Below are positions 1 through 64,000 of a DNA stretch of 64,000 nt, in pieces. Position 1 is the stretch's first letter. Each line of letters opens with the position of its first letter. Below the pieces are notes generated by a model. The model worked only from the letters and a program-made list of their open reading frames with translations, had not been told where the DNA came from and ran no database searches. The DNA is from Arenimonas composti TR7-09 = DSM 18010. GTDB taxonomy: Bacteria > Pseudomonadota > Gammaproteobacteria > Xanthomonadales > Xanthomonadaceae. The stretch spans positions 248,001 to 312,000 of the forward strand of contig NZ_AUFF01000003.1 in the NCBI RefSeq assembly GCF_000426365.1. The letters are read 5' to 3'. The position numbers and the translations under genes are program-made.

Positions 1-264
1 GGCACCCTGGCCTTCCGCGCGTTCGCCCGCGCCGGGGCGATGCGGCATGGCACCACCGAACCGATTCCCGGGGCGCCGGCGCTGGCCGCGACCGATGTCA
101 CCGCGGCGTCGGACCGGCTGCTGGCGGCGCTCGACCGCTTCGCCGCGCATGCCGGACCGCTGCAGCCGCATTTCGCCTATGGCGCGCTCGACAGGGCGCA
201 GTACACCCGCGCACACCTTCTGCATCTGGCCGAGCACGCCGGCGAGATCGACGGGCTGGCGTGA
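1..264 (+). CDS. DUF1569-like protein, C-terminal part (cut by window edge)
   Basis: The reading frame is open from the first base and ends at a TGA at 262-264, so only the last 87 residues are visible. The end has spaced histidines (QPHFAYGAL, then HLLHLAEHAGEID). This fits the C-terminal helix of DUF1569, a DinB-like family thought to bind metal, but the fit rests on motif resemblance only. The stop overlaps the start of the sigma factor gene, so the two may be translationally coupled. The true start lies outside the window. Confidence 0.55.
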   Translation, partial: GTLAFRAFARAGAMRHGTTEPIPGAPALAATDVTAASDRLLAALDRFAAHAGPLQPHFAYGALDRAQYTRAHLLHLAEHAGEIDGLA

Positions 265-953
265 TGGACGCGGAAGGCGGCTCGACGCGCTGGAGTCTCG
301 TGCTTGCCGCTGGCAGCGCCGACGCCGGCGCCGGCGACGCCCTGCAGGCCCTGCTGGCCGCCTATCGGCCGGTGATCCTCGCCTGGTTCCGTCGCCACGC
401 CGGCAGCGACGCCGCCGACGACGCCACCCAGGCCTTCCTGCTGCACTTCGTCGAACACCGGCTGGCGGCGCGCGCCGACCGCGAACGCGGTTCCTTCCGC
501 GCCTTCCTGCACGCGGCGATGCAGAACCACCACCGCCAGGCCTGGCGCGACGCCCATGCGGCACGCCGCGACGCCGGCCTCCCCGCCGGCGAGGCCGCGC
601 TGGCAGCGCTCGCCGACCCGGCCCCGGATGTCGCCGCGGCGTTCGACCGCGACTGGGCCCTGCAGGTCGTCGCCCGCGCCGCCGAACGACTGCGCACGGA
701 AGCCACGCGCGCCGGCAAGGCGCGGCTGTTTGCGGCGCTGCAGCCCTTCCTGGTCGAGCCGCCGGCCGCTGCCGATTACGCGCGCATCGGCGGCGAACTC
801 GGGATGAGCGCGAACCACGTCGCGGTCGCGGTGCGGCGGCTGCGCGAACGCCTGCGCGACCACGTCCGCCGGGAACTCGCCGACACCCTGGCGGCCGGTG
901 CCGACGTCGACGCCGAACTGGCCTGGCTGCGGCGGGCGCTGCGCGGCGACTGA
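261..953 (+). CDS. ECF-type RNA polymerase sigma factor
   Basis: This is a 230-residue protein of the large sigma-70/ECF type often found beside Ser/Thr kinases. The N-terminal half has the region 2 pattern (STRWSLVLAAG, then YRPVILAWFRRHAG and DDATQAFLLHFVE). The C-terminal half has a region 4 helix-turn-helix (IGGELGMSANHVAVAVRRL). It would direct RNA polymerase to a small set of promoters under control of the kinase two genes downstream. GTG at 261 and ATG at 264 are both possible starts, and both overlap the upstream stop. Family is fairly sure; its regulon is unknown. Confidence 0.8.
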   Translation: MMDAEGGSTRWSLVLAAGSADAGAGDALQALLAAYRPVILAWFRRHAGSDAADDATQAFLLHFVEHRLAARADRERGSFRAFLHAAMQNHHRQAWRDAHAARRDAGLPAGEAALAALADPAPDVAAAFDRDWALQVVARAAERLRTEATRAGKARLFAALQPFLVEPPAAADYARIGGELGMSANHVAVAVRRLRERLRDHVRRELADTLAAGADVDAELAWLRRALRGD

Positions 954-1078
954 CGCGGCTGGGCCCGCGCGGCGACGCATGCGGCGTCGCAGCGAAGGAG
1001 GCGCTGGCCCCGGCGCCCGCCGGCTGTCATCGCCGCCGCGGTTCCGCTTAGACGGTGTATCGGAACCGGGGAAACGCG

Positions 1079-1627
1079 ATGCGCGAGAGACGATCCTGCA
1101 ATCCGCCTGCGGAAGCGCCCGACGCGCCCGCGCGCCGCCGCCGGCTGCTGGAAACCGCGTTCGCCGGCAATCGGCCGGAGGTGCCGGTGACCGCACTGCC
1201 GGCGCCGGCCGAGGCCCTGCTCGAGGGCTGGGGGCGCAGCGGCGGCCCGCCGCCGGACCTCGCCGCCATCGCCGCGAGCCTGCGCGGCAACGGCGACCGG
1301 GCCGATCTGCCTGCCACTTTCGCCCGCGCGGTGCTCGCGGCGGCGCTGGCCGACGTCGGCCTGGAAGCGACGCGTGCCGGCCACGACGCCGTGTTCGCCG
1401 CCCTGCGTCCCTGGATCGATCACGATCCGGACCCGGCCGAGCTCGGCGCATCGGCGAAGCAACTGGGGCTGTCCGCGAGCAGACTGGTCGCCGCCCTGCG
1501 CCGCCTGCGCCGACGCTTCCGCCAGCGCATCGACGCGACGCTCGGGCTGTGGGCGCCGACGCCGGAACAGCGGCGGGTGCTGCGGCGGCAACTGCACGAA
1601 GCGCTTGCTCGAGAGGACATGCGATGA
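1079..1627 (+). CDS. Sigma-like protein with region 4 only
   Basis: This 182-residue protein aligns by eye with the second half of the sigma factor just upstream. Shared features include the EATRAG segment, a FAAL block and a helix-turn-helix followed by an RRLRRRF/RRLRERL helix. The N-terminal part has no recognisable core-binding region 2. It therefore looks like a diverged tandem duplicate that kept only the DNA-binding half. ATG at 1079 follows a GGGGAAA ribosome site, while a longer start at 1055 has no such site. The last codon overlaps the kinase start (ATGA), so the genes form an operon. It may act as a regulator rather than a sigma factor, which is inference. Confidence 0.65.
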   Translation: MRERRSCNPPAEAPDAPARRRRLLETAFAGNRPEVPVTALPAPAEALLEGWGRSGGPPPDLAAIAASLRGNGDRADLPATFARAVLAAALADVGLEATRAGHDAVFAALRPWIDHDPDPAELGASAKQLGLSASRLVAALRRLRRRFRQRIDATLGLWAPTPEQRRVLRRQLHEALAREDMR

Positions 1628-4020
1628 ACCATCCCACGCCCGGCGACGTCACCCGCGCCCTCGCCGACTTCGCCTTCGCCTCGCAGTCGCGACCGGCCGG
1701 CGGCTCGCGGCCGCTGGCCTGGCTGTCGGCCGACGAACTGGCGATCGACCTCGACGACCCGGCACAGCGCCGCTTCGGCGACTACGAACTGGTCGCGAAG
1801 CTCGGCGCCGGCGGCATGGGCGTGGTCTACCGGGCCCGCCAGCACGGACTGGAGCGCGACGTCGCGATCAAGCTGCTCGCGGCCGGACCGTGGGCGTCGG
1901 ATGAATTCATCGCCCGCTTCCGCCGCGAGGCGCGCAGCGCCGCCCGCATGCAGCACCCGAACATCGTCGAGATCCACGAGTTCGGTGAGCGCGACGGCCT
2001 GCACTGGTTCTCGATGCGCCTGGTCGCCGGCGAATCGCTCGCCGAGCGCCTGCACCGCGACGGCCCGATGCCGCCTCATGAGGCGGCGCGGCTGCTGCGC
2101 AAGGTCGCCGAGGCGATCGACTACGCGCACCGGCTGGGCGTGCTGCACCTGGACCTGAAGCCGGCGAACATCCTGCTGACCACGGACGGCGAGCCGCTGG
2201 TCGCCGACTTCGGCCTCGCCCGGCGCATCGACGCCGGCCACGACGGCGGCGACGAGATTTCCGGCACGCCGGCCTACATGGCCCCCGAGCAGGCGACCCT
2301 GCGGACGCAGCCGCTCGGCGCCGCCACCGACATCCACGGTCTCGGCGCGACGCTGTACCGGATGCTCGCCGGGCGGGCGCCGTTCGCGGGCGAGGACTCG
2401 CAGGCGACGCTGCACGCGGTGGTCGCGTTGACGCCGCCGCGGCCGTCGTCGCTGCGCCGCGCCATCCCCGCCGACCTCGACGCGATCTGCCTGCGCTGCC
2501 TGGAGAAGGAGCCGGCGCAGCGCTACGCCAGCGCGCGTGAACTCGCCGACGACCTCGGCCGCTTCCTCGACGGCCGCCCGGTCGGCGCGCGCCCGCTGTC
2601 GCCGCCGCAGCGCTTCGTGCGTTGGCTGCGTCGCGAGCCGAAGCTCGCGTTCGCATCCTCGGCGGCGTTCGCGGCGCTGGCGATCGGCTTCGCGGTCGCG
2701 GCGGTGCAGTGGCGGGAAGCGGAATCCGCGCGGTCGATCTCCGAAGTGCAGCGTCTGCGCGCGGAGATGCATGCGCAGGCGCAGGAAAAGGCGGTCGAAC
2801 TCGCGGTGCACCTGTTCACCGGCGACATCGCGGGCGAACGCGCCGGTCCGGAGCACCACGGCGACGTCGCCCCGGAAGAGACACGTGCGGAGGACACGGT
2901 CGCCTGGCTGCAGGAGGCGACCGCCGGCGACGAAGCCCTGCTCGCCCGCATCCTCGGCGCGTTCACGGCAGCGCTCGCCCGGCAGCGGGGTGCCGAAGGC
3001 GCGCAAACGATCCTGGCACCGGTGGTGGAGAACATCGGTGCCCCGTACCGGGCACAGGTCGCCGCGCGCTGGGAAGCCCGCGGCGGCAGCGACGACCTCG
3101 TGATCGCGGCACTGTGGTCGCGTCCGGGCAACGCGGACCTGCCCGCCTACTGGCGCGGCGACGGACCGCGGGTGCTGCCGATGGGCGACTTCGCACGGCG
3201 CATCGCCGCGGCGCATGCACGCGATCGCGACGCGGTCATGCCCTTGTTCGTCGCCGCGCTCTACTGCGATCCGCGCCAGGCGCCCTGTGCGATCGCCGAC
3301 GCCGCCCGCAGGCTGACGGCGGTCGACCCGGACAACGCCGCCAGCTGGGCCCTCGCCGCGGCGCGTGATGCCGCGACCGCGGAAGAACGGCGTGCAATGC
3401 TCGCGCGCGCCGCCGGTGCGTCACGCTTCGACGACCGTTTCGCCGATCTGTTCGCGCTGTTGCGTCGCGGCCTCGACGACTCCGGAGTGCCTTGGCCGGA
3501 AGCACTGCTGCAACCTCTCGCCGCCGCATCGGGCTCGGACCGGCCGGCGATGCTGCCGGTGTACTGGGAGTTCCAGTTGCGGCCGGTCTTCCCGCAGCCG
3601 TTCGTCGAACTCTGCAACCCGGTGAACGGCCGAATGGCGGACGACCTGCGCGCCGACTGCATCGCCTATGCCGATCTGTTGTCGGGATCGCGTGGGGGAA
3701 TGCTGCACAACCATGTCGGCGAGCTGATGTTGCGCCGCCTCCTGCCCGACGGTCCGCGCACCGCCGAACTGGTGGAAGCACGTCGCCGCTATCTGTGGCT
3801 GATGTCCACCCCCGCAGTGCTGGCAGTCACCGCCGAAGTCGGCGGCGGCTGGGAGCAATTGATGGACGATGCCGCGCGCGTCGGTGAGCGCGAGGCCTTC
3901 TTCCTGCGCATGGAGCGCCTCGGTCATCGCCGGGAGCCGCCGGCCGGCTGGCTTCCGGCGGACCCGGACACCCTGCTGCTGCCCGAACAACGACGCTCCG
4001 GTCCCTCGGCTTCCAACTAG
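1624..4020 (+). CDS. Membrane-anchored Ser/Thr protein kinase
   Basis: The protein has 798 residues. A Hanks-type kinase domain occupies about 50-320: glycine loop GAGGMGVVY near 61, VAIK lysine near 83, catalytic loop HLDLKPAN near 175, DFG near 195 and an APE motif (YMAPEQA) after it. The usual HRD arginine is replaced by leucine, so it is a non-RD kinase. One transmembrane helix (about 341-363) separates the cytosolic kinase from a C-terminal region of about 430 residues of helical character that I do not recognise. Its start overlaps the preceding stop by ATGA. The pairing with an ECF sigma factor suggests that signal-dependent phosphorylation controls the sigma factor, as in other ECF/kinase pairs. 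Confidence 0.88.
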   Translation: MNHPTPGDVTRALADFAFASQSRPAGGSRPLAWLSADELAIDLDDPAQRRFGDYELVAKLGAGGMGVVYRARQHGLERDVAIKLLAAGPWASDEFIARFRREARSAARMQHPNIVEIHEFGERDGLHWFSMRLVAGESLAERLHRDGPMPPHEAARLLRKVAEAIDYAHRLGVLHLDLKPANILLTTDGEPLVADFGLARRIDAGHDGGDEISGTPAYMAPEQATLRTQPLGAATDIHGLGATLYRMLAGRAPFAGEDSQATLHAVVALTPPRPSSLRRAIPADLDAICLRCLEKEPAQRYASARELADDLGRFLDGRPVGARPLSPPQRFVRWLRREPKLAFASSAAFAALAIGFAVAAVQWREAESARSISEVQRLRAEMHAQAQEKAVELAVHLFTGDIAGERAGPEHHGDVAPEETRAEDTVAWLQEATAGDEALLARILGAFTAALARQRGAEGAQTILAPVVENIGAPYRAQVAARWEARGGSDDLVIAALWSRPGNADLPAYWRGDGPRVLPMGDFARRIAAAHARDRDAVMPLFVAALYCDPRQAPCAIADAARRLTAVDPDNAASWALAAARDAATAEERRAMLARAAGASRFDDRFADLFALLRRGLDDSGVPWPEALLQPLAAASGSDRPAMLPVYWEFQLRPVFPQPFVELCNPVNGRMADDLRADCIAYADLLSGSRGGMLHNHVGELMLRRLLPDGPRTAELVEARRRYLWLMSTPAVLAVTAEVGGGWEQLMDDAARVGEREAFFLRMERLGHRREPPAGWLPADPDTLLLPEQRRSGPSASN

Positions 4021-4029
4021 AATGCTGCG

Positions 4030-5034
4030 GTGACTCCGCCCGCCCTGCCCGCCCTCCACCTCGGCCCGCACACGATCGCCCCCGCGCTCGTGCTCGCGCC
4101 GATGGCCGGCGTCACCGACAAGCCGTTCCGGATGCTGTGCAAGCAGCTCGGCGCCGGGCTGTGCGTGTCGGAGATGACGACCTCGGACCCGCGCTTCTGG
4201 AACACCGCCAAGTCCCTGAACCGCATGGACCACGCCGGCGAGCCGGCGCCGGTCAGCGTGCAGATCGCCGGCACGGTGCCGGAGGTGATGGCGGCGGCGG
4301 CGCGCCACAACGTCGAGCACGGCGCCCAGCTCATCGACATCAACATGGGCTGCCCGGCGAAGAAGGTCTGCAATGCCTGGGCCGGCAGCGCGCTGATGCG
4401 CGACGAGGCGCTAGTCGCGCGCATCCTGTCGGCCGTCGTGCAGGCCGTCGACGTGCCGGTGACGCTGAAGATCCGCACCGGCTGGGACGCCGCGCACCGC
4501 AACGCGCCGGTGATCGCCCGCATCGCCGAGGACTGCGGCATCGCCGCGCTGGCGGTGCACGGGCGCACCCGCGACCAGCACTACACCGGCCACGCCGAGT
4601 ACGACACGATCGCCGCGGTGAAGCAGGCGCTGTCGATCCCGGTGCTCGCCAACGGCGACATCGATTCACCGCGCAAGGCGGCCTTCGTGCTGCGCCACAC
4701 CGGCGCCGACGGTCTGCTGATCGGCCGCGCGGCGCAGGGCCGGCCGTGGATCTTCCGCGAGATCGCGTACCACCTCGCCACCGGCGAGACCCTGCCCGAA
4801 CCCGGGGTCGCCCAGGTGCGCGACATCCTGCTCGCCCACCTGCGCCACCTGCACGCCTTCTACGGCGAAACCAGTGGCGTGCGCATCGCCCGCAAGCACC
4901 TCGGCTGGTACGCGAAGGACCGCCCCGAGAACGCCGCCTTCCGGGCGGTGGTGAACCGGGCGGAGTCGGCGGCGGAGCAGCTGGCGCTGACCGCGGACTA
5001 TTTCGACGGACTCGTGCTGGCCGAAGCGGCTTGA
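4030..5034 (+). CDS. dusB: tRNA-dihydrouridine synthase B
   Basis: DusB is an FMN-dependent TIM-barrel enzyme that reduces uridine to dihydrouridine in the tRNA D-loop. The sequence shows the FMN-site opening LAPMAGVTDKPFR, the catalytic cysteine in NMGCPAKKV (about residue 108) and the motifs VHGRTR, ANGDI and GRAAQGRPW typical of DusB. Length (334) is normal. The only in-frame start before the conserved core is the GTG at 4030, nine bases after the kinase stop. In many proteobacteria dusB precedes fis, but here no fis follows and the next gene is convergent. An inverted repeat of the GAGTAACGAGT family lies directly after the stop. Confidence 0.93.
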   Translation: MTPPALPALHLGPHTIAPALVLAPMAGVTDKPFRMLCKQLGAGLCVSEMTTSDPRFWNTAKSLNRMDHAGEPAPVSVQIAGTVPEVMAAAARHNVEHGAQLIDINMGCPAKKVCNAWAGSALMRDEALVARILSAVVQAVDVPVTLKIRTGWDAAHRNAPVIARIAEDCGIAALAVHGRTRDQHYTGHAEYDTIAAVKQALSIPVLANGDIDSPRKAAFVLRHTGADGLLIGRAAQGRPWIFREIAYHLATGETLPEPGVAQVRDILLAHLRHLHAFYGETSGVRIARKHLGWYAKDRPENAAFRAVVNRAESAAEQLALTADYFDGLVLAEAA

Positions 5035-5036
5035 GG

Positions 5037-5141
5037 CGAGTAACGAGTGGAGAGTAACGAGTAAACGAGTCGCGCCTTCGGCGCGTCGCGCGCAGCCCGA
5101 GCTCCCACTCGTTACTCGTTACTCTCCACTCGTTACTCGCT
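5037..5141. repeat. Inverted pair of the ACTCGTTACTC dispersed repeat
   Basis: Two facing copies of a repeat built from ACTCGTTACTC and TCTCCACTCG units sit between dusB and a convergent gene. The middle is GC-rich. Related copies lie at 56463-56496 and 59967-59994. The arrangement could form a long hairpin and act as a bidirectional terminator. Confidence 0.8.
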
Positions 5142-5504
5142 CTATCTGAAGAGCAAGGCCCCGATCGCCGCGACGAAGACCGCGACCACCAGCCACCGAC
5201 CCGAACCCGGCGCATCGCCCGGCCGGATCGTCTCGTTGAAGTGGCCGCGCGGGGCGCGACGTCCACGCGCGAGCAGCTGCTGGCCGAGGCGCTTGAGGTC
5301 GTCGACCGGCACGTTCGCGGCGGCGGCGCGCGCGCCCGCGGTGGCGTTGCCGGCGCCGGCGCCGAGGCGCTGCAGCAGCTGCGGCAGCCCGTTGCCCATG
5401 AAATGGGCGCGCATCTCCGGTGACATGCGCGCCATCTGCTGCTCGAGCTTGCCGCGGATCTCCGGCGGCAACTGCGACAGGTCCAGCCGGCTGACGTCGT
5501 TCAT
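5142..5504 (-). CDS. Small tail-anchored hypothetical protein
   Basis: This is a 120-residue protein that I do not recognise. The first part has a helical pattern with repeated MARMSPEMRAHF-like segments. The last 20 residues (WLVVAVFVAAIGALLF) form one transmembrane helix at the very C-terminus, so a tail-anchored topology is likely. ATG at 5504 overlaps the stop of the upstream hydrolase gene (ATGA), so the two are co-translated. The short segment with MSPEMRAH might be a protein-binding helix, but nothing more can be said. Confidence 0.7.
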   Translation of the reverse strand: MNDVSRLDLSQLPPEIRGKLEQQMARMSPEMRAHFMGNGLPQLLQRLGAGAGNATAGARAAAANVPVDDLKRLGQQLLARGRRAPRGHFNETIRPGDAPGSGRWLVVAVFVAAIGALLFR

Positions 5505-6517
5505 TCGCCTTCCTCCCCCACCGGCTCGGTCCAGATGCGCGCCCACAGGTCGGGCAGGCGACGGCGCGCTTCCCACGGCCAGGACAGCGCCTCGGGCGGC
5601 ACCTCGCGCCAGCCGTCGCCGTCGGCGCGCGCGACCACGAAGCGGAAACTGTAATCGGGTTCGGCGCCCATCCGCAGGTCGGTGAGCACGAGCCGGCCGT
5701 CGCGCTGCTGCGCCTTCATGAAGCCGTGGTTGAACCACGCCAGCCGGCGCACCGCCGGATACCCGGCGACCGCCGCCAGGTCCGCGGTGTCGGACCGGTA
5801 GGCGCGCAGCCGCAGCGGCCCGCGGTCGGCGACCAGCGAACGCTCGCCCTCGAGGAAACCGTCGGGCGTCATCGCCACCACCCGCCAGGCGAAGGTCGTG
5901 AACGGCATCGGCACCGTGAAGCGCGGCGCGTCGGCGAGCCCGCGCGCCGCCAGCGCCCGCGCCGCCTCGCGCTCGACGGCCAGCTTGGCGACCGCGGCCC
6001 AGCCGAGGTAACCCAGGTTCAGCGCCAGCGCCGCGACCAGCCACGGCCGCGCCTGCCGGCGCATGCCCAGCCATGCCGCGACGGGGACGGCCAGCAACAG
6101 CGGAAGCGACAGCAGCGGATCGATGATGAACAGCGTCGCCCACATCGCCGGCGGCACCGGCAGCGGCCACAGCAGCTGGGTGCCGTAGACGGTGCAGGCG
6201 TCGAGCAGCGGATGCACCAGCAGGCAGGCCAGGATGATCGCCAGCCAGCGCCCGGGCGCCGCCGCGACCCGGCCGCCGCGCCGGCGCAGCCAGGCCCAGA
6301 GCAGGAAGCCGAACGGCACCAGCAACAGCAGCGAATGCGTCGGCCCGCGGTGCCAGGTCATCTCCGCCACCGGGTCGGCGAACAGCAGCGGCAGGACGTC
6401 GATGTCCGGCAGCGACTGCAGGCCGGCGCCGGCGAGCATCGCCGCGCGGCGGTGCGCGGGCGGGGCGATGGCGCCGGCGAGGGCGGCGCCGAGGAAGAGG
6501 TGGGTGACCGAATCCAT
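5501..6517 (-). CDS. Membrane-bound metal-dependent hydrolase (YdjM/DUF457 type)
   Basis: The 338-residue protein starts with MDSVTHLFLGAALAG and carries the family motifs DIDVLP, HRGPTHSLL and HPLLDACT, whose histidines and aspartates are the expected metal ligands. About four to six transmembrane helices lie in the first 190 residues, followed by a soluble C-terminal domain of about 140 residues. Family members are annotated as inner-membrane hydrolases, and the substrate is not known. ATG at 6517 is the conserved start. Longer frames upstream would run into the palindromic repeats at 6526-6650. Confidence 0.85.
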   Translation of the reverse strand: MDSVTHLFLGAALAGAIAPPAHRRAAMLAGAGLQSLPDIDVLPLLFADPVAEMTWHRGPTHSLLLLVPFGFLLWAWLRRRGGRVAAAPGRWLAIILACLLVHPLLDACTVYGTQLLWPLPVPPAMWATLFIIDPLLSLPLLLAVPVAAWLGMRRQARPWLVAALALNLGYLGWAAVAKLAVEREAARALAARGLADAPRFTVPMPFTTFAWRVVAMTPDGFLEGERSLVADRGPLRLRAYRSDTADLAAVAGYPAVRRLAWFNHGFMKAQQRDGRLVLTDLRMGAEPDYSFRFVVARADGDGWREVPPEALSWPWEARRRLPDLWARIWTEPVGEEGE

Positions 6518-6525
6518 CTGCCGAT

Positions 6526-6650
6526 TGTAGGAGCCCGTTGTAGGAGCGGCTTCAGCCGCGATGCCTTTCCCGGAGTGGCGGGGAGGAAAGAGCATCGCGG
6601 CTGAGTTGGAGCATCGCGGCAGGAGCATCGCGGCTGAAGCCGCTCCTACA
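6526..6650. repeat. REP-type palindrome cluster (GTAGGAGCGGCTTCAGCCGCGA)
   Basis: A partial copy (6526-6535), a full forward copy (6539-6563) and a full reverse copy (6626-6650) of the GTAGGAGC...CGCGATG palindrome are visible. A degenerate GCATCGCGGCTGAG copy lies between them. Forward and reverse copies together make a large imperfect hairpin. The GTAG foot and G+C stem match the REP class known from Stenotrophomonas and related genera. Confidence 0.85.
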
Positions 6651-6802
6651 GGAGAGAGAGAAGGAGGCAGGGGGTCTTAACGCGGCGCTACCGCGTTCGC
6701 CGGCACACTCCCCCGAAACCAGATGCACCCACCGGGCCCGGGATGTATCATGCGCGCCCGCCCCACCTCATCCCTTCATCGCAATAGAAGGATATAACCT
6801 CG

Positions 6803-8017
6803 ATGTCCAGCTACCTCTTCACCTCCGAGTCGGTCTCCGAAGGCCATCCGGACAAGCTCGCCGACCAGATCTCGGATGCCGTGCTCGACGCGATCCTCGC
6901 CCAGGACAAGCGCGCGCGCGTGGCCTGCGAGACGCTGGTGAAGACCGGCGCGGCGATCGTCGCCGGCGAGGTCACGACCTCGGCGTGGGTCGACATCGAA
7001 GCGCTGGCGCGCAAGGTCATCAACGGCATCGGCTACGACAACAGCCACGTCGGCTTCGACGGCCACACCTGCGCGATCATCAACATGCTCGGCAAGCAGT
7101 CGCCGGACATCAACCAGGGCGTCGACCGCAAGAAGCCCGAGGAACAGGGCGCCGGCGACCAGGGCCTGATGTTCGGCTACGCCTGCGACGAGGCCCCGGA
7201 ATTCATGCCGGCGCCGATCTACTACTCGCACCGCCTGGTCGAGCAGCAGGCCAAGGTTCGCAAGAGCGGCAAGCTCAAGTGGCTGCGCCCGGACGCGAAG
7301 TCGCAGGTCACCCTGCGCTACGCCGAGGACGGCAACAGCATCCTCGGCCTCGACGCCGTGGTGCTGTCGACCCAGCACGACCCCGAGGTCAAGCAGAAGG
7401 ACCTCGTCGAGGCCGTGCGCGAGCAGATCCTGAAGCCGGTGCTGCCGAAGAAGTGGTTCGAGTCGCTGCCGAAGAACAAGGTGCACATCAACCCGACCGG
7501 CAAGTTCGTGATCGGCGGCCCGGTCGGCGACTGCGGCCTGACCGGCCGCAAGATCATCGTCGACACCTACGGCGGCATGGCCCGCCACGGTGGCGGCGCG
7601 TTCTCCGGCAAGGATCCGTCGAAGGTCGACCGTTCGGCCGCCTACGCCGCGCGCTACGTCGCCAAGAACATCGTCGCCGCGGGCCTGGCGCGCCGCTGCG
7701 AGGTGCAGGTCTCGTACGCCATCGGCGTCGCCGACCCGACCTCGATCTCGGTGACCACCTTCGGCACCGGTGCGATCCCGGACGCGCAGATCGAGAAGCT
7801 GATCCGCGCCCACTTCGACCTGCGTCCGTACGGCATCACGAAGATGCTCGACCTCGAGCACCCGATCTACCAGGCCACCGCCGCCTATGGTCACTTCGGC
7901 CGCAAGCCGAAGGAGATCAGCTACACCGGCGCCGACGGCAAGAAGACCACGGCCACCGCCTTCTCCTGGGAAAAGACCGACCGCGCCGAGGCCCTGAAGA
8001 AAGCCGCCAAGAAATAA
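6803..8017 (+). CDS. metK: S-adenosylmethionine synthetase
   Basis: MetK makes SAM from methionine and ATP, releasing phosphate and pyrophosphate. All family landmarks are present: [19 protein letters not shown] at the N-terminus, [12 protein letters not shown], the P-loop-like [19 protein letters not shown] and a normal length of 404. An AAGGA ribosome site lies at 6788-6792 before the ATG. I looked for a SAM riboswitch in the 140-base leader and saw none. A TATCAT hexamer near 6746 may be the -10 element. It supplies SAM to methyltransferases in this window, and AhcY (40120) removes the by-product. Confidence 0.97.
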
Positions 8018-8032
8018 CCCCTCCCCCACCCC

Positions 8033-8086
8033 GTAGGAGCGCCTTCAGGCGCGATCCCCAAAGGTAGGAGCGCCTTCAGGCGCGAT
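8033..8086. repeat. Two direct REP palindromes after metK
   Basis: Two copies of GTAGGAGCGCCTTCAGGCGCGAT (8033-8055 and 8064-8086) are nine bases apart and in the same orientation. They belong to the same family as those at 6539, 10974, 41563, 56503, 60652 and 63591, here with a CGCC/GGCG stem variant. Confidence 0.85.
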
Positions 8087-8087
8087 A

Positions 8088-8117
8088 GACGGGCCGCGAA
8101 AGCGGCCCGTCTTCTTT
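8088..8117 (+). terminator. Intrinsic terminator of metK
   Basis: A perfect 10-bp stem (GACGGGCCGC / GCGGCCCGTC) with a GAAA tetraloop is followed by TTCTTT. It lies about 70 bases after the metK stop and before the next operon. Confidence 0.85.
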
Positions 8118-8179
8118 CCAGCCCCCCACCACCGCCGCGGAGCAGCCCCGCCGCCCCCCGAATCTGGCATCGTTCCGCC

Positions 8180-8866
8180 ATGCCCGAAGCCGCCGGAAAG
8201 AACCGCCGCCCGCTCGCCAGCCGCGACACCGGCTGGGCGCGCCGCATGGCCGCCGCCCTGGTGCGCGCCAAGGCCAGCCCGGACCTGATCTCCTTCGCCA
8301 GCGTGCCGGTGGCCCTGGTCGGCGCCGGCGCCCTGCTCGCGCTCGAGGCCCCCTGGGGCCCACTGCTCTGCGCGGTGATGGTGCAGCTGCGGCTGCTGTG
8401 CAACCTGCTCGACGGTATGGTCGCGGTCGAGGGCGGCCGCGGCGGCCCGACCGGCGCGCTGTGGAACGAACTGCCCGACCGCGTCGCCGACAGCGTGCTG
8501 GTCATCGCGCTCGGCTACGCCGCGGGTTCGCCGGCACTGGGCTGGGCCGGCGCGCTGTTCGCGGCGCTGACCGCCTACGTACGCGCGACCGGCGGCGCCC
8601 TCGGTTTCGAGCAGGACTTCTCCGGCATGTTCGCGAAGCCGCGGCGGATGTTCGTGCTGACCGTCGCCTGCCTCATCGCCAGCTTCCAGCCCTTCTGGCG
8701 CGACAGCGTGTTCGCGCTCGACGCCGGCGCCTGGATCATCGCCGTCGGTTCGCTGCTGACCTGCATCGGCCGCACGCAGCGGCTGGCCGCGAAGCTGCGC
8801 GCGCGCGCCGACGGCGCGGAAGCGACGGCCGCCACGGAGGCGCCGGCACGGGACATGGCGCCGTGA
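8180..8866 (+). CDS. CDP-alcohol phosphatidyltransferase family protein
   Basis: This is a 228-residue integral membrane protein. The CDP-alcohol signature is present but altered. DGMVAV replaces the usual DGxxAR, and the second half reads GALWNELPDRVAD with the two expected aspartates. Such enzymes swap CMP of a CDP-alcohol for another hydroxyl group, usually in phospholipid synthesis. The altered motif matches a YnbA-like subgroup rather than PgsA or PssA, so the substrate is open. It begins an operon with an acyltransferase and a CdsA-like gene, a set that supports a role in a special phospholipid. The stop overlaps the next GTG start. Confidence 0.8.
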   Translation: MPEAAGKNRRPLASRDTGWARRMAAALVRAKASPDLISFASVPVALVGAGALLALEAPWGPLLCAVMVQLRLLCNLLDGMVAVEGGRGGPTGALWNELPDRVADSVLVIALGYAAGSPALGWAGALFAALTAYVRATGGALGFEQDFSGMFAKPRRMFVLTVACLIASFQPFWRDSVFALDAGAWIIAVGSLLTCIGRTQRLAAKLRARADGAEATAATEAPARDMAP

Positions 8867-9498
8867 GCCTCGCCGGTCGCCTGGTCGGTACGCCGCTGGT
8901 GCTGGGCCTGCGCGGCCTCGTCGGCGCCTCGCCGCGCTGGCTCGGCTGCGCACCGGCGGCGAGCACACGCATCTACTTCGCCAACCACACCTCGCACCTG
9001 GACACCCTGGCGCTGTGGTCGGCCCTGCCCGGCTGGCTGCGGCGCACGACGCGGCCGGTCGCGGCGCGCGATTACTGGGGCAAGCCGGGGCTGCGGAAAT
9101 GGTTCGGCGCCAGCGTGTTCAACGCGCTGCTGATCGACCGCGAACGCAGCGATCCCGCCGCCGACCCGCTGGCGCCGCTCGCCGAGGCGTTGGCCGGCGG
9201 GCAGTCGCTGATCCTGTTCCCCGAAGGCACCCGCGGGCGCGAGCGCGAGCCGGCGCCGTTCAAGTCGGGCCTGTTCCACCTGGCGACGCGCTTCCCGCAG
9301 GTCGAACTGGTGCCGGTGTATCTCGAGAACCTCTACCGCTCGATGCCCAAGGGCGCGCACATCCCGGTGCCGCTGACCTGCGCGGTGCGCTTCGGGGCAC
9401 CGCTGCAGCGCATCGACGGCGAGGACAAGGCGGCCTTCCTGCAGCGCGCCCGCGCCGCGGTGGTCGCGCTGATGAATGCCGGACCGGCGGCGGGCTGA
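8863..9498 (+). CDS. PlsC-like 1-acyl-glycerol-3-phosphate acyltransferase
   Basis: The protein has 211 residues. Acyltransferase motif I is NHTSHLD (the NHxxxxD catalytic pair), and motif III is FPEGTRG, which binds the phosphate of the acceptor. A further VPVY segment matches motif IV. It would transfer an acyl chain to lysophosphatidate or a similar acceptor at the inner membrane. The GTG at 8863 overlaps the previous stop as GTGA, indicating coupled translation. A main plsC gene is expected elsewhere in the genome, so this is probably the operon-specific copy. Confidence 0.85.
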   Translation: MSLAGRLVGTPLVLGLRGLVGASPRWLGCAPAASTRIYFANHTSHLDTLALWSALPGWLRRTTRPVAARDYWGKPGLRKWFGASVFNALLIDRERSDPAADPLAPLAEALAGGQSLILFPEGTRGREREPAPFKSGLFHLATRFPQVELVPVYLENLYRSMPKGAHIPVPLTCAVRFGAPLQRIDGEDKAAFLQRARAAVVALMNAGPAAG

Positions 9499-9508
9499 GG
9501 AGACGACG

Positions 9509-9940
9509 ATGGGACTGTTCGGATTCGGCGATAAACCCGGCGCGCGCTTCGATCTCGCGGCGATCGGCGAGCAGTGGCGGACGCGCGCACTGTCGGCCGA
9601 CCGCACCGCCTCGGTGTCGATCCGGGTGATCGACGACGACTTCGACCGCGGGCCGTTCCCGTTCGTGGCGCTGATCCAGCCGCTGGCGGTCGTGCTGCCC
9701 GACCAGTTCGACCGCTGGACCGCCGCGACCCATTTCGCGCTCGAACGCGACGGCGATGCGCTGCTGGTGCTCGTGCATCGCGAGCCGCGCCTGATCACCT
9801 GGTATGCGCACGCGGCGACGAAGGGGCAGCTCGAGCGCTGCCTGAAGGCGCTGAAGAAGACCAACCCGGTGCGCTGGGGCATCCACCACGACCGCGAGTG
9901 GGCCGACTACGACCGCGCCCGCCTGCACGGAGCCGAATAA
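9509..9940 (+). CDS. Hypothetical protein, possibly DUF695-like
   Basis: The predicted soluble protein has 143 residues and begins at ATG 9509, after a GAGGAG ribosome site. It has a mixed alpha/beta pattern with DDDFDRGPFPF, DRWTAATHF and LITWYAHA segments. This recalls the DUF695 family of unknown function, but I am not certain. It sits inside the phospholipid operon, between the acyltransferase and the CdsA-like gene. Its TAA stop (9938-9940) lies within the left arm of an inserted 87-base inverted repeat, so the native C-terminus may have been slightly different. Confidence 0.6.
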   Translation: MGLFGFGDKPGARFDLAAIGEQWRTRALSADRTASVSIRVIDDDFDRGPFPFVALIQPLAVVLPDQFDRWTAATHFALERDGDALLVLVHREPRLITWYAHAATKGQLERCLKALKKTNPVRWGIHHDREWADYDRARLHGAE

Positions 9941-10021
9941 CGGTGTCAGAGACAGTTATTCCCCTGTTTGCTTCGGTGCCCGGCCTCCCTGCGGGAATAG
10001 CTGTCTCCGACACCGTTATTC
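9935..10021. repeat. 87-base inverted repeat, GGTGTCAGAGACAGTTATT family
   Basis: Two 29-base arms (9935-9963 and 9993-10021) are reverse complements with two mismatches and are separated by 29 bases. An element of the same arm and spacer size lies at 48359-48445, and a single arm lies near 43205-43232. It overlaps the stop of one gene and the 5' end of the next. Confidence 0.9.
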
Positions 10022-10977
10022 TGTTCGCCGGCGTCGTCGGGCTGCTCGTGCTCGCCTCGCTGATCGGCGGCGTGCTCGCCTGGCGCGCGCGCGGCGCGCC
10101 GAACCCGACCGTCAGCAACCTCAACCAGCGCATCGTCGCGTGGTGGTGGATGGTGGCGGTGCTCGGCATCTGCTTCTGGCTCGGCGCCGGCGCGACGGTG
10201 CTGCTGTTCGCCTTCGCCTCGCTGATCGCGCTGCGCGAGTTCGTCACTTTGACGCCGACGCGCTGGAGCGACCACTGGGCGCTCGTCGCCGCCTTCTACG
10301 TCGTGCTGCCGGTGCAGTACTGGCTGATCTGGAGCGACTGGTACGGGCTGTTCGCGATCTTCATCCCGGTCTACGCGATGCTCGCGCTGCCGGTGCTCGC
10401 GGCCTTCCAGGGCGATACCGACCAGTTCCTCGAGCGCACCACCAAGATCCAGTGGGGCGTGCTGATCTGCGTCTACTTCATCAGCTACGCGCCGGCGCTG
10501 CTGCTGATCGACCTCGCCGCGCCCGGCGCCGCGACGCCCGGCCACGGCAGCGAGCGCAACCTGATGCTGCTGTTCTACCTGCTGCTCGTCGTGCAGATCA
10601 GCGACGTGCTGCAGTACGTCTGCGGCAAGCTGTTCGGGCGCACGAAGCTGGCGCCGAAGGTGAGCCCGAGCAAGACCGTCGAAGGCCTGGTCGGCGGCGG
10701 GCTGCTGGCGATCGGCGTCGGCACCGCGCTGCACGGCTTCACCCCGTTCACGCCGCTGCAGGCAGCCGGGATGAGCGCGGTGATCGTGCTCGCCGGCTTC
10801 CTCGGCGGGCTGGCGCTGAGCGCGGTGAAACGCAGCCTCGGCGCCAAGGACTGGGGGCAGATGATCGAGGGCCACGGCGGCATGCTCGACCGCCTCGACT
10901 CCGTGTGCTTCGCGGCGCCGGTGTTCTTCCACCTCTGCCGCTACTTCTTCTCCGCCCCCGCCGCGGCCGGCCTGTAG
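9943..10977 (+). CDS. Phosphatidate cytidylyltransferase family protein (CdsA-like)
   Basis: The C-terminus carries the full CDP-diglyceride synthetase signature: SAVKRSLGAKD, then HGGMLDRLD (about 10830-10898). Eight or so transmembrane helices precede it. It activates phosphatidate with CTP to give CDP-diacylglycerol, which would feed the transferase encoded three genes earlier. The start is uncertain. GTG 9943 lies in the inserted repeat, GTG 9976 lies in its spacer, and GTG 10048 lies just after it. The pattern resembles E. coli YnbB more than the essential CdsA because of the partner genes. The TAG stop lies inside a REP palindrome. Confidence 0.82.
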   Translation: MSETVIPLFASVPGLPAGIAVSDTVILFAGVVGLLVLASLIGGVLAWRARGAPNPTVSNLNQRIVAWWWMVAVLGICFWLGAGATVLLFAFASLIALREFVTLTPTRWSDHWALVAAFYVVLPVQYWLIWSDWYGLFAIFIPVYAMLALPVLAAFQGDTDQFLERTTKIQWGVLICVYFISYAPALLLIDLAAPGAATPGHGSERNLMLLFYLLLVVQISDVLQYVCGKLFGRTKLAPKVSPSKTVEGLVGGGLLAIGVGTALHGFTPFTPLQAAGMSAVIVLAGFLGGLALSAVKRSLGAKDWGQMIEGHGGMLDRLDSVCFAAPVFFHLCRYFFSAPAAAGL

Positions 10978-10998
10978 GAGCGCCTTCAGGCGCGAAGC
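10974..10998. repeat. REP palindrome overlapping the cdsA-like stop
   Basis: A single GTAGGAGCGCCTTCAGGCGCGAAG copy is present. Its TAG is the stop codon of the upstream gene, and its right half codes for the last residues (RQRLRA) of the convergent gene. Confidence 0.8.
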
Positions 10999-11549
10999 CT
11001 TTGCCGGGAAACGAGAATCCGCCGCATCGCGAACCAGAACAGGAACGCGGCGACGACGCCGGCGGCCACGCCCCACCACACCTCCGGCATGCCCAGCCGC
11101 CGCGACGCGAGCAGCTCGATCGCGCCGTCGCGGGCGCGGTAGCGCACGACGTGGGTCTCGAGGCCGCGCTTGCGTTCGAGCTCCACGATCGGCGCGTCCG
11201 CATCGCCGCCGATCCGCCGCCAGAACAGGCGGCCGCCGCCGGGCGCGGCGACATTGCCGCTGGCCGGCACCACCGGCGTCAGCGACGGCCAGCGTTCGAG
11301 CGCGGCGGACAGTTCGGCCGCATCGAGCGCGACCGCGGCGCGCGGATCCTCGCGGGCGACGACGGGGACGTGCAGCGGCGTCGCGTGCAGTGCATCGCCG
11401 GCGGCGAGGTCACGCGCGCGCAGATGCGACAGCGCGTGCGCGACCAGCAGCATCGACGCGGTGCCGACCACCGGCGCGAAGTAGGGCGAGGCGGCGAGGC
11501 GCAGGGGCCAGCGCGGCGGGTGGCGCGGTCTCGGGCTGGCGGCGGGCAT
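10986..11549 (-). CDS. Hypothetical membrane protein with two helices
   Basis: I do not recognise this 187-residue protein. It has one transmembrane helix near residues 27-45, a periplasmic-type central domain and a second helix near 158-178 (WWGVAAGVVAAFLFWFAM). A basic cytosolic end follows, part of it encoded by a REP palindrome. It is 103 bases downstream of an ABC exporter permease on the same strand and may be its accessory protein, although the gap contains a small GGACGG/CCGTCC hairpin that could separate the units. Confidence 0.6.
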   Translation of the reverse strand: MPAASPRPRHPPRWPLRLAASPYFAPVVGTASMLLVAHALSHLRARDLAAGDALHATPLHVPVVAREDPRAAVALDAAELSAALERWPSLTPVVPASGNVAAPGGGRLFWRRIGGDADAPIVELERKRGLETHVVRYRARDGAIELLASRRLGMPEVWWGVAAGVVAAFLFWFAMRRILVSRQRLRA

Positions 11550-11652
11550 GGGTGGACTGTCGAATGCGCGGGGACGGATGTCGAGGGGAACGTTCGCCCC
11601 CGTCCGCGACCCGCGCGGAGCCGCGTCGACGAAGTGCCCCTGACCGCAGGCG

Positions 11653-12414
11653 TCACGCGGCGTCGCGACGGGCGAGGTGGACGATGGCGAGGACCGCGAG
11701 GGCGAGGCCGAGCACGAGCCCGACGGTCACCGCGCGCACCGGATCGGCGTTTTCGGGGCTGGCGAGGGCCTGGATCGGCATCGTCCACGGATAGCGCGGC
11801 GCCCAGTCGGACGACTGCACGATCAGGAAGCCGCCGACGGTCGCGCTCATGCCGGCCGCGACCGCGATGGTGAAGCTGCGGAAACGCAGCGCGATCCAGC
11901 CCTGCAGCGCGAGCATCGGCAGTGAGGCGACGAATCCGATGGCGCCGGTCTTCGCCAGGTAGGCCCACGGCGGCGCGCCGGCCAGGCCGAACACCGGCTT
12001 GGCCACCATCAGCACGCCGCCGCCGAGCGCCGTCAGCAGCACCAGCAGCGCGAACGCCGCCGCGGTCATCGCCACCAGCACGAGCCACTTCGCGGCGTAA
12101 TGCGCCGGGCGCGGCAGCGGCAGCGCGAGCAGGTGCTTCCACTGCTGGTTGCCGTGCTCGAGCCCGGCGAGCAGCGCCGACTGCAGCGTCACGAACAGCG
12201 GCAGCATCAGCACGATCCACAGCCCGTAGACGTTCGCGCCGAAGGCCTGCCACACCTGTTCGCCGCTCATCGGCGACGGTTTCAGCTCGCGCGCGACCAG
12301 CTGCAGCACCATCATCCCGGCGACCACCGCCGGCGCGATCGCGCACATCCACAGCGCCAGCGTGCGGCGCAGCTTCAGCGCCTCCGCCGACAGCGCGCGT
12401 GCGAGCGCGCTCAC
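11653..12414 (-). CDS. ABC-2 type transporter permease
   Basis: This is a 253-residue membrane protein with six predicted helices. It has the EALKLRRTLALW start and the EHGNQQWKHLLALPLPR cytosolic loop typical of the ABC-2 permeases of bacitracin/lantibiotic-type exporters (BcrB, NatB). The GTG start at 12414 overlaps the stop of the ATPase gene as GTGA. With the ATPase it should form an exporter. The cargo cannot be told, and no peptide biosynthesis gene lies nearby. Confidence 0.85.
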   Translation of the reverse strand: MSALARALSAEALKLRRTLALWMCAIAPAVVAGMMVLQLVARELKPSPMSGEQVWQAFGANVYGLWIVLMLPLFVTLQSALLAGLEHGNQQWKHLLALPLPRPAHYAAKWLVLVAMTAAAFALLVLLTALGGGVLMVAKPVFGLAGAPPWAYLAKTGAIGFVASLPMLALQGWIALRFRSFTIAVAAGMSATVGGFLIVQSSDWAPRYPWTMPIQALASPENADPVRAVTVGLVLGLALAVLAIVHLARRDAA

Positions 12415-13325
12415 GCCGCCACCGCCTGCGCGGGTTCGCCGGTGAGGTCGAAGAACAGCGACTCCAGCGAGCGCGCCTCCAGCGCCAGGTGCGACACCGC
12501 GAGGCCGGCGCCGACCAGGCGCGTGTTGATCGCTTCCGCCGGCCGGTCGCCGAGCGGCACGACCAGCGCGTCGCCGTCGCGCTCCACCGTCTCGCCGAAG
12601 CCTGCCAGCAGCGCCGCCGCCCGCACCGGATCGTCGACGACGATGCGCAGCCGCGGCCGCGACCGCGCCCGCAGCGCGGCGATGTCGCCCTCGAAACGCA
12701 GCCGGCCGCCGTGCAGCACGCCGACATGCGTCGCGGTCTGCTCGACCTCGGCCAGCAGATGGCTCGACACGAAGACGGTGACGCCCTCGCCCGCCAGCCC
12801 GCGCAGCAGCGCGCGCAGGTCGACGATGCCGGCCGGGTCGAGCCCGTTCGACGGCTCGTCGAGGACCAGCAACCGCGGCTCGCCCAGCAGCGCCAGCGCG
12901 ATCGCCAGTCGCTGCCGCATGCCGAGCGAGTAGTCGCGCACGCGGCGGTCGGCGGCGTCGGCCAGCCCGGTGCGCGCCAGCACCGCGGCGACGCGCGCGC
13001 GCGGCACGTCGAGCAGCCGGCGCGTGACCTCGAGGTTCTCGCGGCCGGTCAGGTGCGGATACAGCGACGGCGATTCGACCAGCGCGCCGACGTGCCGCAG
13101 CGGCGCGCGGTGCGCCCGCGTCAGCCGTTCGCCGAAGAGCTCGACGGTGCCGGCGTCGGGCCGCAGCAGGTCGAGCAGCAGCCGCACCGTCGTCGTCTTG
13201 CCGGCCCCGTTCGGGCCGAGGAAGCCGTAGATCGCGCCTTCCGGCACGCACAGCGCGAGGTCGTGGACGCCGAAGCCGCCGGCGAAGCGCAGGCTCAGGG
13301 CGTGGGTGGCGATGGCGCGGGTCAT
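12411..13325 (-). CDS. ABC transporter ATP-binding protein
   Basis: The protein has 304 residues. Walker A is GPNGAGKTTT, the ABC signature is the variant YSLGMRQRL, Walker B is LLVLDEPSNGLDP, and the switch histidine follows in SSHLL. The length and the C-terminal extension of about 80 residues fit the drug/peptide exporter ATPases of the BcrA/CcmA class. ATG 13325 is the start. It is translated with the overlapping permease gene. A short intergenic region separates it from the divergent AbiE pair. Confidence 0.9.
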   Translation of the reverse strand: MTRAIATHALSLRFAGGFGVHDLALCVPEGAIYGFLGPNGAGKTTTVRLLLDLLRPDAGTVELFGERLTRAHRAPLRHVGALVESPSLYPHLTGRENLEVTRRLLDVPRARVAAVLARTGLADAADRRVRDYSLGMRQRLAIALALLGEPRLLVLDEPSNGLDPAGIVDLRALLRGLAGEGVTVFVSSHLLAEVEQTATHVGVLHGGRLRFEGDIAALRARSRPRLRIVVDDPVRAAALLAGFGETVERDGDALVVPLGDRPAEAINTRLVGAGLAVSHLALEARSLESLFFDLTGEPAQAVAA

Positions 13326-13470
13326 GGGGGGACTTTGCCCGCGCCGGCATGCAGCCGGGTGGTGCTGGAGGTCACGAAAGGCGTCGCGGCCTCAGTCCGG
13401 GTCCGCGACCCGTGCGATGGCGCGCCGCGCCCACTCCCAGCCCACGCGTTCCGGGAAATCCTGCGTGAGG

Positions 13471-13511
13471 TGAACTTGCACCAGTTCATCCACAAGCCTA
13501 TTCTCCTCACC
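13471..13511 (+). promoter_or_regulatory. Promoter and operator of the abiE pair, probably leaderless
   Basis: TTGCAC (13476-13481) and TATTCT (13499-13504) are exactly 17 bases apart and fit a sigma-70 promoter. The ATG of the antitoxin follows the -10 element by only seven bases, so transcription would begin at or next to the start codon. The -35 element lies within the palindrome TGAACT-N6-AGTTCA (13471-13488), a candidate site for AbiEi autorepression. Confidence 0.6.
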
Positions 13512-14306
13512 ATGCGCGAGGAAAAGGCTGCCTCTCTCAAACGCCTTCTGGCGGACTTCCCGCCAGGCGCCCTCCTGCCCACGCGCTGGCTGACCTCCAA
13601 CGGGTACGCGGACAACCGGCTGCCGCGCTATGTCGCCGGAGGGTGGCTGGCGCGGGCCGGCTACGGGCTCTATCGCCGCACCGGCGCCGAAGCGGACTGG
13701 ACCGACGCCGTCCACGCACTGCAGAAACTACTCGCCCTGCCGCTGCACGTCGGCGGGCTCTCCGCGCTCGATTGGGGCGGCTTCGCGCACTACCTGCGCC
13801 CGGGTCCGAAGACGATCCACCTGTACGGTCCGGCGAAGCCACCCCGCTGGGCGGCGACCGCCATTCCCGGCTACCCGCTGCAGTGGCATTCCGACCGCCT
13901 GTTCGCCTTCCCGCCCGGCAGCGGCGACACCGCGCGGGCCCTGGTCGAACTGAGACCGGACGGCGCGCGGCACGTATTGCGCTTCGCCAGCGAGGAGCGC
14001 GCCTTCCTTGAACTGCTGGACGAGGTCCCGCAGCGCGCGAGCGCGCACGAAGCCGACGCGATCCTCGCCGGCCTGGTGCGGCTGCGCCCGGCCCGCGTGC
14101 AGGCGCTGCTGACCTGTTGCACGAGCTTCAAGGTCAAGCGCCTCTTCCTGGCGCTGGCGCACCGGCACGGGCATCCGTGGCTGAAGCATCTCGATCTGGA
14201 CGCGGTGGATCTCGGGCGCGGCAAGCGCTCGCTGCAGCCGGGCGGCCGGTTCGACGCGCGCTTCCAGATCAGCCTGCCGGCGGACCTCGATGGCAAGCTT
14301 CGATAA
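13512..14306 (+). CDS. abiEi: AbiEi-type antitoxin of a type IV toxin-antitoxin pair
   Basis: The 264-residue protein has an N-terminal winged-helix region (LLPTRWLTSNGYADNRLPRY, then GWLARAGYGLYRR) and a C-terminal antitoxin domain, as in AbiEi. The family represses its own promoter and neutralises the AbiEii nucleotidyltransferase. The ATG at 13512 follows a strong promoter directly. The gene overlaps the toxin by 17 bases, the usual pattern for coupled pairs. AbiE pairs often give phage resistance by abortive infection. The assignment is by domain pattern and by the partner gene. Confidence 0.8.
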   Translation: MREEKAASLKRLLADFPPGALLPTRWLTSNGYADNRLPRYVAGGWLARAGYGLYRRTGAEADWTDAVHALQKLLALPLHVGGLSALDWGGFAHYLRPGPKTIHLYGPAKPPRWAATAIPGYPLQWHSDRLFAFPPGSGDTARALVELRPDGARHVLRFASEERAFLELLDEVPQRASAHEADAILAGLVRLRPARVQALLTCCTSFKVKRLFLALAHRHGHPWLKHLDLDAVDLGRGKRSLQPGGRFDARFQISLPADLDGKLR

Positions 14307-15225
14307 CGCCTACGCGCGACAGCTCGCGCTGCTCGTCGACGTGCTGCCGATCGTCGCCCGCGAGCGCGACTTCGCGCTCAAGGGCGGCACCGCGATCAAC
14401 CTGTTCTTCCGCGACTTGCCCCGGCTGTCGGTGGACATCGATCTCGCCTGGCTGCCGCTCGCGGAGCGTGAACCCTCGCTCGCGGGTATCGCCGCCGGAT
14501 TGGTCCGGATTCGCGCGGCATTGCGCGCGGAGCTGGGATGCCGGGTGCGGGACAGGCAGACAAAAGAGGGCGACCCGGTCGGGTTGCTCATCGAGCGGGA
14601 GCGCACTGCGATCAAGATCGACGTGACGCCGGTACTTCGTGGCACGGTGTTCGCTCCGGAGCTGCGTCGGCTGCAGCCGGCCGCGGAAGACCGGTTCGGC
14701 CTGATCGAGGTGCAGACACTGGGATTCGCCGACCTGTTCGCCGGCAAAATGGTCGCGGCTCTGGATCGCCAGCATCCGCGCGACCTGTTCGACATCATCC
14801 ACCTGTTCGCCAACGAAGGCCTGACCGACGAACTGTGGGCGGCCTTCCTCGTCTACCTGGTGGCGGCGACCCGCCCGGCGGCGGAACTGCTCGACCCGCA
14901 TCGTCTCCCGCTCGACGCCGCTTTCGTCGACGAGTTCGCGGGCATGACCGAAGAGGCGGTCGATGTCGCGGCACTGACGGAGGCGCGCGAGACCCTGGTG
15001 GCCGCCATCCATGCCCGGCTCGACGCGAACGCATGTGCTTTCCTGCTTTCGGTCGAAACCGAAACGCCGGAGTGGCATCGTCTCGCGGTGCCGGCGCATG
15101 TCCCCGACCTGCCGGCGATCCGCTGGAAGATGTTCAACCTGGGGCGACGCGGCGCCGCGAAACGAGCGGCCGACCATCGGCAACTGGTCGATATGCTCTC
15201 GCGGATCCGACAGGCCCTGGTGTAG
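14290..15225 (+). CDS. abiEii: AbiEii-type nucleotidyltransferase toxin
   Basis: The 311-residue protein has the DNA polymerase beta-like core KGGTAINLFF followed by the DIDL acidic pair, as in the DUF1814/AbiEii toxins. A later HPRDLFDI segment matches another conserved motif of this family. AbiEii toxins of this type modify tRNA or other targets with nucleotides and stop growth. The start ATG 14290 lies inside the antitoxin gene. Length and motifs are intact, so it should be active. The cell target is unknown. Confidence 0.85.
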   Translation: MASFDNAYARQLALLVDVLPIVARERDFALKGGTAINLFFRDLPRLSVDIDLAWLPLAEREPSLAGIAAGLVRIRAALRAELGCRVRDRQTKEGDPVGLLIERERTAIKIDVTPVLRGTVFAPELRRLQPAAEDRFGLIEVQTLGFADLFAGKMVAALDRQHPRDLFDIIHLFANEGLTDELWAAFLVYLVAATRPAAELLDPHRLPLDAAFVDEFAGMTEEAVDVAALTEARETLVAAIHARLDANACAFLLSVETETPEWHRLAVPAHVPDLPAIRWKMFNLGRRGAAKRAADHRQLVDMLSRIRQALV

Positions 15226-15249
15226 TTCGACTGCACTCGACAACCGCCG

Positions 15250-15576
15250 CTCGCGAGTCGTGCAGCTGTGGATGCTGCGGATGCTGGTGCGCTGCACGCC
15301 GGCAACGCCGACGACGCGCGCGGCACCGGCTTCGTCATCGACACCCTGTGGTCGGCGATCCACGCCGTCGAGTCGACCGACGGCTACGAGGCCTGCGTGC
15401 GGCGGGCGATCGGGTTTGGGCACGACACCGACACGACCGCGTGCGTGGCGGGCGGGATCGCGGGGATGCGGTATGGGGTGCAGGGGATTCCGGGGAGGTG
15501 GCGGGAGGGGTTGCGGGGGCGGGAGATGGTCGAGCCGCTGCGGGAACGCCTGCTCGCGCGATATACGGAACGCTGA
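15250..15576 (+). pseudogene. Remnant of an ADP-ribosylglycohydrolase (C-terminal part)
   Basis: The frame ending at 15576 encodes the last third of a DraG-like enzyme: GTGFVIDTLWSAIHAV, then GFGHDTDTTACVAGGIAG, where the GHDTDT motif binds magnesium. The N-terminal two thirds are missing. The 5' flank (15258-15288) is nearly identical to the beginning of the AAA ATPase gene at 17418-17448 and lies in a different frame. The piece is therefore a chimeric fragment left by recombination and is not expected to be functional. Confidence 0.7.
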
Positions 15577-15661
15577 AGCCGCCGCGGGCTTCGCCCCGCC
15601 GGGCGACGCGCCTTGCGCGGGGGCGGCGCCCGGCGAGGCGGGCCCGGTCGCGATGCCTGCG

Positions 15662-16075
15662 TCAGTCCAGCGCGGCGACGGCGTCACGCAGCCGGCGCGT
15701 CGCTTCCAGCAGGTCGACAAGGAACTGGTCGTCGGGATCGATATGCCCCTCGTACTCGGCAAGGTTCCGTCGGTCGTGCGCCGCCGAGAGAATGCGCCAG
15801 ATTTCAGGTGGCGAAGCGGCCGTGCGCGGCAGCAACTGGAACACCAGATAGCGATGGTCGGAACGGTAGCCTGTCCGGCGCAGCGCATACAACGCGATCG
15901 CGTGCGCCGCGTTGCAGGCGAGATCGAACCGGCTGTCGAAGCTGAGGGTCTCGTTCGCGGCGTCGGCCAATCGCGCGTCGGCCGAGCCAAGCAGGCCGGC
16001 CTGCTCGCGTGCGGTCGGCGGCTCGCGCTTGAGCTGGCCGTTGCGCACCAGGTTCTCGAGTTCAGCCGAGGTCAT
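15662..16075 (-). CDS. HEPN-domain protein of an MNT-HEPN pair
   Basis: The 137-residue, all-helical protein has the HEPN-type C-terminal motif RRNLAEYEGH (around residues 100-111). An EYxG segment stands where classic HEPN toxins have RxxxxH. HEPN proteins are often RNases kept in check by a nucleotidyltransferase partner. ATG 16075 overlaps the end of that partner gene by 14 bases. The pair is probably a toxin-antitoxin unit. With the catalytic histidine shifted or absent, the RNase role is less certain. Confidence 0.75.
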   Translation of the reverse strand: MTSAELENLVRNGQLKREPPTAREQAGLLGSADARLADAANETLSFDSRFDLACNAAHAIALYALRRTGYRSDHRYLVFQLLPRTAASPPEIWRILSAAHDRRNLAEYEGHIDPDDQFLVDLLEATRRLRDAVAALD

Positions 16076-16676
16076 CGTCCGAGCCGATCACGAACAGCCT
16101 GGGCTGGTCCGCGATGCGGGAGATGAAGTTGTCGGCCTCGTGGCGTCGGTGTTGCCATTCGTCGGGCTTCATCACCTTGGGGTTGACCGGCCGCGCGAGC
16201 ACGCTTTCGACGCCGGTCAGTGCAGCGTACAGATCGGCGTAGGACACGCCGTCGGAAATCACCATCAGGTCGACGTCGCTTCCGGCGCGCTCGCCGCCCT
16301 TCGCGATCGATCCGAATACGAAAGCCGCACGAATGCGGTCGTCGAGCGGCGCGAGTGCCGCCCGCAGTGGCTGCGCGAGGCCGACCGTCTTCGTGATCAA
16401 TCCGACCAGCTCCGGATAGATCGGTGACTTCTCGTTCGCGCGATAGAACTTCTGGTTGCCGACCCGCTCTACGGCGACGAGCCCGGCACCTTCGAGGCGC
16501 ATCAGCAGGCGGTGCGCGGCGCCCGTACCTGCGCCTGCGAGGCGGATAAGTTCCGCGCTCTGGAAACGGCGATCGGGCTGGCCGAACACCAGGCCGAGGA
16601 CGCGCTGCTGGACCGGGGTGAACAGGACGTCCGCGGTGGACAAAGGCGCGGCGTCCGAAGGCACTGGCGTTCCCAT
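16062..16676 (-). CDS. Winged-helix plus minimal nucleotidyltransferase
   Basis: The protein has about 204 residues from ATG 16676. The first 90 form a winged helix (VLGLVFGQPDRRFQSAELIR, then GLVAVERVGNQKFYRAN). The rest is a minimal nucleotidyltransferase with GSIAKGGERAGSDVDL, the GS-x10-DxD active site. This family is common beside HEPN proteins and can act as a self-regulating antitoxin. A longer frame from GTG 16736 would translate through the palindrome at 16672-16702, so the ATG within the palindrome is preferred. It is likely transcribed with the HEPN gene. Confidence 0.8.
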   Translation of the reverse strand: MGTPVPSDAAPLSTADVLFTPVQQRVLGLVFGQPDRRFQSAELIRLAGAGTGAAHRLLMRLEGAGLVAVERVGNQKFYRANEKSPIYPELVGLITKTVGLAQPLRAALAPLDDRIRAAFVFGSIAKGGERAGSDVDLMVISDGVSYADLYAALTGVESVLARPVNPKVMKPDEWQHRRHEADNFISRIADQPRLFVIGSDDDLG

Positions 16677-16702
16677 ATCGGGAATCCTCGTTCCGATTAT
16701 GG
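16672..16702. promoter_or_regulatory. Nested palindrome upstream of the nucleotidyltransferase gene
   Basis: The outer arms are GTTCCCATA and TATGGGAAC, and the inner arms are TCGGGAA and TTCCGA. On the minus strand a CATAAT -10-like hexamer (16701-16696) falls in the outer arm, and the start codon falls in the other arm. This is a good candidate operator for the winged-helix domain of the encoded protein. Confidence 0.55.
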
Positions 16703-16810
16703 GAACGATCGTACCCGCCGAGGGAACGCGCTGCACCTGCGGCAGCTTCCCGCCTGAGCCGCCGGCCGGCGCGGGATACTGCGGCGAGTCATCGTCAGCG
16801 GAGACTTCCT

Positions 16811-17287
16811 ATGCCTTGCTTCAGCAGTGTGCCGGACGAGAACTGGATCGCGGCGCGGGTACGTGCGCTGTACGCCGAACCCTTTCGCACGATGCTCCTC
16901 GCGACGATCACCGCGTTGGAGAACCAAGGATTGGTGCCGGCCCCCGTCCTGATGCGGTGGCAATCCGATGCGTCAGCAGCGCAAGCATCGCCACTGCGCG
17001 AGCGCGAGGAAATCGACTGGCTCGTCTCGCAGCCCCGTTATCAACGCGGCTACAGCAACGGCAACCTCGCCGCGACGCTGCTTTGCGCATCGCTCTGGCG
17101 ATTGCTGGAGGCAGGCGGAGCGGTGCCTTCCGTCTGCAGTTCCTGGTGGGACGCGCACCTCGAGCGGGACCGCTTGCTCAATGACGACGAGGAGCCGAAA
17201 CCCGCCCGCCTGCCGGACGACATCGAAGTGATGTACAGCAGGGAGAAGCAGCTCTTCGAGGAAATCTGGCTGAAACCGAACGGATGA
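16811..17287 (+). CDS. Hypothetical protein of the defence-type region
   Basis: I do not recognise this 158-residue soluble protein. It is rich in tryptophan and acidic residues toward the end (WWDAHLERDRLLNDDEEP). It has a helical N-terminal part with ARVRALYAEPFRTMLLATI and a central QRGYSNGNLAATLLCASLW helix. It has no membrane segment or signal peptide. The ATG at 16811 follows a GGAGA site. It lies between the MNT-HEPN pair and the AAA ATPase gene, 81 bases upstream of the latter on the same strand, and might be functionally linked to it. Confidence 0.6.
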   Translation: MPCFSSVPDENWIAARVRALYAEPFRTMLLATITALENQGLVPAPVLMRWQSDASAAQASPLREREEIDWLVSQPRYQRGYSNGNLAATLLCASLWRLLEAGGAVPSVCSSWWDAHLERDRLLNDDEEPKPARLPDDIEVMYSREKQLFEEIWLKPNG

Positions 17288-17368
17288 CCCCGTTGGTGCC
17301 GGAGTCGCCATACGACACATGACGTCCTGACGGTCCGGACACTCGTCTCCACCCACCGGAGACGACCC

Positions 17369-19468
17369 ATGCGCCACCGCCACCGCAGCACCCTCACCAC
17401 CCGCCTCTCGCCGCTCGTGCGGCTGTGGATGCTGCGGATGCTGGTGCCGCTCGGCGCCCATCGCGCCTTTCTCCGCGACGGCATCGAGGACGAGGCCGTG
17501 GCCCTTTCGCTTGGCCTGCTCGAGGCGGGCGAGCGCGAGATCGCGGCCGGCTACGACGACGAGGACGCCGGCTCGCCGCCGAAGCACGTCCTGCTCGCCC
17601 GCCTGCGCCGCGCGCACGCCGCCGCCGAGGATGCGGCGGCGCGCGGCAAGGTGCAGCCGCCGGCGACCCTGGCGAAGAACCTGGCGCGGCTGGCGGGGCT
17701 GCTGGAACTGGACGACGACGACCGCGCGGTGCTCGGCTTCACCGTGATGCTGCACGAGGAGCCGCTGCTCGAAACGGTCTCGGAGTGGCTGGCGCTGCTG
17801 AACACCACGCAGCTGCTGCGGGTGCTGTCGGGGGTGCTGGACATTCCGCAGCGGCGGCTCGCGGCCACCCTCGGCCGCAAAGGCCTGCTCGCCCGTGCCG
17901 GGCTCGTGACCCTGGACCGCGGCGGCTACAGCACGCTGCGGCACAAGCTCGACCTGCTGTCGCCGGCCTTCGCCGACCACGTGCTCCGGACGCCGGCCGA
18001 ACCGCTGGACCTGTTGCGCGGCACCGTCGGCAGTGCGCCGGCGCCGGAACTGGGCTTCGCCGATTACGAACACCTGCAGGACGACCTCGCGGTGCTGCGC
18101 CCCTACCTGCGCCATGCGCTCGCCACCGGCCGCACCGGCGTCAACGTGTTCCTGCACGGGCCGCCGGGCACCGGCAAGACCCAGCTGGCGCGGCTGCTGG
18201 CGCATGACCTGGGCGCGCCACTGTTCGAGGTGAGCACCGAGGACGACGACGGCGATCCGATCGGCGGCGACAAGCGCCTGCGCGCGTTCAGCTGCGCCCA
18301 GACCCTGCTGTCGAAGCGACGCGCGCTGCTGCTGTTCGACGAGGTCGAGGACGTGTTCGCCGAAAGTGGCGAGCGGCGCAGCGCGGCGCAAGCGCGCAAG
18401 GGCTGGATGAACCGCACGCTCGAGGGCGGCACCGTGCCGACCCTGTGGCTGGCGAACACGCTGGCCGGTGTCGACCGCGCCTTCCTGCGCCGCTTCGACC
18501 TGGTCCTGGAACTGCCGATTCCGCCGCAGCGGCAGCGCCGACGCATCGCCGAACACGCCTGCGGCGACCTCGCGGGCGAAACGAGCCTGGCGCGCCTCGC
18601 CGCCGCAGAGGCCCTGTCGCCGGCGACTCTGGTGCGCGCGGCCTCGGTGGTACGCGCGGTGGCCGGCGAACTTCCGGATCCGGACGCCGCCCTGCAGCGG
18701 GTGGTCGGTCGCGCCCTCGAAGCGATCGACGCGCAGTTGCCGGACGCCGACCCGCTGCTGGCGCCGGGCGCCTACGACCTGGCCTTCCTCAACACGGAAG
18801 TCGACATGGCGGCGCTGGCGCAGGGCCTGGAACGCCGGCGTGCCGGCCGCCTCTGCCTGTACGGCCCGCCGGGCACCGGCAAGACCGCGTTCGCGCGCTG
18901 GCTGGCCGACCGCCTCGGCATGCCGCTGCACGTCAAGCGCGGCTCCGACCTGCTGGGATGTTTCGTAGGCGAAACCGAGAAGGCCATCGCCGCCGCCTTC
19001 CGCGAGGCGGAGGCCGAGGGCGCCCTGCTGCTGATCGACGAGGTCGACGGCTTCCTGCGCGACCGCCGCGGCGCGCACCGCTCCTGGGAGGTGACGCTGG
19101 TGAACGAGATGCTGACCCGGATGGAGCGCTTCCCCGGCCTGTTCATCGCCTCCACCAACCTGGTCGACGGGCTGGACCAGGCGGCGCTGCGCCGCTTCGA
19201 CGCCAAGCTGCACTTCGACTTCCTGCGCCCCGACCAGACCGTCGTCATGCTGCGCCGGCATTGTGCCGCGCTGGAACTGGCGCCGCCGCGGCCCGCCGAC
19301 GAGGCAGCGGCCGCGCGGATGGACGCGCTGACCCCGGGAGACTTCGCGGCGGTGCTGCGGCATCATCGGATCGCTCCGCTCGCGGACGCCGCCGACCTGG
19401 TCGCGCGGCTGCAGGCCGACTGCGGATTGAAGGAGCAGGGGAAACGGCGGATCGGCTTCGTGCACTGA
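17369..19468 (+). CDS. Tandem AAA+ ATPase
   Basis: The 699-residue protein has two AAA+ modules. The first has Walker A GPPGTGKTQLA near residue 264 and Walker B LLLFDEVEDVF. The second has Walker A GPPGTGKTAFA near residue 497, Walker B LLLIDEVDGFL, and an arginine finger/sensor region (ALRRFDAKLHF). The N-terminal 230 residues are helical and unlike known domains. The layout recalls a Cdc48/FtsH-type unfoldase without a protease. A GGAGA site precedes ATG 17369. A WYL-domain regulator follows after 27 bases, which suggests a stress- or defence-related operon. Confidence 0.8.
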   Translation: MRHRHRSTLTTRLSPLVRLWMLRMLVPLGAHRAFLRDGIEDEAVALSLGLLEAGEREIAAGYDDEDAGSPPKHVLLARLRRAHAAAEDAAARGKVQPPATLAKNLARLAGLLELDDDDRAVLGFTVMLHEEPLLETVSEWLALLNTTQLLRVLSGVLDIPQRRLAATLGRKGLLARAGLVTLDRGGYSTLRHKLDLLSPAFADHVLRTPAEPLDLLRGTVGSAPAPELGFADYEHLQDDLAVLRPYLRHALATGRTGVNVFLHGPPGTGKTQLARLLAHDLGAPLFEVSTEDDDGDPIGGDKRLRAFSCAQTLLSKRRALLLFDEVEDVFAESGERRSAAQARKGWMNRTLEGGTVPTLWLANTLAGVDRAFLRRFDLVLELPIPPQRQRRRIAEHACGDLAGETSLARLAAAEALSPATLVRAASVVRAVAGELPDPDAALQRVVGRALEAIDAQLPDADPLLAPGAYDLAFLNTEVDMAALAQGLERRRAGRLCLYGPPGTGKTAFARWLADRLGMPLHVKRGSDLLGCFVGETEKAIAAAFREAEAEGALLLIDEVDGFLRDRRGAHRSWEVTLVNEMLTRMERFPGLFIASTNLVDGLDQAALRRFDAKLHFDFLRPDQTVVMLRRHCAALELAPPRPADEAAAARMDALTPGDFAAVLRHHRIAPLADAADLVARLQADCGLKEQGKRRIGFVH

Positions 19469-19495
19469 AGCCGGCACAGGGGCGCCCGGGGGACC

Positions 19496-20482
19496 ATGCG
19501 AGGCAAGCGGGAAGGAACGCAGGAAACGGCGCGGCTCGTGCTCGAGCTGCTCAAGCGCATCCCGCGGACGGGCTGGACGAGCGCGCCCGAGCTGCGGAAA
19601 CATCTCGAGGCCGCCGGCATGAAGCGCGACGTGCGCTCGATCCAGCGCACCCTCGACCAGCTGCAGGATCTGCTCCAGCTGGAGCGCGACACCCGCAGCC
19701 GGCCCCACGGCTACCGCTTCAAGCGCGATGCCGACTTCTTCGCCGCGCCCAAGCTAGGCGCGCAGGAATCCCTGCTGCTGCACCTGGCCTGGCGGCAGCT
19801 GCATCCGCTGCTGCCGCCGTCGCTGAAGGACTCGCTGTCCGCATTGTTCGAGCAGGCGCGCATCAACCTGGGCGCGAAGCCCGGTTCGCGCGAACGCGAG
19901 TGGCTCAGCAAGGTGCGCGTCGTAAGCCGCGCCCAGCACCTGCTGCCGCCGCCGGTCGACCCGGAGGTGTTCGAAGCGGTCTGCCATGCGCTCTACGACA
20001 ACAAACTGCTCGAGGTCGACTACCGCAACGCCGTCGGCGAGCAGTGGCAGGCGCAGGTGATGCCGCTCGGTCTGGTCCAGCTCGAGCCGGCGCTTTACCT
20101 GGTCTGCCGGTTCGACGGCCACGATGACGAACGCCTCCTCGCACTGCACCGGATGCGCGTGGCACGCCCTACCACGCTTGGCTTCCAGCGGCCGGCCGGA
20201 TTCGATCTCGATCGCTGCCACGACGAGGGCCTGTTCGCCTTCGGCCGCGGACGGATGGTTCGGCTTTCCTTCACCATCGACAAGGAGGCCGGGGCGCATC
20301 TGCTGGAGATGCGACTGTCGGACGATCAGACGGTCAAAGATCTTGGGGATTCGTACCGGATCGCGGCGACGGTGGTAGATACCTGGGTACTGCAGTGGTG
20401 GTTGCATGGGTTCGGCAAGCGAATAACGTCCGTCATTCGCCGGCCGATCAGCAAAGTCATCGACGAGTCCGATAGTCCATGA
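19496..20482 (+). CDS. WYL-domain transcriptional regulator
   Basis: The 328-residue protein has an N-terminal winged helix (about 1-75: SAPELRKHLEAAGMKRDVRS, then IQRTLDQLQ). The WYL fold follows (about 155-235: LLEVDYRNAVGE, LVCRFDGHDDERLLALHRM), then a WCX-type C-terminal dimer part. WYL proteins sense nucleic acids or other ligands and often control defence operons (for example BrxR, CapW). It sits in an operon with the AAA ATPase. Its 3' end overlaps the convergent DUF6642 gene by 26 bases. The DNA target is not known. Confidence 0.85.
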   Translation: MRGKREGTQETARLVLELLKRIPRTGWTSAPELRKHLEAAGMKRDVRSIQRTLDQLQDLLQLERDTRSRPHGYRFKRDADFFAAPKLGAQESLLLHLAWRQLHPLLPPSLKDSLSALFEQARINLGAKPGSREREWLSKVRVVSRAQHLLPPPVDPEVFEAVCHALYDNKLLEVDYRNAVGEQWQAQVMPLGLVQLEPALYLVCRFDGHDDERLLALHRMRVARPTTLGFQRPAGFDLDRCHDEGLFAFGRGRMVRLSFTIDKEAGAHLLEMRLSDDQTVKDLGDSYRIAATVVDTWVLQWWLHGFGKRITSVIRRPISKVIDESDSP

Positions 20483-21017
20483 CGAACCCGTAGTTCTGGA
20501 CGAGCCCTGCGCAATTTTTCTGCAGCCACTCTTCTGCGCGGGCCGGGCGGTCGTGGTAAAGCAGCCGAGTCAGAACCATTAGGTCGAAGGCGCTTCCCTC
20601 CACGAAATCAGGGCTTTTGGTGTAGCCACTCACCGATCGCGCCTTTGAGACTACTCGGAGTTCCGCCAACTCTTCTTTAGTCACCTTAAGAGTTTGACAG
20701 CACGAGAGCAGGATGTGGCGACCTTCGCATTTCCCGGAAAGCAGGTCGGCCAATTCATTCAGCGACACGACGTCCCTGCCTAGCTCAATTTTACCCTTGG
20801 TTCCGTGGAAGGTGAGAAAGCCGATGTCGTAGTGCGTCGTCTCCAACCACCTACCCAAGTACCATATAAATGCGTCGGCACTGGCCGCCCGACGGTATAT
20901 CGCAGGACGCAGATCGTCCCCAGCAGTTAGAAACTCCACGAGTGGGCGCACAGAATCTTGGTGACTGAAACTCTTGGACCACTCGCCCTCGATGCAAAAC
21001 ACGCCCTTCTTTGCCAT
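20457..21017 (-). CDS. DUF6642-like protein with caspase-like His/Cys pattern
   Basis: The 186-residue protein starts MAKKGVFCIEGEWSKSF and looks like DUF6642. A histidine after a hydrophobic strand (FLTFHG, His71) and a cysteine pair after another strand (ILLSCCQTL, Cys106/107) have the spacing of the caspase/CHAT catalytic dyad. A SGYT segment follows. If the fold holds, it is a small protease whose target is unknown. The gene is distinctly poorer in GC than its neighbours, so it was probably acquired separately. Its 3' end overlaps the WYL regulator gene on the other strand. The caspase reading is inference from the motif only. Confidence 0.6.
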   Translation of the reverse strand: MAKKGVFCIEGEWSKSFSHQDSVRPLVEFLTAGDDLRPAIYRRAASADAFIWYLGRWLETTHYDIGFLTFHGTKGKIELGRDVVSLNELADLLSGKCEGRHILLSCCQTLKVTKEELAELRVVSKARSVSGYTKSPDFVEGSAFDLMVLTRLLYHDRPARAEEWLQKNCAGLVQNYGFVMDYRTRR

Positions 21018-21186
21018 GTTTCAACCCCCCAGATTCGTCGTGCCGTTATCGGTCGTCTGCCTGCCGGAGCGTATCAAGGCGTTCTTCCGGCGCCAATTCC
21101 TTCAATGTCTTTCCCTATCGAGCCACTGCGTCCCTTCTTCATCGCCGCCGAGATTAAGGGTTCTATCGGGGCGACAACTATCCTGT
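21018..21186. other. Intergenic leader of the DUF6642 gene
   Basis: No gene is visible here. The stretch lies between the DUF6642 start and the IS3 remnant. It is moderately GC-poor and must hold the DUF6642 promoter, but I cannot assign clear -10/-35 elements. Confidence 0.4.
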
Positions 21187-21418
21187 TGACCTGCCCCCGT
21201 TCTTAGGGCCAGTCCTTACTTCGTAGAGTCCTGGATTGCGAGCTTACCGCCCGCGGGTTTGTTGACAAGGATGCCGTCCTGTCGCAGCGCGGCAGAGAAC
21301 TCGGCAGGTGTGCGATTCCCGATTGCGCTGTGTGGCCGCTCCTCGTTGTAATCCCGGCGCCAAGCCGAGATCGAAGCTTTTGGCATGGTCGATCGAAGTG
21401 AACCAGGTTTCGTTGAGG
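21187..21418 (-). mobile_element. IS3-family remnant (3' end of orfB transposase)
   Basis: Minus-strand translation gives the typical OrfB ending: ETWFTSIDHAK in one frame, then RRDYNEERPHSAIGNRTP and PAEFSAALRQDG in another. A frameshift therefore lies near 21360-21380. The outer end begins with TGACCTGCCCCC at 21187, a plausible IS3 terminal repeat. The other end is cut by the IS21 element at 21419. Only about 230 bases remain, so it is inactive. Confidence 0.8.
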
Positions 21419-21519
21419 TGTTAGCGCCGATGGAAAACTGACCCACCCCGCCGATCGAAAACTGACCCACTCCGGGCGAGGATGGCGGCCTTCTGGAGGC
21501 CGCCTGGATGTTGACCTAG

Positions 21520-23292
<1,773 letters not shown>

Positions 23293-23425
23293 GCGCCGGG
23301 GTGGGTCAGATTTGAATCGGTGGCAGCGGGGCTAAGTGGGTCAGATTTGGATCGGCGTTGACACCGGTCGACGAACCCATTAGCAAAAGCGCGAAATCCA
23401 GGCAACTAACAAACCCGGAGCTCGA

Positions 23426-26400
23426 ATGGATCAGCCAGCCCAATCCAGGTTAAGCGGCTCGTACACGGCCAACCTCCTTGGCAACATCCGAAGCCACCTC
23501 GCCGGGCTGCAGGGCTACGACGTGATGGCGCTGGAGCTCATCCAGAATGCGGATGACGCGAAAGCCGAGGAAATCGTATTCGACATCACGGACAGTGGTT
23601 TGCTGGTGCGCAACAGCGGCCAGTTCACTTACTGCGGCGACTTGGACAAGCCGTGCGCATTTCTCTCCGAGGGCAACTACAAGTGCGACTACCACCGCAT
23701 CACGGATGTCGGCAGCGGCGGGAAGCTATCGCGCGGCGAGAATATCGGTCGCTTTGGTATCGGCTTCGTGTCCACCTATCAGGTGACGGACCATCCTGAG
23801 ATCCGCTCTTCCGGCATCAAGCTGGCGCTTTACCCCGAGCGGGGGCAATGGTTCATCGAGGCATTCGAAGAGCCAGATGGAACGTCTTTCTTTCTGCCCT
23901 GGGCGAGCGATCCCAACACTGAGGCGCGCCTCGCGCTTGGAATCTCCCACGTCAGCCCCACCCACATCGATCAGCTGGCCGAGGATTTCCAGACCGTTCT
24001 TCGCAAGAGCCTGCTGTTTCTTCGCCACGTTCGGAAGGCTGAGATACGCCGGAATGGCCAACTCCTGCTGGCCTGCGATCTGGACAGAAGCGAAGGCTCG
24101 GACCTCATAGTCAGTTTCAGGCCCAGTGGTGACATTGAGCAATGGCACATTCTTCGCGCCGACGCAGCGGAGGCTGCCCAGCGCCTCTATGCGACACACC
24201 CTCGGCTGGAGACGCTTCATCGAAGCACCAATATCAGCATTGGTCTGCGAATTGATCCCGAACCACTGACAGAGGGGCTGCTCTACGCGTTCTTACCCAC
24301 CGAACAGTCCACCGGGCTTCCTCTACACCTCAACGCGGACTTTTTCCCCGAGTCTGATCGCAAAGCGGTGATCTTTGCCGGGCATCAACACGAGCAGGCG
24401 TGGAATGAGATGCTCATCGACGCCGCCGCCACCGAGCTGGCCAGGGACCCCGAAGGCCTCCTGCAAATGCTCGGTCCCGTCCAGTTGTGGCAGATCCTCG
24501 GTCGAGCATACGACCTCTCCTCCAAGCCGGTGGGACACCCCGCTTGCTTCAAGCGGTTCTGGGAGCGCCTGAAGGTAACTGCGACACAAGCACAGATTGC
24601 GGAGGCACAGGACGGCAGCCTTCAGCAACCCAGCAGCGTATTTATTCCCCGCACTAACCTGAATGAACATCAGGCTAAGGCATTGCTCGAGGTGGGCGGC
24701 AGGCTCGTTGCTGAGGAGCTGCGCCCATTCCAAACGGCGATGAACCAGTTAGGCGCGCCGATTCTGACGCTTGAACGGCTCGTTGTGCTGATGGAATCAG
24801 CAATGGCAAAACAGGTGGCGGGAGCAACGGAAGTCGACCAGGAAAGACTGGAACATTTTCACCGCCCTCTCTGGAGCATCATCAACGACCTTCTTCCAGA
24901 TGCGGGAGCGAGCAACCCCAGCACGAATCCAGCGGTGCAACGACTGTTGGCATTGCCCTTTGTCGTCACCGAGGATCTTTTCGCGGTAACAATCAACCAG
25001 TCCTACACGGCGCCTGCCGGGCTGGACGCAGGTCGTATTGCGGCATTGCTGCCGAGACTCGCGATTGCCTCCAGCCTTCTCGAAGGATTTCCGAGAATCA
25101 CCCGACTGATAAAGCAGCTCCATCTCGGCGCAGTGGCTTCTCACATCAGCGAGATGTGCAAAACCGAACCAGTTGAAGATGTCATCGCCATTGCCCCGAA
25201 GGAGCTGCGCGAGCTCTACTCGTTGTTTGCTGCTTTGGACCACCAAAGCGCCGTCGAGAAGACAGTTTATGAGCAACTGCGCGACCTCCCCATATGGCAC
25301 TCAAGCCGCGGCCTCGTCAAAGCCACCCAAGCGCTTTTGCCGGGCAACTTCACAGATCCCACCGGTCAGGCCGACTTGCTCGACGACTCTGTCCTTACAG
25401 AATCAGCCAGAGTTCTCCTGACGAGCAAACTGGGCGTGCAGACACAAACGATCCAGGCGTTTGTACAGACCGTGTTGCCAACGTTTTTTGATAACGACGG
25501 CCCTCTGGATGCAAGCAAGTACAAACGGCTGATTAGCGAGCTCGCCAATCACCCGCATTTGGTGGACGAGGATGACATACGTCGGTTGCTGGGATCGCTT
25601 CCGATCGTGCCTACGCAGGATGGAGGCTGGTCGCGCCCAGTCAACACGTACCGCCGCACTGAAGAGCTCGTCAGGGTTCTCGGAGACGCGCCCCAGCACT
25701 GGCTGGATGCCGGCCGCATTCCGAATACGCGATCAGTGCATACATTCATCGACAGCCTTGGCATCCGACGATCACCGATTGCCAGACACCTGGTCGATCG
25801 GATGCTGTTCATCGCCGAGAAATACCTGCCAAGCGAAGATACGAAGCGTGCAAGCAGCGAGGCCTTTTACGTCCTCTGCGACAACTACGATGAGTGGAAA
25901 GAGAGAAGAGCCTTTCAGGATGCCCTGGATGACCTTCGAGAGGCGGCGTGTTTCCCTGCCGACGGGGACACGGAAGAGTGGCACTCAGCCGACTCCTTGT
26001 ACGCACCTTACCGTGCCGACGCATTCCGCTCACAGGCCAATATTCTGGACTTCAGGAACACGGTACGCCTGAAAACAGAGCTACTGGAAGAACTGGGTAT
26101 TTCCATCAACCCGGAAACTCGGCTGGTCATCGACCATTTGCAGCATTGCATCGCATCGGGCGTGCAGCCCCATGTCTCGACGTATCAGGTGTTGAACGAG
26201 CGCGCACAACGATCAGATCCGCTCATTGCGACTCTCGCTGGCTCGCGATGCATTTATGTCGAAAGCCAGAAGGCATTCGTCCGTCCCAACCAGCTGTACT
26301 GGGTGCCACAGCAACTTGGGCGCTACGCGTACACCATTCCGGGCAACTACGAGTCGTTTAGGCCGCTTTTTGATGCCATTGGAGTGAAGAATGCGCCGGA

Positions 26401-28216
26401 AGGTCGGGATTTCGTCGACATTCTGCTCGATATCGTTGGCGAATACTTCGAGCAGTCCAAGCCGCTGACAGGTCCAGACCGCGCGGTCTATGACGTCTGC
26501 CTGACCAGCGTTGCTACCGCCCATGAAAATGAGGAGCTGACACCATCGGACCTGCAGCGTCTGCAGCAGGCTCCAGCGATCTTGAACCTACGGGCCCAGC
26601 TCACTCATCCGGACGAAGTCCTGCTCCAGGATAGCGAGTGGCATGCCGGATTCTTTGGCGGGGAACTCGACCAAGCCTTGTGCAAGCCCGTTCCTGAACT
26701 TTGGCCATTCGTGGAAGAAGTCGGTGTCAGAAGGCTGAGTGAGAGTGCGCAGGTTGCACTTGAATTCGTCGATGGCCCGCAGGTCGACGAAACCCAGCTC
26801 GCCGAAAAGCTGATGGACAGGATGGACATCCTCGCCCGTTTGCTTCATGACAAACCGACAACTGTTAGAAAGAAGATTCGGAGCGCTCTTTCGACGTTGA
26901 CGGCCGTCAGCCACGACATTGTCCGTATCCATGCGTCTGTCCATGTTGGAGGGGATCAGGCATTCGCGCCTCCAACACCGGCGCAGGCGTTCTACGACAT
27001 CGAGAATGGGCGCTTGATTCTCGCCCGCCCAGTGGGCGATCGGAGTTGGGCACACGTCCTCAATGCGTTGTTCCACCAACTGATGCCAGAGGAATCAGGC
27101 AGCGAAATCTCAAAGCTGACGCTAAGCGTTCGTCCTCTCATGGGGATGGCGGTGGAATACGCTCATCGCGAATTGAGTGATGCTGGTATTCCCTATTTAG
27201 ATGTAGAGACTGGGAACGGGAACACGGAAGACCTGACGTCGCCGGACCTCGATGAGATGGGCGGCACAGCGGAGCCAGACGACCACGAGGAAACCGGGGC
27301 AGCATCTACCTCCGTCGACGATTCTGGCGAACAGACCGACGGCGCTCCTGGCACTCCCCATGGAAAGCTGCAACGCGATACGTCAGAGCCCTCAACGGGA
27401 GGAGAGGCAACAGAGCAACCTGGGCGTGAGGGGGAATCTGGCGGCCCACGCCGTGGTGTTACTGGACGCGATGGCTCGGAAACTGGCGGCGGCAGCAACA
27501 AGGGCTCCGGTGCAGGCGAGCGACGCGCGAAGAAACCCCGCCCCAAGCACAAGGAACAATGGGACCGACGCCTGCTTTCCTATGTTCGGCAAAGGCAAGA
27601 GGAGTCTTCGGACACTTGCGATCAGGACGACCCCTCCGCGCACAACTTGGCGGTCGAGGTTGTGGCTCGCGAGGCGGTATGTGCCTATGAAAAGGAGCGC
27701 GGTCGCGTGCCGGAACAGATGGCGCAAACCCACCCTGGATACGACATCATCAGCCGCAACCCCGTTACTGGCGAAGACCGGTTTATCGAAGTGAAGGGCG
27801 TCAATGGAGAGTGGAACCAAACCGGGGTCGGTCTATCACGGCTCCAGTTCAGCAATGCTCAAGACTACGGAGACCGCTACTGGTTGTATGTCGTCGAATT
27901 CGTTTCTGACCCAGAGCACATTCGCGTGCATCCCATTCGAAGCCCGGCAACCCAAGTTACTGCCTTCATGTTCGACGGCAACTGGCGGGACGCGGTAACA
28001 GAAGAGCGAGCAGACCCTTCTGCACTATTCATCCCCGGCGCACGGATACAGCATCAGGACATGGGATGTGGAGAAATTCGAGATGTGGTCACTCGTGGCA
28101 ATACCAAGTTGCTTACGATCCTGTTTGATGGTAAGTCGCAGGCGACCCCACATGTGACTTTGAACTTGCACCGCATGCGTATTCTGGAAGATCTCAATGT
28201 CGACAATGATTCCTGA
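23426..28216 (+). CDS. Giant sacsin-like ATPase with DUF3883 nuclease-like and Tudor-like C-terminus
   Basis: The protein has 1,596 residues. A GHKL (HSP90/sacsin-type) ATPase opens it: ELIQNADDA near 37-45 and the glycine box GRFGIGFVS near 108-116. A long helical/beta middle follows that I cannot assign. Next is a low-complexity, Gly/Glu/Thr-rich linker (about 1265-1375). A DUF3883 (NO VEIN C-terminal) domain follows, with the PD-(D/E)XK pattern GYDI (about 1437) then FIEVKG (about 1452). The last 55 residues (GARIQHQDMGCGEIRDV) resemble the Tudor-like end of PcrA/UvrD. The gene is GC-poor relative to the flanks and overlaps the next gene by 20 bases. A defence role is inferred from domains and context. 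Confidence 0.85.
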   Translation: MDQPAQSRLSGSYTANLLGNIRSHLAGLQGYDVMALELIQNADDAKAEEIVFDITDSGLLVRNSGQFTYCGDLDKPCAFLSEGNYKCDYHRITDVGSGGKLSRGENIGRFGIGFVSTYQVTDHPEIRSSGIKLALYPERGQWFIEAFEEPDGTSFFLPWASDPNTEARLALGISHVSPTHIDQLAEDFQTVLRKSLLFLRHVRKAEIRRNGQLLLACDLDRSEGSDLIVSFRPSGDIEQWHILRADAAEAAQRLYATHPRLETLHRSTNISIGLRIDPEPLTEGLLYAFLPTEQSTGLPLHLNADFFPESDRKAVIFAGHQHEQAWNEMLIDAAATELARDPEGLLQMLGPVQLWQILGRAYDLSSKPVGHPACFKRFWERLKVTATQAQIAEAQDGSLQQPSSVFIPRTNLNEHQAKALLEVGGRLVAEELRPFQTAMNQLGAPILTLERLVVLMESAMAKQVAGATEVDQERLEHFHRPLWSIINDLLPDAGASNPSTNPAVQRLLALPFVVTEDLFAVTINQSYTAPAGLDAGRIAALLPRLAIASSLLEGFPRITRLIKQLHLGAVASHISEMCKTEPVEDVIAIAPKELRELYSLFAALDHQSAVEKTVYEQLRDLPIWHSSRGLVKATQALLPGNFTDPTGQADLLDDSVLTESARVLLTSKLGVQTQTIQAFVQTVLPTFFDNDGPLDASKYKRLISELANHPHLVDEDDIRRLLGSLPIVPTQDGGWSRPVNTYRRTEELVRVLGDAPQHWLDAGRIPNTRSVHTFIDSLGIRRSPIARHLVDRMLFIAEKYLPSEDTKRASSEAFYVLCDNYDEWKERRAFQDALDDLREAACFPADGDTEEWHSADSLYAPYRADAFRSQANILDFRNTVRLKTELLEELGISINPETRLVIDHLQHCIASGVQPHVSTYQVLNERAQRSDPLIATLAGSRCIYVESQKAFVRPNQLYWVPQQLGRYAYTIPGNYESFRPLFDAIGVKNAPEGRDFVDILLDIVGEYFEQSKPLTGPDRAVYDVCLTSVATAHENEELTPSDLQRLQQAPAILNLRAQLTHPDEVLLQDSEWHAGFFGGELDQALCKPVPELWPFVEEVGVRRLSESAQVALEFVDGPQVDETQLAEKLMDRMDILARLLHDKPTTVRKKIRSALSTLTAVSHDIVRIHASVHVGGDQAFAPPTPAQAFYDIENGRLILARPVGDRSWAHVLNALFHQLMPEESGSEISKLTLSVRPLMGMAVEYAHRELSDAGIPYLDVETGNGNTEDLTSPDLDEMGGTAEPDDHEETGAASTSVDDSGEQTDGAPGTPHGKLQRDTSEPSTGGEATEQPGREGESGGPRRGVTGRDGSETGGGSNKGSGAGERRAKKPRPKHKEQWDRRLLSYVRQRQEESSDTCDQDDPSAHNLAVEVVAREAVCAYEKERGRVPEQMAQTHPGYDIISRNPVTGEDRFIEVKGVNGEWNQTGVGLSRLQFSNAQDYGDRYWLYVVEFVSDPEHIRVHPIRSPATQVTAFMFDGNWRDAVTEERADPSALFIPGARIQHQDMGCGEIRDVVTRGNTKLLTILFDGKSQATPHVTLNLHRMRILEDLNVDNDS

Positions 28217-29918
28217 GCTTTCTGAAGCGCAGCTCAATGAGCTGCCATCACAGGCCGAGGCGAAGGTATATCGGGCTCTGAGGAACAAGCTTCCACAGGA
28301 TTACGTCGTCTTTTTTCAGGTCGGGTGGATACTGCGACGAGAGGAAGAGCAAGCGAAGGATGGGGAAACGGACTTCTTGGTTTGCCATCCCGACCACGGC
28401 TATCTCTGCATTGAAGTAAAAGGCGGCGGCGTCGGATTTGATGCGAGCACCGGTGATTGGTTTTCTGTAGACCGCCATCAGCAGAAGCACCCCATTAACA
28501 ACCCGATTAGCCAGGCGCTAAAGGCCAAGTACTCGATTCGCTCAAAGCTGAACGAGCACCCACGGTGGCGGGACCTTGGTCTCGGGAATGTGCTTCGAGG
28601 CCACACAGTCTTCTTCCCCGACGTGGGCGACACCAATGCACTGAGTCGACCGGACATGCCCGGAGCCTTGATTGGCTCTGCCAGGTCTCTTCAAGACCCG
28701 AAGTCGTGGATCGATCGAGTCTTTGACTACTGGGGTAGCGACGCCGGAAGCTTTACACCGATAGGACGCCGTGGAATCGACGTAGTCCGCGAAGTGTTTG
28801 CGAGATCCTTTGTCGTCGCTCCGCTGGTCGCGTCGCGGCTTGCCGATCAGGAGGCGCGCAGACTGGTGCTCACGAAAGACCAGATGCGAGTTCTTGACTT
28901 CTTGCGCTCACATCGAAGAGCCGCAGTCAGCGGTGGTGCGGGTACAGGCAAGACCGTCTTGGCGCTTGAGAAGGCCCGCCGCCTCGCCTCAGAGGGTTTC
29001 AAGACATTGCTCACTTGCTACAACAGGCAGTTGGCCGATCACTTGTCGAGCACGTGCGCTGGTACGAGCAACCTGGACGTAATGAGCTTCCATCAGCTTT
29101 GCTATGGACAGGTCGAAAAGGCCAATCACGTCTCGGGCCGAGATCTTGTTGCAGAGGCGAAGGTGACGTACCCCGGCAAGGGTCTCTACGACGTACAGCT
29201 TCCCAACGCATTTGCGTATTCTCTGGAGGTCCTTCCCGATCGTTATGACGCAATCGTTTGTGACGAGGGCCAGGATTTCCGTGAAGAGTTCTGGGTCCCG
29301 CTTGAACTCATGCTGTCGGACTACGAAAGCGCGCCGCTATACGTCTTCTACGATGACAACCAGAATGTTTACGCGCGCGCTGGCACCTTCCCGATACGCG
29401 AAGAGCCGTTCACGCTGACAAACAACTGCAGGAATACCGCGCCGATTCATGTGGCTGCGTACAAGCACTACAAGGGGTTACCAGTCAGCCCTCCTGATAT
29501 CGAAGGGGACGAATTGCAGTTCGACGCGTCGCCCGGGCGTGATGCCCAGGCCGCTAAGATCAATGCACGGATCATTGACCTCGTCGCTCGCCAAGGAGTT
29601 TCTGCAGGAGATATCACTGTATTGATTGCCGATGCGCTGCGCAAAGCCGATTACTACGCAGCCTTGAGGCGGCTACCCCTACCGAAGCCCGCGACTTGGC
29701 TGGAGGAAGGCATTCGCACCAACAACACCGTCCTGATCGACACGATTCAGCGCTTCAAAGGACTCGAGTCTCCGATTGTGATTCTTTGGGGTCTGGACAC
29801 CATCGATTTGACGCATAGCGAGGAGCTGCTCTATGTCGGCATGAGCAGGGCGAAATCACTCTTGATCGTTGTCGGGACAGCCGTAACCTGCGCGGGCTTT
29901 GAGGTTTCGGAGCACTGA
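28197..29918 (+). CDS. NERD nuclease-domain and UvrD-like SF1 helicase
   Basis: The 573-residue protein joins a nuclease-related NERD domain to a superfamily 1 helicase. The NERD core reads GETDFLVCHPDHGYLCIEVK near 57-76 and contains the D-ExK residues. The helicase has Walker A GGAGTGKT (about 245), Walker B VCDEGQD (about 355), the FKGLESPIVIL motif and LYVGMSRAK near the end. It may cut or unwind DNA or RNA together with the product of the overlapping upstream gene. The start is ATG 28197, or ATG 28206 three codons later. Same low GC as the upstream gene, so the two moved together. Confidence 0.88.
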   Translation: MSTMIPELSEAQLNELPSQAEAKVYRALRNKLPQDYVVFFQVGWILRREEEQAKDGETDFLVCHPDHGYLCIEVKGGGVGFDASTGDWFSVDRHQQKHPINNPISQALKAKYSIRSKLNEHPRWRDLGLGNVLRGHTVFFPDVGDTNALSRPDMPGALIGSARSLQDPKSWIDRVFDYWGSDAGSFTPIGRRGIDVVREVFARSFVVAPLVASRLADQEARRLVLTKDQMRVLDFLRSHRRAAVSGGAGTGKTVLALEKARRLASEGFKTLLTCYNRQLADHLSSTCAGTSNLDVMSFHQLCYGQVEKANHVSGRDLVAEAKVTYPGKGLYDVQLPNAFAYSLEVLPDRYDAIVCDEGQDFREEFWVPLELMLSDYESAPLYVFYDDNQNVYARAGTFPIREEPFTLTNNCRNTAPIHVAAYKHYKGLPVSPPDIEGDELQFDASPGRDAQAAKINARIIDLVARQGVSAGDITVLIADALRKADYYAALRRLPLPKPATWLEEGIRTNNTVLIDTIQRFKGLESPIVILWGLDTIDLTHSEELLYVGMSRAKSLLIVVGTAVTCAGFEVSEH

Positions 29919-30161
29919 GCACTTTGATGTCGCCGGCCTGACAGGGGCGCGCAGAGCACGCTTCACCTGGTGTGGACCGCAATGCTTGCAACTCGTCCAA
30001 GCAGCGTGCCTGCGGGTTCCGCAGCCGGGAGCGCTTCCGCAACGCGATTCTTTTCCACCCCGGCGGGCTGGACTTATATCCGCGACCGGCTCAAGTTCCG
30101 GTCCGGTGACCCACCAGATCCGGTGAAGCCCCGTAAATTAACCGGCAACCCCAGACGAATT
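29919..30161. other. Non-coding gap between convergent modules
   Basis: The gap lies between the stops of the helicase gene and the Res-like gene. I see no gene and no clear terminator hairpin. It marks the join between two modules of different base composition. Confidence 0.4.
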
Positions 30162-33100
30162 TCAAGAGAGCCGCAAGTGTGGTTCCGTGACCGTCGGCGA
30201 GAGGTCTTCCAGTAGCTTACCGATCGCGGTGCGATGCAGGCAAAGGTGGTACGACCACGTACCAAATCGCCCGTCGTTATTTACGCCCCGGCACCAGCGC
30301 TCAGCCGCAGCTTTCTTTAGATGCGCCTCGCCAAGCTGGCCCTTGATTTCGATGATCAACAGTCTGCCGTCGACCAATCGGACGATGAAATCCGGAATGT
30401 ACCTCCGGGCGCCACCTTGGTTATCCCGGTAGGGAATCGAAAGTCCTAGCCTGACGTTTTTCACCCAAGCCTCGACTCCCTCGTGCGCGTCGAGAAGCAA
30501 CGCGGCCTCTCTCTCCCACTCGGAGTCGAAAACTGAAGCGTTCGTGTGCGACTTGGTGGCTTCGTGAAGCTCTTTGCCGGTGTAGAAGTTGATATGCGCA
30601 GTGCTTCGGATGCCCGCAGCCCCACTTGGAATGATCGCGCGCTCCTTGCTCTGCCCGGACTCATCAACGATATCCATGGCGTGCGTCAGCATGGTGAGCG
30701 CTTTGCCGAAATAGGGGTTAATTGCGAGATCCTGTAGTTTGCGACTACCTACCGGCGTGACGTGCTCCTCCATGAAGCGTTGCGACACAGCCAGCATCTG
30801 CGGGAAGAGTCGATGAGCTGGAATTGCGGGACCTCTGTCTTCCATCCACCGATGGACAAGTGCGCTGGCCAGCTCGAACGCGACCTGCTGCGGCCTGACG
30901 TTGGCTCGCCAAGCTTCGAGACTGACCAGCACCGGGCTTCCTGGGCCAAAGGCCAACAAGCGGCCGTCAGCCGTCGTCAGCCCCATGAGGAGCGTCGCAT
31001 CCGGAACCTGTTCCGGATCCATGACGAGTTCTCCCACGTGGTTCCAGTCGACGCCGACCTTGAAGATTCCCGGGTCCTGATAGCCATCGACGACCGGAAA
31101 TTCGATCTCGTACTCGGACTTGGCCGAGTCCGCGTACACGTGATTGGCAGGCGGCGTGGGCGGCGCGGGCTTACCACCTTCGACCTTGAACGGAATCAGC
31201 TCGAAGGGAACGCCGAAGATCTGCGCCGTCTCCTCGGTAAACAGTTTCGTTTCCTGATCCACAGTGTATGACGTTCGCCGCAATGCACGGCCAACGACCT
31301 GCTCGCAAAGCAGCTGCGATCCGAAGGGGCGCAATCCGACAACGTGCGTAACCGTCGTGGCATCCCAACCTTCGGAAAGCATTGACACGGAAATGATGCA
31401 CCGGATCCTGCGTCCCGGCGGAACCATCGGATCGATGCGCTCGGCTGACCGATCTTCCTCTTCGAGCTTCCGATTGACCTTCTCGATCAGCGCTGCGTAT
31501 TCGTCCGGCACGTGGCCACCCGGCCATTCAACGCGCCCCACGGTTTCCAACACGAAGCGCAGTCGGCGCGTCTCGTCTTCGCTCCCGCCAGCTGCGATGT
31601 CTTCTCCGACCTTGCTGTCGATGCGGACCGTGTACTCGCGGCCCGGCCGGTTGCGGAACTCCGGTACGCCCGCGCCGTACTGCGGGTCACCGTCGGCCAG
31701 CCAGGCATGCATGGCTTTGGCGATCGTCGTGTCCTTGCAGACGATGATGAAAACCGGCGGCACGTCATGGCGGCGGTTGCCGTCTTTGAACCGCTGATTC
31801 CAGATCGCCTCGGTCTCGCGCCAGTTCTGCGCCAAGGTCATGATCGGCTGTGCGGCCCAACGCATCACCTCGGTGACGGTCACGGGCCCGATCAGGCCTT
31901 CCCCGCGCGCCTTCTGCTCCACCCAGCGCCAGATGTTGAAGTAGGGCGGCACCTCGGTTCCGCCAGACTCGTCGGTCGGCAGTTGCGGCACCTTGACCAG
32001 CCCGGCCTCGATGGCTTCCAGCAAGCTGAAGTCGGACACGATCCAGGGGAAGGGCTTGCCGACCTCGTTGCCGCTACCCTGGATGTAGAACGGTGTGGCG
32101 GACAGGTCTACGCAGAGGCGGATGCCGTTGCTTCGGCCGCCGAGCGCCTTGTTGATTCGGTCAAGGCCCTCGATCCAGACCGTCGCCTCGCGTGCATTGG
32201 CCTTGGACTCCTCATCGTCGTCCCCAGTCGCAGGGGCCGCGCCGCGCCGGTAGGCGTGGTGCGCTTCGTCGTTCATTACCAAGACGGCGGAGCTCCGCCC
32301 CTTACGGCCGCCGAGGATGCGCCGAAGGAAAGCAGCATCGCTCTCGAAGTATCGTGTCTCGCGGACGGTGTAAGCCCTGGGCCTTTCTTGGCGGTCACGG
32401 TCGATGCGCAGGATCGTGAACTTCCCCACCGTCGCCTGTTGCTCGATGTCCGCCACGGACAGCTTGGGGCCTGGCTTGATGACCCGATCTGATTCGACCG
32501 GGACACCGCGCTTCACCACCTTGGCCGACTGCCCGTTCACGTCGGTCAGTTCGCGCCGCTCGAGGTTGTGCCAGTTGGTGATGAAGACCTCGCCGCGCCG
32601 CAGGTCCGGCATCAGGTGCACGGGCACCAGTTCCCGGGTGCGGTAGAGCGACAGGTCGTCGCGTTCGGGCTTGAGTTCCTGCAGACGGTCCCGGATGGTG
32701 ATGTTGGGACAGATGATCAGGACCGTGTCCGAGTACGCCGCCGCCTGTGGGTCGGCGACCTTGTTCAGGATCGACCACGCGGCGAGCATCCCCATCACCG
32801 TGGTCTTGCCGCTGCCCGTGGCCATCTTCAGCGCGTAACGCTGGAAGGCGCGATAGCCTTGGCTGCGTGAATCCTCGCCGGGCTCGTCCATCGGGACATG
32901 GACGCCCTGCCGCAGATCCGCCGGTCCCTCGACGAGGAAAATCGCGGTTTCCACCGCCTCTAGCTGGGCGAAGAACAGCGGGTGCACGCGGTCGGGGTGA
33001 CGCCAGGTGTCGATCAGCTCGCGGGTCACGCGGGTGGCGCCGGCGTAACCGCGGTCCCTCCATTCCTGCACGCGCTGCCGCAGCAGATTGGCGAGGTCGA

Positions 33101-33320
33101 GCAGGTACTCCTGGCCCTTGAGGTCCTCCTCGAAGAAGTCCCGCACACCCTCGGCCCGTCGCCCACGCGCTGCGGACTCGGGAACGCGCAGGAAGTAACT
33201 GGCAAGGCGCCGTCCAGAACGCTTCTCCGGCGGCTTACCCTCGGCGATGTGCCAGTGATGAGCTGGCGCCGCGTAGGGCGAGTTGATGATCGGGTTGGCA
33301 ACTGTGTTGATCCGGCTCAT
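30162..33320 (-). CDS. Res-type DEAD/DEAH helicase with C-terminal endonuclease
   Basis: The 1,052-residue protein resembles the restriction subunit of type III systems. Helicase motif I is KMATGSGKTT (about 170), motif II is NDEAHHAY (about 350), and motif VI is CEQVVGRALRR after SMLSEGWDA. The C-terminus has a PD-(D/E)XK nuclease: IPDFIVRL (about 975) followed by IIEIKGQ (about 992). It would translocate on DNA and cut when its Mod partner signals an unmodified site. The ATG at 33320 overlaps the upstream stop as ATGA. It is the last gene of a four-gene operon. Alternative: a helicase-nuclease of a non-type III defence system. Confidence 0.85.
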   Translation of the reverse strand: MSRINTVANPIINSPYAAPAHHWHIAEGKPPEKRSGRRLASYFLRVPESAARGRRAEGVRDFFEEDLKGQEYLLDLANLLRQRVQEWRDRGYAGATRVTRELIDTWRHPDRVHPLFFAQLEAVETAIFLVEGPADLRQGVHVPMDEPGEDSRSQGYRAFQRYALKMATGSGKTTVMGMLAAWSILNKVADPQAAAYSDTVLIICPNITIRDRLQELKPERDDLSLYRTRELVPVHLMPDLRRGEVFITNWHNLERRELTDVNGQSAKVVKRGVPVESDRVIKPGPKLSVADIEQQATVGKFTILRIDRDRQERPRAYTVRETRYFESDAAFLRRILGGRKGRSSAVLVMNDEAHHAYRRGAAPATGDDDEESKANAREATVWIEGLDRINKALGGRSNGIRLCVDLSATPFYIQGSGNEVGKPFPWIVSDFSLLEAIEAGLVKVPQLPTDESGGTEVPPYFNIWRWVEQKARGEGLIGPVTVTEVMRWAAQPIMTLAQNWRETEAIWNQRFKDGNRRHDVPPVFIIVCKDTTIAKAMHAWLADGDPQYGAGVPEFRNRPGREYTVRIDSKVGEDIAAGGSEDETRRLRFVLETVGRVEWPGGHVPDEYAALIEKVNRKLEEEDRSAERIDPMVPPGRRIRCIISVSMLSEGWDATTVTHVVGLRPFGSQLLCEQVVGRALRRTSYTVDQETKLFTEETAQIFGVPFELIPFKVEGGKPAPPTPPANHVYADSAKSEYEIEFPVVDGYQDPGIFKVGVDWNHVGELVMDPEQVPDATLLMGLTTADGRLLAFGPGSPVLVSLEAWRANVRPQQVAFELASALVHRWMEDRGPAIPAHRLFPQMLAVSQRFMEEHVTPVGSRKLQDLAINPYFGKALTMLTHAMDIVDESGQSKERAIIPSGAAGIRSTAHINFYTGKELHEATKSHTNASVFDSEWEREAALLLDAHEGVEAWVKNVRLGLSIPYRDNQGGARRYIPDFIVRLVDGRLLIIEIKGQLGEAHLKKAAAERWCRGVNNDGRFGTWSYHLCLHRTAIGKLLEDLSPTVTEPHLRLS

Positions 33321-33988
33321 GTCGGCTTTCTCACCTTCAGAACCAAACAGGGTTCCGACAGCAGGGTTATGTCGTCAGACAGCCCGGTTTCCAGCAGGTG
33401 GAGCCCGGCGAGGGAAAAGGCGTCTTCGCGCGCGAAGTCCCCCATCGGCACTGATCCGTCGGCGATGGCGGCCGCAAACGCCATCGCCCCGCACAGCGCG
33501 TCGCGTTCGTGGGGCGACAGGCCATCCGCATCGCCTAGTTGCACGCAGATGCCGGCCCGCCGGGTGATGAACGCCTCCCAGCAGAAGAGGTTTGCGCTTC
33601 CTTGGACCAGCTCGGCCCATCGGGTCGTGCCGCGGACAGTTGGCACGCGCTCCGCGATACGCGCGAGGCACCAGTTCACTTGGGCCAATCCTATGGCCAG
33701 CACCGAGGCGCCGGGTCCGCCACACCAGTTCACACGCTCCTCCCCGGCACGCCGGCGGGACATGGCGAACATGTCCGCTCGTTTCGGCACGTAGAGTGGG
33801 CATTCGAATCCGACGGCTACGCGTTGGCCGGCGGCCAGCAGGTCCACGACGTGCCCGACGAAGACGCTCAGATCACCGCCAGCCCGCCGCCGATCGTCGC
33901 TGAGAACCGCCCAGCCGACATTGCCCTTGGCGGGTGATCCGACATCGAGACAGGCCACAGCGTCGACTGCGAGCACACGCACCATCAC
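33317..33988 (-). CDS. Uncharacterised RNase H-like (DUF429-like) protein
   Basis: The 223-residue protein is encoded between the methyltransferase and Res genes, with overlapping start and stop codons on both sides. Its motifs recall the RNase H-like fold of DUF429: an early strand with an aspartate (VLAVDAVA), a second acidic strand (VGFECPLYVP), FCWEAFITR and a late HERDALCGAMAFAAA helix. The start is GTG 33988 or ATG 33985. I do not know a function. Its coupling to both neighbours suggests a part of the same machine, for example a nuclease or a regulatory subunit. Classification is tentative. Confidence 0.6.
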   Translation of the reverse strand: MMVRVLAVDAVACLDVGSPAKGNVGWAVLSDDRRRAGGDLSVFVGHVVDLLAAGQRVAVGFECPLYVPKRADMFAMSRRRAGEERVNWCGGPGASVLAIGLAQVNWCLARIAERVPTVRGTTRWAELVQGSANLFCWEAFITRRAGICVQLGDADGLSPHERDALCGAMAFAAAIADGSVPMGDFAREDAFSLAGLHLLETGLSDDITLLSEPCLVLKVRKPT

Positions 33989-36900
33989 GCTGACACGTCC
34001 AGTACGCGTAGCAGCTCATTGCCGCGCTCGTCGATCACCTTGACAGCGATGCGGCGGCGCTTGCCGAGCAGGAAGGGTTCGCTGGTGGTGCCGGCCAAGT
34101 GTTCCCAGACCGAGGGGTCGAACTCCGCGCGCAGGGAGCGCTGCAGGTTGTCCCAAGCGGCGGTCTTGGGGAAGAAGACCTGGCTGGCACGGAAGCAAAG
34201 GCCGTCGTAGTCGGTGTCGAGCATCCAGCAGGGCACGTCGGCGCCGTCGATGGATTCGGTCTGCCTGGTGGACGGGTCGAAGAGGTCGAGGCCCTTGAGT
34301 TTCACTTCGTGGAGCACCTCACCGGCCGGACCCTTTCGGCGGGCCGGGCGAGCCACGACATCCGGCAGGCCGGTGATGGAGAAGATTTCGGACGCGCGGG
34401 TAGTCTTGAGCAGGTCGGACATCGCGACGTCCGGGGTGACGGCGACGTAGGCGGCCGGCAGGCGCAGCTTTTTCTCGTCCTCGATCAGGGTGCGGGCGCC
34501 GGGTTCGATGGCGAAGCCGAAGAAGTAGAGGCGGTCGTACTTCAGGTAGTGCGCCTCGCGTCCGGCTTCGTAGACCAGCGAACTGGAGATCGCGCCATCA
34601 GCGGGACCGAAGACCACGGCCGCGCGGTGGCCGCCGTCAGTGGCTTCGGCGTGCAGGTACTCGGCGTCCGCGGTGCGACGGATGCTGGACAGCACCAGTT
34701 CGCGATTGCCGGGCAGACGCAAGGTCTTGGACTGGCGCAGGACTTCGGTCATGCGGTCGATGTGCGAGGCGGACTCCTGGCCAGAGGCCGGCCCCTCACC
34801 GTCCTCTGCGTCAATCATCTGCGCGGGGGCGATCGTTGCCTCGACGACGAAGGGGCCCGCGACGCGCGTCACGCCGCTGATCTCCTCCGGCCGATCGACC
34901 AGCACCTCCATGGCCGGGGGCTCGTCGTTCGCAGTCGACTTCAGGGTGATGTGGGGCACGAGCCCACCGACCTCCGCACCCTTCCGGTTCTGCTTGCGCT
35001 TGTAAACGAAGCCACCTGATGGTCCCGCGCTGGGAGACTTAAGCTCGTAGTATGGGAAGGTCGCTGTCAGAAGACGCTGTCTAGCCAAGGCCAGCGGAAC
35101 CCTAGAGGCATCAACTGTAATCCAGCGACGAGCCCAACGCTCCGCTACGTATGCGGTCGTTCCACTCCCACACGTTGGATCAAGAACAAGGTCGCCGGGG
35201 TCGGTACACATCAACATGCACCGTTCGATAACGGCCGCGGTGGTTTGCACCACGTATAAGCGACCCGTGTTCTCGATGGTATCCGCCCACTGATTTGTTC
35301 TAGAAGTGAACCCAAAATCTCGAAGATAGAGCTTGTAGTAGAGTCGCCCACCAAGAGCAAACAGCCTGTTCTTGGCCTTAAGGCGATTCACTCCATCTCG
35401 GGTAGTCCGCCAGCTCTTTCCGCCGGACGTTTCGAATGTGCCCCCGTCGAAATCGATCGGAAAAATACAGGACTTTGTGTAGCCGGAAGACGTAAGGTCG
35501 GAGCGCTTAAAAACAGCATTGTTTGCTGCAGTTTCGTCAAAGTCATCGACTTCTTCGCGCGTCAATCGCCGATACGTTCCATCCGGATTGTCAGCAAAAA
35601 CGAATTCAGACCCCGCCCCAACCTTCTTTTCGACGTAAAGATTGCGGTATTTCATCCTCGTCTTGTCACGAGCGTACCAGCAGATGTAATCGACGACCGA
35701 TTCAATGCGCCCCGACTCCAAAGGCATCATCGTCTTGTAGTTAATGCAAGCAACGAAGTTCTGCGGACCGAAGATTTCGTCCAAGATCGCCCGAACATAG
35801 TGAAGATTGGCGTCAGAAATTTGTACGAAAATGCTTCCTGTGTCAGCCACAAGGTTGCGGGCAAGCAAAACGCGGTCACGCAGAAAAGCAAGATAGGAGT
35901 GTAGTCCGAGCTCCCATGTATCGCGATACGCTTTGACCATCTCGGGTTCGCGTGTTAGGTCTTGATCGTCGGCGGCGCTCACCTTTCTGTTTCTTACGAA
36001 AGGCTGGAAATTGGACCCATACTGAACTCCATAGGGCGGATCGATGTACACCATCTGCACCTGCCCCCCCATGCCCTCGAACTCCAGCAGGGAGTTCATG
36101 ACTTGCAGGCTGTCGCCGAGGATCATGCGGTTCTGCCACGGCCCCTTGTGCTCGTACGCCTCGAGCTTTTCGTGGATCTCCATGCCGCCGCCGCCGAACA
36201 GGTCGAAGGTCTGGCCCTGCGCCTTGCGGTGACGGATGCCGTCGAGAATGGCCTTCGTGGAATGCCGTTCGTGCACGAAGAGCGGCACGGTGGGGACGCG
36301 GATTTCCTGCCGTTCGGCCTTGCCGGCCCAGTTCAGGAAGGGCTGAGACAGGGACTGCAGCCGCTGCGCGGCTTCGGCCAGTGAGGCGACGCGCACGCCG
36401 CCGCCCTTCCATTCCTGCGGCTCGGCGAACACGGTCTTCTCGCCTTCGGTGCCCGTGCGGGCGATCAGGCCGATCAGCCATTCGCTGAGTTCGCGCACGG
36501 GCTGTTCGTCCCACGACAGGGCCGGGTCCAGCGAGCTGTCATAGCGGTAGGTCTTCGGCGGCCTGCGGGTCTGGAACTGGTCCTGAAGCCCGGCTTCGGG
36601 ACGCTGCACGGCCTCGACGAGGTGGACGTACTGGGCGGAGCCTTCGCCAATGGCAGCTGGTTGCGTGCGGGACGGCTCCTCCTGGACTCCATACGATCTC
36701 CGCGATTTGGCTGCGCGGGCTTTGTCCGATGTGTCGTCTTCAGTGACGTGATCCGGGTTAAGCAGCCGATTAATGAGTGCTTTCTTGCGCCCCGTTGGGT
36801 CCACGCCCACCAGCTCAGCCACTTCCTTGACCTGAGTTTCGCTAAGGATGTCGATCAAGGCCTTCGGCTTGGCGCGCTTGGCTTTGGCGAGCGCTTCGCC

Positions 36901-37008
36901 CATCGATTCGACGGACCTCATATCGGCCCCATCGATATCCAGTGCATCGCAGGCCCTCTTCATCTCGTCTCTGCCCATGACCTGCAGGATGGCGGCTTTC
37001 AGCTTCAT
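33985..37008 (-). CDS. Mod-type DNA methyltransferase (adenine-specific, beta class)
   Basis: The protein has 1,007 residues from ATG 37008. The N-terminus resembles a SAP-type DNA-binding helix pair (about 60-80: VDPTGRKKALINRLL). The methyltransferase core has motif IV DPPYG near 322 and the SAM-binding motif DPTCGSGTT near 609. The order DPPY before FxGxG defines the beta class used by type III Mod subunits. The segment between them includes the target-recognition region. The last 300 residues are not recognised. A block of about 960 bases covering the catalytic/recognition part is much poorer in GC than the rest, indicating exchange by recombination. Confidence 0.87.
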   Translation of the reverse strand: MKLKAAILQVMGRDEMKRACDALDIDGADMRSVESMGEALAKAKRAKPKALIDILSETQVKEVAELVGVDPTGRKKALINRLLNPDHVTEDDTSDKARAAKSRRSYGVQEEPSRTQPAAIGEGSAQYVHLVEAVQRPEAGLQDQFQTRRPPKTYRYDSSLDPALSWDEQPVRELSEWLIGLIARTGTEGEKTVFAEPQEWKGGGVRVASLAEAAQRLQSLSQPFLNWAGKAERQEIRVPTVPLFVHERHSTKAILDGIRHRKAQGQTFDLFGGGGMEIHEKLEAYEHKGPWQNRMILGDSLQVMNSLLEFEGMGGQVQMVYIDPPYGVQYGSNFQPFVRNRKVSAADDQDLTREPEMVKAYRDTWELGLHSYLAFLRDRVLLARNLVADTGSIFVQISDANLHYVRAILDEIFGPQNFVACINYKTMMPLESGRIESVVDYICWYARDKTRMKYRNLYVEKKVGAGSEFVFADNPDGTYRRLTREEVDDFDETAANNAVFKRSDLTSSGYTKSCIFPIDFDGGTFETSGGKSWRTTRDGVNRLKAKNRLFALGGRLYYKLYLRDFGFTSRTNQWADTIENTGRLYVVQTTAAVIERCMLMCTDPGDLVLDPTCGSGTTAYVAERWARRWITVDASRVPLALARQRLLTATFPYYELKSPSAGPSGGFVYKRKQNRKGAEVGGLVPHITLKSTANDEPPAMEVLVDRPEEISGVTRVAGPFVVEATIAPAQMIDAEDGEGPASGQESASHIDRMTEVLRQSKTLRLPGNRELVLSSIRRTADAEYLHAEATDGGHRAAVVFGPADGAISSSLVYEAGREAHYLKYDRLYFFGFAIEPGARTLIEDEKKLRLPAAYVAVTPDVAMSDLLKTTRASEIFSITGLPDVVARPARRKGPAGEVLHEVKLKGLDLFDPSTRQTESIDGADVPCWMLDTDYDGLCFRASQVFFPKTAAWDNLQRSLRAEFDPSVWEHLAGTTSEPFLLGKRRRIAVKVIDERGNELLRVLDVSA

Positions 37009-37028
37009 GATTGGCTTCTGTGTCGAGT

Positions 37029-39788
37029 TCAGGATTCGGGATGGGCCGCGCTGCACAGGCGGCGGTAGTCGCATGCGCCGCAGTTGCGGGCGTGCGGCTT
37101 GGCGGGTAGGTCATTGCTGCGCAGGGATCCGGCAGCATGCCGGACGTCGCGCTGCACGTCGGCGATGAAGTCTGCGTCCACCGAACGGCGCTTCTGGCGC
37201 TGCTCGTCCAGTTCGTAGATCTCCACGTAGTCCGCGTCGCGGCCGGTGAGTTCGTGGTAGCCGAGCGCATAGATGTGGAGCTGGGTTTCGGTGACGGCCT
37301 CGGCCTGGGCGCGATCGGTGGACTTGAGATCGACGATGGTGACCTCGCCGGTGTCGAGCCGCCGCACCAGGTCGATGCGCCCGGCCACCGAGATGCCGTC
37401 ACCCAGCGCAATCTCGATTGCTTTCTCGGAGAACTCGAGGTTGCGGAAGGCGGCGGCGTTGCGGACGAGGTAGGCGCCGATCACTTTGCGTGCCGCACCG
37501 GCCAGCTGCTCGCGCAGTGCCGGATAGGCGTACGGTGCGCGAAGGTGGCGGTCGACCAGCGCATCGGCCTCGGACGGGTCAATCGTATCGCCGCGCAGGG
37601 CGCGCGCGTGGACCTCGGCCAAGGCGTCGTGCAGCGACTTGCCGTAGCCGAGCGCTTCATCCAGCGGGGCGTTGAACCCGTAGAGGATGCGGAGCTTGAA
37701 CTGGTAGGGACATTCGAAGAAGTACTTGAGGTCGGAAAACGACAGCGTGACGTTGGCCACCGCGCTGCGTGGCTGTGGCGGCAGGCGCGGGCGGGCCGAG
37801 TAGTCCGGCGCGCGGCGCTTGACGTACTTCGAGGCCAGAACGTCATTGAAGAAGTCTGACGGGTTCTTGGTCAACTGGTTGCCGGGCGTCGGTGCCCAGG
37901 TCAGGTGCAGGAACTTCTGCGCCCGGGTCATCGCCACATAGAAAAGCCGCGATTCGTCATCGCGTCCGCCCTTGTAGCGTGCGGCGTTGCCGAAGGCGCG
38001 TTCCGGGATCAGGTGCCAGGGCGTGCGGCCGCCCGCGCCCTTGGACGGGAACCGGTTGCGGACCAACTGGGGGATGAAGACCACCGGCCACTGCAGGCCC
38101 TTGGCCTGGTGCACGGTCATGATGCGGACCGCGTCGGGCGAGGCGTAGGCGCTGTCCTGCCAACCTTCCGGATAGACCTTGTCAGCGTGGTGGCGCAGGA
38201 AACCGGCGAATGAGCTGTACTTCTCGACCGGGTCGGATCGGAAGTGGATGCTCTCGAAGTCGGAGATCGCCTGGCTGAACTTCCCGAGATTGTAGAACAC
38301 CACCTCACCACGACCGCCCGGAACGGTTTCCTCTCGCAGTTCGATGCGCTCGAGGAAACCCATGAACTGCCGCTGCAGGTTGTAGACCTTGAACTGGCCG
38401 ATATCGGCGCGCTGCATGTCGTCGCGGGCTCGGGCCGCGGCGATGAGCGCGGCGTCGAGCGCAGCAGGCCGGATGCCGAGGTCCGCCGCGCGCCACGCGT
38501 CACGGACCGATTCCACCGTGACCCCGTCCTCGCGGGCGAGGAAATAGAACAACTGACGGGCGGCTTCGACCTCCTCCTTCTCGAAGAGGTTGTCCATGCC
38601 GGTGATGATGTAGGGGATGCCGGCGTCACTTAGAGCCGCTTGGATCGCGGCACCGTCGCGGCGAACCGAACGCAGCAGGATCGCCATGTCGGACCAGGCG
38701 ATGCCGCGCTCGCGGCCGTCGTCCCGCACGGCCACCCCGTGCAGGGCCCTGCAGCTGCGGGCGATATGGGCCGCCTCGTCGGCCGGATGGTCGAACGACA
38801 GCGCGACGATGTCACCGGGCTCGTACGCCTGGGCATCGGCCGGTTTCATCGCCTTGGGCAGACGATCGACCACCGTGCCGATGAAATCGCGGGCGACGGC
38901 GATCACGCCGTCGCTGGAGCGGAAATTCTCCTCGAGGCGGATCGAGCGGACGCCCGGGTAGCGTTTGGCGAACTGCAGAATGTTTTGAACGTCACTGCCG
39001 CGCCACTGGTAGATGGTCTGGTCGTCGTCGCCGACCACGCAGATCGCGGCGCCGAGGTCATGGAAGACCCGGACCACGGCCTCCTGCACAGGGTTCACAT
39101 CCTGATACTCATCGACAATGACATGGCGCACGCGGGCGGCGAGTCGGGCCCGCAAGCCCTCGTTTCCGCGGAGCTGGTCGACGGCGGCCTTGAGGATGCC
39201 GGAGAAGTCGAGGTAGCCGCGTTGGTGCAGGAGGTCTTCGTACTTGGGCAGGGCGGCGGCGACCGAATTGCCCTCGAGTTCGCGCGGGCGGTCGGGCATG
39301 TCCTCGCGCAGGATGGCCTGCGCGGCGGTGTAGTTGCGGGTATCGATGAACCGCCTGAGCGGGGTGCCGTCAAGGGTGGTGCTCTCGGTCAGCCCGGATG
39401 CCTTCGAGTGACGGTCGACGAACAGGACCTGCTGGACCTCGTTCAGGACCTCGTACTTCATGTACTCCGGCACTTCAGTCTTGAGCAGGTCGAGGCAGAA
39501 GCCGTGAATGGTGCCGACGTACATCTCGGCCAGGCCGGTCACGGTGCCAAGCTGCTCGCCGCAGCGGGTGTGGATGCGTTCCTTGAGCTCGGCGGCGGCC
39601 TTCTCGGTGAAGGTAAAGGCGATGATGTTAGAAGGAGCACAGTCGCCCCCTCCGGCTTCGCGCGGCCGCAATAAATTGACGACGCGCTGCGCGACCACCT
39701 CGGTCTTGCCCGAGCCGGCGCAGGCAATCAGTTGGAGATTACCTTCGCGATGGCGGATCGCCTCCGCCTGTGTCTCTGTGAAATTCAT
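37029..39788 (-). CDS. UvrD/RecB-like helicase-nuclease with Fe-S cluster
   Basis: The protein has 919 residues from ATG 39788. The SF1A helicase part has Walker A CAGSGKT (about 24), Walker B VDEYQD (about 226), GDDDQTIYQWRG and the late motif LFYVAMTRA. The C-terminal 230 residues are a RecB/AddB-type nuclease: GRIDLVRR (about 800) then IVDLKS (about 818). A cysteine at ECPYQ (about 691) and three in CGACDYRRLC (about 898-907) should bind a 4Fe-4S cluster. It is the first gene of the Mod/Res operon, 20 bases before the methyltransferase. It probably degrades DNA ends created by the system, which is inference. Confidence 0.88.
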   Translation of the reverse strand: MNFTETQAEAIRHREGNLQLIACAGSGKTEVVAQRVVNLLRPREAGGGDCAPSNIIAFTFTEKAAAELKERIHTRCGEQLGTVTGLAEMYVGTIHGFCLDLLKTEVPEYMKYEVLNEVQQVLFVDRHSKASGLTESTTLDGTPLRRFIDTRNYTAAQAILREDMPDRPRELEGNSVAAALPKYEDLLHQRGYLDFSGILKAAVDQLRGNEGLRARLAARVRHVIVDEYQDVNPVQEAVVRVFHDLGAAICVVGDDDQTIYQWRGSDVQNILQFAKRYPGVRSIRLEENFRSSDGVIAVARDFIGTVVDRLPKAMKPADAQAYEPGDIVALSFDHPADEAAHIARSCRALHGVAVRDDGRERGIAWSDMAILLRSVRRDGAAIQAALSDAGIPYIITGMDNLFEKEEVEAARQLFYFLAREDGVTVESVRDAWRAADLGIRPAALDAALIAAARARDDMQRADIGQFKVYNLQRQFMGFLERIELREETVPGGRGEVVFYNLGKFSQAISDFESIHFRSDPVEKYSSFAGFLRHHADKVYPEGWQDSAYASPDAVRIMTVHQAKGLQWPVVFIPQLVRNRFPSKGAGGRTPWHLIPERAFGNAARYKGGRDDESRLFYVAMTRAQKFLHLTWAPTPGNQLTKNPSDFFNDVLASKYVKRRAPDYSARPRLPPQPRSAVANVTLSFSDLKYFFECPYQFKLRILYGFNAPLDEALGYGKSLHDALAEVHARALRGDTIDPSEADALVDRHLRAPYAYPALREQLAGAARKVIGAYLVRNAAAFRNLEFSEKAIEIALGDGISVAGRIDLVRRLDTGEVTIVDLKSTDRAQAEAVTETQLHIYALGYHELTGRDADYVEIYELDEQRQKRRSVDADFIADVQRDVRHAAGSLRSNDLPAKPHARNCGACDYRRLCSAAHPES

Positions 39789-39945
39789 GCTCCGTCCCCT
39801 GTCACGGTGCACTTATGCCCCCGCGCCCGCTGAACTCGAGCCGTTCAGCGGCGCCGTCAGGAAGAATGACCGTTCACAGTGGCTCGGGGCAAGGCAATAG
39901 GTTTGTGCCTAATCGGAGGTCATCGGTTCCTAGCCTGATTATTCG

Positions 39946-39951
39946 TATAAT
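39946..39951 (+). promoter_or_regulatory. -10 element of the ahcY promoter
   Basis: A perfect TATAAT lies about 25 bases before the riboswitch. A -35 element at the right distance is weak (TCGGTT near 39923). The remaining 39789-39945 stretch has no gene. It must also carry the divergent promoter of the helicase-nuclease operon. Confidence 0.6.
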
Positions 39952-39973
39952 TCGGCCCGGCCCCACGCGGGCC

Positions 39974-40065
39974 ACCCCCCCGAGGGGCGCTGCAAGCCCG
40001 GCCCGCGCAACGCGGACCCGCCGGGATCAGGCTCGGGGCCGGGTTCCTGAACAACCGCGCCCGTT
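39974..40065 (+). ncRNA. S-adenosylhomocysteine riboswitch
   Basis: The leader of ahcY contains CCGAGGGGCGCTGCAAG, then CAGGCTCGGG, then AACCGCGCCCG, which match the core of the SAH riboswitch. The arms CCGAG (39980-39984) and CTCGG (40032-40036) form P1. GGGCGC (39985-39990) and GCGCCC (40057-40062) can form the pseudoknot. Between them is a GC-rich hairpin. The known class activates ahcY when SAH accumulates. The start codon is about 55 bases downstream. Confidence 0.88.
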
Positions 40066-40119
40066 GACCGCGACCCCCGAGGCCCCTGCCCGGCCGGCGT
40101 CGCCCTGACGGAGCTCCAC

Positions 40120-41537
<1,418 letters not shown>

Positions 41538-41544
<7 letters not shown>

Positions 41545-43133
41545 CCCACCCCGCGCCCCCCTGTAGGAGCGGCTTCAGCCGCGATGCTTTTAGCCTTTCC
41601 CGAGACTTTCGGGAAAGGCATCGCGCCTGAAGGCGCTCCTACGGGGGGCGGGCGCGGGAGCATTGCCGCGATCGCGTTCCACAGCGCGCCGCCGCGGGTC
41701 TCGGCGGCAATCGCCGCGACCGGGCTCCAGTGCTGGACGAAACCCCCGCCCTTCTTCGCCTTCAGCGGCCACAGGTCGATCGCGTCGCTCGCCAGCGTGA
41801 CGGCGACACCGGCCTGCCAGTCGCCGGGCGGCGCGGTCAACGCACCGGCCTGAAAATCGCGGCGTTCGCGCGCCTGCCCGGGCAGCGCCGCCGCCTGCGC
41901 CCGGGTGATCGCCGAGGCCAGCGCAGTCACGATGTCGTCGACAGCCGCCGAGCCGGCGATCGCGACACCCTCGAGCGGCACGTACTTGCGCCCGTCGATC
42001 GCCTCGACTTCGAAGCCGATGCCGGATGCGCCGCGCCAGGCGACGATCCGCGGCGGCAGTTGCCGGCCCGGCCAGGTCGTGCCGCGCGCGTAGCCTCGGT
42101 GGTTCAGCAGGTCGAGGTCGCGCTGGCGCTGCGCCGACGCCAACAGCCCCGGCAGCATCGCGCGCGGCGCGACCAGTCCCAGCGGGCCGGACAGCGCGAC
42201 CAGGTCCGCCACCGGCGAGAATGCCGCGCTGCCGATGCTCAGTGGCCAGGTGATCACACCGTCCGGCAGCCCGATCTGCACGCCGCCTTCGTCCACCGCC
42301 GCCGACCACGCGCCGCCGTCGTGGGCGAAGCCGGCCCGCGCCCGTGTCGCCGCGCCGCAGGCGAAGCGTTGCTTCGGCGCAAGGGTTCGCGCGTCGACGA
42401 CCTCGAGCACGTAAGCGTCGCGCCCGGCACCGGCGGGGCGATGGTGCAGCAGCAGTTCGCCGCGCGCCGGCAGGTACGCGGTGTCGAGGTGGTCCCAGGC
42501 GCCGGGCAGGCGCTGCGGCGCGTTCACCGCGAACGGCGGATCCCAGCGCCACAGCCCGCTCCGATAGCGGCCGTCTCCGTCCATCACCGCCCGCTGCGCG
42601 ATCAGCGCGTAACCGGCGTCGGCGAGCCAGTGCACCGCCCCGTCGCATCCCTCGGGGTCGAGCACGTGCCCGGCGATCGTGCGACCGCTGGTCGCGTCGA
42701 TCGCCAGCACCCGGCCGAACGCGGCCAGCTGCAGCAGCTGCGCCGCGTCCGGGCCGAGACAGGGCAGGCCGTCGAGGCGCAGCGGCTCTTTCGCCCGGAA
42801 CTTCGCGACCAGTTCGCCCGATGGCATCGCCAGTCGCGCGAACTGCGCGCCGCCGCGGACCAGCAACTCGCGGCCGTCGGCGCTGAAGGCGAACTCGTCC
42901 GGGTTGGACGGCACCGCCAGCTTCAGCCGCTTCGTGCCGGTGGCGACGTCCCACAGGAAGGTGCCGTTCGCGGTCGGCACGACGAGGTGGGCGCCGTCGG
43001 GCGAGAACCGCATCGGCGACACGCTGCCGACCGCGAATGCCGGCAGCGCGAGCTCGAGCTTCGGCGGGACCGGCAGGTCGGTGCCGTAGCGCAGCGCGAG
43101 CGGCAGGATCGGGTCGGGGCGGGCTGGCATCAT
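41538..43133 (-). CDS. Hypothetical WD40/beta-propeller-like protein
   Basis: This 531-residue protein from ATG 43133 (or 43130) has repeated [20 protein letters not shown] and FSADGRELL blades near residues 40-110, as in WD40-like propellers. Later blades are less clear. It has no signal peptide. The final 30 codons ([23 protein letters not shown]) are translated from two REP palindromes, and the stop overlaps ahcY by seven bases, so the natural end was probably earlier. Function unknown. The gene is convergent with ahcY. Confidence 0.7.
41563..41642. repeat. Inverted pair of REP palindromes between ahcY and the propeller gene
   Basis: A forward copy (41563-41586, CGGCTTCAGCCG stem) and a reverse copy (41619-41642, CGCCTGAAGGCG stem) enclose a GCCTTTCCCGA/TCGGGAAAGGC hairpin. 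The whole can act as a bidirectional terminator. Confidence 0.8.
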
Positions 43134-43204
43134 CGGGCTCGAAGGGCGAGTGCCGACTATGCCCAGCGGCGGCCAGGTCGTCACGATCGCCACCGGGCCC
43201 GCTT

Positions 43205-43232
43205 CGGGAAACTGTCTCTGACACCGTTTTGA
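43205..43232. repeat. Single arm of the GGTGTCAGAGACAGTT repeat
   Basis: The segment GGAAACTGTCTCTGACACCG followed by TTTT matches one arm of the elements at 9935 and 48359. No partner arm is present, so this is a half copy. Confidence 0.75.
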
Positions 43233-43276
43233 CCGGCGGTGGGGGATGGTGGCGGCAGCCCGTCCCGGAGCCCGCC

Positions 43277-43552
43277 ATGTACATCGCCCGCCAGCACGAC
43301 CGCTTCGGCGACAAGTCGCTCAACGTCGTCGCCCTCGAGGCGCCGCAGGGCTGGTTCTACGTCGCCGAGGTGGTCGATCCCCTCGATGGCAGCGAGCTGC
43401 GCCTGCGCGCGACACACCACGCCGCCTTCCCGAGCGCCGTTGCCGCCCTCGCCCAGGGCATGGCCTGCGCGGTGTGCCTGGCAGAGGACCCGCTGGCGCC
43501 GGTCGACGAGGACGTCGAGGTCGCGGCGGTGGTCAGGACGCTGGCGGACTAG
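43277..43552 (+). CDS. Small hypothetical protein
   Basis: The 91-residue soluble protein starts at ATG 43277 (MYIARQHDRFGDKSL). It has an alternating beta pattern (VVALEAPQGWFYVAEVVDP) and an acidic C-terminal end (DPLAPVDEDVEV). I do not recognise it. Its codon use matches the genome. A half copy of the GGTGTCAGAGACAGTT repeat lies 45 bases upstream, where the promoter should be. Confidence 0.6.
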   Translation: MYIARQHDRFGDKSLNVVALEAPQGWFYVAEVVDPLDGSELRLRATHHAAFPSAVAALAQGMACAVCLAEDPLAPVDEDVEVAAVVRTLAD

Positions 43553-43623
43553 GCCCCGCCGATTCCCGCCGCCGATTCCCGCCGGCGATTCGCGCCGGCC
43601 GATTCCCGCCCGCCTCCCGCCCC
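43553..43623. repeat. Short tandem GATTCCCGCC-like repeats
   Basis: Three copies of CCGATTCCCGCC and one variant (GCGATTCGCGCC) lie in a row just after the small gene. They are GC-rich and non-coding. Confidence 0.6.
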
Positions 43624-43754
43624 CTCGTCTCCTACCTTTCGTCGACCACCCCCGAAACCGGGTTGACCCCTCCCCGGGGCATGAAGAAGATGTGACCGCC
43701 TGCACGGAAGCATGACTTTCGGCAGGGTCTCCATCCCCTTCGGCCCCGGCGCGA

Positions 43755-44423
43755 ATGATCCATACGCTTCCCGACCTGATCACGCCCGACGAGCTCGCGC
43801 AGCTCCGCCAGCTGGTCGCGACCGCCGGTTTCGCCGACGGGCGGCAGACCGCCGGCGAGCGCCTGGCCGAGGCCAAGCGCAACCAGCAGATCCCGTGGAA
43901 CCACCCGCTGATGCCGCGGATCTCGGCGATCGTGATGGCCGCGCTCGGCCGCTCCGACACCTTCATGGCCGCGGCACAGCCGCGCCGGCTGGCGGCGATG
44001 CTGGTCAGCCGCTACCAGCCGGGCATGGCGTACGGGCTGCACGTCGACGCGCCGCTGATGAACGAGCCGAACCACGTCCGCAGCGACGTCTCGTTCACCC
44101 TGTTCCTCAGTTCGCCGAACGACTATGACGGCGGCGAGCTGGCCTTCGACACCGGCGCCGGCGAGGCGGCCTTCAAGCTGTCGGCGCGGTCGGCCATCTG
44201 CTACCCGACCGGGCAGCTGCACCGCGTGCGGCCGGTGCTGCGCGGCGAGCGCCTGGCGGTGGTCGGCTGGGTGCAGAGCCTGGTGCGCGAAGTCGCCGTG
44301 CGCGAGTTCCTGCACGACCTTTCCGAAGCCCGCGAACTGATCGCCGAAAACGCGCCGCCGCGGGCGCTCGACCTGGTCAACAAGACCTACTTCAACCTGC
44401 TGCGCCGCTACGCCGAACCCTGA
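43755..44423 (+). CDS. PKHD-type Fe(II)/2-oxoglutarate hydroxylase (YbiX/PiuC)
   Basis: The 222-residue enzyme has the HxD iron ligands in YGLHVDAPLM (about residues 96-99), a distal histidine in LHRVRPVLRG (about 155) and the 2-oxoglutarate-binding arginine after it. These match the YbiX/PiuC family, often found beside siderophore receptor genes. No receptor gene is adjacent here. ATG 43755 gives the conserved start (MIHTLPDLITPDELAQLR). The hydroxylated substrate is unknown. Confidence 0.88.
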   Translation: MIHTLPDLITPDELAQLRQLVATAGFADGRQTAGERLAEAKRNQQIPWNHPLMPRISAIVMAALGRSDTFMAAAQPRRLAAMLVSRYQPGMAYGLHVDAPLMNEPNHVRSDVSFTLFLSSPNDYDGGELAFDTGAGEAAFKLSARSAICYPTGQLHRVRPVLRGERLAVVGWVQSLVREVAVREFLHDLSEARELIAENAPPRALDLVNKTYFNLLRRYAEP

Positions 44424-44447
44424 GCCGCCGGGGCCTAACAACCGGGG

Positions 44448-44548
44448 TTAACAACTGGGGTCAGATTCCTGCGTTAAGTCGCAGGCAGCGGCTCGGTCAC
44501 TCCGGCCGCACGGGCGACTTAACGCAGGAATCTGACCCCAGTTGTTAA
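44448..44548. repeat. 101-base inverted repeat, GGGGTCAGATTCCTGCGTTAA family (copy 1)
   Basis: Two perfectly complementary 33-base arms (44448-44480 and 44516-44548) are separated by 35 bases. A partial TAACAACCGGGG piece precedes it (44435-44447). The same family recurs at 45116-45216 and 46419-46495. Confidence 0.92.
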
Positions 44549-44552
44549 GCGC

Positions 44553-45107
44553 TCAGCGCCAGTTGGCGTGAGTGGACCAGAACGCGACGCTGCGCGCATA
44601 CGCCGCGCGGTCGATCGGCACCCCGCTGCCGCCCTCGCCGACACCCAGCGCATTGCGGAGCATCGTGATCGGCACCATCGGAATCTCTTCCGGTTCCAAC
44701 GTGTACAGGCAGCCGACGATGCCCCACTCGGCGGCGATCGGCGTGCCTTCCTTCGCCATCTGCTCGCGGCTGTAGAGGATCGGGATCAGCCAGTTGGCGA
44801 CCGGCGGCTGTAGGCCCTCGAACCAGCGCACGAGCACCGGCAGTTCGGCCGGCGTGCGCGCCTCGTAGGCCGAGCGCAGCAGGTGGCGGTTCTCGGCGGT
44901 GATCGGGATCACCGAGCACTTCGTCGACGTCCAGTTGCGGTGCACGTGCAGGCGGCAGAACGGCGCGTAGCCGGGCAGCACCGCGTGCGGCGGCTCGGCA
45001 TTGAGGCGGGCGGTGAATTCCCCGGCGGTGCAGTCCTGGATCGCGGTGGCGCGGCCGTCGCCCGGGAACAGGCGACGGCGCGCGAAGTCGGTCATCTCGA
45101 TGAGCAT
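44553..45107 (-). CDS. DUF3228 family protein
   Basis: The 184-residue protein matches the family throughout: GYAPFCRLHVHRNWTSTKC, ENRHLLRSAYEARTPAELP, WLIPILYSREQMAKEG and the end SVAFWSTHANWR. No function has been assigned to DUF3228. Start choices are ATG 45107 or 45095. A TTG further upstream lies inside the repeat and is unlikely. The gene is boxed in by inverted repeats on both sides, the first only four bases from its stop. Confidence 0.88.
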   Translation of the reverse strand: MLIEMTDFARRRLFPGDGRATAIQDCTAGEFTARLNAEPPHAVLPGYAPFCRLHVHRNWTSTKCSVIPITAENRHLLRSAYEARTPAELPVLVRWFEGLQPPVANWLIPILYSREQMAKEGTPIAAEWGIVGCLYTLEPEEIPMVPITMLRNALGVGEGGSGVPIDRAAYARSVAFWSTHANWR

Positions 45108-45115
45108 CGTTGGAA

Positions 45116-45216
45116 TTAACAACTGGGGTCGGATTCCTACGTTAAGCCGGCCGCACTGATCCGGCCAGCCGACTTCCGGCGTCGGCTTAACGTAGGAATC
45201 CGACCCCAGTTGTTAA
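45116..45216. repeat. 101-base inverted repeat, GGGGTCRGATTCCT family (copy 2)
   Basis: Perfect 33-base arms (45116-45148 and 45184-45216) are separated by 35 bases, the same size as copy 1. The right arm supplies the TAA stop of the diguanylate cyclase gene (45213-45215 on the minus strand). Confidence 0.92.
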
Positions 45217-46400
45217 GCGGCTTCGATGCGGTTGCGGCCGCCGTTCTTGGCGCGGTACAGGGCTTCGTCGGCGGCCGCGTAGAGGGCATCGCCGTCGCGG
45301 TGGCGGCCGGGCGCGAAGCGGGCCAGGCCGACGCTCACCGTGACCTCGAAGCGGGTGCCGTCCGGCAGTTCGATCGGCGCGTGTTGCAGGCGCTCGCGGA
45401 AGGCTTCGGCGCGGGCGGCGATGCCGGCGGCGGCGACCCCGCTGACCAGTACGCCGAACTCCTCGCCACCCAGGCGCGCGACCAGCACGCGCTCGCCGTC
45501 GGCATCGGCACCCAGCGGGGCCGCAGCTCCGGCGTCGCCGGCCTCGCCGAAGGATTCCCGCAGCAGCGCCGCGACCTCGCGCAGGCAGCGGTCGCCGGCG
45601 GCGTGGCCGAAGCGGTCGTTGATCGACTTGAAGTGGTCGAGGTCGGCGATCAGGAACGCCAGCGCGAGCTCGCTGCCGTCGGCCCGCGCGGCAGCGATGC
45701 GGTCCTCCAGCCCCTGCTGGAAATGCCGCCGGTTCGCCAACCCCGTCAGCGCATCGGTGCGGCTGGCGGCGGCGAAACGGTCGCGTTGCTCGCGCAGTTC
45801 GACGTCGAGCGCCAGCCGGCCCTCGTATTCGCGATTGCCGCGCCCGATCACCGCGACCATGTAGGCGAGATTGAGCACCAGCACGATCGCGATGCCGGGG
45901 TCCGCGAGGCGCGCCAGCACGATCGCCAGCATCGGCAGGAAGATCATCGCGGTGCCGACCAGCGCCAGCCGGCGCGCGATCGCGAAGATCTGCGCGAAGG
46001 CCATCGCCAGCGCGCAGGTCGCCAGCAGGGTCAGCGTGTAGGCGGGTGCGAAGCCGCGGTCCCACAGCGCCCAGGCCGACACCGCGCCCCACAGCGCCGC
46101 GGTGACCAGCAGCACCGCCCACTGGATGCGCATGCTGGTGACGGCGCGCGCCGGATCGGCCAGGTACCAGCGCCGCACCAGCAGGCGCGCGACCCCGAGC
46201 ACGACGAGCAATCCGCAGATCGTCCCGCTCAGGCGCGGATGGCGGTCCCAGGCGCCGCCGTAGCCGGCGACCAGCAACCAGGACAGCAGGTAGAAGACGC
46301 CGCCGATCAGCGCGCGTTCGTGCAGGTCCTCGGCGCGCTGCCGCGCCGTGGACCCGGATGGAACGCCGTCGGCAGTCCCCGAGCTCATTGCCGTCAGCAT
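45213..46400 (-). CDS. Membrane diguanylate cyclase (GGDEF)
   Basis: The 395-residue protein has about six transmembrane helices (residues 30-190) and a C-terminal GGDEF domain. It has TDALTGLANRRHF, the DLDHFKSINDRFGH substrate site and the active site GGEEF, so it should make cyclic di-GMP from GTP. The inhibitory RxxD site is absent, since the residues before LVARLGGEEF are ERV. An insertion of about 20 residues precedes the active site. The start is ATG 46400 or ATG 46388. The stop codon is supplied by repeat copy 2. Confidence 0.9.
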   Translation of the reverse strand: MLTAMSSGTADGVPSGSTARQRAEDLHERALIGGVFYLLSWLLVAGYGGAWDRHPRLSGTICGLLVVLGVARLLVRRWYLADPARAVTSMRIQWAVLLVTAALWGAVSAWALWDRGFAPAYTLTLLATCALAMAFAQIFAIARRLALVGTAMIFLPMLAIVLARLADPGIAIVLVLNLAYMVAVIGRGNREYEGRLALDVELREQRDRFAAASRTDALTGLANRRHFQQGLEDRIAAARADGSELALAFLIADLDHFKSINDRFGHAAGDRCLREVAALLRESFGEAGDAGAAAPLGADADGERVLVARLGGEEFGVLVSGVAAAGIAARAEAFRERLQHAPIELPDGTRFEVTVSVGLARFAPGRHRDGDALYAAADEALYRAKNGGRNRIEAA

Positions 46401-46418
46401 GGCTGAGCAGCAAGCCCC

Positions 46419-46495
46419 TTAACAACCGGGGTCGGATTCCTGCGTTAAGGCCTGCGGCATCGGCCTTAACGCAGGAATCCGACCCCGGTTGTTAA
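46419..46495. repeat. 77-base inverted repeat, GGGGTCGGATTCCT family (copy 3)
   Basis: Perfect 33-base arms (46419-46451 and 46463-46495) are separated by only 11 bases. It lies in the divergent region between the diguanylate cyclase and metF. Confidence 0.92.
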
Positions 46496-46499
46496 GTCC

Positions 46500-46528
46500 A
46501 TCGCTTCATCCAGAAGAAGCGATATATT
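46500..46528 (+). promoter_or_regulatory. Hairpin and possible -10 element before metF
   Basis: ATCGCTT (46500-46506) and AAGCGAT (46517-46523) form a small inverted repeat followed by TATATT (46523-46528), a possible -10 box. The gap to metF is short. The regulator is unknown. Confidence 0.35.
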
Positions 46529-46556
46529 CCCGGGAACCCCGCGCCCCGGACCCGCC

Positions 46557-47381
46557 ATGCCGCACCTGAGCTTCGAGTTCTTCCCGCCCAAGACCGACGA
46601 CCAGATCGCCCAGCTCGACCGCACCGCCCGCCGCCTGAAGGCGCATTCGCCCGACTTCGTGTCGGTGACCTTCGGCGCCGGCGGCTCCACGCTTTCCTAC
46701 ACCGCCGACACCGTCCGCCGCCTGCGCACCGACGTCGGCCTCGACGCCGTGCCGCACCTGAGCTGCGTCGGCGGCACCCGCGACGAGATCCGCGCCCTCC
46801 TCGCCGACTACCGCGCACTCGGCTGCAACCGCCTCGTCGCCCTCCGCGGCGACCTGCCCTCGGGCATGGCCCGCCCCGGCGACCTGCACTACGCCAGCGA
46901 CCTGGTGCGCTTCATCCGCGCCGAACACGGCGACCACTTCCGCATCGCCGTCGCCGGCTATCCGGAAGTGCATCCGCAGGCCGACGACGCGCTCGCCGAC
47001 CTGCGCCATTTCCGCGCCAAGGTCGAGGCCGGCGCCGACCGCGCGATCACCCAGTACTTCTTCAACGCCGACGCCTATTTCCGCTTCGTCGACGACTGCC
47101 GCGCCGCCGGCATCACGATCCCGATCGTCCCCGGGGTCATGCCGATCTCGAACTTCACCCAGCTGCGCCGCTTCTCGGATGCCTGCGGCGCCGAGATCCC
47201 GCGCTGGATCGACAAGCGCATGGCCGCGTATGGCGACGACGTCGACGCTATCCGCGAGTTCGGCGCCGACCTGGTCGCGGCGATGTGCCGGCGCTTGATC
47301 GAAGGCGGCGTCGAGGAACTGCACTTCTTCACGCTCAATCTGGCGAAGCCGACCGAAGCGGTGCTGGCGCGACTGCGCTGA
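46557..47381 (+). CDS. metF: 5,10-methylenetetrahydrofolate reductase
   Basis: MetF reduces methylene-THF to methyl-THF for methionine synthesis, using FAD and NADH. The 274-residue protein has the N-terminal SFEFFPPKT, VTFGAGGST, ALRGDLP and the late ITQYFFNADAYFRF and PGVMPI motifs of bacterial MetF. ATG 46557 is the natural start. A repeat and a small hairpin lie just upstream and could affect its expression. It is not next to ahcY as in many relatives. Confidence 0.97.
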   Translation: MPHLSFEFFPPKTDDQIAQLDRTARRLKAHSPDFVSVTFGAGGSTLSYTADTVRRLRTDVGLDAVPHLSCVGGTRDEIRALLADYRALGCNRLVALRGDLPSGMARPGDLHYASDLVRFIRAEHGDHFRIAVAGYPEVHPQADDALADLRHFRAKVEAGADRAITQYFFNADAYFRFVDDCRAAGITIPIVPGVMPISNFTQLRRFSDACGAEIPRWIDKRMAAYGDDVDAIREFGADLVAAMCRRLIEGGVEELHFFTLNLAKPTEAVLARLR

Positions 47382-47465
47382 ACCGATACCGACCCCTCAC
47401 GCGGCGTTCGCGAAAAACCCGGCGGACTTGACGCTCCCTCACGCCGTGGCGCATAGGCTGCGCGG

Positions 47466-48356
47466 ATGTCGCGTGAGCTGCCTGTTCGTCGCTTCGCCTC
47501 CGCCGCTCCGGTGATCGCCGGCCGCGCGCTCGTCGTCGGTGCGTGCGCGCTGGCGGCGCTCGCTGGTGCGCCCGGGTCGGCCGCCAGCCCCGGCGCGATC
47601 CAGCGCTGCCTCGGCCCCGACGGCACGACGATCTTCACCGACCGGTCCTGCGACTCGCTCGGGGCGACCCCGGCCGGCAGCTTCCACCCGACCCCGGAGC
47701 GCAATGCCGGGGCGCCGGCGACGATCGGCCTGCACGGCGCCGTCGGCGGTTTCGCGACCCGCGGCTGCGCAACGAGTCCCGATGCGCTGCTCGAAGGCGT
47801 GCGCAGCGCGGTGATGGCGGGCGACGTCAACCGGCTCGCGAACTACTACCACTGGGCCGGCACCGGCTCGCGCGCGGCGTTCGCGCTGATGGAGCGGCTC
47901 GAAGGCATCGTCGGCCGGCCGCTCGCCGGCGTCGAACTCGACTACCCGGCGCAGCCCGGCGGGTATGCGCCCGATCCGCGCGACTTCCCGGCCTCGGCGC
48001 GCAGCCCGGCGGGTGGCGCGATGGCGCGGACCGATGCGCCGCCGCGTTTCGCGACCGAGGTTCCCGAGCCCGACGCGCGCTCGCAACCCGGGCCGGCCTT
48101 CCTCGCCAGCCTGCGTCGTCGCGCGCCATCGCCGCCGCCCCGGCCGGCGGATGTGCCACCACCGGTCGCGATCGTCCCGCTCGAGCGTGGCGCCGATGCC
48201 GTTGCGGCGGGCGCGCCGCCGCCGTCACCCCGCGCGAGCACGCCCCGCCCGACCGGCCTGCGCATCCTGCAGGCCAGCAGCAGCACCGATCCGGGCTCGG
48301 CGACCGCGCGCTTCGGCCTGCGCCGCAACGCCGGCTGCTGGTGGATCGAGTTCTAG
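47466..48356 (+). CDS. Secreted protein with DUF4124-like start
   Basis: The 296-residue protein has a signal-type N-terminus (GRALVVGACALAALAGAPG, cleavage near AASPG). A short QRCLGPDGTTIFTDRSC segment follows that resembles DUF4124. The centre contains conserved-looking NRLANYYHWAG and FALMERLEGIVG segments. The rest is rich in proline, arginine and alanine and probably disordered, ending with FGLRRNAGCWWIEF. Function unknown. An inverted repeat starts directly after the stop and can serve as its terminator. Confidence 0.65.
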   Translation: MSRELPVRRFASAAPVIAGRALVVGACALAALAGAPGSAASPGAIQRCLGPDGTTIFTDRSCDSLGATPAGSFHPTPERNAGAPATIGLHGAVGGFATRGCATSPDALLEGVRSAVMAGDVNRLANYYHWAGTGSRAAFALMERLEGIVGRPLAGVELDYPAQPGGYAPDPRDFPASARSPAGGAMARTDAPPRFATEVPEPDARSQPGPAFLASLRRRAPSPPPRPADVPPPVAIVPLERGADAVAAGAPPPSPRASTPRPTGLRILQASSSTDPGSATARFGLRRNAGCWWIEF

Positions 48357-48358
48357 AA

Positions 48359-48447
48359 AAAAAACGGTGTCAGAGACAGTTATTGCCCGAGGCATCGCGA
48401 TTCGGGAAGGTGCGCCGGCAATAACTGTCTCTGACACCGTTTTTTCC
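48359..48447. repeat. 87-base inverted repeat of the GGTGTCAGAGACAGTTATT family, terminator-like
   Basis: Perfect 29-base arms (48359-48387 and 48417-48445) have a 29-base spacer, matching the element at 9935. Runs of A and T at the ends make it a bidirectional terminator. It separates the secreted protein gene from ilvE. Confidence 0.92.
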
Positions 48448-48489
48448 CCACGCACTAGAATGGCCGCCCGACCCCGGAGGCCCAGCGGC

Positions 48490-49407
48490 ATGAGCAACGC
48501 CTACCCCGACCACATCTGGCACAACGGCCGCATCAAGCCGTGGGCCGAAGCGACGGTGCACGTGATGGCGCATGGCCTGCATTACGGCTCGTCGGTGTTC
48601 GAGGGCATCCGCAGCTATCCGACGCCGGACGGACAGGCGATCTTCCGCCTCACCGACCATCTGCGCCGCCTGTACACGTCGGCGAAGATCTACGACATGG
48701 CGATGCCCTTCGACCTGCCGACGCTGGCGCAGGCCTGCCGCGACGTGATCACCGCGAACGGTCTGGAGCGCGCCTACCTGCGGCCGATCGCCTACCGCGG
48801 CCTCGGCGGTTTCGGGCTCAGCGCCGAGACGCCGACCGATGTCGCCGTCGCCGCCTGGTTCATGGGCCCCTACCTCGGCCCGGGCGTGCTCGAGACCGGC
48901 ATCGACGCCTGCGTGTCGAGCTGGCAGCGCTTCGCGCCGAACACGATCCCGGCCGGCGCCAAGGCCGGCGGCAATTACCTGTCCGGCCAGCTGATCGCCC
49001 GCGAGGCGCGCCGGCTCGGCTTCGGCGAAGGCATCGCGCTGGCCTCGACCGGCCTGCTCAGCGAAGGCGCCGGCGAAAATCTGTTCCTGGTCTTCGACGG
49101 CGCCCTGCACACGACGCCGGTCAGCGCCGCGCTGCTCGACGGCATCACCCGCAACACGATCATCACCCTCGCCCGCGACGCCGGCATCCCGGTGGTCGAG
49201 CGCGACATGCCGCGCGAATACCTCTACCTCTGCGACGAGCTCTTCATGTGCGGCACCGCCGCCGAGATCACCCCGATCCGCAGCGTCGACGGCCGCCCCG
49301 TCGGCGCCGGCAAGCCCGGCCCGCTGACGCGCCGCATCCAGGACCTGTTCTTCGGCCTCTTCGACGGCCGCACCCCGGACACCCGCGGCTGGCTCGAGTA
49401 TGTTTGA
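48490..49407 (+). CDS. ilvE: Branched-chain amino acid aminotransferase
   Basis: IlvE is a PLP enzyme that interconverts leucine, isoleucine and valine with their keto acids. The 305-residue protein has the early HGLHYGSSVFEGIR motif, the PLP lysine in AGAKAGGNYL (about residue 160) and the late SEGAGENLFLV and CGTAAEITPI motifs of fold-type IV. A CCGGAGG ribosome site precedes ATG 48490. D-amino acid transaminase is an alternative, but length and motifs favour IlvE. Confidence 0.95.
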   Translation: MSNAYPDHIWHNGRIKPWAEATVHVMAHGLHYGSSVFEGIRSYPTPDGQAIFRLTDHLRRLYTSAKIYDMAMPFDLPTLAQACRDVITANGLERAYLRPIAYRGLGGFGLSAETPTDVAVAAWFMGPYLGPGVLETGIDACVSSWQRFAPNTIPAGAKAGGNYLSGQLIAREARRLGFGEGIALASTGLLSEGAGENLFLVFDGALHTTPVSAALLDGITRNTIITLARDAGIPVVERDMPREYLYLCDELFMCGTAAEITPIRSVDGRPVGAGKPGPLTRRIQDLFFGLFDGRTPDTRGWLEYV

Positions 49408-49419
49408 AGGTGATTCGAC

Positions 49420-51522
49420 TCAATCGACTTCCAGCCGTTCCGGTGGCTGGAAGGTGCCACGCTGGTCGATACGCGAACTGACGGTGTCGTTCGTGTAGGG
49501 GGAATTCGACAGCATTCGGTTGAGGTTCTCGATCCTCACGCGGTGCTGTTCGATCCGGTCCACAGGCGCGGAAAGCAGGCCGTTCACCTCGCGGTAGTAG
49601 AGCGCCGAAATCCGCAGTAGCTCATAGCGACGCCAGGCATCCGTCAACCAGGCGGAAAGCTCCGTCAATCTGCGCTTCCTGCCGGTCCCTGACGGCCCCG
49701 TCTCGACGGCAGCCAAACGCTCTCTCGCTTCGGCCAGCATCGCAAGGGAATCCCGCAGGCCCACGAATTCGGTCTCCATCAATCCGTCAGCCGAGTCGGT
49801 GTTCGGCTCGGGGATCGCCTGGATGCCCCCGTCGAGGAACCGCGAGGCGAAGGTCTCGACCTGCCCAGGCGTCCACACGCGACCGTTGTGATGCTGCCTG
49901 AAGAGCAGATCCCACAGCGACCTTCGCAAGATCATCTCCCGCGCATTGCCTGTGGCCTTGTCCGAAAGTGCGTAGATGTCGCGCATCTCCCGCCAGTTGT
50001 CGTTTCCGTAGCGACGCTTGAAGTAATCGGTCGTCCATTCATTGACCTGCTTGCGGAGCTGCGGGACATCACCCAGCCAGCTGATGCGCGCCATCAACCA
50101 GTTGGTCAGCTTGCGTGGCCCCGGGTGGTGTACGGGGTGCATGTAGGCGTAGATTTCGGCGCCGTCTCCCATCTGAGCGCGGAAGTCGTCCATGAGCGAC
50201 TGGTGATCGCTGATCGGCAATCCCCCGTAGCTCGAGTTGTTGAAGTATTCGACGACGCCATGCCGGAGCGGCGCGATCGCTTTCCAGTCCGCGAGCGACT
50301 GCAGGTAGAGAGAATCCGTGGGCCGTCCGTCGGGTTCCGCCAGCGAGCCGGTGAACGAGCGGGTCGGTTCGTAATAGAGGTGCAGGTAGTCGGCTTCCCG
50401 CAGTTCGTCGACCAGATCGGGGCGGCTGGGCAGTACCCATGTGAGGTTGTAGCTCATGCCCGTGACGGTCACCGGCCTTTCCAGGCGACCCGACTGATAC
50501 GCGTCCCGAAGATGTCCCGCCAGTCGGATATAGAAGAGATTGATGTTGTCGACGTTGTTCCCGACGGAGCGCGCTTCCGCGCTGTCGTCCCAACCCCGGT
50601 TGGTTCCGTCCGAGGACCAGACGGCGAGGAAATCGGCGTCCTCCAGGTCCCCTCCCTGGAGTCTCTCGACGATCCGGTCGGCGACATGCGCCGCCATCTC
50701 GGGGTTCTCGAACGCCGGGTTGTGATAGCTGCCCGTGCTCGCGTCTATCCGCTGCCGCTTGCCGTTGACGAAACCGAACCACTCCGGGTGAGCCTCGAAC
50801 AAGCCCGGCTCGGAGAGAATCTCCTGGAGAACCCGGTGCCCGCCCTGCCAGGAGTGGATACCGAGTTTCCGACGTACATGTAGAGGCAGGGTTCCCGACA
50901 GGTTCAATCGATTGCGCGCCATCCAGATCGCGAACGATTCCGGGACGGTGATCCCGCTGTCCATCGGAATCCAGAACCCACGTAGCTGGACGGATGGGCG
51001 CTCGTACCAGGCTTCCCAGTCGATCTCGGTGACGGCGAGTTTCGCGGGTACGACCACATCGTCTTCGGAATACCATCGAACGCCGAGCCGCTCGATGACG
51101 GCGTAAACGCCATAGAGCACGCCGATCCGTGTGTTTCCTTCGATCAGGACCTGATCTGGGGAAACGGAAACGCGAAAACCCTGATCGCCAAGGCGGCCAT
51201 CCCGGGCGTCAGGTGCCAGCACCCGAAGAGCGAAATGCCGTTCACCGCTCGGCTCGCCACGGATCTCCGCCGGGATTCCACCTGCGGCCAGCACCGCCTG
51301 GAGTTCGAGCGCCGCCCAGGCGAGGGTCACCGCATCCGAACGCGGGCCGTCAACGAGCCACTCGACGTTCGCCGAATCCGCGTTCGCGGTGGCCGCATCC
51401 TCGTACGGACCGACGTCGACCACGATGACATCGGGTGGCGTGGCAGCCGTGGTCGTTGCAGGGGCGAGAACCAGCCAGGCCGCGACCAGTACTCGGCCGG
51501 CAAGGATTGCGAACTTGACCAT
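49420..51522 (-). CDS. Secreted DUF4838 protein, glycosidase-like
   Basis: The 700-residue protein begins with a signal peptide (MVKFAILAGRVLVAAWLVLA, cleaved near TTAATPP). A domain like the N-terminal part of alpha-glucuronidases follows (about 60-150: ALELQAVLAAGGIPAEI, VLYGVYAVIERLGVRWY). The DUF4838 domain comes next (HPEWFGFVNGKRQR, FLAVWSSDGTNRGWDD). Such proteins are thought to act on plant or algal glycans, but no activity is proved. The gene stands alone and is somewhat poorer in GC than its neighbours, which hints at transfer. ATG 51522 was chosen for the signal peptide. Confidence 0.8.
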   Translation of the reverse strand: MVKFAILAGRVLVAAWLVLAPATTTAATPPDVIVVDVGPYEDAATANADSANVEWLVDGPRSDAVTLAWAALELQAVLAAGGIPAEIRGEPSGERHFALRVLAPDARDGRLGDQGFRVSVSPDQVLIEGNTRIGVLYGVYAVIERLGVRWYSEDDVVVPAKLAVTEIDWEAWYERPSVQLRGFWIPMDSGITVPESFAIWMARNRLNLSGTLPLHVRRKLGIHSWQGGHRVLQEILSEPGLFEAHPEWFGFVNGKRQRIDASTGSYHNPAFENPEMAAHVADRIVERLQGGDLEDADFLAVWSSDGTNRGWDDSAEARSVGNNVDNINLFYIRLAGHLRDAYQSGRLERPVTVTGMSYNLTWVLPSRPDLVDELREADYLHLYYEPTRSFTGSLAEPDGRPTDSLYLQSLADWKAIAPLRHGVVEYFNNSSYGGLPISDHQSLMDDFRAQMGDGAEIYAYMHPVHHPGPRKLTNWLMARISWLGDVPQLRKQVNEWTTDYFKRRYGNDNWREMRDIYALSDKATGNAREMILRRSLWDLLFRQHHNGRVWTPGQVETFASRFLDGGIQAIPEPNTDSADGLMETEFVGLRDSLAMLAEARERLAAVETGPSGTGRKRRLTELSAWLTDAWRRYELLRISALYYREVNGLLSAPVDRIEQHRVRIENLNRMLSNSPYTNDTVSSRIDQRGTFQPPERLEVD

Positions 51523-51612
51523 CGGGATCCCCCGATCCACCTTCCCTTGGCCGTCGACTCTACTCTCATCGCTTTCGGACGGACGCACTGGTCGTCCCTT
51601 GGAGCCTGGCTC

Positions 51613-52890
51613 TCAGAACGCGAACCGGAGGGTGGCAACAGCGCCGCGCTCCGCGCCCGGCGCGATCGAAACTTCCCAGCCGTAGAGCTCGCAGAGGCGC
51701 CGCACGATCGACAGGCCGATGCCGCCGCCGACGGTGCCGCCGGCGCCGGAGCCGCGGTAGCCGCGTTCGAACAGGCGGGCGGCGTCCTCGGCGCTGAGGC
51801 CGGGGCCGGTGTCCTCGATGCGCACGTGGTCGGCGGCGACGAGGATGCGGACGTGGCCTTCGGCGGTGTACTTGCAGGCGTTGCCGATCAGGTTGCCGAG
51901 CGCCACCGCCAGCACCGCTTCCGGCGCTTCGGCGGTCGCCTCGGCGTCGCCTTCGACCCGCACCTGCACCGGCTTGCCGCCGAGCTGGGTGCGGGCGGCG
52001 TCGGCGAGCTGCTGCGCGAGCTTCAGCAGGTGGGTGTGGCCGGTGCCGCGCTCGTTGCGCGACAGCATCAGCAGCGCCGTGGTCAGGTCGGTGCACTGCT
52101 GCGCCGCGCGGTCGATGCGCAGCAGGCGCTGGCGCATCTTTTCCGGCAGGTCCGGGTTGGCCAGCATCAGCTCGGTGGCGCCGCGGATCACCGCCAGCGG
52201 CGTGCGCAGTTCGTGGCTGACGTCGGAATTGAACTCGCGGTCGCGCTTGACCAGCTTGGTCATGCGCTCGGCGTAGTCGTCGAGTGCGGCCGCCAGCTGG
52301 CCGACCTCGTCCTCGGCGAAATGCGCGGCCAGCGGCGTCGGCCTGTCGCTGCCGGCGAGGGTCTCGACCCGGCGCGCGAGGTCGGTCACCGGGCTGATCA
52401 CCCGCGCGCTCGACCACACGCCGACCACCAGCGACAGGAACGAGAACGCCACCACCGCGCCGAACAGCGCATAGGTCAGCTGCTGCTGGGTCGCGCGTTC
52501 CTGGGCGATGTCGTAGCTGAGGAAGAACCAGTAGTCCGCGTCCTTCTTCACCGCCAGCTTGTAGGTGCGGGGGCGGCCGCGTTCGTCGGTTTCGCTGATC
52601 TCGTGCACGCCGTCGGGCAGGTCGCGCCAGTTGAAGGGCACGTTGCCGAAGCGGCGCTGGCTGAAGGTGTAGCCGCGGATCTTCTCGAACGCGAACAGCG
52701 CGTTCTCGGGATCGCGGTAGAACCCGGACGAATAGTCCTCGAGGTTCTGGACCAGGGCCTCGCCGATCAGGTCGTCCTCGACGCGTTCGCGCAGCACCAT
52801 CGTCGCGAACGCGAACAGCGTCGTCAGCCCGAAACCGAGCAGCAGGAAAGACAGGATGATGCGACTGCGCAGCCGCCGCCGGTAGCGCAC
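51613..52890 (-). CDS. Sensor histidine kinase
   Basis: The 425-residue protein has a short N-terminal helix, a periplasmic domain (about 35-145), a second helix (about 150-172) and a HAMP linker (SPVTDLARRVETLAG). The dimerisation box is FNSDVSHELRTPLAVI with the phosphorylated histidine near 245. The ATP-binding N and G boxes are NLIGNACKY and DTGPGLS/GGGIGLSIV. It phosphorylates the response regulator encoded three bases upstream. The signal is not known. Confidence 0.92.
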   Translation of the reverse strand: MRYRRRLRSRIILSFLLLGFGLTTLFAFATMVLRERVEDDLIGEALVQNLEDYSSGFYRDPENALFAFEKIRGYTFSQRRFGNVPFNWRDLPDGVHEISETDERGRPRTYKLAVKKDADYWFFLSYDIAQERATQQQLTYALFGAVVAFSFLSLVVGVWSSARVISPVTDLARRVETLAGSDRPTPLAAHFAEDEVGQLAAALDDYAERMTKLVKRDREFNSDVSHELRTPLAVIRGATELMLANPDLPEKMRQRLLRIDRAAQQCTDLTTALLMLSRNERGTGHTHLLKLAQQLADAARTQLGGKPVQVRVEGDAEATAEAPEAVLAVALGNLIGNACKYTAEGHVRILVAADHVRIEDTGPGLSAEDAARLFERGYRGSGAGGTVGGGIGLSIVRRLCELYGWEVSIAPGAERGAVATLRFAF

Positions 52891-52893
52891 GGA

Positions 52894-53574
52894 TCAGCTC
52901 GCGTCGGGGTCGACGATCCGGTAACCGATGCCGTGCCGGGTCTGGATCAGCGCCTTCTCGAACGGCTTGTCGACGGCGGCGCGCAGGCCGTGGATGTGCA
53001 CGCGGAGCGAGTCGCTGTCGGGCAGTTCCTCGCCCCAGACGCGGGTCTCGAGTTCCTGCCGGGTGACCACCGCCGGCGAGGCTTCCATCAGCGCCTGCAG
53101 GATCTTCAGCGCGGTCGGGTTGAGCTGCAGCAGCTTGCCCTGGCGGTGCACTTCCAGGGTGTCGAGATTACAGATGAGGTCGGCGACCTCGAGGATGCGC
53201 GGCTGCGCCGCCTTGCCGCGGCGCGCCAGCACCGCCAGCCGCGCCTCGACTTCCTGCAGCGCGAAGGGCTTGACCAGGTAGTCGTCGGCGCCGGACTCGA
53301 AGCCCTCGAGCTTGTTCTCGAGCGAATCGCGGGCGGTGAGCATCAGCACCGGCGTCTGCTTGCGCCCTTCCTGGCGCAGCTTGCGGCAGACCTCCAGGCC
53401 GTCCATGCCCGGCAGGTTCAGGTCGAGCACGATCGCGTCGAACTCGTTGACGACCGCCAGGTGCAGGCCGGTGACGCCGTCGGCGGCGTAATCGACCGTG
53501 TGGCCGCGATCCTCGAGGTAGTCCCCGAGGTTCGCGGCGATGTCGCGGTTGTCTTCGACGACGAGGATGCGCAC
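52894..53574 (-). CDS. OmpR-family response regulator
   Basis: The 226-residue protein has a receiver domain (VVEDNRDIAANL, phospho-acceptor in VLDLNLPGMDG, TAR switch and VKPF lysine) and a winged-helix output domain (PTALKILQALM, DSDSLRVHIHGLRAAVDKPF). The GTG start at 53574 is two bases after the stop of the secreted protein gene. It forms one operon with that gene and the kinase. Target promoters are unknown. Confidence 0.93.
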   Translation of the reverse strand: MRILVVEDNRDIAANLGDYLEDRGHTVDYAADGVTGLHLAVVNEFDAIVLDLNLPGMDGLEVCRKLRQEGRKQTPVLMLTARDSLENKLEGFESGADDYLVKPFALQEVEARLAVLARRGKAAQPRILEVADLICNLDTLEVHRQGKLLQLNPTALKILQALMEASPAVVTRQELETRVWGEELPDSDSLRVHIHGLRAAVDKPFEKALIQTRHGIGYRIVDPDAS

Positions 53575-53576
53575 GG

Positions 53577-54044
53577 TCAGTTGTTGGCCGGGCCGAGACC
53601 GTTCTGGGTGCGGCGCAGGTCGGCCTGGTCCGATTCCATGCGGCGGCGGCGCTCGGCGACGGTGAAGCAGGTCGTCTTCTTGAAGCGCGAGCCGGTCGGC
53701 GCTTCCTGGCGGCAGACCAGACGGCTGTCGGCGGCGGCCTGGGTCAGGATCTGGTTGACCTGCTCCTGCTCGTTGAACAGCTGCGCCTTCTGGTCGGCGC
53801 TCATCGCGTCGACGGAGCCGGCGTTCTCGAGGCGGCCGGCGATGCGGTCGAGCAGCTCGCGCACGGTGCGGCGGTCCATGCTGGAGATCTCGGCATAGGT
53901 CTCGCCATCGGCGAGGTCGGCCTCGATCTGCTGGCGCTGGGCGGCGAAATCTTCGCTTTCGATCGAAAGCACGGAGGCCTCCTGCTTGCCGAAGGCCAGG
54001 CCGGAAGCCACGAGAAGGGAGACGAAAACGACGGGACGGAACAT
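53577..54044 (-). CDS. Small secreted protein upstream of a two-component system
   Basis: The 155-residue protein has a signal peptide (MFRPVVFVSLLVASGLAFG) and a helical, charged mature part with MDRRTVRELLDRIAGRLENA and two cysteines (RLVCRQEAP, TTCFTVAERRR). I do not recognise the family, although the CRQEAPTGSR-type end is seen in other secreted proteins of this group. It is the first gene of the operon with the response regulator and kinase, so it may be sensed by them or be their target. ATG 54044 gives the best signal peptide. Confidence 0.65.
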   Translation of the reverse strand: MFRPVVFVSLLVASGLAFGKQEASVLSIESEDFAAQRQQIEADLADGETYAEISSMDRRTVRELLDRIAGRLENAGSVDAMSADQKAQLFNEQEQVNQILTQAAADSRLVCRQEAPTGSRFKKTTCFTVAERRRRMESDQADLRRTQNGLGPANN

Positions 54045-54126
54045 GGGTCGGACCCCTGATTTGGTGGATAGCATTTCGATGATGCCAGAGGCAAAGCCGT
54101 TTTCGGCAATGCCGGGCACAGAAAAT

Positions 54127-54163
54127 GGCCCGGGTGGCGCCACTACGACGCCGGACCCGGGCC
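54127..54163 (-). terminator. Large hairpin downstream of rimK
   Basis: GGCCCGGGT (54127-54135) pairs with ACCCGGGCC (54155-54163). On the minus strand the stem is followed by ATTTTC. It lies between rimK and the next minus-strand operon and is a likely terminator for rimK. A second small hairpin (GCCCG/CGGGC near 54278-54293) overlaps the rimK stop region. Confidence 0.6.
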
Positions 54164-54296
54164 GAAGGTTGCTACTGCCCCGATTGCCGTATTCCGTGGA
54201 TGAAGCCCTGACGAGGAGTCGACCAGCGGTCTGACGGCCCGGCAAGCCTAGGCCGGCCGGGATTAAAGACCCGTTAAAGCCCGCCCGGTCGGGCTC

Positions 54297-55307
54297 TCAG
54301 CCCCGACCCCGCCGGCGGGACTGCGCCCGGGGCGCCGCCCGGCCCGGTTTCCCGTCGGTGGCGGCGACCTTGCGCGGGGCCCGGGTGGCGGCCGGGCCGG
54401 CCTTGCGGGAACCGCGCCGGCCGGCCTTGGCCAGGCCGGGGCGGGAAGCCAGCAGGTCGATGATCGCCCCGGCCACGTCGACCCCGGTCGCCGCCTCGAT
54501 GCCTTCCAGGCCGGGGCTGGAGTTGACCTCCAGCACCAGCGGGCCGCGGCGCGAGCGCAGCAGGTCGACGCCGGCCACGCCCAGGCCCATCACCCGGGCG
54601 GCGCGCAGTGCGGTCTCGGTCTCTTCCGGGCTCAGCTCGACCGCGCTGGCGCGGCCGCCGCGGTGCAGGTTCGAGCGGAAGTCGCCGGCCGCCGCCTGCC
54701 GGCGCATCGCCGCCACGACCCGGTCGCCGACCACGAAGCAGCGCAGGTCCGCGCCCTTGGCCTCGGCGATGAACTCCTGCACGACGAAGTTCGCGTACAG
54801 GCCGCGGAAGGCCTCGATGACGCTGCGCGAGGCGCCGGGGTTCTCGGCCAGGATCACCCCGTTGCCTTGGGTGCCCTCGTTGAGCTTGATCACGTGCGGC
54901 GGCTTGCCGAGCAGGCCGAGCAGGTCCTCGGTGTCGTCCGGGTTGTCGCCGAACACGGTCAGCGGCAGGCCGAGGCCGTCGCCGGCCAGCATCTGGTGGC
55001 AGCGCAGCTTGTCGCGGGCGCGCAGGATCGCGTCCGAGGTATTCGGGCTCCAGGCGCCCATCAGCTCGAACTGGCGCAGCACCGCGGTGCCGTAGAAGGT
55101 GACCGAGGCGCCGATGCGCGGGATCACCGCGTCGATGCCGGCGAGCTCGCGGCCCTTGTAGCGCAGGCGGAAGCCGCCCGGCGCGATCGCCATGTAGCAG
55201 CGCAGCGGGTCGAGCACACGCACGGTGTGGCCGCGGGCACGGGCGGCGTCGACCAGGCGCTGGGTCGAGTACAGCTTGGCGTTGCGCGACAGGATCGCGA
55301 TCTTCAC
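54297..55307 (-). CDS. rimK: RimK-family ATP-grasp ligase
   Basis: RimK adds glutamate residues to the C-terminus of ribosomal protein S6 and can make polyglutamate. The 336-residue protein has the N-terminal [14 protein letters not shown], the ATP-grasp motifs [13 protein letters not shown] and VVQEFI, and the metal-binding [14 protein letters not shown]. The last 45 residues are an unusual Arg/Lys/Ala-rich tail not needed for the fold. It starts at GTG 55307, overlapping the stop of the protease-like gene as GTGA. Confidence 0.92.
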
Positions 55308-55735
55308 GACGTCCCCTCTCCGAACAGGAAGCTCCCGGCCGGGTCGACCACGAATCGCCCCGCGAGCGCCGTCCGGCCGAGCAGCATCGGGAAGAGCATG
55401 TTGCGGCGGCGTGCAAGGTTCACTTCCGCGACGAAGGCCTGCCCGGCGAGCTGCAGGCGCGTGCGGATGAAGGTGCGCTCGGTGCGGTGGCCGCCGGAGT
55501 CGGTCACGACGCGGCGGTCGAGCACCTCGGCCTCGGCCAGCAGCGGGGTGGCGCCGGCGCGCGGCTCGACGCTGAAGCGGACGAACTCGCGGCCATCGCG
55601 GCGGAAGAACGCCTCGTCGAGCACGTGCAGCGCCGAGGAACGCGCGCCGGTGTCGACCTTGACCCGCAGCCCGGGGATCCCGAGGTCCGGAAGCGCGAGC
55701 CACTCGCGCCAGCCGAGGCGGACGAGCTGCGACAT
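55304..55735 (-). CDS. RimK-associated retropepsin-like ATP-dependent zinc protease family protein
   Basis: The 143-residue protein has the [12 protein letters not shown] motif of pepsin-like folds (about residues 24-35) and the late MLLGRTAL segment. The family usually lies beside rimK, as here, with overlapping genes. Its members have been annotated as zinc proteases, but activity is poorly proved. ATG 55735 starts the conserved part ([20 protein letters not shown]). It is transcribed toward rimK, with the tRNA-Gly gene upstream. Confidence 0.85.
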
Positions 55736-55803
55736 CGCGACCACCTCCGGCCTGCCGGCGGGGCCGGCGAATGGAAACGGCGGCCTGGGGCCGCCGTCGA
55801 ATC

Positions 55804-55877
55804 TGGAGCGGGTGATGGGAATCGAACCCACGTTAGCAGCTTGGGAAGCTGCAGTTCTACCATTGAACTACACCCGC
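55804..55877 (-). tRNA. tRNA-Gly (anticodon CCC)
   Basis: A complete 74-base cloverleaf with encoded CCA is present. The acceptor pair is GCGGGTG/CACCCGC, the D-arm GTTC...GAAC, the anticodon stem GCAGC/GCTGC with loop TTCCCAA, and the T-loop TTCGATT. It matches the E. coli tRNA-Gly(CCC) pattern closely. Confidence 0.97.
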
Positions 55878-56014
55878 AATCGGCGGCGATCATGCCACCG
55901 CGCCGGCGCCGGCGGCAACGCTCCGGCGTCCGTTCGCTGGGGTTCGCGGGACGGGCCGCCGGCACGTTGCGCCGGGGAGCGCGGGTGCCACGCCCCCCGG
56001 GGTCCTCCCGATCC

Positions 56015-56196
56015 GACGTGCCCTTTTCCGGACGCCGCCGGGATGTTGCGGGGCCGCGGTGCGTCGGCGTTTTCCGGACCATCGCCGACAGGGACGTCGG
56101 CGATGAGCCCCCATGGACGGGTTCACGGCGTGTCCGGAAAACGCCGACGCACCGCGGCCACCCGCGTCCCCGACCCGGCGTCCGGAAAAGAGCGGG
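56015..56196. repeat. Nested inverted repeat between tRNA-Gly and thiS
   Basis: Perfect 28-base arms (56052-56079 and 56132-56159, TGCGTCGGCGTTTTCCGGAC core) enclose a smaller ATCGCCGAC/GTCGGCGAT hairpin. Outside them is a second pair of TTTTCCGGACGCCG arms (about 56022-56041 and 56176-56191). It resembles a MITE-like element. Confidence 0.88.
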
Positions 56197-56209
56197 TAGG
56201 ATTGGGGGT

Positions 56210-56410
56210 ATGGAGATCAGGTTGAATGGTGAGGGGCGCGAGGTCGCCGAAGGGACGACGGTCGCGGACTTGCTGGAAGAGGCCGGGTACGCCGGCCGCA
56301 AGGTCGCCGTCGAGGTGAACCGCGAAGTGGTGCCGCGCAGCCGGCATGGCAGCCAGGTGCTGGCCGCGGGGGACCAGGTGGAGGTCATCCACGCGATCGG
56401 GGGCGGCTGA
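56210..56410 (+). CDS. thiS: Thiamine biosynthesis sulfur carrier ThiS
   Basis: The 66-residue ubiquitin-like protein ends with the diagnostic GG (VIHAIGGG), whose C-terminus is adenylated by ThiF and loaded with sulfur. The N-terminal [15 protein letters not shown] fits the family. It lies upstream of thiG, 158 bases away across a dispersed repeat and a REP palindrome, so they may still be one unit. No TPP riboswitch was seen. Confidence 0.92.
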
Positions 56411-56462
56411 GGCGGGGTCGGCGCGAGTCCGCCGCAGGCGACCGCGCGCAGCGCGGGCTGGC

Positions 56463-56527
56463 ACTCGTTACTCGTTATTCTCCACTCGTTACTCGCCCAG
56501 GGGATCGCGGCTGAAGCCGCTCCTACA
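56463..56527. repeat. ACTCGTTACTC repeat followed by a REP palindrome
   Basis: A dispersed ACTCGTTACTCGTTATTCTC element (56463-56496) is followed by a reverse REP copy (56503-56527). Both lie between thiS and thiG. The former is related to those at 5037-5141 and 59967-59994. Confidence 0.8.
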
Positions 56528-56568
56528 GTGGTTCGACGCGGCACGCACACGCGGCCATAATCTGCGCC

Positions 56569-57372
56569 ATGAACCACCCCACCCCCCCGCACGCTGCCGA
56601 TCCGCTGGTGATCGCCGGCAAGGCTTACCGTTCCCGCCTGCTGACCGGTACCGGCAAGTTCAGGGATCTCGAGGAAACCCGCCTGGCCACCGAGGCCGCC
56701 GGCGCCGAGATCGTCACCGTCGCCATCCGCCGCAGCAACATCGGCCAGAACCCGGACGAGCCGAACCTGCTCGACGTGCTGCCGCCGGACCGCTACACCA
56801 TCCTGCCCAACACCGCCGGCTGCTATACCGCCGACGACGCCGTGCGCACCTGCCGGCTGGCGCGCGAGCTGCTCGACGGCCACCGCCTGGTCAAGCTCGA
56901 GGTGCTCGGCGACCAGAAGACCCTCTACCCCGACGTCGTGCAGACCCTGAAGGCCGCCGAGATCCTGGTCGCCGAGGGCTTCGAGGTCATGGTTTACACC
57001 AGCGACGACCCGATTCTGGCCAAGCGGCTCGAGGAGATCGGCTGCGTCGCGGTGATGCCGCTGGCGGCGCCGATCGGCAGCGGCCTCGGCGTGCAGAACC
57101 GCTGGTCGATCCTGGAGATCGTCGAGAACGCGAAGGTGCCGGTGCTGGTCGATGCCGGCGTCGGCACCGCCAGCGACGCCGCGATCGCGATGGAACTCGG
57201 TTGCGACGGCGTGCTGATGAACACCGCGATCGCCGGCGCCAGGAACCCGGTGCTGATGGCCAGCGCGATGCGCAAGGCGGTCGAGGCCGGCCGCGAGGCC
57301 TTCCTCGCCGGCCGCATCCCGAAGAAGCGCAATGCCAGCGCGTCCTCGCCGCTCGACGGGCACTTCATCTGA
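56569..57372 (+). CDS. thiG: Thiazole synthase ThiG
   Basis: ThiG makes the thiazole phosphate ring of thiamine from deoxyxylulose phosphate, dehydroglycine (or iminoacetate) and ThiS-thiocarboxylate. The 267-residue TIM barrel has [22 protein letters not shown], the Schiff-base lysine in LVKLEVLGD and [12 protein letters not shown]. The start ATG 56569 has no strong ribosome site. Its stop overlaps trmB (57370-57372). Confidence 0.96.
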
Positions 57373-58103
57373 TGGCGGAACAGCAACCGACCGCCGACGA
57401 CGTCGCCGGGGAGCCGCGGCCGCACCGGCCGATCCGCAGTTTCGTGTTGCGCCAGGGCCGGCAGACGCCGGCGCAGAAGCGTGCGTTCGACCTGCACTGG
57501 CCGCGCTACGGGCTCGAGTACGGCGCCACGCCGCGTGATTTCGACGCGGTGTTCGGGCGCGCCGCGCCGCGTATCGTCGAGATCGGCTTCGGCAATGGCG
57601 AGCAGCTGCTGTTCGCGGCGCAGAACGAGCCGCGGCACGACTTCATCGGCATCGAGGTGCACGGCCCCGGCGTCGGCCGGCTGCTGAACGCCGCGGCCGA
57701 AGCGGGGGTTCACAACCTGCGCCTGTACCAGCACGACGCCGTCGAGGTGCTGCGCGAGGAGATCGCGCCGGCCTCGCTGGCGCAGGTGCGCATCTATTTC
57801 CCCGATCCCTGGCACAAGAAACGCCACCACAAGCGGCGGCTGGTGCAGCCGGAGTTCGTCGGCCTGCTCTGCGCGCGGCTGGCGCCCGGCGGCCTGCTGC
57901 ACCTGGCCACCGACTGGGAGAACTACGCCGAACACATGTTCGACGTGCTCGATGCCGAACCGCGCCTGCGCAACCGCGCCGGCCCGCGCACGCCACTGCC
58001 GCGGCCGGAATGGCGGCGGCAGACGCACTTCGAGCAGCGCGGCCTGAAGCTCGGCCACGGCGTCTGGGACCTGCTCTACGACCGCCTGCCGGACGATCCC
58101 TAA
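57372..58103 (+). CDS. trmB: tRNA (guanine-N7)-methyltransferase
   Basis: TrmB makes m7G46 in tRNA from SAM. The 243-residue protein has [12 protein letters not shown] (SAM site), [27 protein letters not shown] (the catalytic aspartate and tRNA-binding lysines) and the final [17 protein letters not shown] block. It starts at ATG 57372, overlapping the thiG stop by one base. Upstream thiamine genes and trmB sit together in related genomes. Confidence 0.96.
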
Positions 58104-58111
58104 GCCGCCGA

Positions 58112-59956
58112 ATGGACGCCGGACTGACCCTCACCAGCGACATGGTCATCGTGCTGGGGCTGGTCGTCTTCACGATGGCGATGTTCGCAGTGGAACGCAT
58201 CCGCGCCGATGCGACCGCGCTGGTGGTGATGGTCGCGCTCGGACTCACCGGCCTGGTGCCGGCGAGCCAGCTGTTCGACGGTTTCTCCGGCAATGCGGTG
58301 ATGGCGATGATCGCGACGATGGTGCTCGGTGCCGGCCTCGACCGCACCGGTGCGCTGAACCGCCTCGCGGTGTGGCTGCTGCGCGTCTCCAAGGGCATGG
58401 AGGAGCGGCTGATCCTGCTGACCTCGGCGGTCGCCGGCCTGATCTCCGGCTTCATGCAGAACGCGTCGGTGATGGCGCTGTTCCTGCCGGTCACCGCGCG
58501 CGTCTCCGGCCGCACCGGCATCGGCCTCGGCCGCCTGCTGCTGCCGATCGGCAGCGCGATCGTGATGGGCGGCGGCCTGACGATGGTCGGCAATTCGCCG
58601 CTGATGCTGCTCAACGACCTTCTGGTCGCCGCCAACCGCAACCTGCCGCCGGGCGTCGCCACGCTCGAGCCGCTGCCGATGTTCGCGCCGCTGCCGGTCG
58701 GCCTGTTGCTGCTGCTGATCTGCCTGGCCTGGTACCAGCGCTTCGGCGGCCGCCTGCTGGCGCGTATCGGCGGCGGCGACAAGGGCGTGGCGCCGAGCCG
58801 CACGGCGAGTTATTTCGCGAAGGCCTACGGCATCGACGGCGACGTCTTCGAACTGACCGTCACCGCCGAAAGCCCGCTGGTCGGCATGAGCGTCGGCGAG
58901 GCCGAGGCGCAGCGTGACGCGCCGCTGCTGCTGGCGCTGCTGACCGGCAACGAGTCGCGGGTGAGCCCGCCGGCCGACCAGATGATCTGGGTCGGCAGCG
59001 TGCTCGGGGTGATGGGCAGGCGCGAGGCGATCCAGGATTACGCGCAGAAGAACCTGCTGCGCATGAGCGCCCGCCTGCGCCACTTCGCCGACCTGTTCAA
59101 TCCGAGCCGGTCGGGCATTTCCGAGGCGGTGATCCCGCCGACCTCGTCGTTCATCGGCAAGACCCAGCACGACCTGCGCCTGCGCAAGCGCTTCGGCATC
59201 AGCCTGCTGGCGGTCAACCGCGACAACCAGGTGCTGCGCGAGAACATCCGCAGGATGCCGCTGAAGGCCGGCGACATGCTGGTCTTCCACAGCATCTGGA
59301 CCGACCTGGCGCACGCCGGCGAGAGCCGCGATTTCGTCGTCGTCACCGACTACCCGAAGGGCGAGCACCGGCCGCACAAGCTGTGGTGGGCGATCGGTGT
59401 GTTCGTCGCGGCGATGGCGCTGGCGCTGACGACCCTGGTACCGGTGCCGATCGCGCTGATGGCCGGCGCCGCGGCGATGATGGTCGCCGGCGTGCTGAAC
59501 ATGGACGAGGCCTACGCGGCGATCAGCTGGAAGACGGTGTTCCTGATGGCCTGCCTGATCCCGCTCGGCTGGGCGATGGACTCCACCGGCGCCGCGGCCT
59601 GGCTGGCGCAGGGCATGCTGGAACGGCTGCCGGCCGGCGTGCCGGTGTGGGTGCTGCAGCTGGTCATCGCATCGCTGGCGACGGCGTTCGCGCTGGTGAT
59701 CGGCAATGTCGGCGCGACCGTGGTGATGGTGCCGATGGGCATCAACGTCGCGGTCGCGGCGGGCGGCAGTCCGCTCGCCTTCGCGCTGATCGTCGCCCTG
59801 TCGGCCTCGAACAACTTCCTCAGCGTGACCAATCCGGTGCTGGCGATGATCAGCGGCCCCGCCGGCTACACGGGCCGCGACCTCTGGCGGACCGGCGCGC
59901 CGCTGACGCTGATCTACCTCGTGATCACCCTGCTGGTCGTCAACGTGATCTTCTGA
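58112..59956 (+). CDS. SLC13/DASS-type transporter with TrkA-C domains
   Basis: The 614-residue membrane protein has about 12 helices. The DASS pattern NASVMALFLPV and a later VGNSPLMLLNDLL loop are visible. Two TrkA-C-like regulatory domains (about 230-300 and 340-430) are inserted in the middle. Such proteins import dicarboxylates, sulfate or related anions driven by sodium or protons. The substrate is not clear. It starts at ATG 58112, eight bases after the trmB stop. Confidence 0.85.
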   Translation: MDAGLTLTSDMVIVLGLVVFTMAMFAVERIRADATALVVMVALGLTGLVPASQLFDGFSGNAVMAMIATMVLGAGLDRTGALNRLAVWLLRVSKGMEERLILLTSAVAGLISGFMQNASVMALFLPVTARVSGRTGIGLGRLLLPIGSAIVMGGGLTMVGNSPLMLLNDLLVAANRNLPPGVATLEPLPMFAPLPVGLLLLLICLAWYQRFGGRLLARIGGGDKGVAPSRTASYFAKAYGIDGDVFELTVTAESPLVGMSVGEAEAQRDAPLLLALLTGNESRVSPPADQMIWVGSVLGVMGRREAIQDYAQKNLLRMSARLRHFADLFNPSRSGISEAVIPPTSSFIGKTQHDLRLRKRFGISLLAVNRDNQVLRENIRRMPLKAGDMLVFHSIWTDLAHAGESRDFVVVTDYPKGEHRPHKLWWAIGVFVAAMALALTTLVPVPIALMAGAAAMMVAGVLNMDEAYAAISWKTVFLMACLIPLGWAMDSTGAAAWLAQGMLERLPAGVPVWVLQLVIASLATAFALVIGNVGATVVMVPMGINVAVAAGGSPLAFALIVALSASNNFLSVTNPVLAMISGPAGYTGRDLWRTGAPLTLIYLVITLLVVNVIF

Positions 59957-59966
59957 CCCCCACTCC

Positions 59967-59994
59967 CTACTCGTTACTCTCCACTCGTTACTCA
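59967..59994. repeat. ACTCGTTACTC dispersed repeat
   Basis: A single copy with units CTCGTTACTCTCCACTCG lies between the transporter and the convergent ferredoxin gene. It shares its units with 5037-5141 and 56463-56496. Confidence 0.8.
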
Positions 59995-60339
59995 GCTCTT
60001 CAGCGCGACGTCGACCCGAACCAGCGACTGCCCCCGACAAGGCCCGGCCACACACAGACCGTTCTCCATCTCGAAGCTGGCGCCATGCGCCGCGCAGACC
60101 AGCTGGCCCTTGTCGACGAGGAAGCGGCCGGGCGCCCAGTCGAGGCGGCGGCCGGCATGCGGGCAGATGTTCAGCCAGGCGCGGACCCGGTCGCCGTCGC
60201 GGCGGACCACCAGCGACTGGATTTCGCCGTCGACCTCGCCTTCGGTCTCGCTGAGGCCCTGGGGGGTGTCGGCGGGCAGCAGGATTAACGAAACACTTGC
60301 ACTTTCCACACCGCACCTCGCCGATACTGGTGTCCGCAT
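59992..60339 (-). CDS. Rieske-type [2Fe-2S] protein
   Basis: The 115-residue protein has the two Rieske clusters of ligands: CPHAGR (about 60) and CAAHGASF (about 83). It should bind one 2Fe-2S cluster and pass electrons, as in small ferredoxins of oxygenases or nitrite reductase. No oxygenase gene is adjacent. Starts at ATG 60339 or GTG 60309 are possible. A longer ATG at 60360 overlaps the divergent gene and is not preferred. The stop is close to a dispersed repeat. Confidence 0.75.
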   Translation of the reverse strand: MRTPVSARCGVESASVSLILLPADTPQGLSETEGEVDGEIQSLVVRRDGDRVRAWLNICPHAGRRLDWAPGRFLVDKGQLVCAAHGASFEMENGLCVAGPCRGQSLVRVDVALKS

Positions 60340-60358
60340 TATCCCACGCCTTCCGTAC

Positions 60359-60640
60359 ATGCCCTTCTTCTTCCACCGCGTGTTCAGCTACCGACCGGCC
60401 AAGCCGCGCAATCCGCTGGCGAAGCTGCTGCTCGGCCTGGTCGGCCTCGTCCTGCTGGGCGCGCTGCTGGTGTTCGGGCTGGTAGCGGGGCTCGGCATGC
60501 TGCTGTTCGCCGGCATCCGCCGCGCCCTGAACGCGCAGGCCGCGAGCGCCACCGCGCGCCGCGCGCAGGCCGACGTGATCGAAGGCGAGTTCCGCGTCGT
60601 GAACGACGTGCGCGAGCGCATTTCCGCCCCGCGCGCCTGA
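60359..60640 (+). CDS. Small single- or double-span membrane protein
   Basis: The 93-residue protein starts MPFFFHRVFSYRPAKPR. A hydrophobic region follows (about 23-55: LLLGLVGLVLLGALLVFGLV), then a charged C-terminal end with VIEGEFRVVNDVRERISAP. I do not recognise the family. It is divergent from the Rieske gene, sharing a region of fewer than 50 bases. Confidence 0.65.
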   Translation: MPFFFHRVFSYRPAKPRNPLAKLLLGLVGLVLLGALLVFGLVAGLGMLLFAGIRRALNAQAASATARRAQADVIEGEFRVVNDVRERISAPRA

Positions 60641-60651
60641 TCCACCCTCCC

Positions 60652-60768
60652 TGTATGAGCGCCTTCAGGCGCGATGCTCCTTCTCCACGTCTGTCGACTT
60701 CCGGTCTTCCGCGCATTCGCGCGATGATCGGCAGCGGTTCGTGATCGCGGCTGAAGCCGCTCCTACAG
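60652..60768. repeat. Two opposed REP palindromes before the FAH-like gene
   Basis: A forward copy (60652-60676, with GTATGAGC instead of GTAGGAGC) and a reverse copy (60743-60768) are present. The second ends six bases before the start codon of the next gene and replaces its ribosome-site region. Confidence 0.8.
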
Positions 60769-60774
60769 AAGTCT

Positions 60775-61464
60775 ATGGAATACGCCTTTCCGCCTCGCCC
60801 CGTCCCTACCCTGCCGATCGCCGGTAGCGATTTGCGCTTCCCGGTGCGCCGGATTTTCTGCATCGGCCGCAACTTCGCCGAGCATGCGAAGGAGATGGGC
60901 GCCAGCGTCGACCGCGGCAATCCGGTGTTCTTCAGCAAGCCGGCCGACGCCGTCGTCGCCGATGGCGGCGCGGTGGCGTATCCGCCGGCGACCCGCGACC
61001 TGCACCACGAGGTGGAACTGGTCGCCGCGCTCGGCCGCGACGCCGACGGCGTGGTCGCCGCCGAGGACGCCGCGGCGCTGGTGTTCGGCTACGCGGTCGG
61101 GCTCGACCTGACCCGGCGCGACCTGCAGTCCGCGGCGAAGGCCAAGGGCCTGCCCTGGGATACCGGCAAGGGCTTCGACGCGTCGGCGCCGGTCGGCGCA
61201 CTGCTTCCGGCCGCGGACTTCGGTGCGCCGGGCGCGCGCCGCATCGCGCTGGAAGTGAACGGCGAGCTTCGCCAGCAGGCCACGCTCGACACGATGGTCT
61301 TCAGCGTCGCCGAAGTGCTGCACGAACTGTCGAAGCTGTACGCGCTGAAGGCCGGCGACCTCGTGTTCATGGGCACGCCGGCCGGCGTCGCGGCCCTGCA
61401 GCGTGGCGACCGTTTCGAAGCGCGCATCGACGACCTGCCGCCGCTGTGTGGACTCATCGCCTGA
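60775..61464 (+). CDS. Fumarylacetoacetate hydrolase family protein
   Basis: The 229-residue protein has the FAH-fold motifs IFCIGRNFAEHAKEM, LHHEVELV (metal-binding glutamates), the GYAVGLDLTRRDLQ segment and DLVFMGTPAGV. It resembles FAHD1/YcgM hydrolases that cleave acylpyruvates or decarboxylate oxaloacetate. ATG 60775 is the likely start. The six bases between the REP copy and the ATG hold no clear ribosome site. Substrate unknown. Confidence 0.88.
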   Translation: MEYAFPPRPVPTLPIAGSDLRFPVRRIFCIGRNFAEHAKEMGASVDRGNPVFFSKPADAVVADGGAVAYPPATRDLHHEVELVAALGRDADGVVAAEDAAALVFGYAVGLDLTRRDLQSAAKAKGLPWDTGKGFDASAPVGALLPAADFGAPGARRIALEVNGELRQQATLDTMVFSVAEVLHELSKLYALKAGDLVFMGTPAGVAALQRGDRFEARIDDLPPLCGLIA

Positions 61465-61537
61465 TTCCCCGGAACCGGCCTCGCGCCGCGGTGGCGGCCT
61501 GCGCTAGATTGGCCGTCCCGCAACACGGAGCACGACG

Positions 61538-61957
61538 ATGGGCATGATCTCGGAATTCCGCGAATTCGCGATGCGCGGCAACGTCGTCGACCTCGCGGTC
61601 GGCGTGGTGATCGGCGCCGCGTTCGGCAAGATCGTCAGCGCCCTCGTCGACGGGGTGATCATGCCGGTGATCGGCCTGCTGGTCGGCGGCATCGATTTCG
61701 GCGACCTCGCGATCGAACTGAAGGCCGCGACGGTCGACGCCGCCGGCGCCGAGGTCCCGGCGGTGCTGCTGAAGTACGGCCTGTTCATCCAGAGCATCGT
61801 CGACTTCCTGATCATCGCGTTCGCGATCTTCATGGCGATCAAGGCGATCAACCGCCTGTCGCGCCGGCAGAAGGCCGAGGAAGCCGCGGCGCCGCCGGCG
61901 CCGAGCGAGGAGGTCCGCCTGCTCACCGAGATCCGCGACGCCCTCAAGGCGCGCTGA
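61538..61957 (+). CDS. mscL: Large-conductance mechanosensitive channel
   Basis: MscL opens under membrane tension to release solutes in osmotic shock. The 139-residue protein has the N-terminal [20 protein letters not shown] (helix S1 and TM1), the TM2 segment [20 protein letters not shown] and the C-terminal bundle with [13 protein letters not shown]. An ACGGAGCACG ribosome site precedes ATG 61538. Length is normal. Confidence 0.97.
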
Positions 61958-61971
61958 TCGCGCCCCTCCCC

Positions 61972-62002
61972 GACGCCGGCAGCGATGCCGGCGTCGTCGT
62001 TT
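61972..62002 (+). terminator. Probable terminator of mscL
   Basis: GACGCCGGC (61972-61980) and GCCGGCGTC (61987-61995) form a 9-bp stem with a six-base loop, followed by GTCGTTT. Confidence 0.65.
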
Positions 62003-62031
62003 CCGGCCCCGCAACACCGCCTGGAGTCCGT

Positions 62032-63540
62032 ATGTCCCGCACGTTCCGCCGCCTGCCGCTCGCCCTCGCCTTCGCCGCCGTGCTCGCCGCCGGCCTGCCC
62101 GTCGCCGCCAGTGACGCCGTCGCGCCGGCCAGCGCGGTGAACGCGACCGCCGGCAGCGCTGTCGACGCTGCGGGCCTCGACGCCGCCGCGCTCGCCGCCG
62201 CCGCGCAGTTGCGCGACACCGCGATGGCCGGCAGCGGCGCGTTCGCGGTCGTCGAATCGCTGACCACCGAAGTCGGTCCGCGCCTGGCCGGCACCGAGGC
62301 CGATGCGCGCGCGGTCGCGTGGGCCGAGGCGAAGTTCCGCGAACTCGGCTTCGACGAGGTGTACCTCGAGCCGGTGACGTTCAACGTTTGGTGGCGCGGG
62401 CACGAGCGCGCGGCGGTGGTCGGCGCGTTCGCGCAGCCGCTGGTGCTGACCGCCCTCGGCGGCAGCATCGGCACCGACGGGCCGCTGCAGGCCGAAGTCG
62501 TCGCCTTCCCGAGCCTGGAAGCGCTGCAGGCGGCGCCGGAGGGCAGCCTCGCCGGCAAGATCGCCTTCGTGAACTACCGCATGGAGCGTTTCCGCGACGG
62601 CCACGGTTATTCGCCGGCCTCGCGCATCCGCGGCGCCGGCGCTTCCGAGGCGGCGAAGAAGGGCGCGGTCGCGCTGCTGATCCGCTCGGTCGGCACCGAC
62701 CGCGACCGCCTGCCGCATACCGGTGTGATGCGCTATGCCGACGGCGTCGCGCGCATCCCGGCCGCGGCGCTGTCCAATCCCGATGCCGACCAGCTGCAGC
62801 GCCTGGTCGACCGCGGCGCCCCGGTGCGGGTCGAACTCGACATCGCCGCCGAAACCCGCGGCGAATACACCTCGCACAACGTGATCGGCGAGATCCGCGG
62901 GCGCGAGCTGCCGGACGAGGTCGTCGTGATCGGCGGCCACCTCGACTCCTGGGACCTCGGCACCGGCGCGATCGACGACGCCTCCGGCGTCGGCATCACG
63001 ATGGCGGCCGGACGCCTGATCGGCCAGCTGCCGCAGCGGCCGCGCCGCACCGTGCGCGTGATCGCCTTCGCGAACGAGGAAAGTGGCCTGTTCGGCGGCA
63101 AGGCCTACGCCGCCGCGCGCGCGGCCGAGGACCGCATCGGCGACCACCAGCTGGTCGCCGAGAGCGACTTCGGCGCCGGCCGCGTCTATGCGCTGCGCGG
63201 CGGCACCGAGCCGGCGGCGAGGCCGGTGCTCGAACGGATCGGCGCGGTGCTGGCGCCGATCGGCGTCGCCTACGAAAGCGAAGGCGGCGGCCCCGGCCCG
63301 GACGTGTCGCCGATCGCCGCACTCGGCGCGCCCTGGGGCCAGCTCGCCCAGGACGGCACCGACTACTTCGACTGGCACCACACCGCCAACGACACCCTCG
63401 ACAAGGTCGAGCCCGCGGCGCTCGACCAGCAGGTGGCGGCGTATGCGGTCATGGCCTTCCTGGCGGCGGAAACCACCGTCGACTTCGGCACGATCCCGGT
63501 CACTCCACCCGCACCGTCCGCTCCTGTGAAGGCGAATTAG
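62032..63540 (+). CDS. Secreted M28-family zinc aminopeptidase/carboxypeptidase
   Basis: The 502-residue protein begins with a signal peptide (RLPLALAFAAVLAAGLPVAA). The peptidase has the zinc ligands in GGHLDSWD, AIDDASG and the FANEESGLFGG pair, with a final HHTANDTLDK histidine, as in M28 metallopeptidases like carboxypeptidase Q. A PA-type insert lies between residues 120 and 260. It probably digests peptides in the periplasm or medium. A CTGGAG ribosome site precedes ATG 62032. Confidence 0.9.
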   Translation: MSRTFRRLPLALAFAAVLAAGLPVAASDAVAPASAVNATAGSAVDAAGLDAAALAAAAQLRDTAMAGSGAFAVVESLTTEVGPRLAGTEADARAVAWAEAKFRELGFDEVYLEPVTFNVWWRGHERAAVVGAFAQPLVLTALGGSIGTDGPLQAEVVAFPSLEALQAAPEGSLAGKIAFVNYRMERFRDGHGYSPASRIRGAGASEAAKKGAVALLIRSVGTDRDRLPHTGVMRYADGVARIPAAALSNPDADQLQRLVDRGAPVRVELDIAAETRGEYTSHNVIGEIRGRELPDEVVVIGGHLDSWDLGTGAIDDASGVGITMAAGRLIGQLPQRPRRTVRVIAFANEESGLFGGKAYAAARAAEDRIGDHQLVAESDFGAGRVYALRGGTEPAARPVLERIGAVLAPIGVAYESEGGGPGPDVSPIAALGAPWGQLAQDGTDYFDWHHTANDTLDKVEPAALDQQVAAYAVMAFLAAETTVDFGTIPVTPPAPSAPVKAN

Positions 63541-63590
63541 CTCGCGGATTTCGCAGATGAGGGCGGATCAGGATCGGTTCGCGGGGTAGG

Positions 63591-63615
63591 CATCGCGGCT
63601 GAAGCCGCTCCTACA
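63591..63615. repeat. REP palindrome (reverse copy)
   Basis: A CATCGCGGCTGAAGCCGCTCCTAC copy lies between the M28 peptidase and the convergent methyltransferase gene. Confidence 0.8.
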
Positions 63616-63629
63616 GGGGGCTGGTCGGG

Positions 63630-64000
63630 CTAGCGGTGGGCGACGAGGGTCCAGAGGCCGAAGATCGCCTCGCGGGGGTCGAAGGCGCGCTGCCACGCGG
63701 CGTGGCGGAAGCCGGTGGCGCGCAGCGTGTCGAGCAGGTCCCAGCCGAAGTGGTACCAGCACAGCACGCCGTCGCCGAGCGGGTCGGCGTGCAGTTCCGG
63801 CGGATCCAGCAAGTGTTCGATGCCGCCGTCGGCGCGCCGCCGCGCGAGCACTTCGGTGGCCTGGGTGTCGTCGAGGAAGGGCGCGGTCAGCACCAGCCGG
63901 CCGCCGGGGCGCAGCACGCGGGCGAATTCGTGCAGCGCGGCGGCGTAGTCGGGCACGTGCTCGAGCACATCGAAGCTGCCGATCGCATCGAGCGAGGCAT
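63630..64000 (-). CDS. SAM-dependent methyltransferase, C-terminal part (cut by window edge)
   Basis: The frame is open through the last base. It contains LEHVPDYAAALHEFARVLRP, then GGRLVLTAPFLDD, the class I methyltransferase pattern after motif I. The later DGVLCWYHFGWDLLDTLRAT part and the end WTLVAHR complete the protein. The N-terminal SAM-binding loop lies outside the window. Only about 123 codons are visible, and the substrate cannot be told. Confidence 0.8.
   Translation of the reverse strand, partial: ASLDAIGSFDVLEHVPDYAAALHEFARVLRPGGRLVLTAPFLDDTQATEVLARRRADGGIEHLLDPPELHADPLGDGVLCWYHFGWDLLDTLRATGFRHAAWQRAFDPREAIFGLWTLVAHR

What the first reader, a model, noticed from the sequence alone, without database searches (positions are those of the whole stretch)
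23426..29918. Two-gene module: giant sacsin-type ATPase-nuclease and NERD-helicase
The first protein joins a GHKL ATPase (QNADDA, GRFGIGF), a long middle, a DUF3883 PD-(D/E)XK-like nuclease and a Tudor-like end resembling PcrA/UvrD. The second joins a NERD nuclease domain to an SF1 helicase. The genes overlap by 20 bases, share a lower GC than the flanks and sit in a defence-type island. I know of no characterised defence system with exactly this pair, so it is the best candidate for an undescribed system.
Basis: partly seen in the sequence, partly recalled or inferred. Interest (0 to 1): 0.8.

Follow-up and report, generated by a model that had tools for sequence, protein, structure and literature searches.

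The report
Two-gene Tiamat variant with NERD-helicase
Two overlapping bacterial genes, a giant sacsin-like ATPase-nuclease already catalogued as the single-gene phage-defence protein TmtA (Tiamat) and a nuclease-helicase, are kept together as one unit across very different bacteria, which suggests that this branch of Tiamat is really a two-part system.

Summary
In detail: two full-length genes (23426-28216 and 28197-29918, + strand) overlap by 20 bases in a low-GC island. Gene 1 is not undescribed: end to end it matches PADLOC's TmtA, the protein of the Tiamat system (link recalled). What is new is the pairing. In 27 of 27 TmtA relatives (49-92% identity) NERD-helicase sequence begins at the TmtA stop, with exactly 20 bases of overlap in 25 of 27. 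The two proteins diverge in step, and DNA shared with eight relatives does not reach beyond the pair. These helicases form one fully supported clade, sister to helicases of helicase-DUF1998 (DISARM-like) operons. Active sites are intact. TmtA ends in a PcrA/UvrD-like Tudor barrel. Against an obligate pair: 7 of 27 helicase genes are clearly broken, 5 of them beside an intact TmtA. Best reading: a two-gene Tiamat variant in which an ATP-gated GHKL-nuclease works with an SF1 nuclease-helicase, by analogy with MutL-UvrD or Gabija. No activity could be tested here. Novelty: new variant of a known kind.

The parts
23426..28216 (+). Gene 1, TmtA-type protein, 1596 aa: sacsin-type GHKL ATPase, long mostly helical middle, disordered linker, DUF3883 nuclease, Tudor-like barrel
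   Evidence: ORF; PADLOC TmtA PDLC03969, residues 1-1586 against 1-1563 of 1563, 2297 bits
23465..24085 (+). Sacsin-type GHKL ATPase domain (residues 14-220); E37, N41, D44, G108, G111, G113 invariant
   Evidence: Pfam SACS; sacsin SR1 fold Z 17.0; invariant in 23 of 23 rows
27206..27535 (+). Low-confidence, probably disordered linker (residues 1261-1370)
   Evidence: pLDDT under 50 for model residues 112-221
27656..27916 (+). DUF3883/NOV_C PD-(D/E)XK-type nuclease (residues 1411-1497); D1440, E1455, K1457, Q1474 invariant
   Evidence: Pfam NOV_C; fold matches to SPARDA nuclease and Hjc; 23 of 23 rows
28022..28189 (+). PcrA/UvrD-like Tudor barrel (residues 1533-1588)
   Evidence: profile match to 7egs, 6yi2, 9dqs; five-strand barrel; Z 6.5-7.2
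28186..28191 (+). GGAAGA, ribosome-binding-like, inside the end of gene 1 and 5 bases before the ATG of gene 2 (read by eye)
   Evidence: sequence context printed
28197..28216 (+). 20-base overlap of the two genes
   Evidence: same length in 25 of 27 relatives (24, L018); 17 bases in L015, 8 in L013
28197..29918 (+). Gene 2, NERD-SF1 helicase, 573 aa
   Evidence: ORF; Pfam NERD and UvrD_C_2
28251..28553 (+). NERD nuclease domain (residues 19-119); D55, E57, D59, E73, K75 invariant
   Evidence: Pfam; 20 of 20 rows
28908..29873 (+). SF1 helicase core (residues 238-559): Walker A K252, DEGQD 356-360, R412, R519, R551
   Evidence: Pfam; K252, D356, E357, Q359, R412, R519, R551 invariant in 20 of 20 rows; nearest solved relatives Schlafen 11 and 5, then PcrA
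23407..29904 (+). Outer limits of DNA similarity to eight relatives: the two genes and up to 19 bases before them
   Evidence: blastn against 8 chosen loci, every match inside this range; L017 starts inside the gene and L029 has lost most of gene 2

Best explanation
It is a two-gene variant of the Tiamat anti-phage system. Gene 1 (TmtA) is an ATP-gated machine: a sacsin/Hsp90-type GHKL domain binds ATP, a long helical body probably recognises the trigger, and a DUF3883 nuclease on a flexible linker cuts DNA. Gene 2, co-translated from the overlapping start, is a NERD-nuclease/SF1-helicase that opens and degrades DNA from that cut. The PcrA/UvrD-like Tudor barrel at the end of TmtA most likely tethers the helicase or a shared partner. 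The logic would be that of MutL with UvrD, or of Gabija's GajA with GajB. Shown: domains, conserved active sites, conserved adjacency and overlap, matched divergence, shared DNA limited to the pair. Inferred: co-translation, ATP gating, DNA as substrate, physical complex, phage as target. Unknown: trigger and self/non-self discrimination.
For: TmtA match over the full length. NERD-helicase sequence starts at the TmtA stop in 27 of 27 relatives, 20-base overlap in 25 of 27. The pair recurs in the viral-database contigs L093 (TmtA 73%) and L094 (88%, TmtA split in two frames), on a Sphingomonas plasmid (L031: TmtA 30%, helicase 48%) and in L096 (helicase 43%). Divergence of the two proteins correlates, r = 0.976 over 15 loci, best of 9,999 permutations 0.858. 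No DNA match to 8 chosen loci reaches beyond the pair; the window's flanks (8 kb up, 6 kb down) match none of the other 29 on either side. Helicases next to TmtA form one clade, support 1.0. Checked catalytic residues invariant. Some other TmtA lineages also lie by SF1 helicases: UvrD in L063; UvrD-PDDEXK in L095, L097, L098. In print: a GHKL-plus-nuclease Shedu protein needs both sites for defence (PMC12137116, passages); GajA binds GajB (PMC10681800, passages).
Against: 7 of 27 helicase genes are clearly broken (L005, L006, L010, L018, L021, L025, L029), and TmtA is one full-length frame beside 5 of them (L005, L006, L021, L025, L029), so TmtA may work alone. L008 keeps an intact helicase with a TmtA that lacks residues 1-214, the whole ATPase domain. 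The 31%-identical TmtA of L030 has no NERD-helicase beside it. Tiamat is catalogued as one gene (recalled). Whether sacsin-type GHKL domains hydrolyse ATP is debated (PMC9880540, passages). The TmtA of L096 has lost the nuclease aspartate. In published assays GajB showed no helicase activity, so the analogy does not prove unwinding here. Genome samples gave few independent examples.
Confidence: 0.6

Rival explanations
1. Ordinary single-gene Tiamat; the NERD-helicase is a dispensable passenger or accessory that rides along because the genes overlap and move together.
For: Tiamat is defined by TmtA alone (recalled). TmtA is intact beside a clearly broken helicase in 5 of 27 loci, while the reverse is seen in 2 of 27 (L008, L009), plus L094 and the TmtA remnant of G242/L068 outside that set. 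Of the distant TmtA lineages examined, most lack the helicase.
Against: A passenger would not be expected in 27 of 27 relatives with a nearly fixed overlap, nor to be better conserved than its partner (mean pairwise identity 0.712 against 0.593), nor to keep every checked catalytic residue. Some breaks sit in metagenome assemblies and may be errors or recent decay.
Confidence: 0.28
2. The pair is an auxiliary part of a restriction-modification system, here the convergent BPTD_3080-type operon at 30162-39812, as MORC/paraMORC GHKL proteins are with R-M genes.
For: An R-M-like operon starts 244 bases away. Tudor-less TmtA relatives sit inside or beside operons with a UvrD-nuclease and a methylase in L095, L097 and L098, with a Res protein in the first two. 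MORC-R-M links are in print (PMC2292703, passages).
Against: In none of the 27 relatives was the window's Res or methylase found in the DNA held (tblastn over 60 bits). The operon is on the opposite strand. In the 8 other class genomes with both a BPTD_3080 and a (mostly weak) TmtA hit, the two lie on different contigs or, in G247, about 390 kb apart.
Confidence: 0.07
3. A transcription-linked DNA maintenance or repair module, docked on RNA polymerase by the UvrD-like Tudor domain, not a defence system.
For: PcrA and UvrD use this domain to bind RNA polymerase (PMC8318588 and PMC7585439, passages). The host RpoB carries the published docking motif, VDTKTGELL.
Against: The lysine that PcrA needs (K727) is not a lysine in TmtA under the alignment made with the host's UvrD. 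Patchy spread and exchange as a unit fit defence better; some of the 119 flanking ORFs scanned match R-M, BrxL, DpdF or MADS models, though without a background control.
Confidence: 0.05

Closest known systems
Tiamat (TmtA)
   Same: Gene 1 matches TmtA model PDLC03969 end to end; sacsin-type GHKL plus DUF3883.
   Different: Tiamat is listed as one gene (recalled); here NERD-helicase sequence overlaps it in 27 of 27 close relatives.
NERD-helicases of DISARM-like loci (DrmA/DrmB or helicase-DUF1998 operons)
   Same: Nearest relatives of gene 2 outside the TmtA clade, about 32-35% identical in the plasmid hits opened.
   Different: There the helicase lies with helicase and DUF1998 genes; no Drm protein was matched in the rows shown for the eight window proteins scanned.
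PADLOC RTasNERD-Hel and C3a187 (NERD+UvrD)
   Same: Best PADLOC matches of gene 2 (218.7 and 96.1 bits).
   Different: Partial matches (best stretches 1-298 and 237-565), and no reverse transcriptase among the eight proteins scanned.
Gabija (GajA-GajB)
   Same: Nuclease plus UvrD-like SF1 protein in two genes; complex formation published.
   Different: No GajA match for gene 1; gene 2 only 23.5 bits to GajB.
GHKL-type Shedu (VcSduA) and paraMORC
   Same: GHKL ATPase fused to a PD-(D/E)xK nuclease; both sites needed for defence in VcSduA.
   Different: Shedu domain DUF4263 not matched; the GHKL part here is sacsin-type.
MutL with UvrD
   Same: GHKL protein partnered with an SF1 helicase; used as a model for MORC/R-M systems (PMC2292703, passages).
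   Different: An analogy only, no sequence membership; gene 2 carries its own NERD domain, and no Tudor was found in it or in 61 related helicase ORFs, duplicates included.

Membership tests
Tiamat | TmtA protein over its full length | tested here: met
   PDLC03969, 2297.1 bits, 1-1586 against 1-1563/1563; that TmtA is the Tiamat protein is recalled
Tiamat | System consists of TmtA alone (catalogue definition, recalled) | tested here: not met
   second overlapping gene at the TmtA stop in 27 of 27 relatives, clearly broken in 7; hence 'two-gene variant of', not plain Tiamat
Tiamat | Protects against phage | not testable with these tools
   needs an experiment
Gabija | GajA (OLD-type ATPase with TOPRIM) | tested here: not met
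   no GajA model among the 13 matches of gene 1 at E 0.01
Gabija | GajB helicase | tested here: not met
   23.5 bits, 56 residues matched
Shedu | DUF4263 nuclease domain | tested here: not met
   Pfam lists only SACS and NOV_C at E 0.01
DISARM | DrmA and DrmB beside the helicase | tested here: not met
   no Drm match in P0001-P0008 at E 0.01 among the rows shown (the lists of P0005 and P0006 were cut at 25 rows)
DRT with RTasNERD-Hel | Reverse transcriptase with a full-length NERD-Hel match | tested here: not met
   218.7 bits, best stretch 1-298; no RT in the rows shown for the eight proteins scanned
PcrA/UvrD Tudor domains | Sequence and fold of the Tudor domain | tested here: inconclusive
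   profile E 0.003-0.015 and Z 6.5-7.2, but Pfam PF21196 not reached and other SH3-like barrels tie in Z
PcrA/UvrD Tudor domains | RNA-polymerase-binding lysine (PcrA K727) | tested here: not met
   not a lysine in TmtA when aligned with the host's own UvrD, whose lysine I take as the K727 equivalent by reading; gap placement there is uncertain
MORC/paraMORC | GHKL followed by S5 domain with R-M partners | tested here: inconclusive
   no S5 model tested; the part after the ATPase domain matches TRAP1 only loosely

The most novel reading that the evidence does not exclude
TmtA has taken over the Tudor arm that PcrA/UvrD helicases normally carry on their own C-terminus and uses it to load a Tudor-less NERD-helicase onto a shared docking hairpin, possibly on RNA polymerase, so that the pair searches transcribed DNA and destroys phage genomes where they are being read. 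Support: Tudor-like C-termini and NERD-helicases go together in a post-hoc count of 10 TmtA contexts (3 of 4 with Tudor have the helicase, 0 of 6 without; one-sided p 0.033); none of 62 NERD-helicase ORFs (duplicates included) has a Tudor match; and in G242 the only part of TmtA left beside an intact helicase is the piece that contains the Tudor barrel. Against: the critical lysine is missing, and that remnant looks like an insertion-sequence truncation.
Probability: 0.1. Interest if true: 0.8.

Novelty: new variant of a known kind. Interest (0 to 1): 0.5.

Why it matters
A 2026 review puts Tiamat in its group of systems with unknown mechanism (PMC12926258, one passage). A fixed second gene with a helicase and a nuclease gives a direct, testable handle: which gene cuts, which unwinds, and whether detection tools that call Tiamat from one gene miss half of the system in this lineage. 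It also joins three threads now treated apart: sacsin-type GHKL proteins, the NERD-helicases of DISARM-like loci, and UvrD-like Tudor domains.

Tried and rejected
Plain chance adjacency: rejected by 27 of 27 relatives. A wholly undescribed system: rejected for gene 1 by PADLOC. Pairing as a property of all Tiamat: rejected; of the distant TmtA-like genes opened, L030, L032, L062, L063, L073-L075, L095, L097 and L098 have no NERD-helicase ORF next to them. RNA polymerase docking as the leading idea: demoted after the lysine check. A partnership with the convergent R-M operon: demoted.

Led nowhere or little: no match of the first 4000 bases of gene 1 or of gene 2 in E. coli genomes; TmtA not in the phage collection, gene 2 only once, at 30%, in an unannotated faecal phage record not opened further; the phylum sample of 398 genomes held no second copy of either gene at this level (next best TmtA 103 bits, next best helicase 334 bits); viral scans with L030 and L031 proteins found nothing and with L096 only itself; no promoter-like site in 23300-30200. 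In the class sample G200 is a 10711-base contig with the same TmtA frame break as L009, so I take it as the same record and not as independent support. Internal repeats in the TmtA middle are suggestive only (block 761-860 against 974-1048, E 1e-4; 10 hits at E 0.01 or better in shuffles; the script's line says 20 blocks x 200, but only 19 blocks were run). No statement is made on known folds for the TmtA middle; it was barely tested.

Rows dropped: the 10-context count left out TmtA-like loci that were truncated, at contig ends or too distant to place the C-terminus (L064, L065, L070, L072-L085, L099-L101), and the barrel of L096 was seen by pairwise alignment only, not by the Tudor profile. 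The divergence test used the 15 loci present in both alignments. The residue counts used 23 TmtA and 20 helicase rows that I chose as open frames. The tree left out broken and most duplicate helicases; 3 of its 27 clade tips are still duplicates of the own, L009 and L068 copies. The boundary comparison used 8 chosen loci. The 27 relatives come from a scan for exact short peptides of protein 1, so close relatives only. The defence-neighbour scan covered the 119 flanking ORFs of 300 aa or more that were not TmtA or helicase, not shorter ones, with no background control, and shows only the 25 commonest families of each half.
Full report
What is there. The window carries two + strand genes, 23426-28216 (1596 aa) and 28197-29918 (573 aa), which overlap by 20 bases. 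They lie in a stretch of lower GC (pair 0.576; 0.718 for 1-18000 and 0.702 for 41001-64000). The genome has one match to each.

Protein 1. PADLOC identifies it end to end as TmtA, model PDLC03969 (2297.1 bits, residues 1-1586 on positions 1-1563 of 1563). That TmtA is the protein of the Tiamat system is recalled, not taken from a call. Pfam gives the sacsin domain at 33-129 and NOV_C (DUF3883) at 1411-1497. Predicted in two parts (mean pLDDT 68.5 and 65.7), the N-terminus matches sacsin SR1 (Z 17.0, 175 aligned, 2.3 A, 27% identity) and the DUF3883 part matches PD-(D/E)XK nucleases, best the SPARDA nuclease (Z 12.0, 118 aligned, 2.8 A) and Hjc resolvases (best Z 10.9, 112 aligned, 3.0 A). Residues 1261-1370 are probably disordered. 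The last 60 residues form a five-stranded barrel whose profile finds only UvrD/PcrA C-terminal domains among solved structures at E up to 1 (7egs 0.003, 6yi2 0.0039, 9dqs 0.015, 5dma 0.59). By fold these stand at Z 6.5-7.2, tied with other SH3-like barrels, and the Pfam Tudor model was not reached, so I call it Tudor-like. E37, N41, D44, the glycines at 108, 111 and 113, R312, D1440, E1455, K1457 and Q1474 are invariant in 23 of 23 aligned proteins down to 30% identity. That R312 corresponds to the proposed catalytic arginine of sacsin (PMC9880540, passages) is my inference, not an alignment result.

Protein 2. NERD at 19-119 and an SF1 core ending in UvrD_C_2 at 512-559, which leaves 14 residues and no room for a Tudor domain; a Tudor profile finds none in it or in 61 related helicase ORFs, duplicates included. 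The nearest solved relatives are Schlafen 11 and 5, then PcrA. The NERD residues D55, E57, D59, E73, K75 and the helicase residues K252, D356, E357, Q359, R412, R519, R551 are invariant in 20 of 20 proteins.

The pair as a unit. A scan of one genome per species (84,980 species) with protein 1, by exact short peptides and so for close relatives, gave 27 loci; by record titles they come from proteobacteria of several classes, Geobacter relatives, and metagenome bins labelled Rhodothermales, Phycisphaerae and Roizmanbacteria (bin labels may be wrong). In 27 of 27 NERD-helicase sequence begins at the end of TmtA. The overlap is exactly 20 bases in 25 of 27, 17 in L015 and 8 in L013; in L010 the start codon reads ATT (L018). 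A GGAAGA stands 5 bases before the ATG in the window (by eye). Two viral-database contigs add close copies (L093, L094). Farther out, a Sphingomonas plasmid has TmtA at 30% with the helicase at 48% two bases downstream, and a viral-database contig has a 1907-aa TmtA (best PADLOC model PDLC03965, 502.6 bits) followed after 6 bases by a helicase at 43%. The 31% TmtA of a Microvirga plasmid has no NERD-helicase beside it.

Co-inheritance. Pairwise divergences of the two proteins correlate with r = 0.976 over 15 loci (largest of 9,999 permutations 0.858), and 0.916 over 13 without the two most distant. DNA similarity to eight chosen relatives lies wholly inside window 23407-29904. Of 30 upstream and 30 downstream flanks compared, the window's match none of the others; 23 and 25 pairs of other flanks share pieces. 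So the two genes seem to move as a cassette. In a tree of 45 NERD-helicases all TmtA-linked ones fall in one clade of 27 tips (24 distinct), support 1.0, with no member from another context. Its sister group (L034-L037, L086) includes annotated UvrD/helicase/DUF1998/NERD operons (L034-L036) and a gene next to an MZB (DUF1998-like) protein (L086); farther branches include DrmA/DrmB loci such as L071. The simplest history is one recruitment of a NERD-helicase into the TmtA context.

Against an obligate pair. Of the 27 helicase genes 18 are complete; L014 is cut by the contig end; L015 loses similarity at residue 479, about 130 bases before its contig end, and is left undecided. Seven are clearly broken: four keep only about the first 60-90 codons (L005, L010, L025, L029; L025 also keeps the end), L021 runs into a transposase-like frame (read by eye), and L006 and L018 have frame breaks. 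TmtA is a single frame of 1594 aa or more in five of these seven (L005, L006, L021, L025, L029). Conversely, beside an intact helicase TmtA lacks residues 1-214, the ATPase domain, in L008 and is split in L009 and L094, and in G242 only its last 109 codons remain next to what reads by eye as an IS3-type transposase. Some breaks may be assembly errors.

Independent sampling. In 369 genomes of the class, helicase matches over 800 bits were three: the own copy, G200 (the L009 record, so not new) and G242, whose TmtA is the remnant above; the next best, 280 bits and less, include G125 and G172 next to DrmA-like genes (DrmA tested for G125 only). In 398 genomes of the phylum there was no second copy of either gene at this level. 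The pair is therefore rare, and the case for it rests on the 27 relatives.

Reach within Tiamat. Most other TmtA lineages opened lack the NERD-helicase, yet SF1 helicases recur: a UvrD-type helicase 57 bases downstream in L063, and UvrD-PDDEXK proteins in L095, L097 and L098 with a methylase and, in L095 and L097, a Res protein. That makes 6 of 9 contexts outside the main clade with an SF1 helicase linked (L031, L096, L063, L095, L097, L098; not L030, L032, L062). A Tudor-like C-terminus goes with the NERD-helicase in 3 of 4 contexts, and 6 of 6 contexts without the Tudor lack the helicase; the count is small and post hoc (p 0.033 one-sided).

Mechanism. The family logic is GHKL-nuclease plus SF1 helicase. 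In print, MORC/paraMORC proteins were proposed to act in R-M systems much as MutL acts with UvrD (PMC2292703, passages); a GHKL-nuclease Shedu protein needs both active sites for defence (PMC12137116, passages); GajA and GajB form a complex though GajB showed no helicase activity (PMC10681800, passages). I therefore favour ATP-gated cutting by TmtA followed by NERD-helicase processing. The trigger is unknown. Docking on RNA polymerase through the Tudor domain is attractive because PcrA does so (PMC8318588, passages) and the host RpoB has the docking motif, but the lysine that PcrA needs is not there.

Known or new. Gene 1 is known (Tiamat, validated by Millman et al. 2022, recalled; that paper is not held). 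In the passages I saw, three papers name Tiamat as one entry among other systems and do not mention this helicase (PMC12629846, PMC12409356, PMC12926258), and no held paper from 2022 on combines Tiamat, NERD and helicase. The finding is best filed as a new two-gene variant of a known kind.

Noticed in passing
21449-23357: IS21-like element (terminal inverted repeats matched at 20 of 22 bases; IstA/IstB-like frames, IstB split between frames, recognised by eye) ends about 69 bases before the TmtA start and may have replaced its promoter.
   Followed up: partly
30162-39812: Convergent operon: BPTD_3080-family Res (1078 bits), a 223-aa protein without a PADLOC, Pfam or NCBIfam match at E 0.01, a type III-like N6/N4 methylase, and a UvrD-PDDEXK protein. 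The Res family is common: 20 of 339 class genomes over cut-off, the own one included.
   Followed up: partly
19496-20482 and 20457-21017: WYL-domain regulator and a DUF6642 protein (caspase-like look, by eye) at the island edge. Another shared gene, about 300 aa and regulator-like by eye, lies upstream of TmtA in L007, L009, L021, L025 and L093.
   Followed up: no
L095 5125-17095; L097 5014-17442; L098 2850-11225: Tudor-less TmtA-like genes inside (L095, L097) or beside (L098) operons with a UvrD-PDDEXK protein and an N6/N4 methylase, plus Res in L095 and L097: a possible four-gene system.
   Followed up: partly
L106 213-2810: SF1 helicase with three PcrA/UvrD-type Tudor repeats at its N-terminus, followed by 1112-aa and 610-aa genes (not scanned) and a NERD-helicase gene.
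   Followed up: partly
L011 11559-11749 and downstream of the pair in L008, L017, L021, L028, L093, L094: Conserved block of up to about 190 bases at varying distances after the pair; six copies aligned begin with a T-arm-like GGTTCAATTCC or variant (by eye); no Rfam match in L011. Possibly an attachment site.
   Followed up: partly
L096 2805-8528: TmtA of this viral-database contig has GCSL in place of the nuclease motif GYDI, so its DUF3883 may be inactive while its NERD-helicase is a full open frame.
   Followed up: no
L008 7455-13848: TmtA-like frame without the first 214 residues (no GHKL domain found upstream) but with nuclease, Tudor and an intact NERD-helicase: a natural truncation or a reduced version.
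   Followed up: partly
39976-40069: SAH riboswitch on the + strand (Rfam RF01057, 42.5 bits).
   Followed up: no
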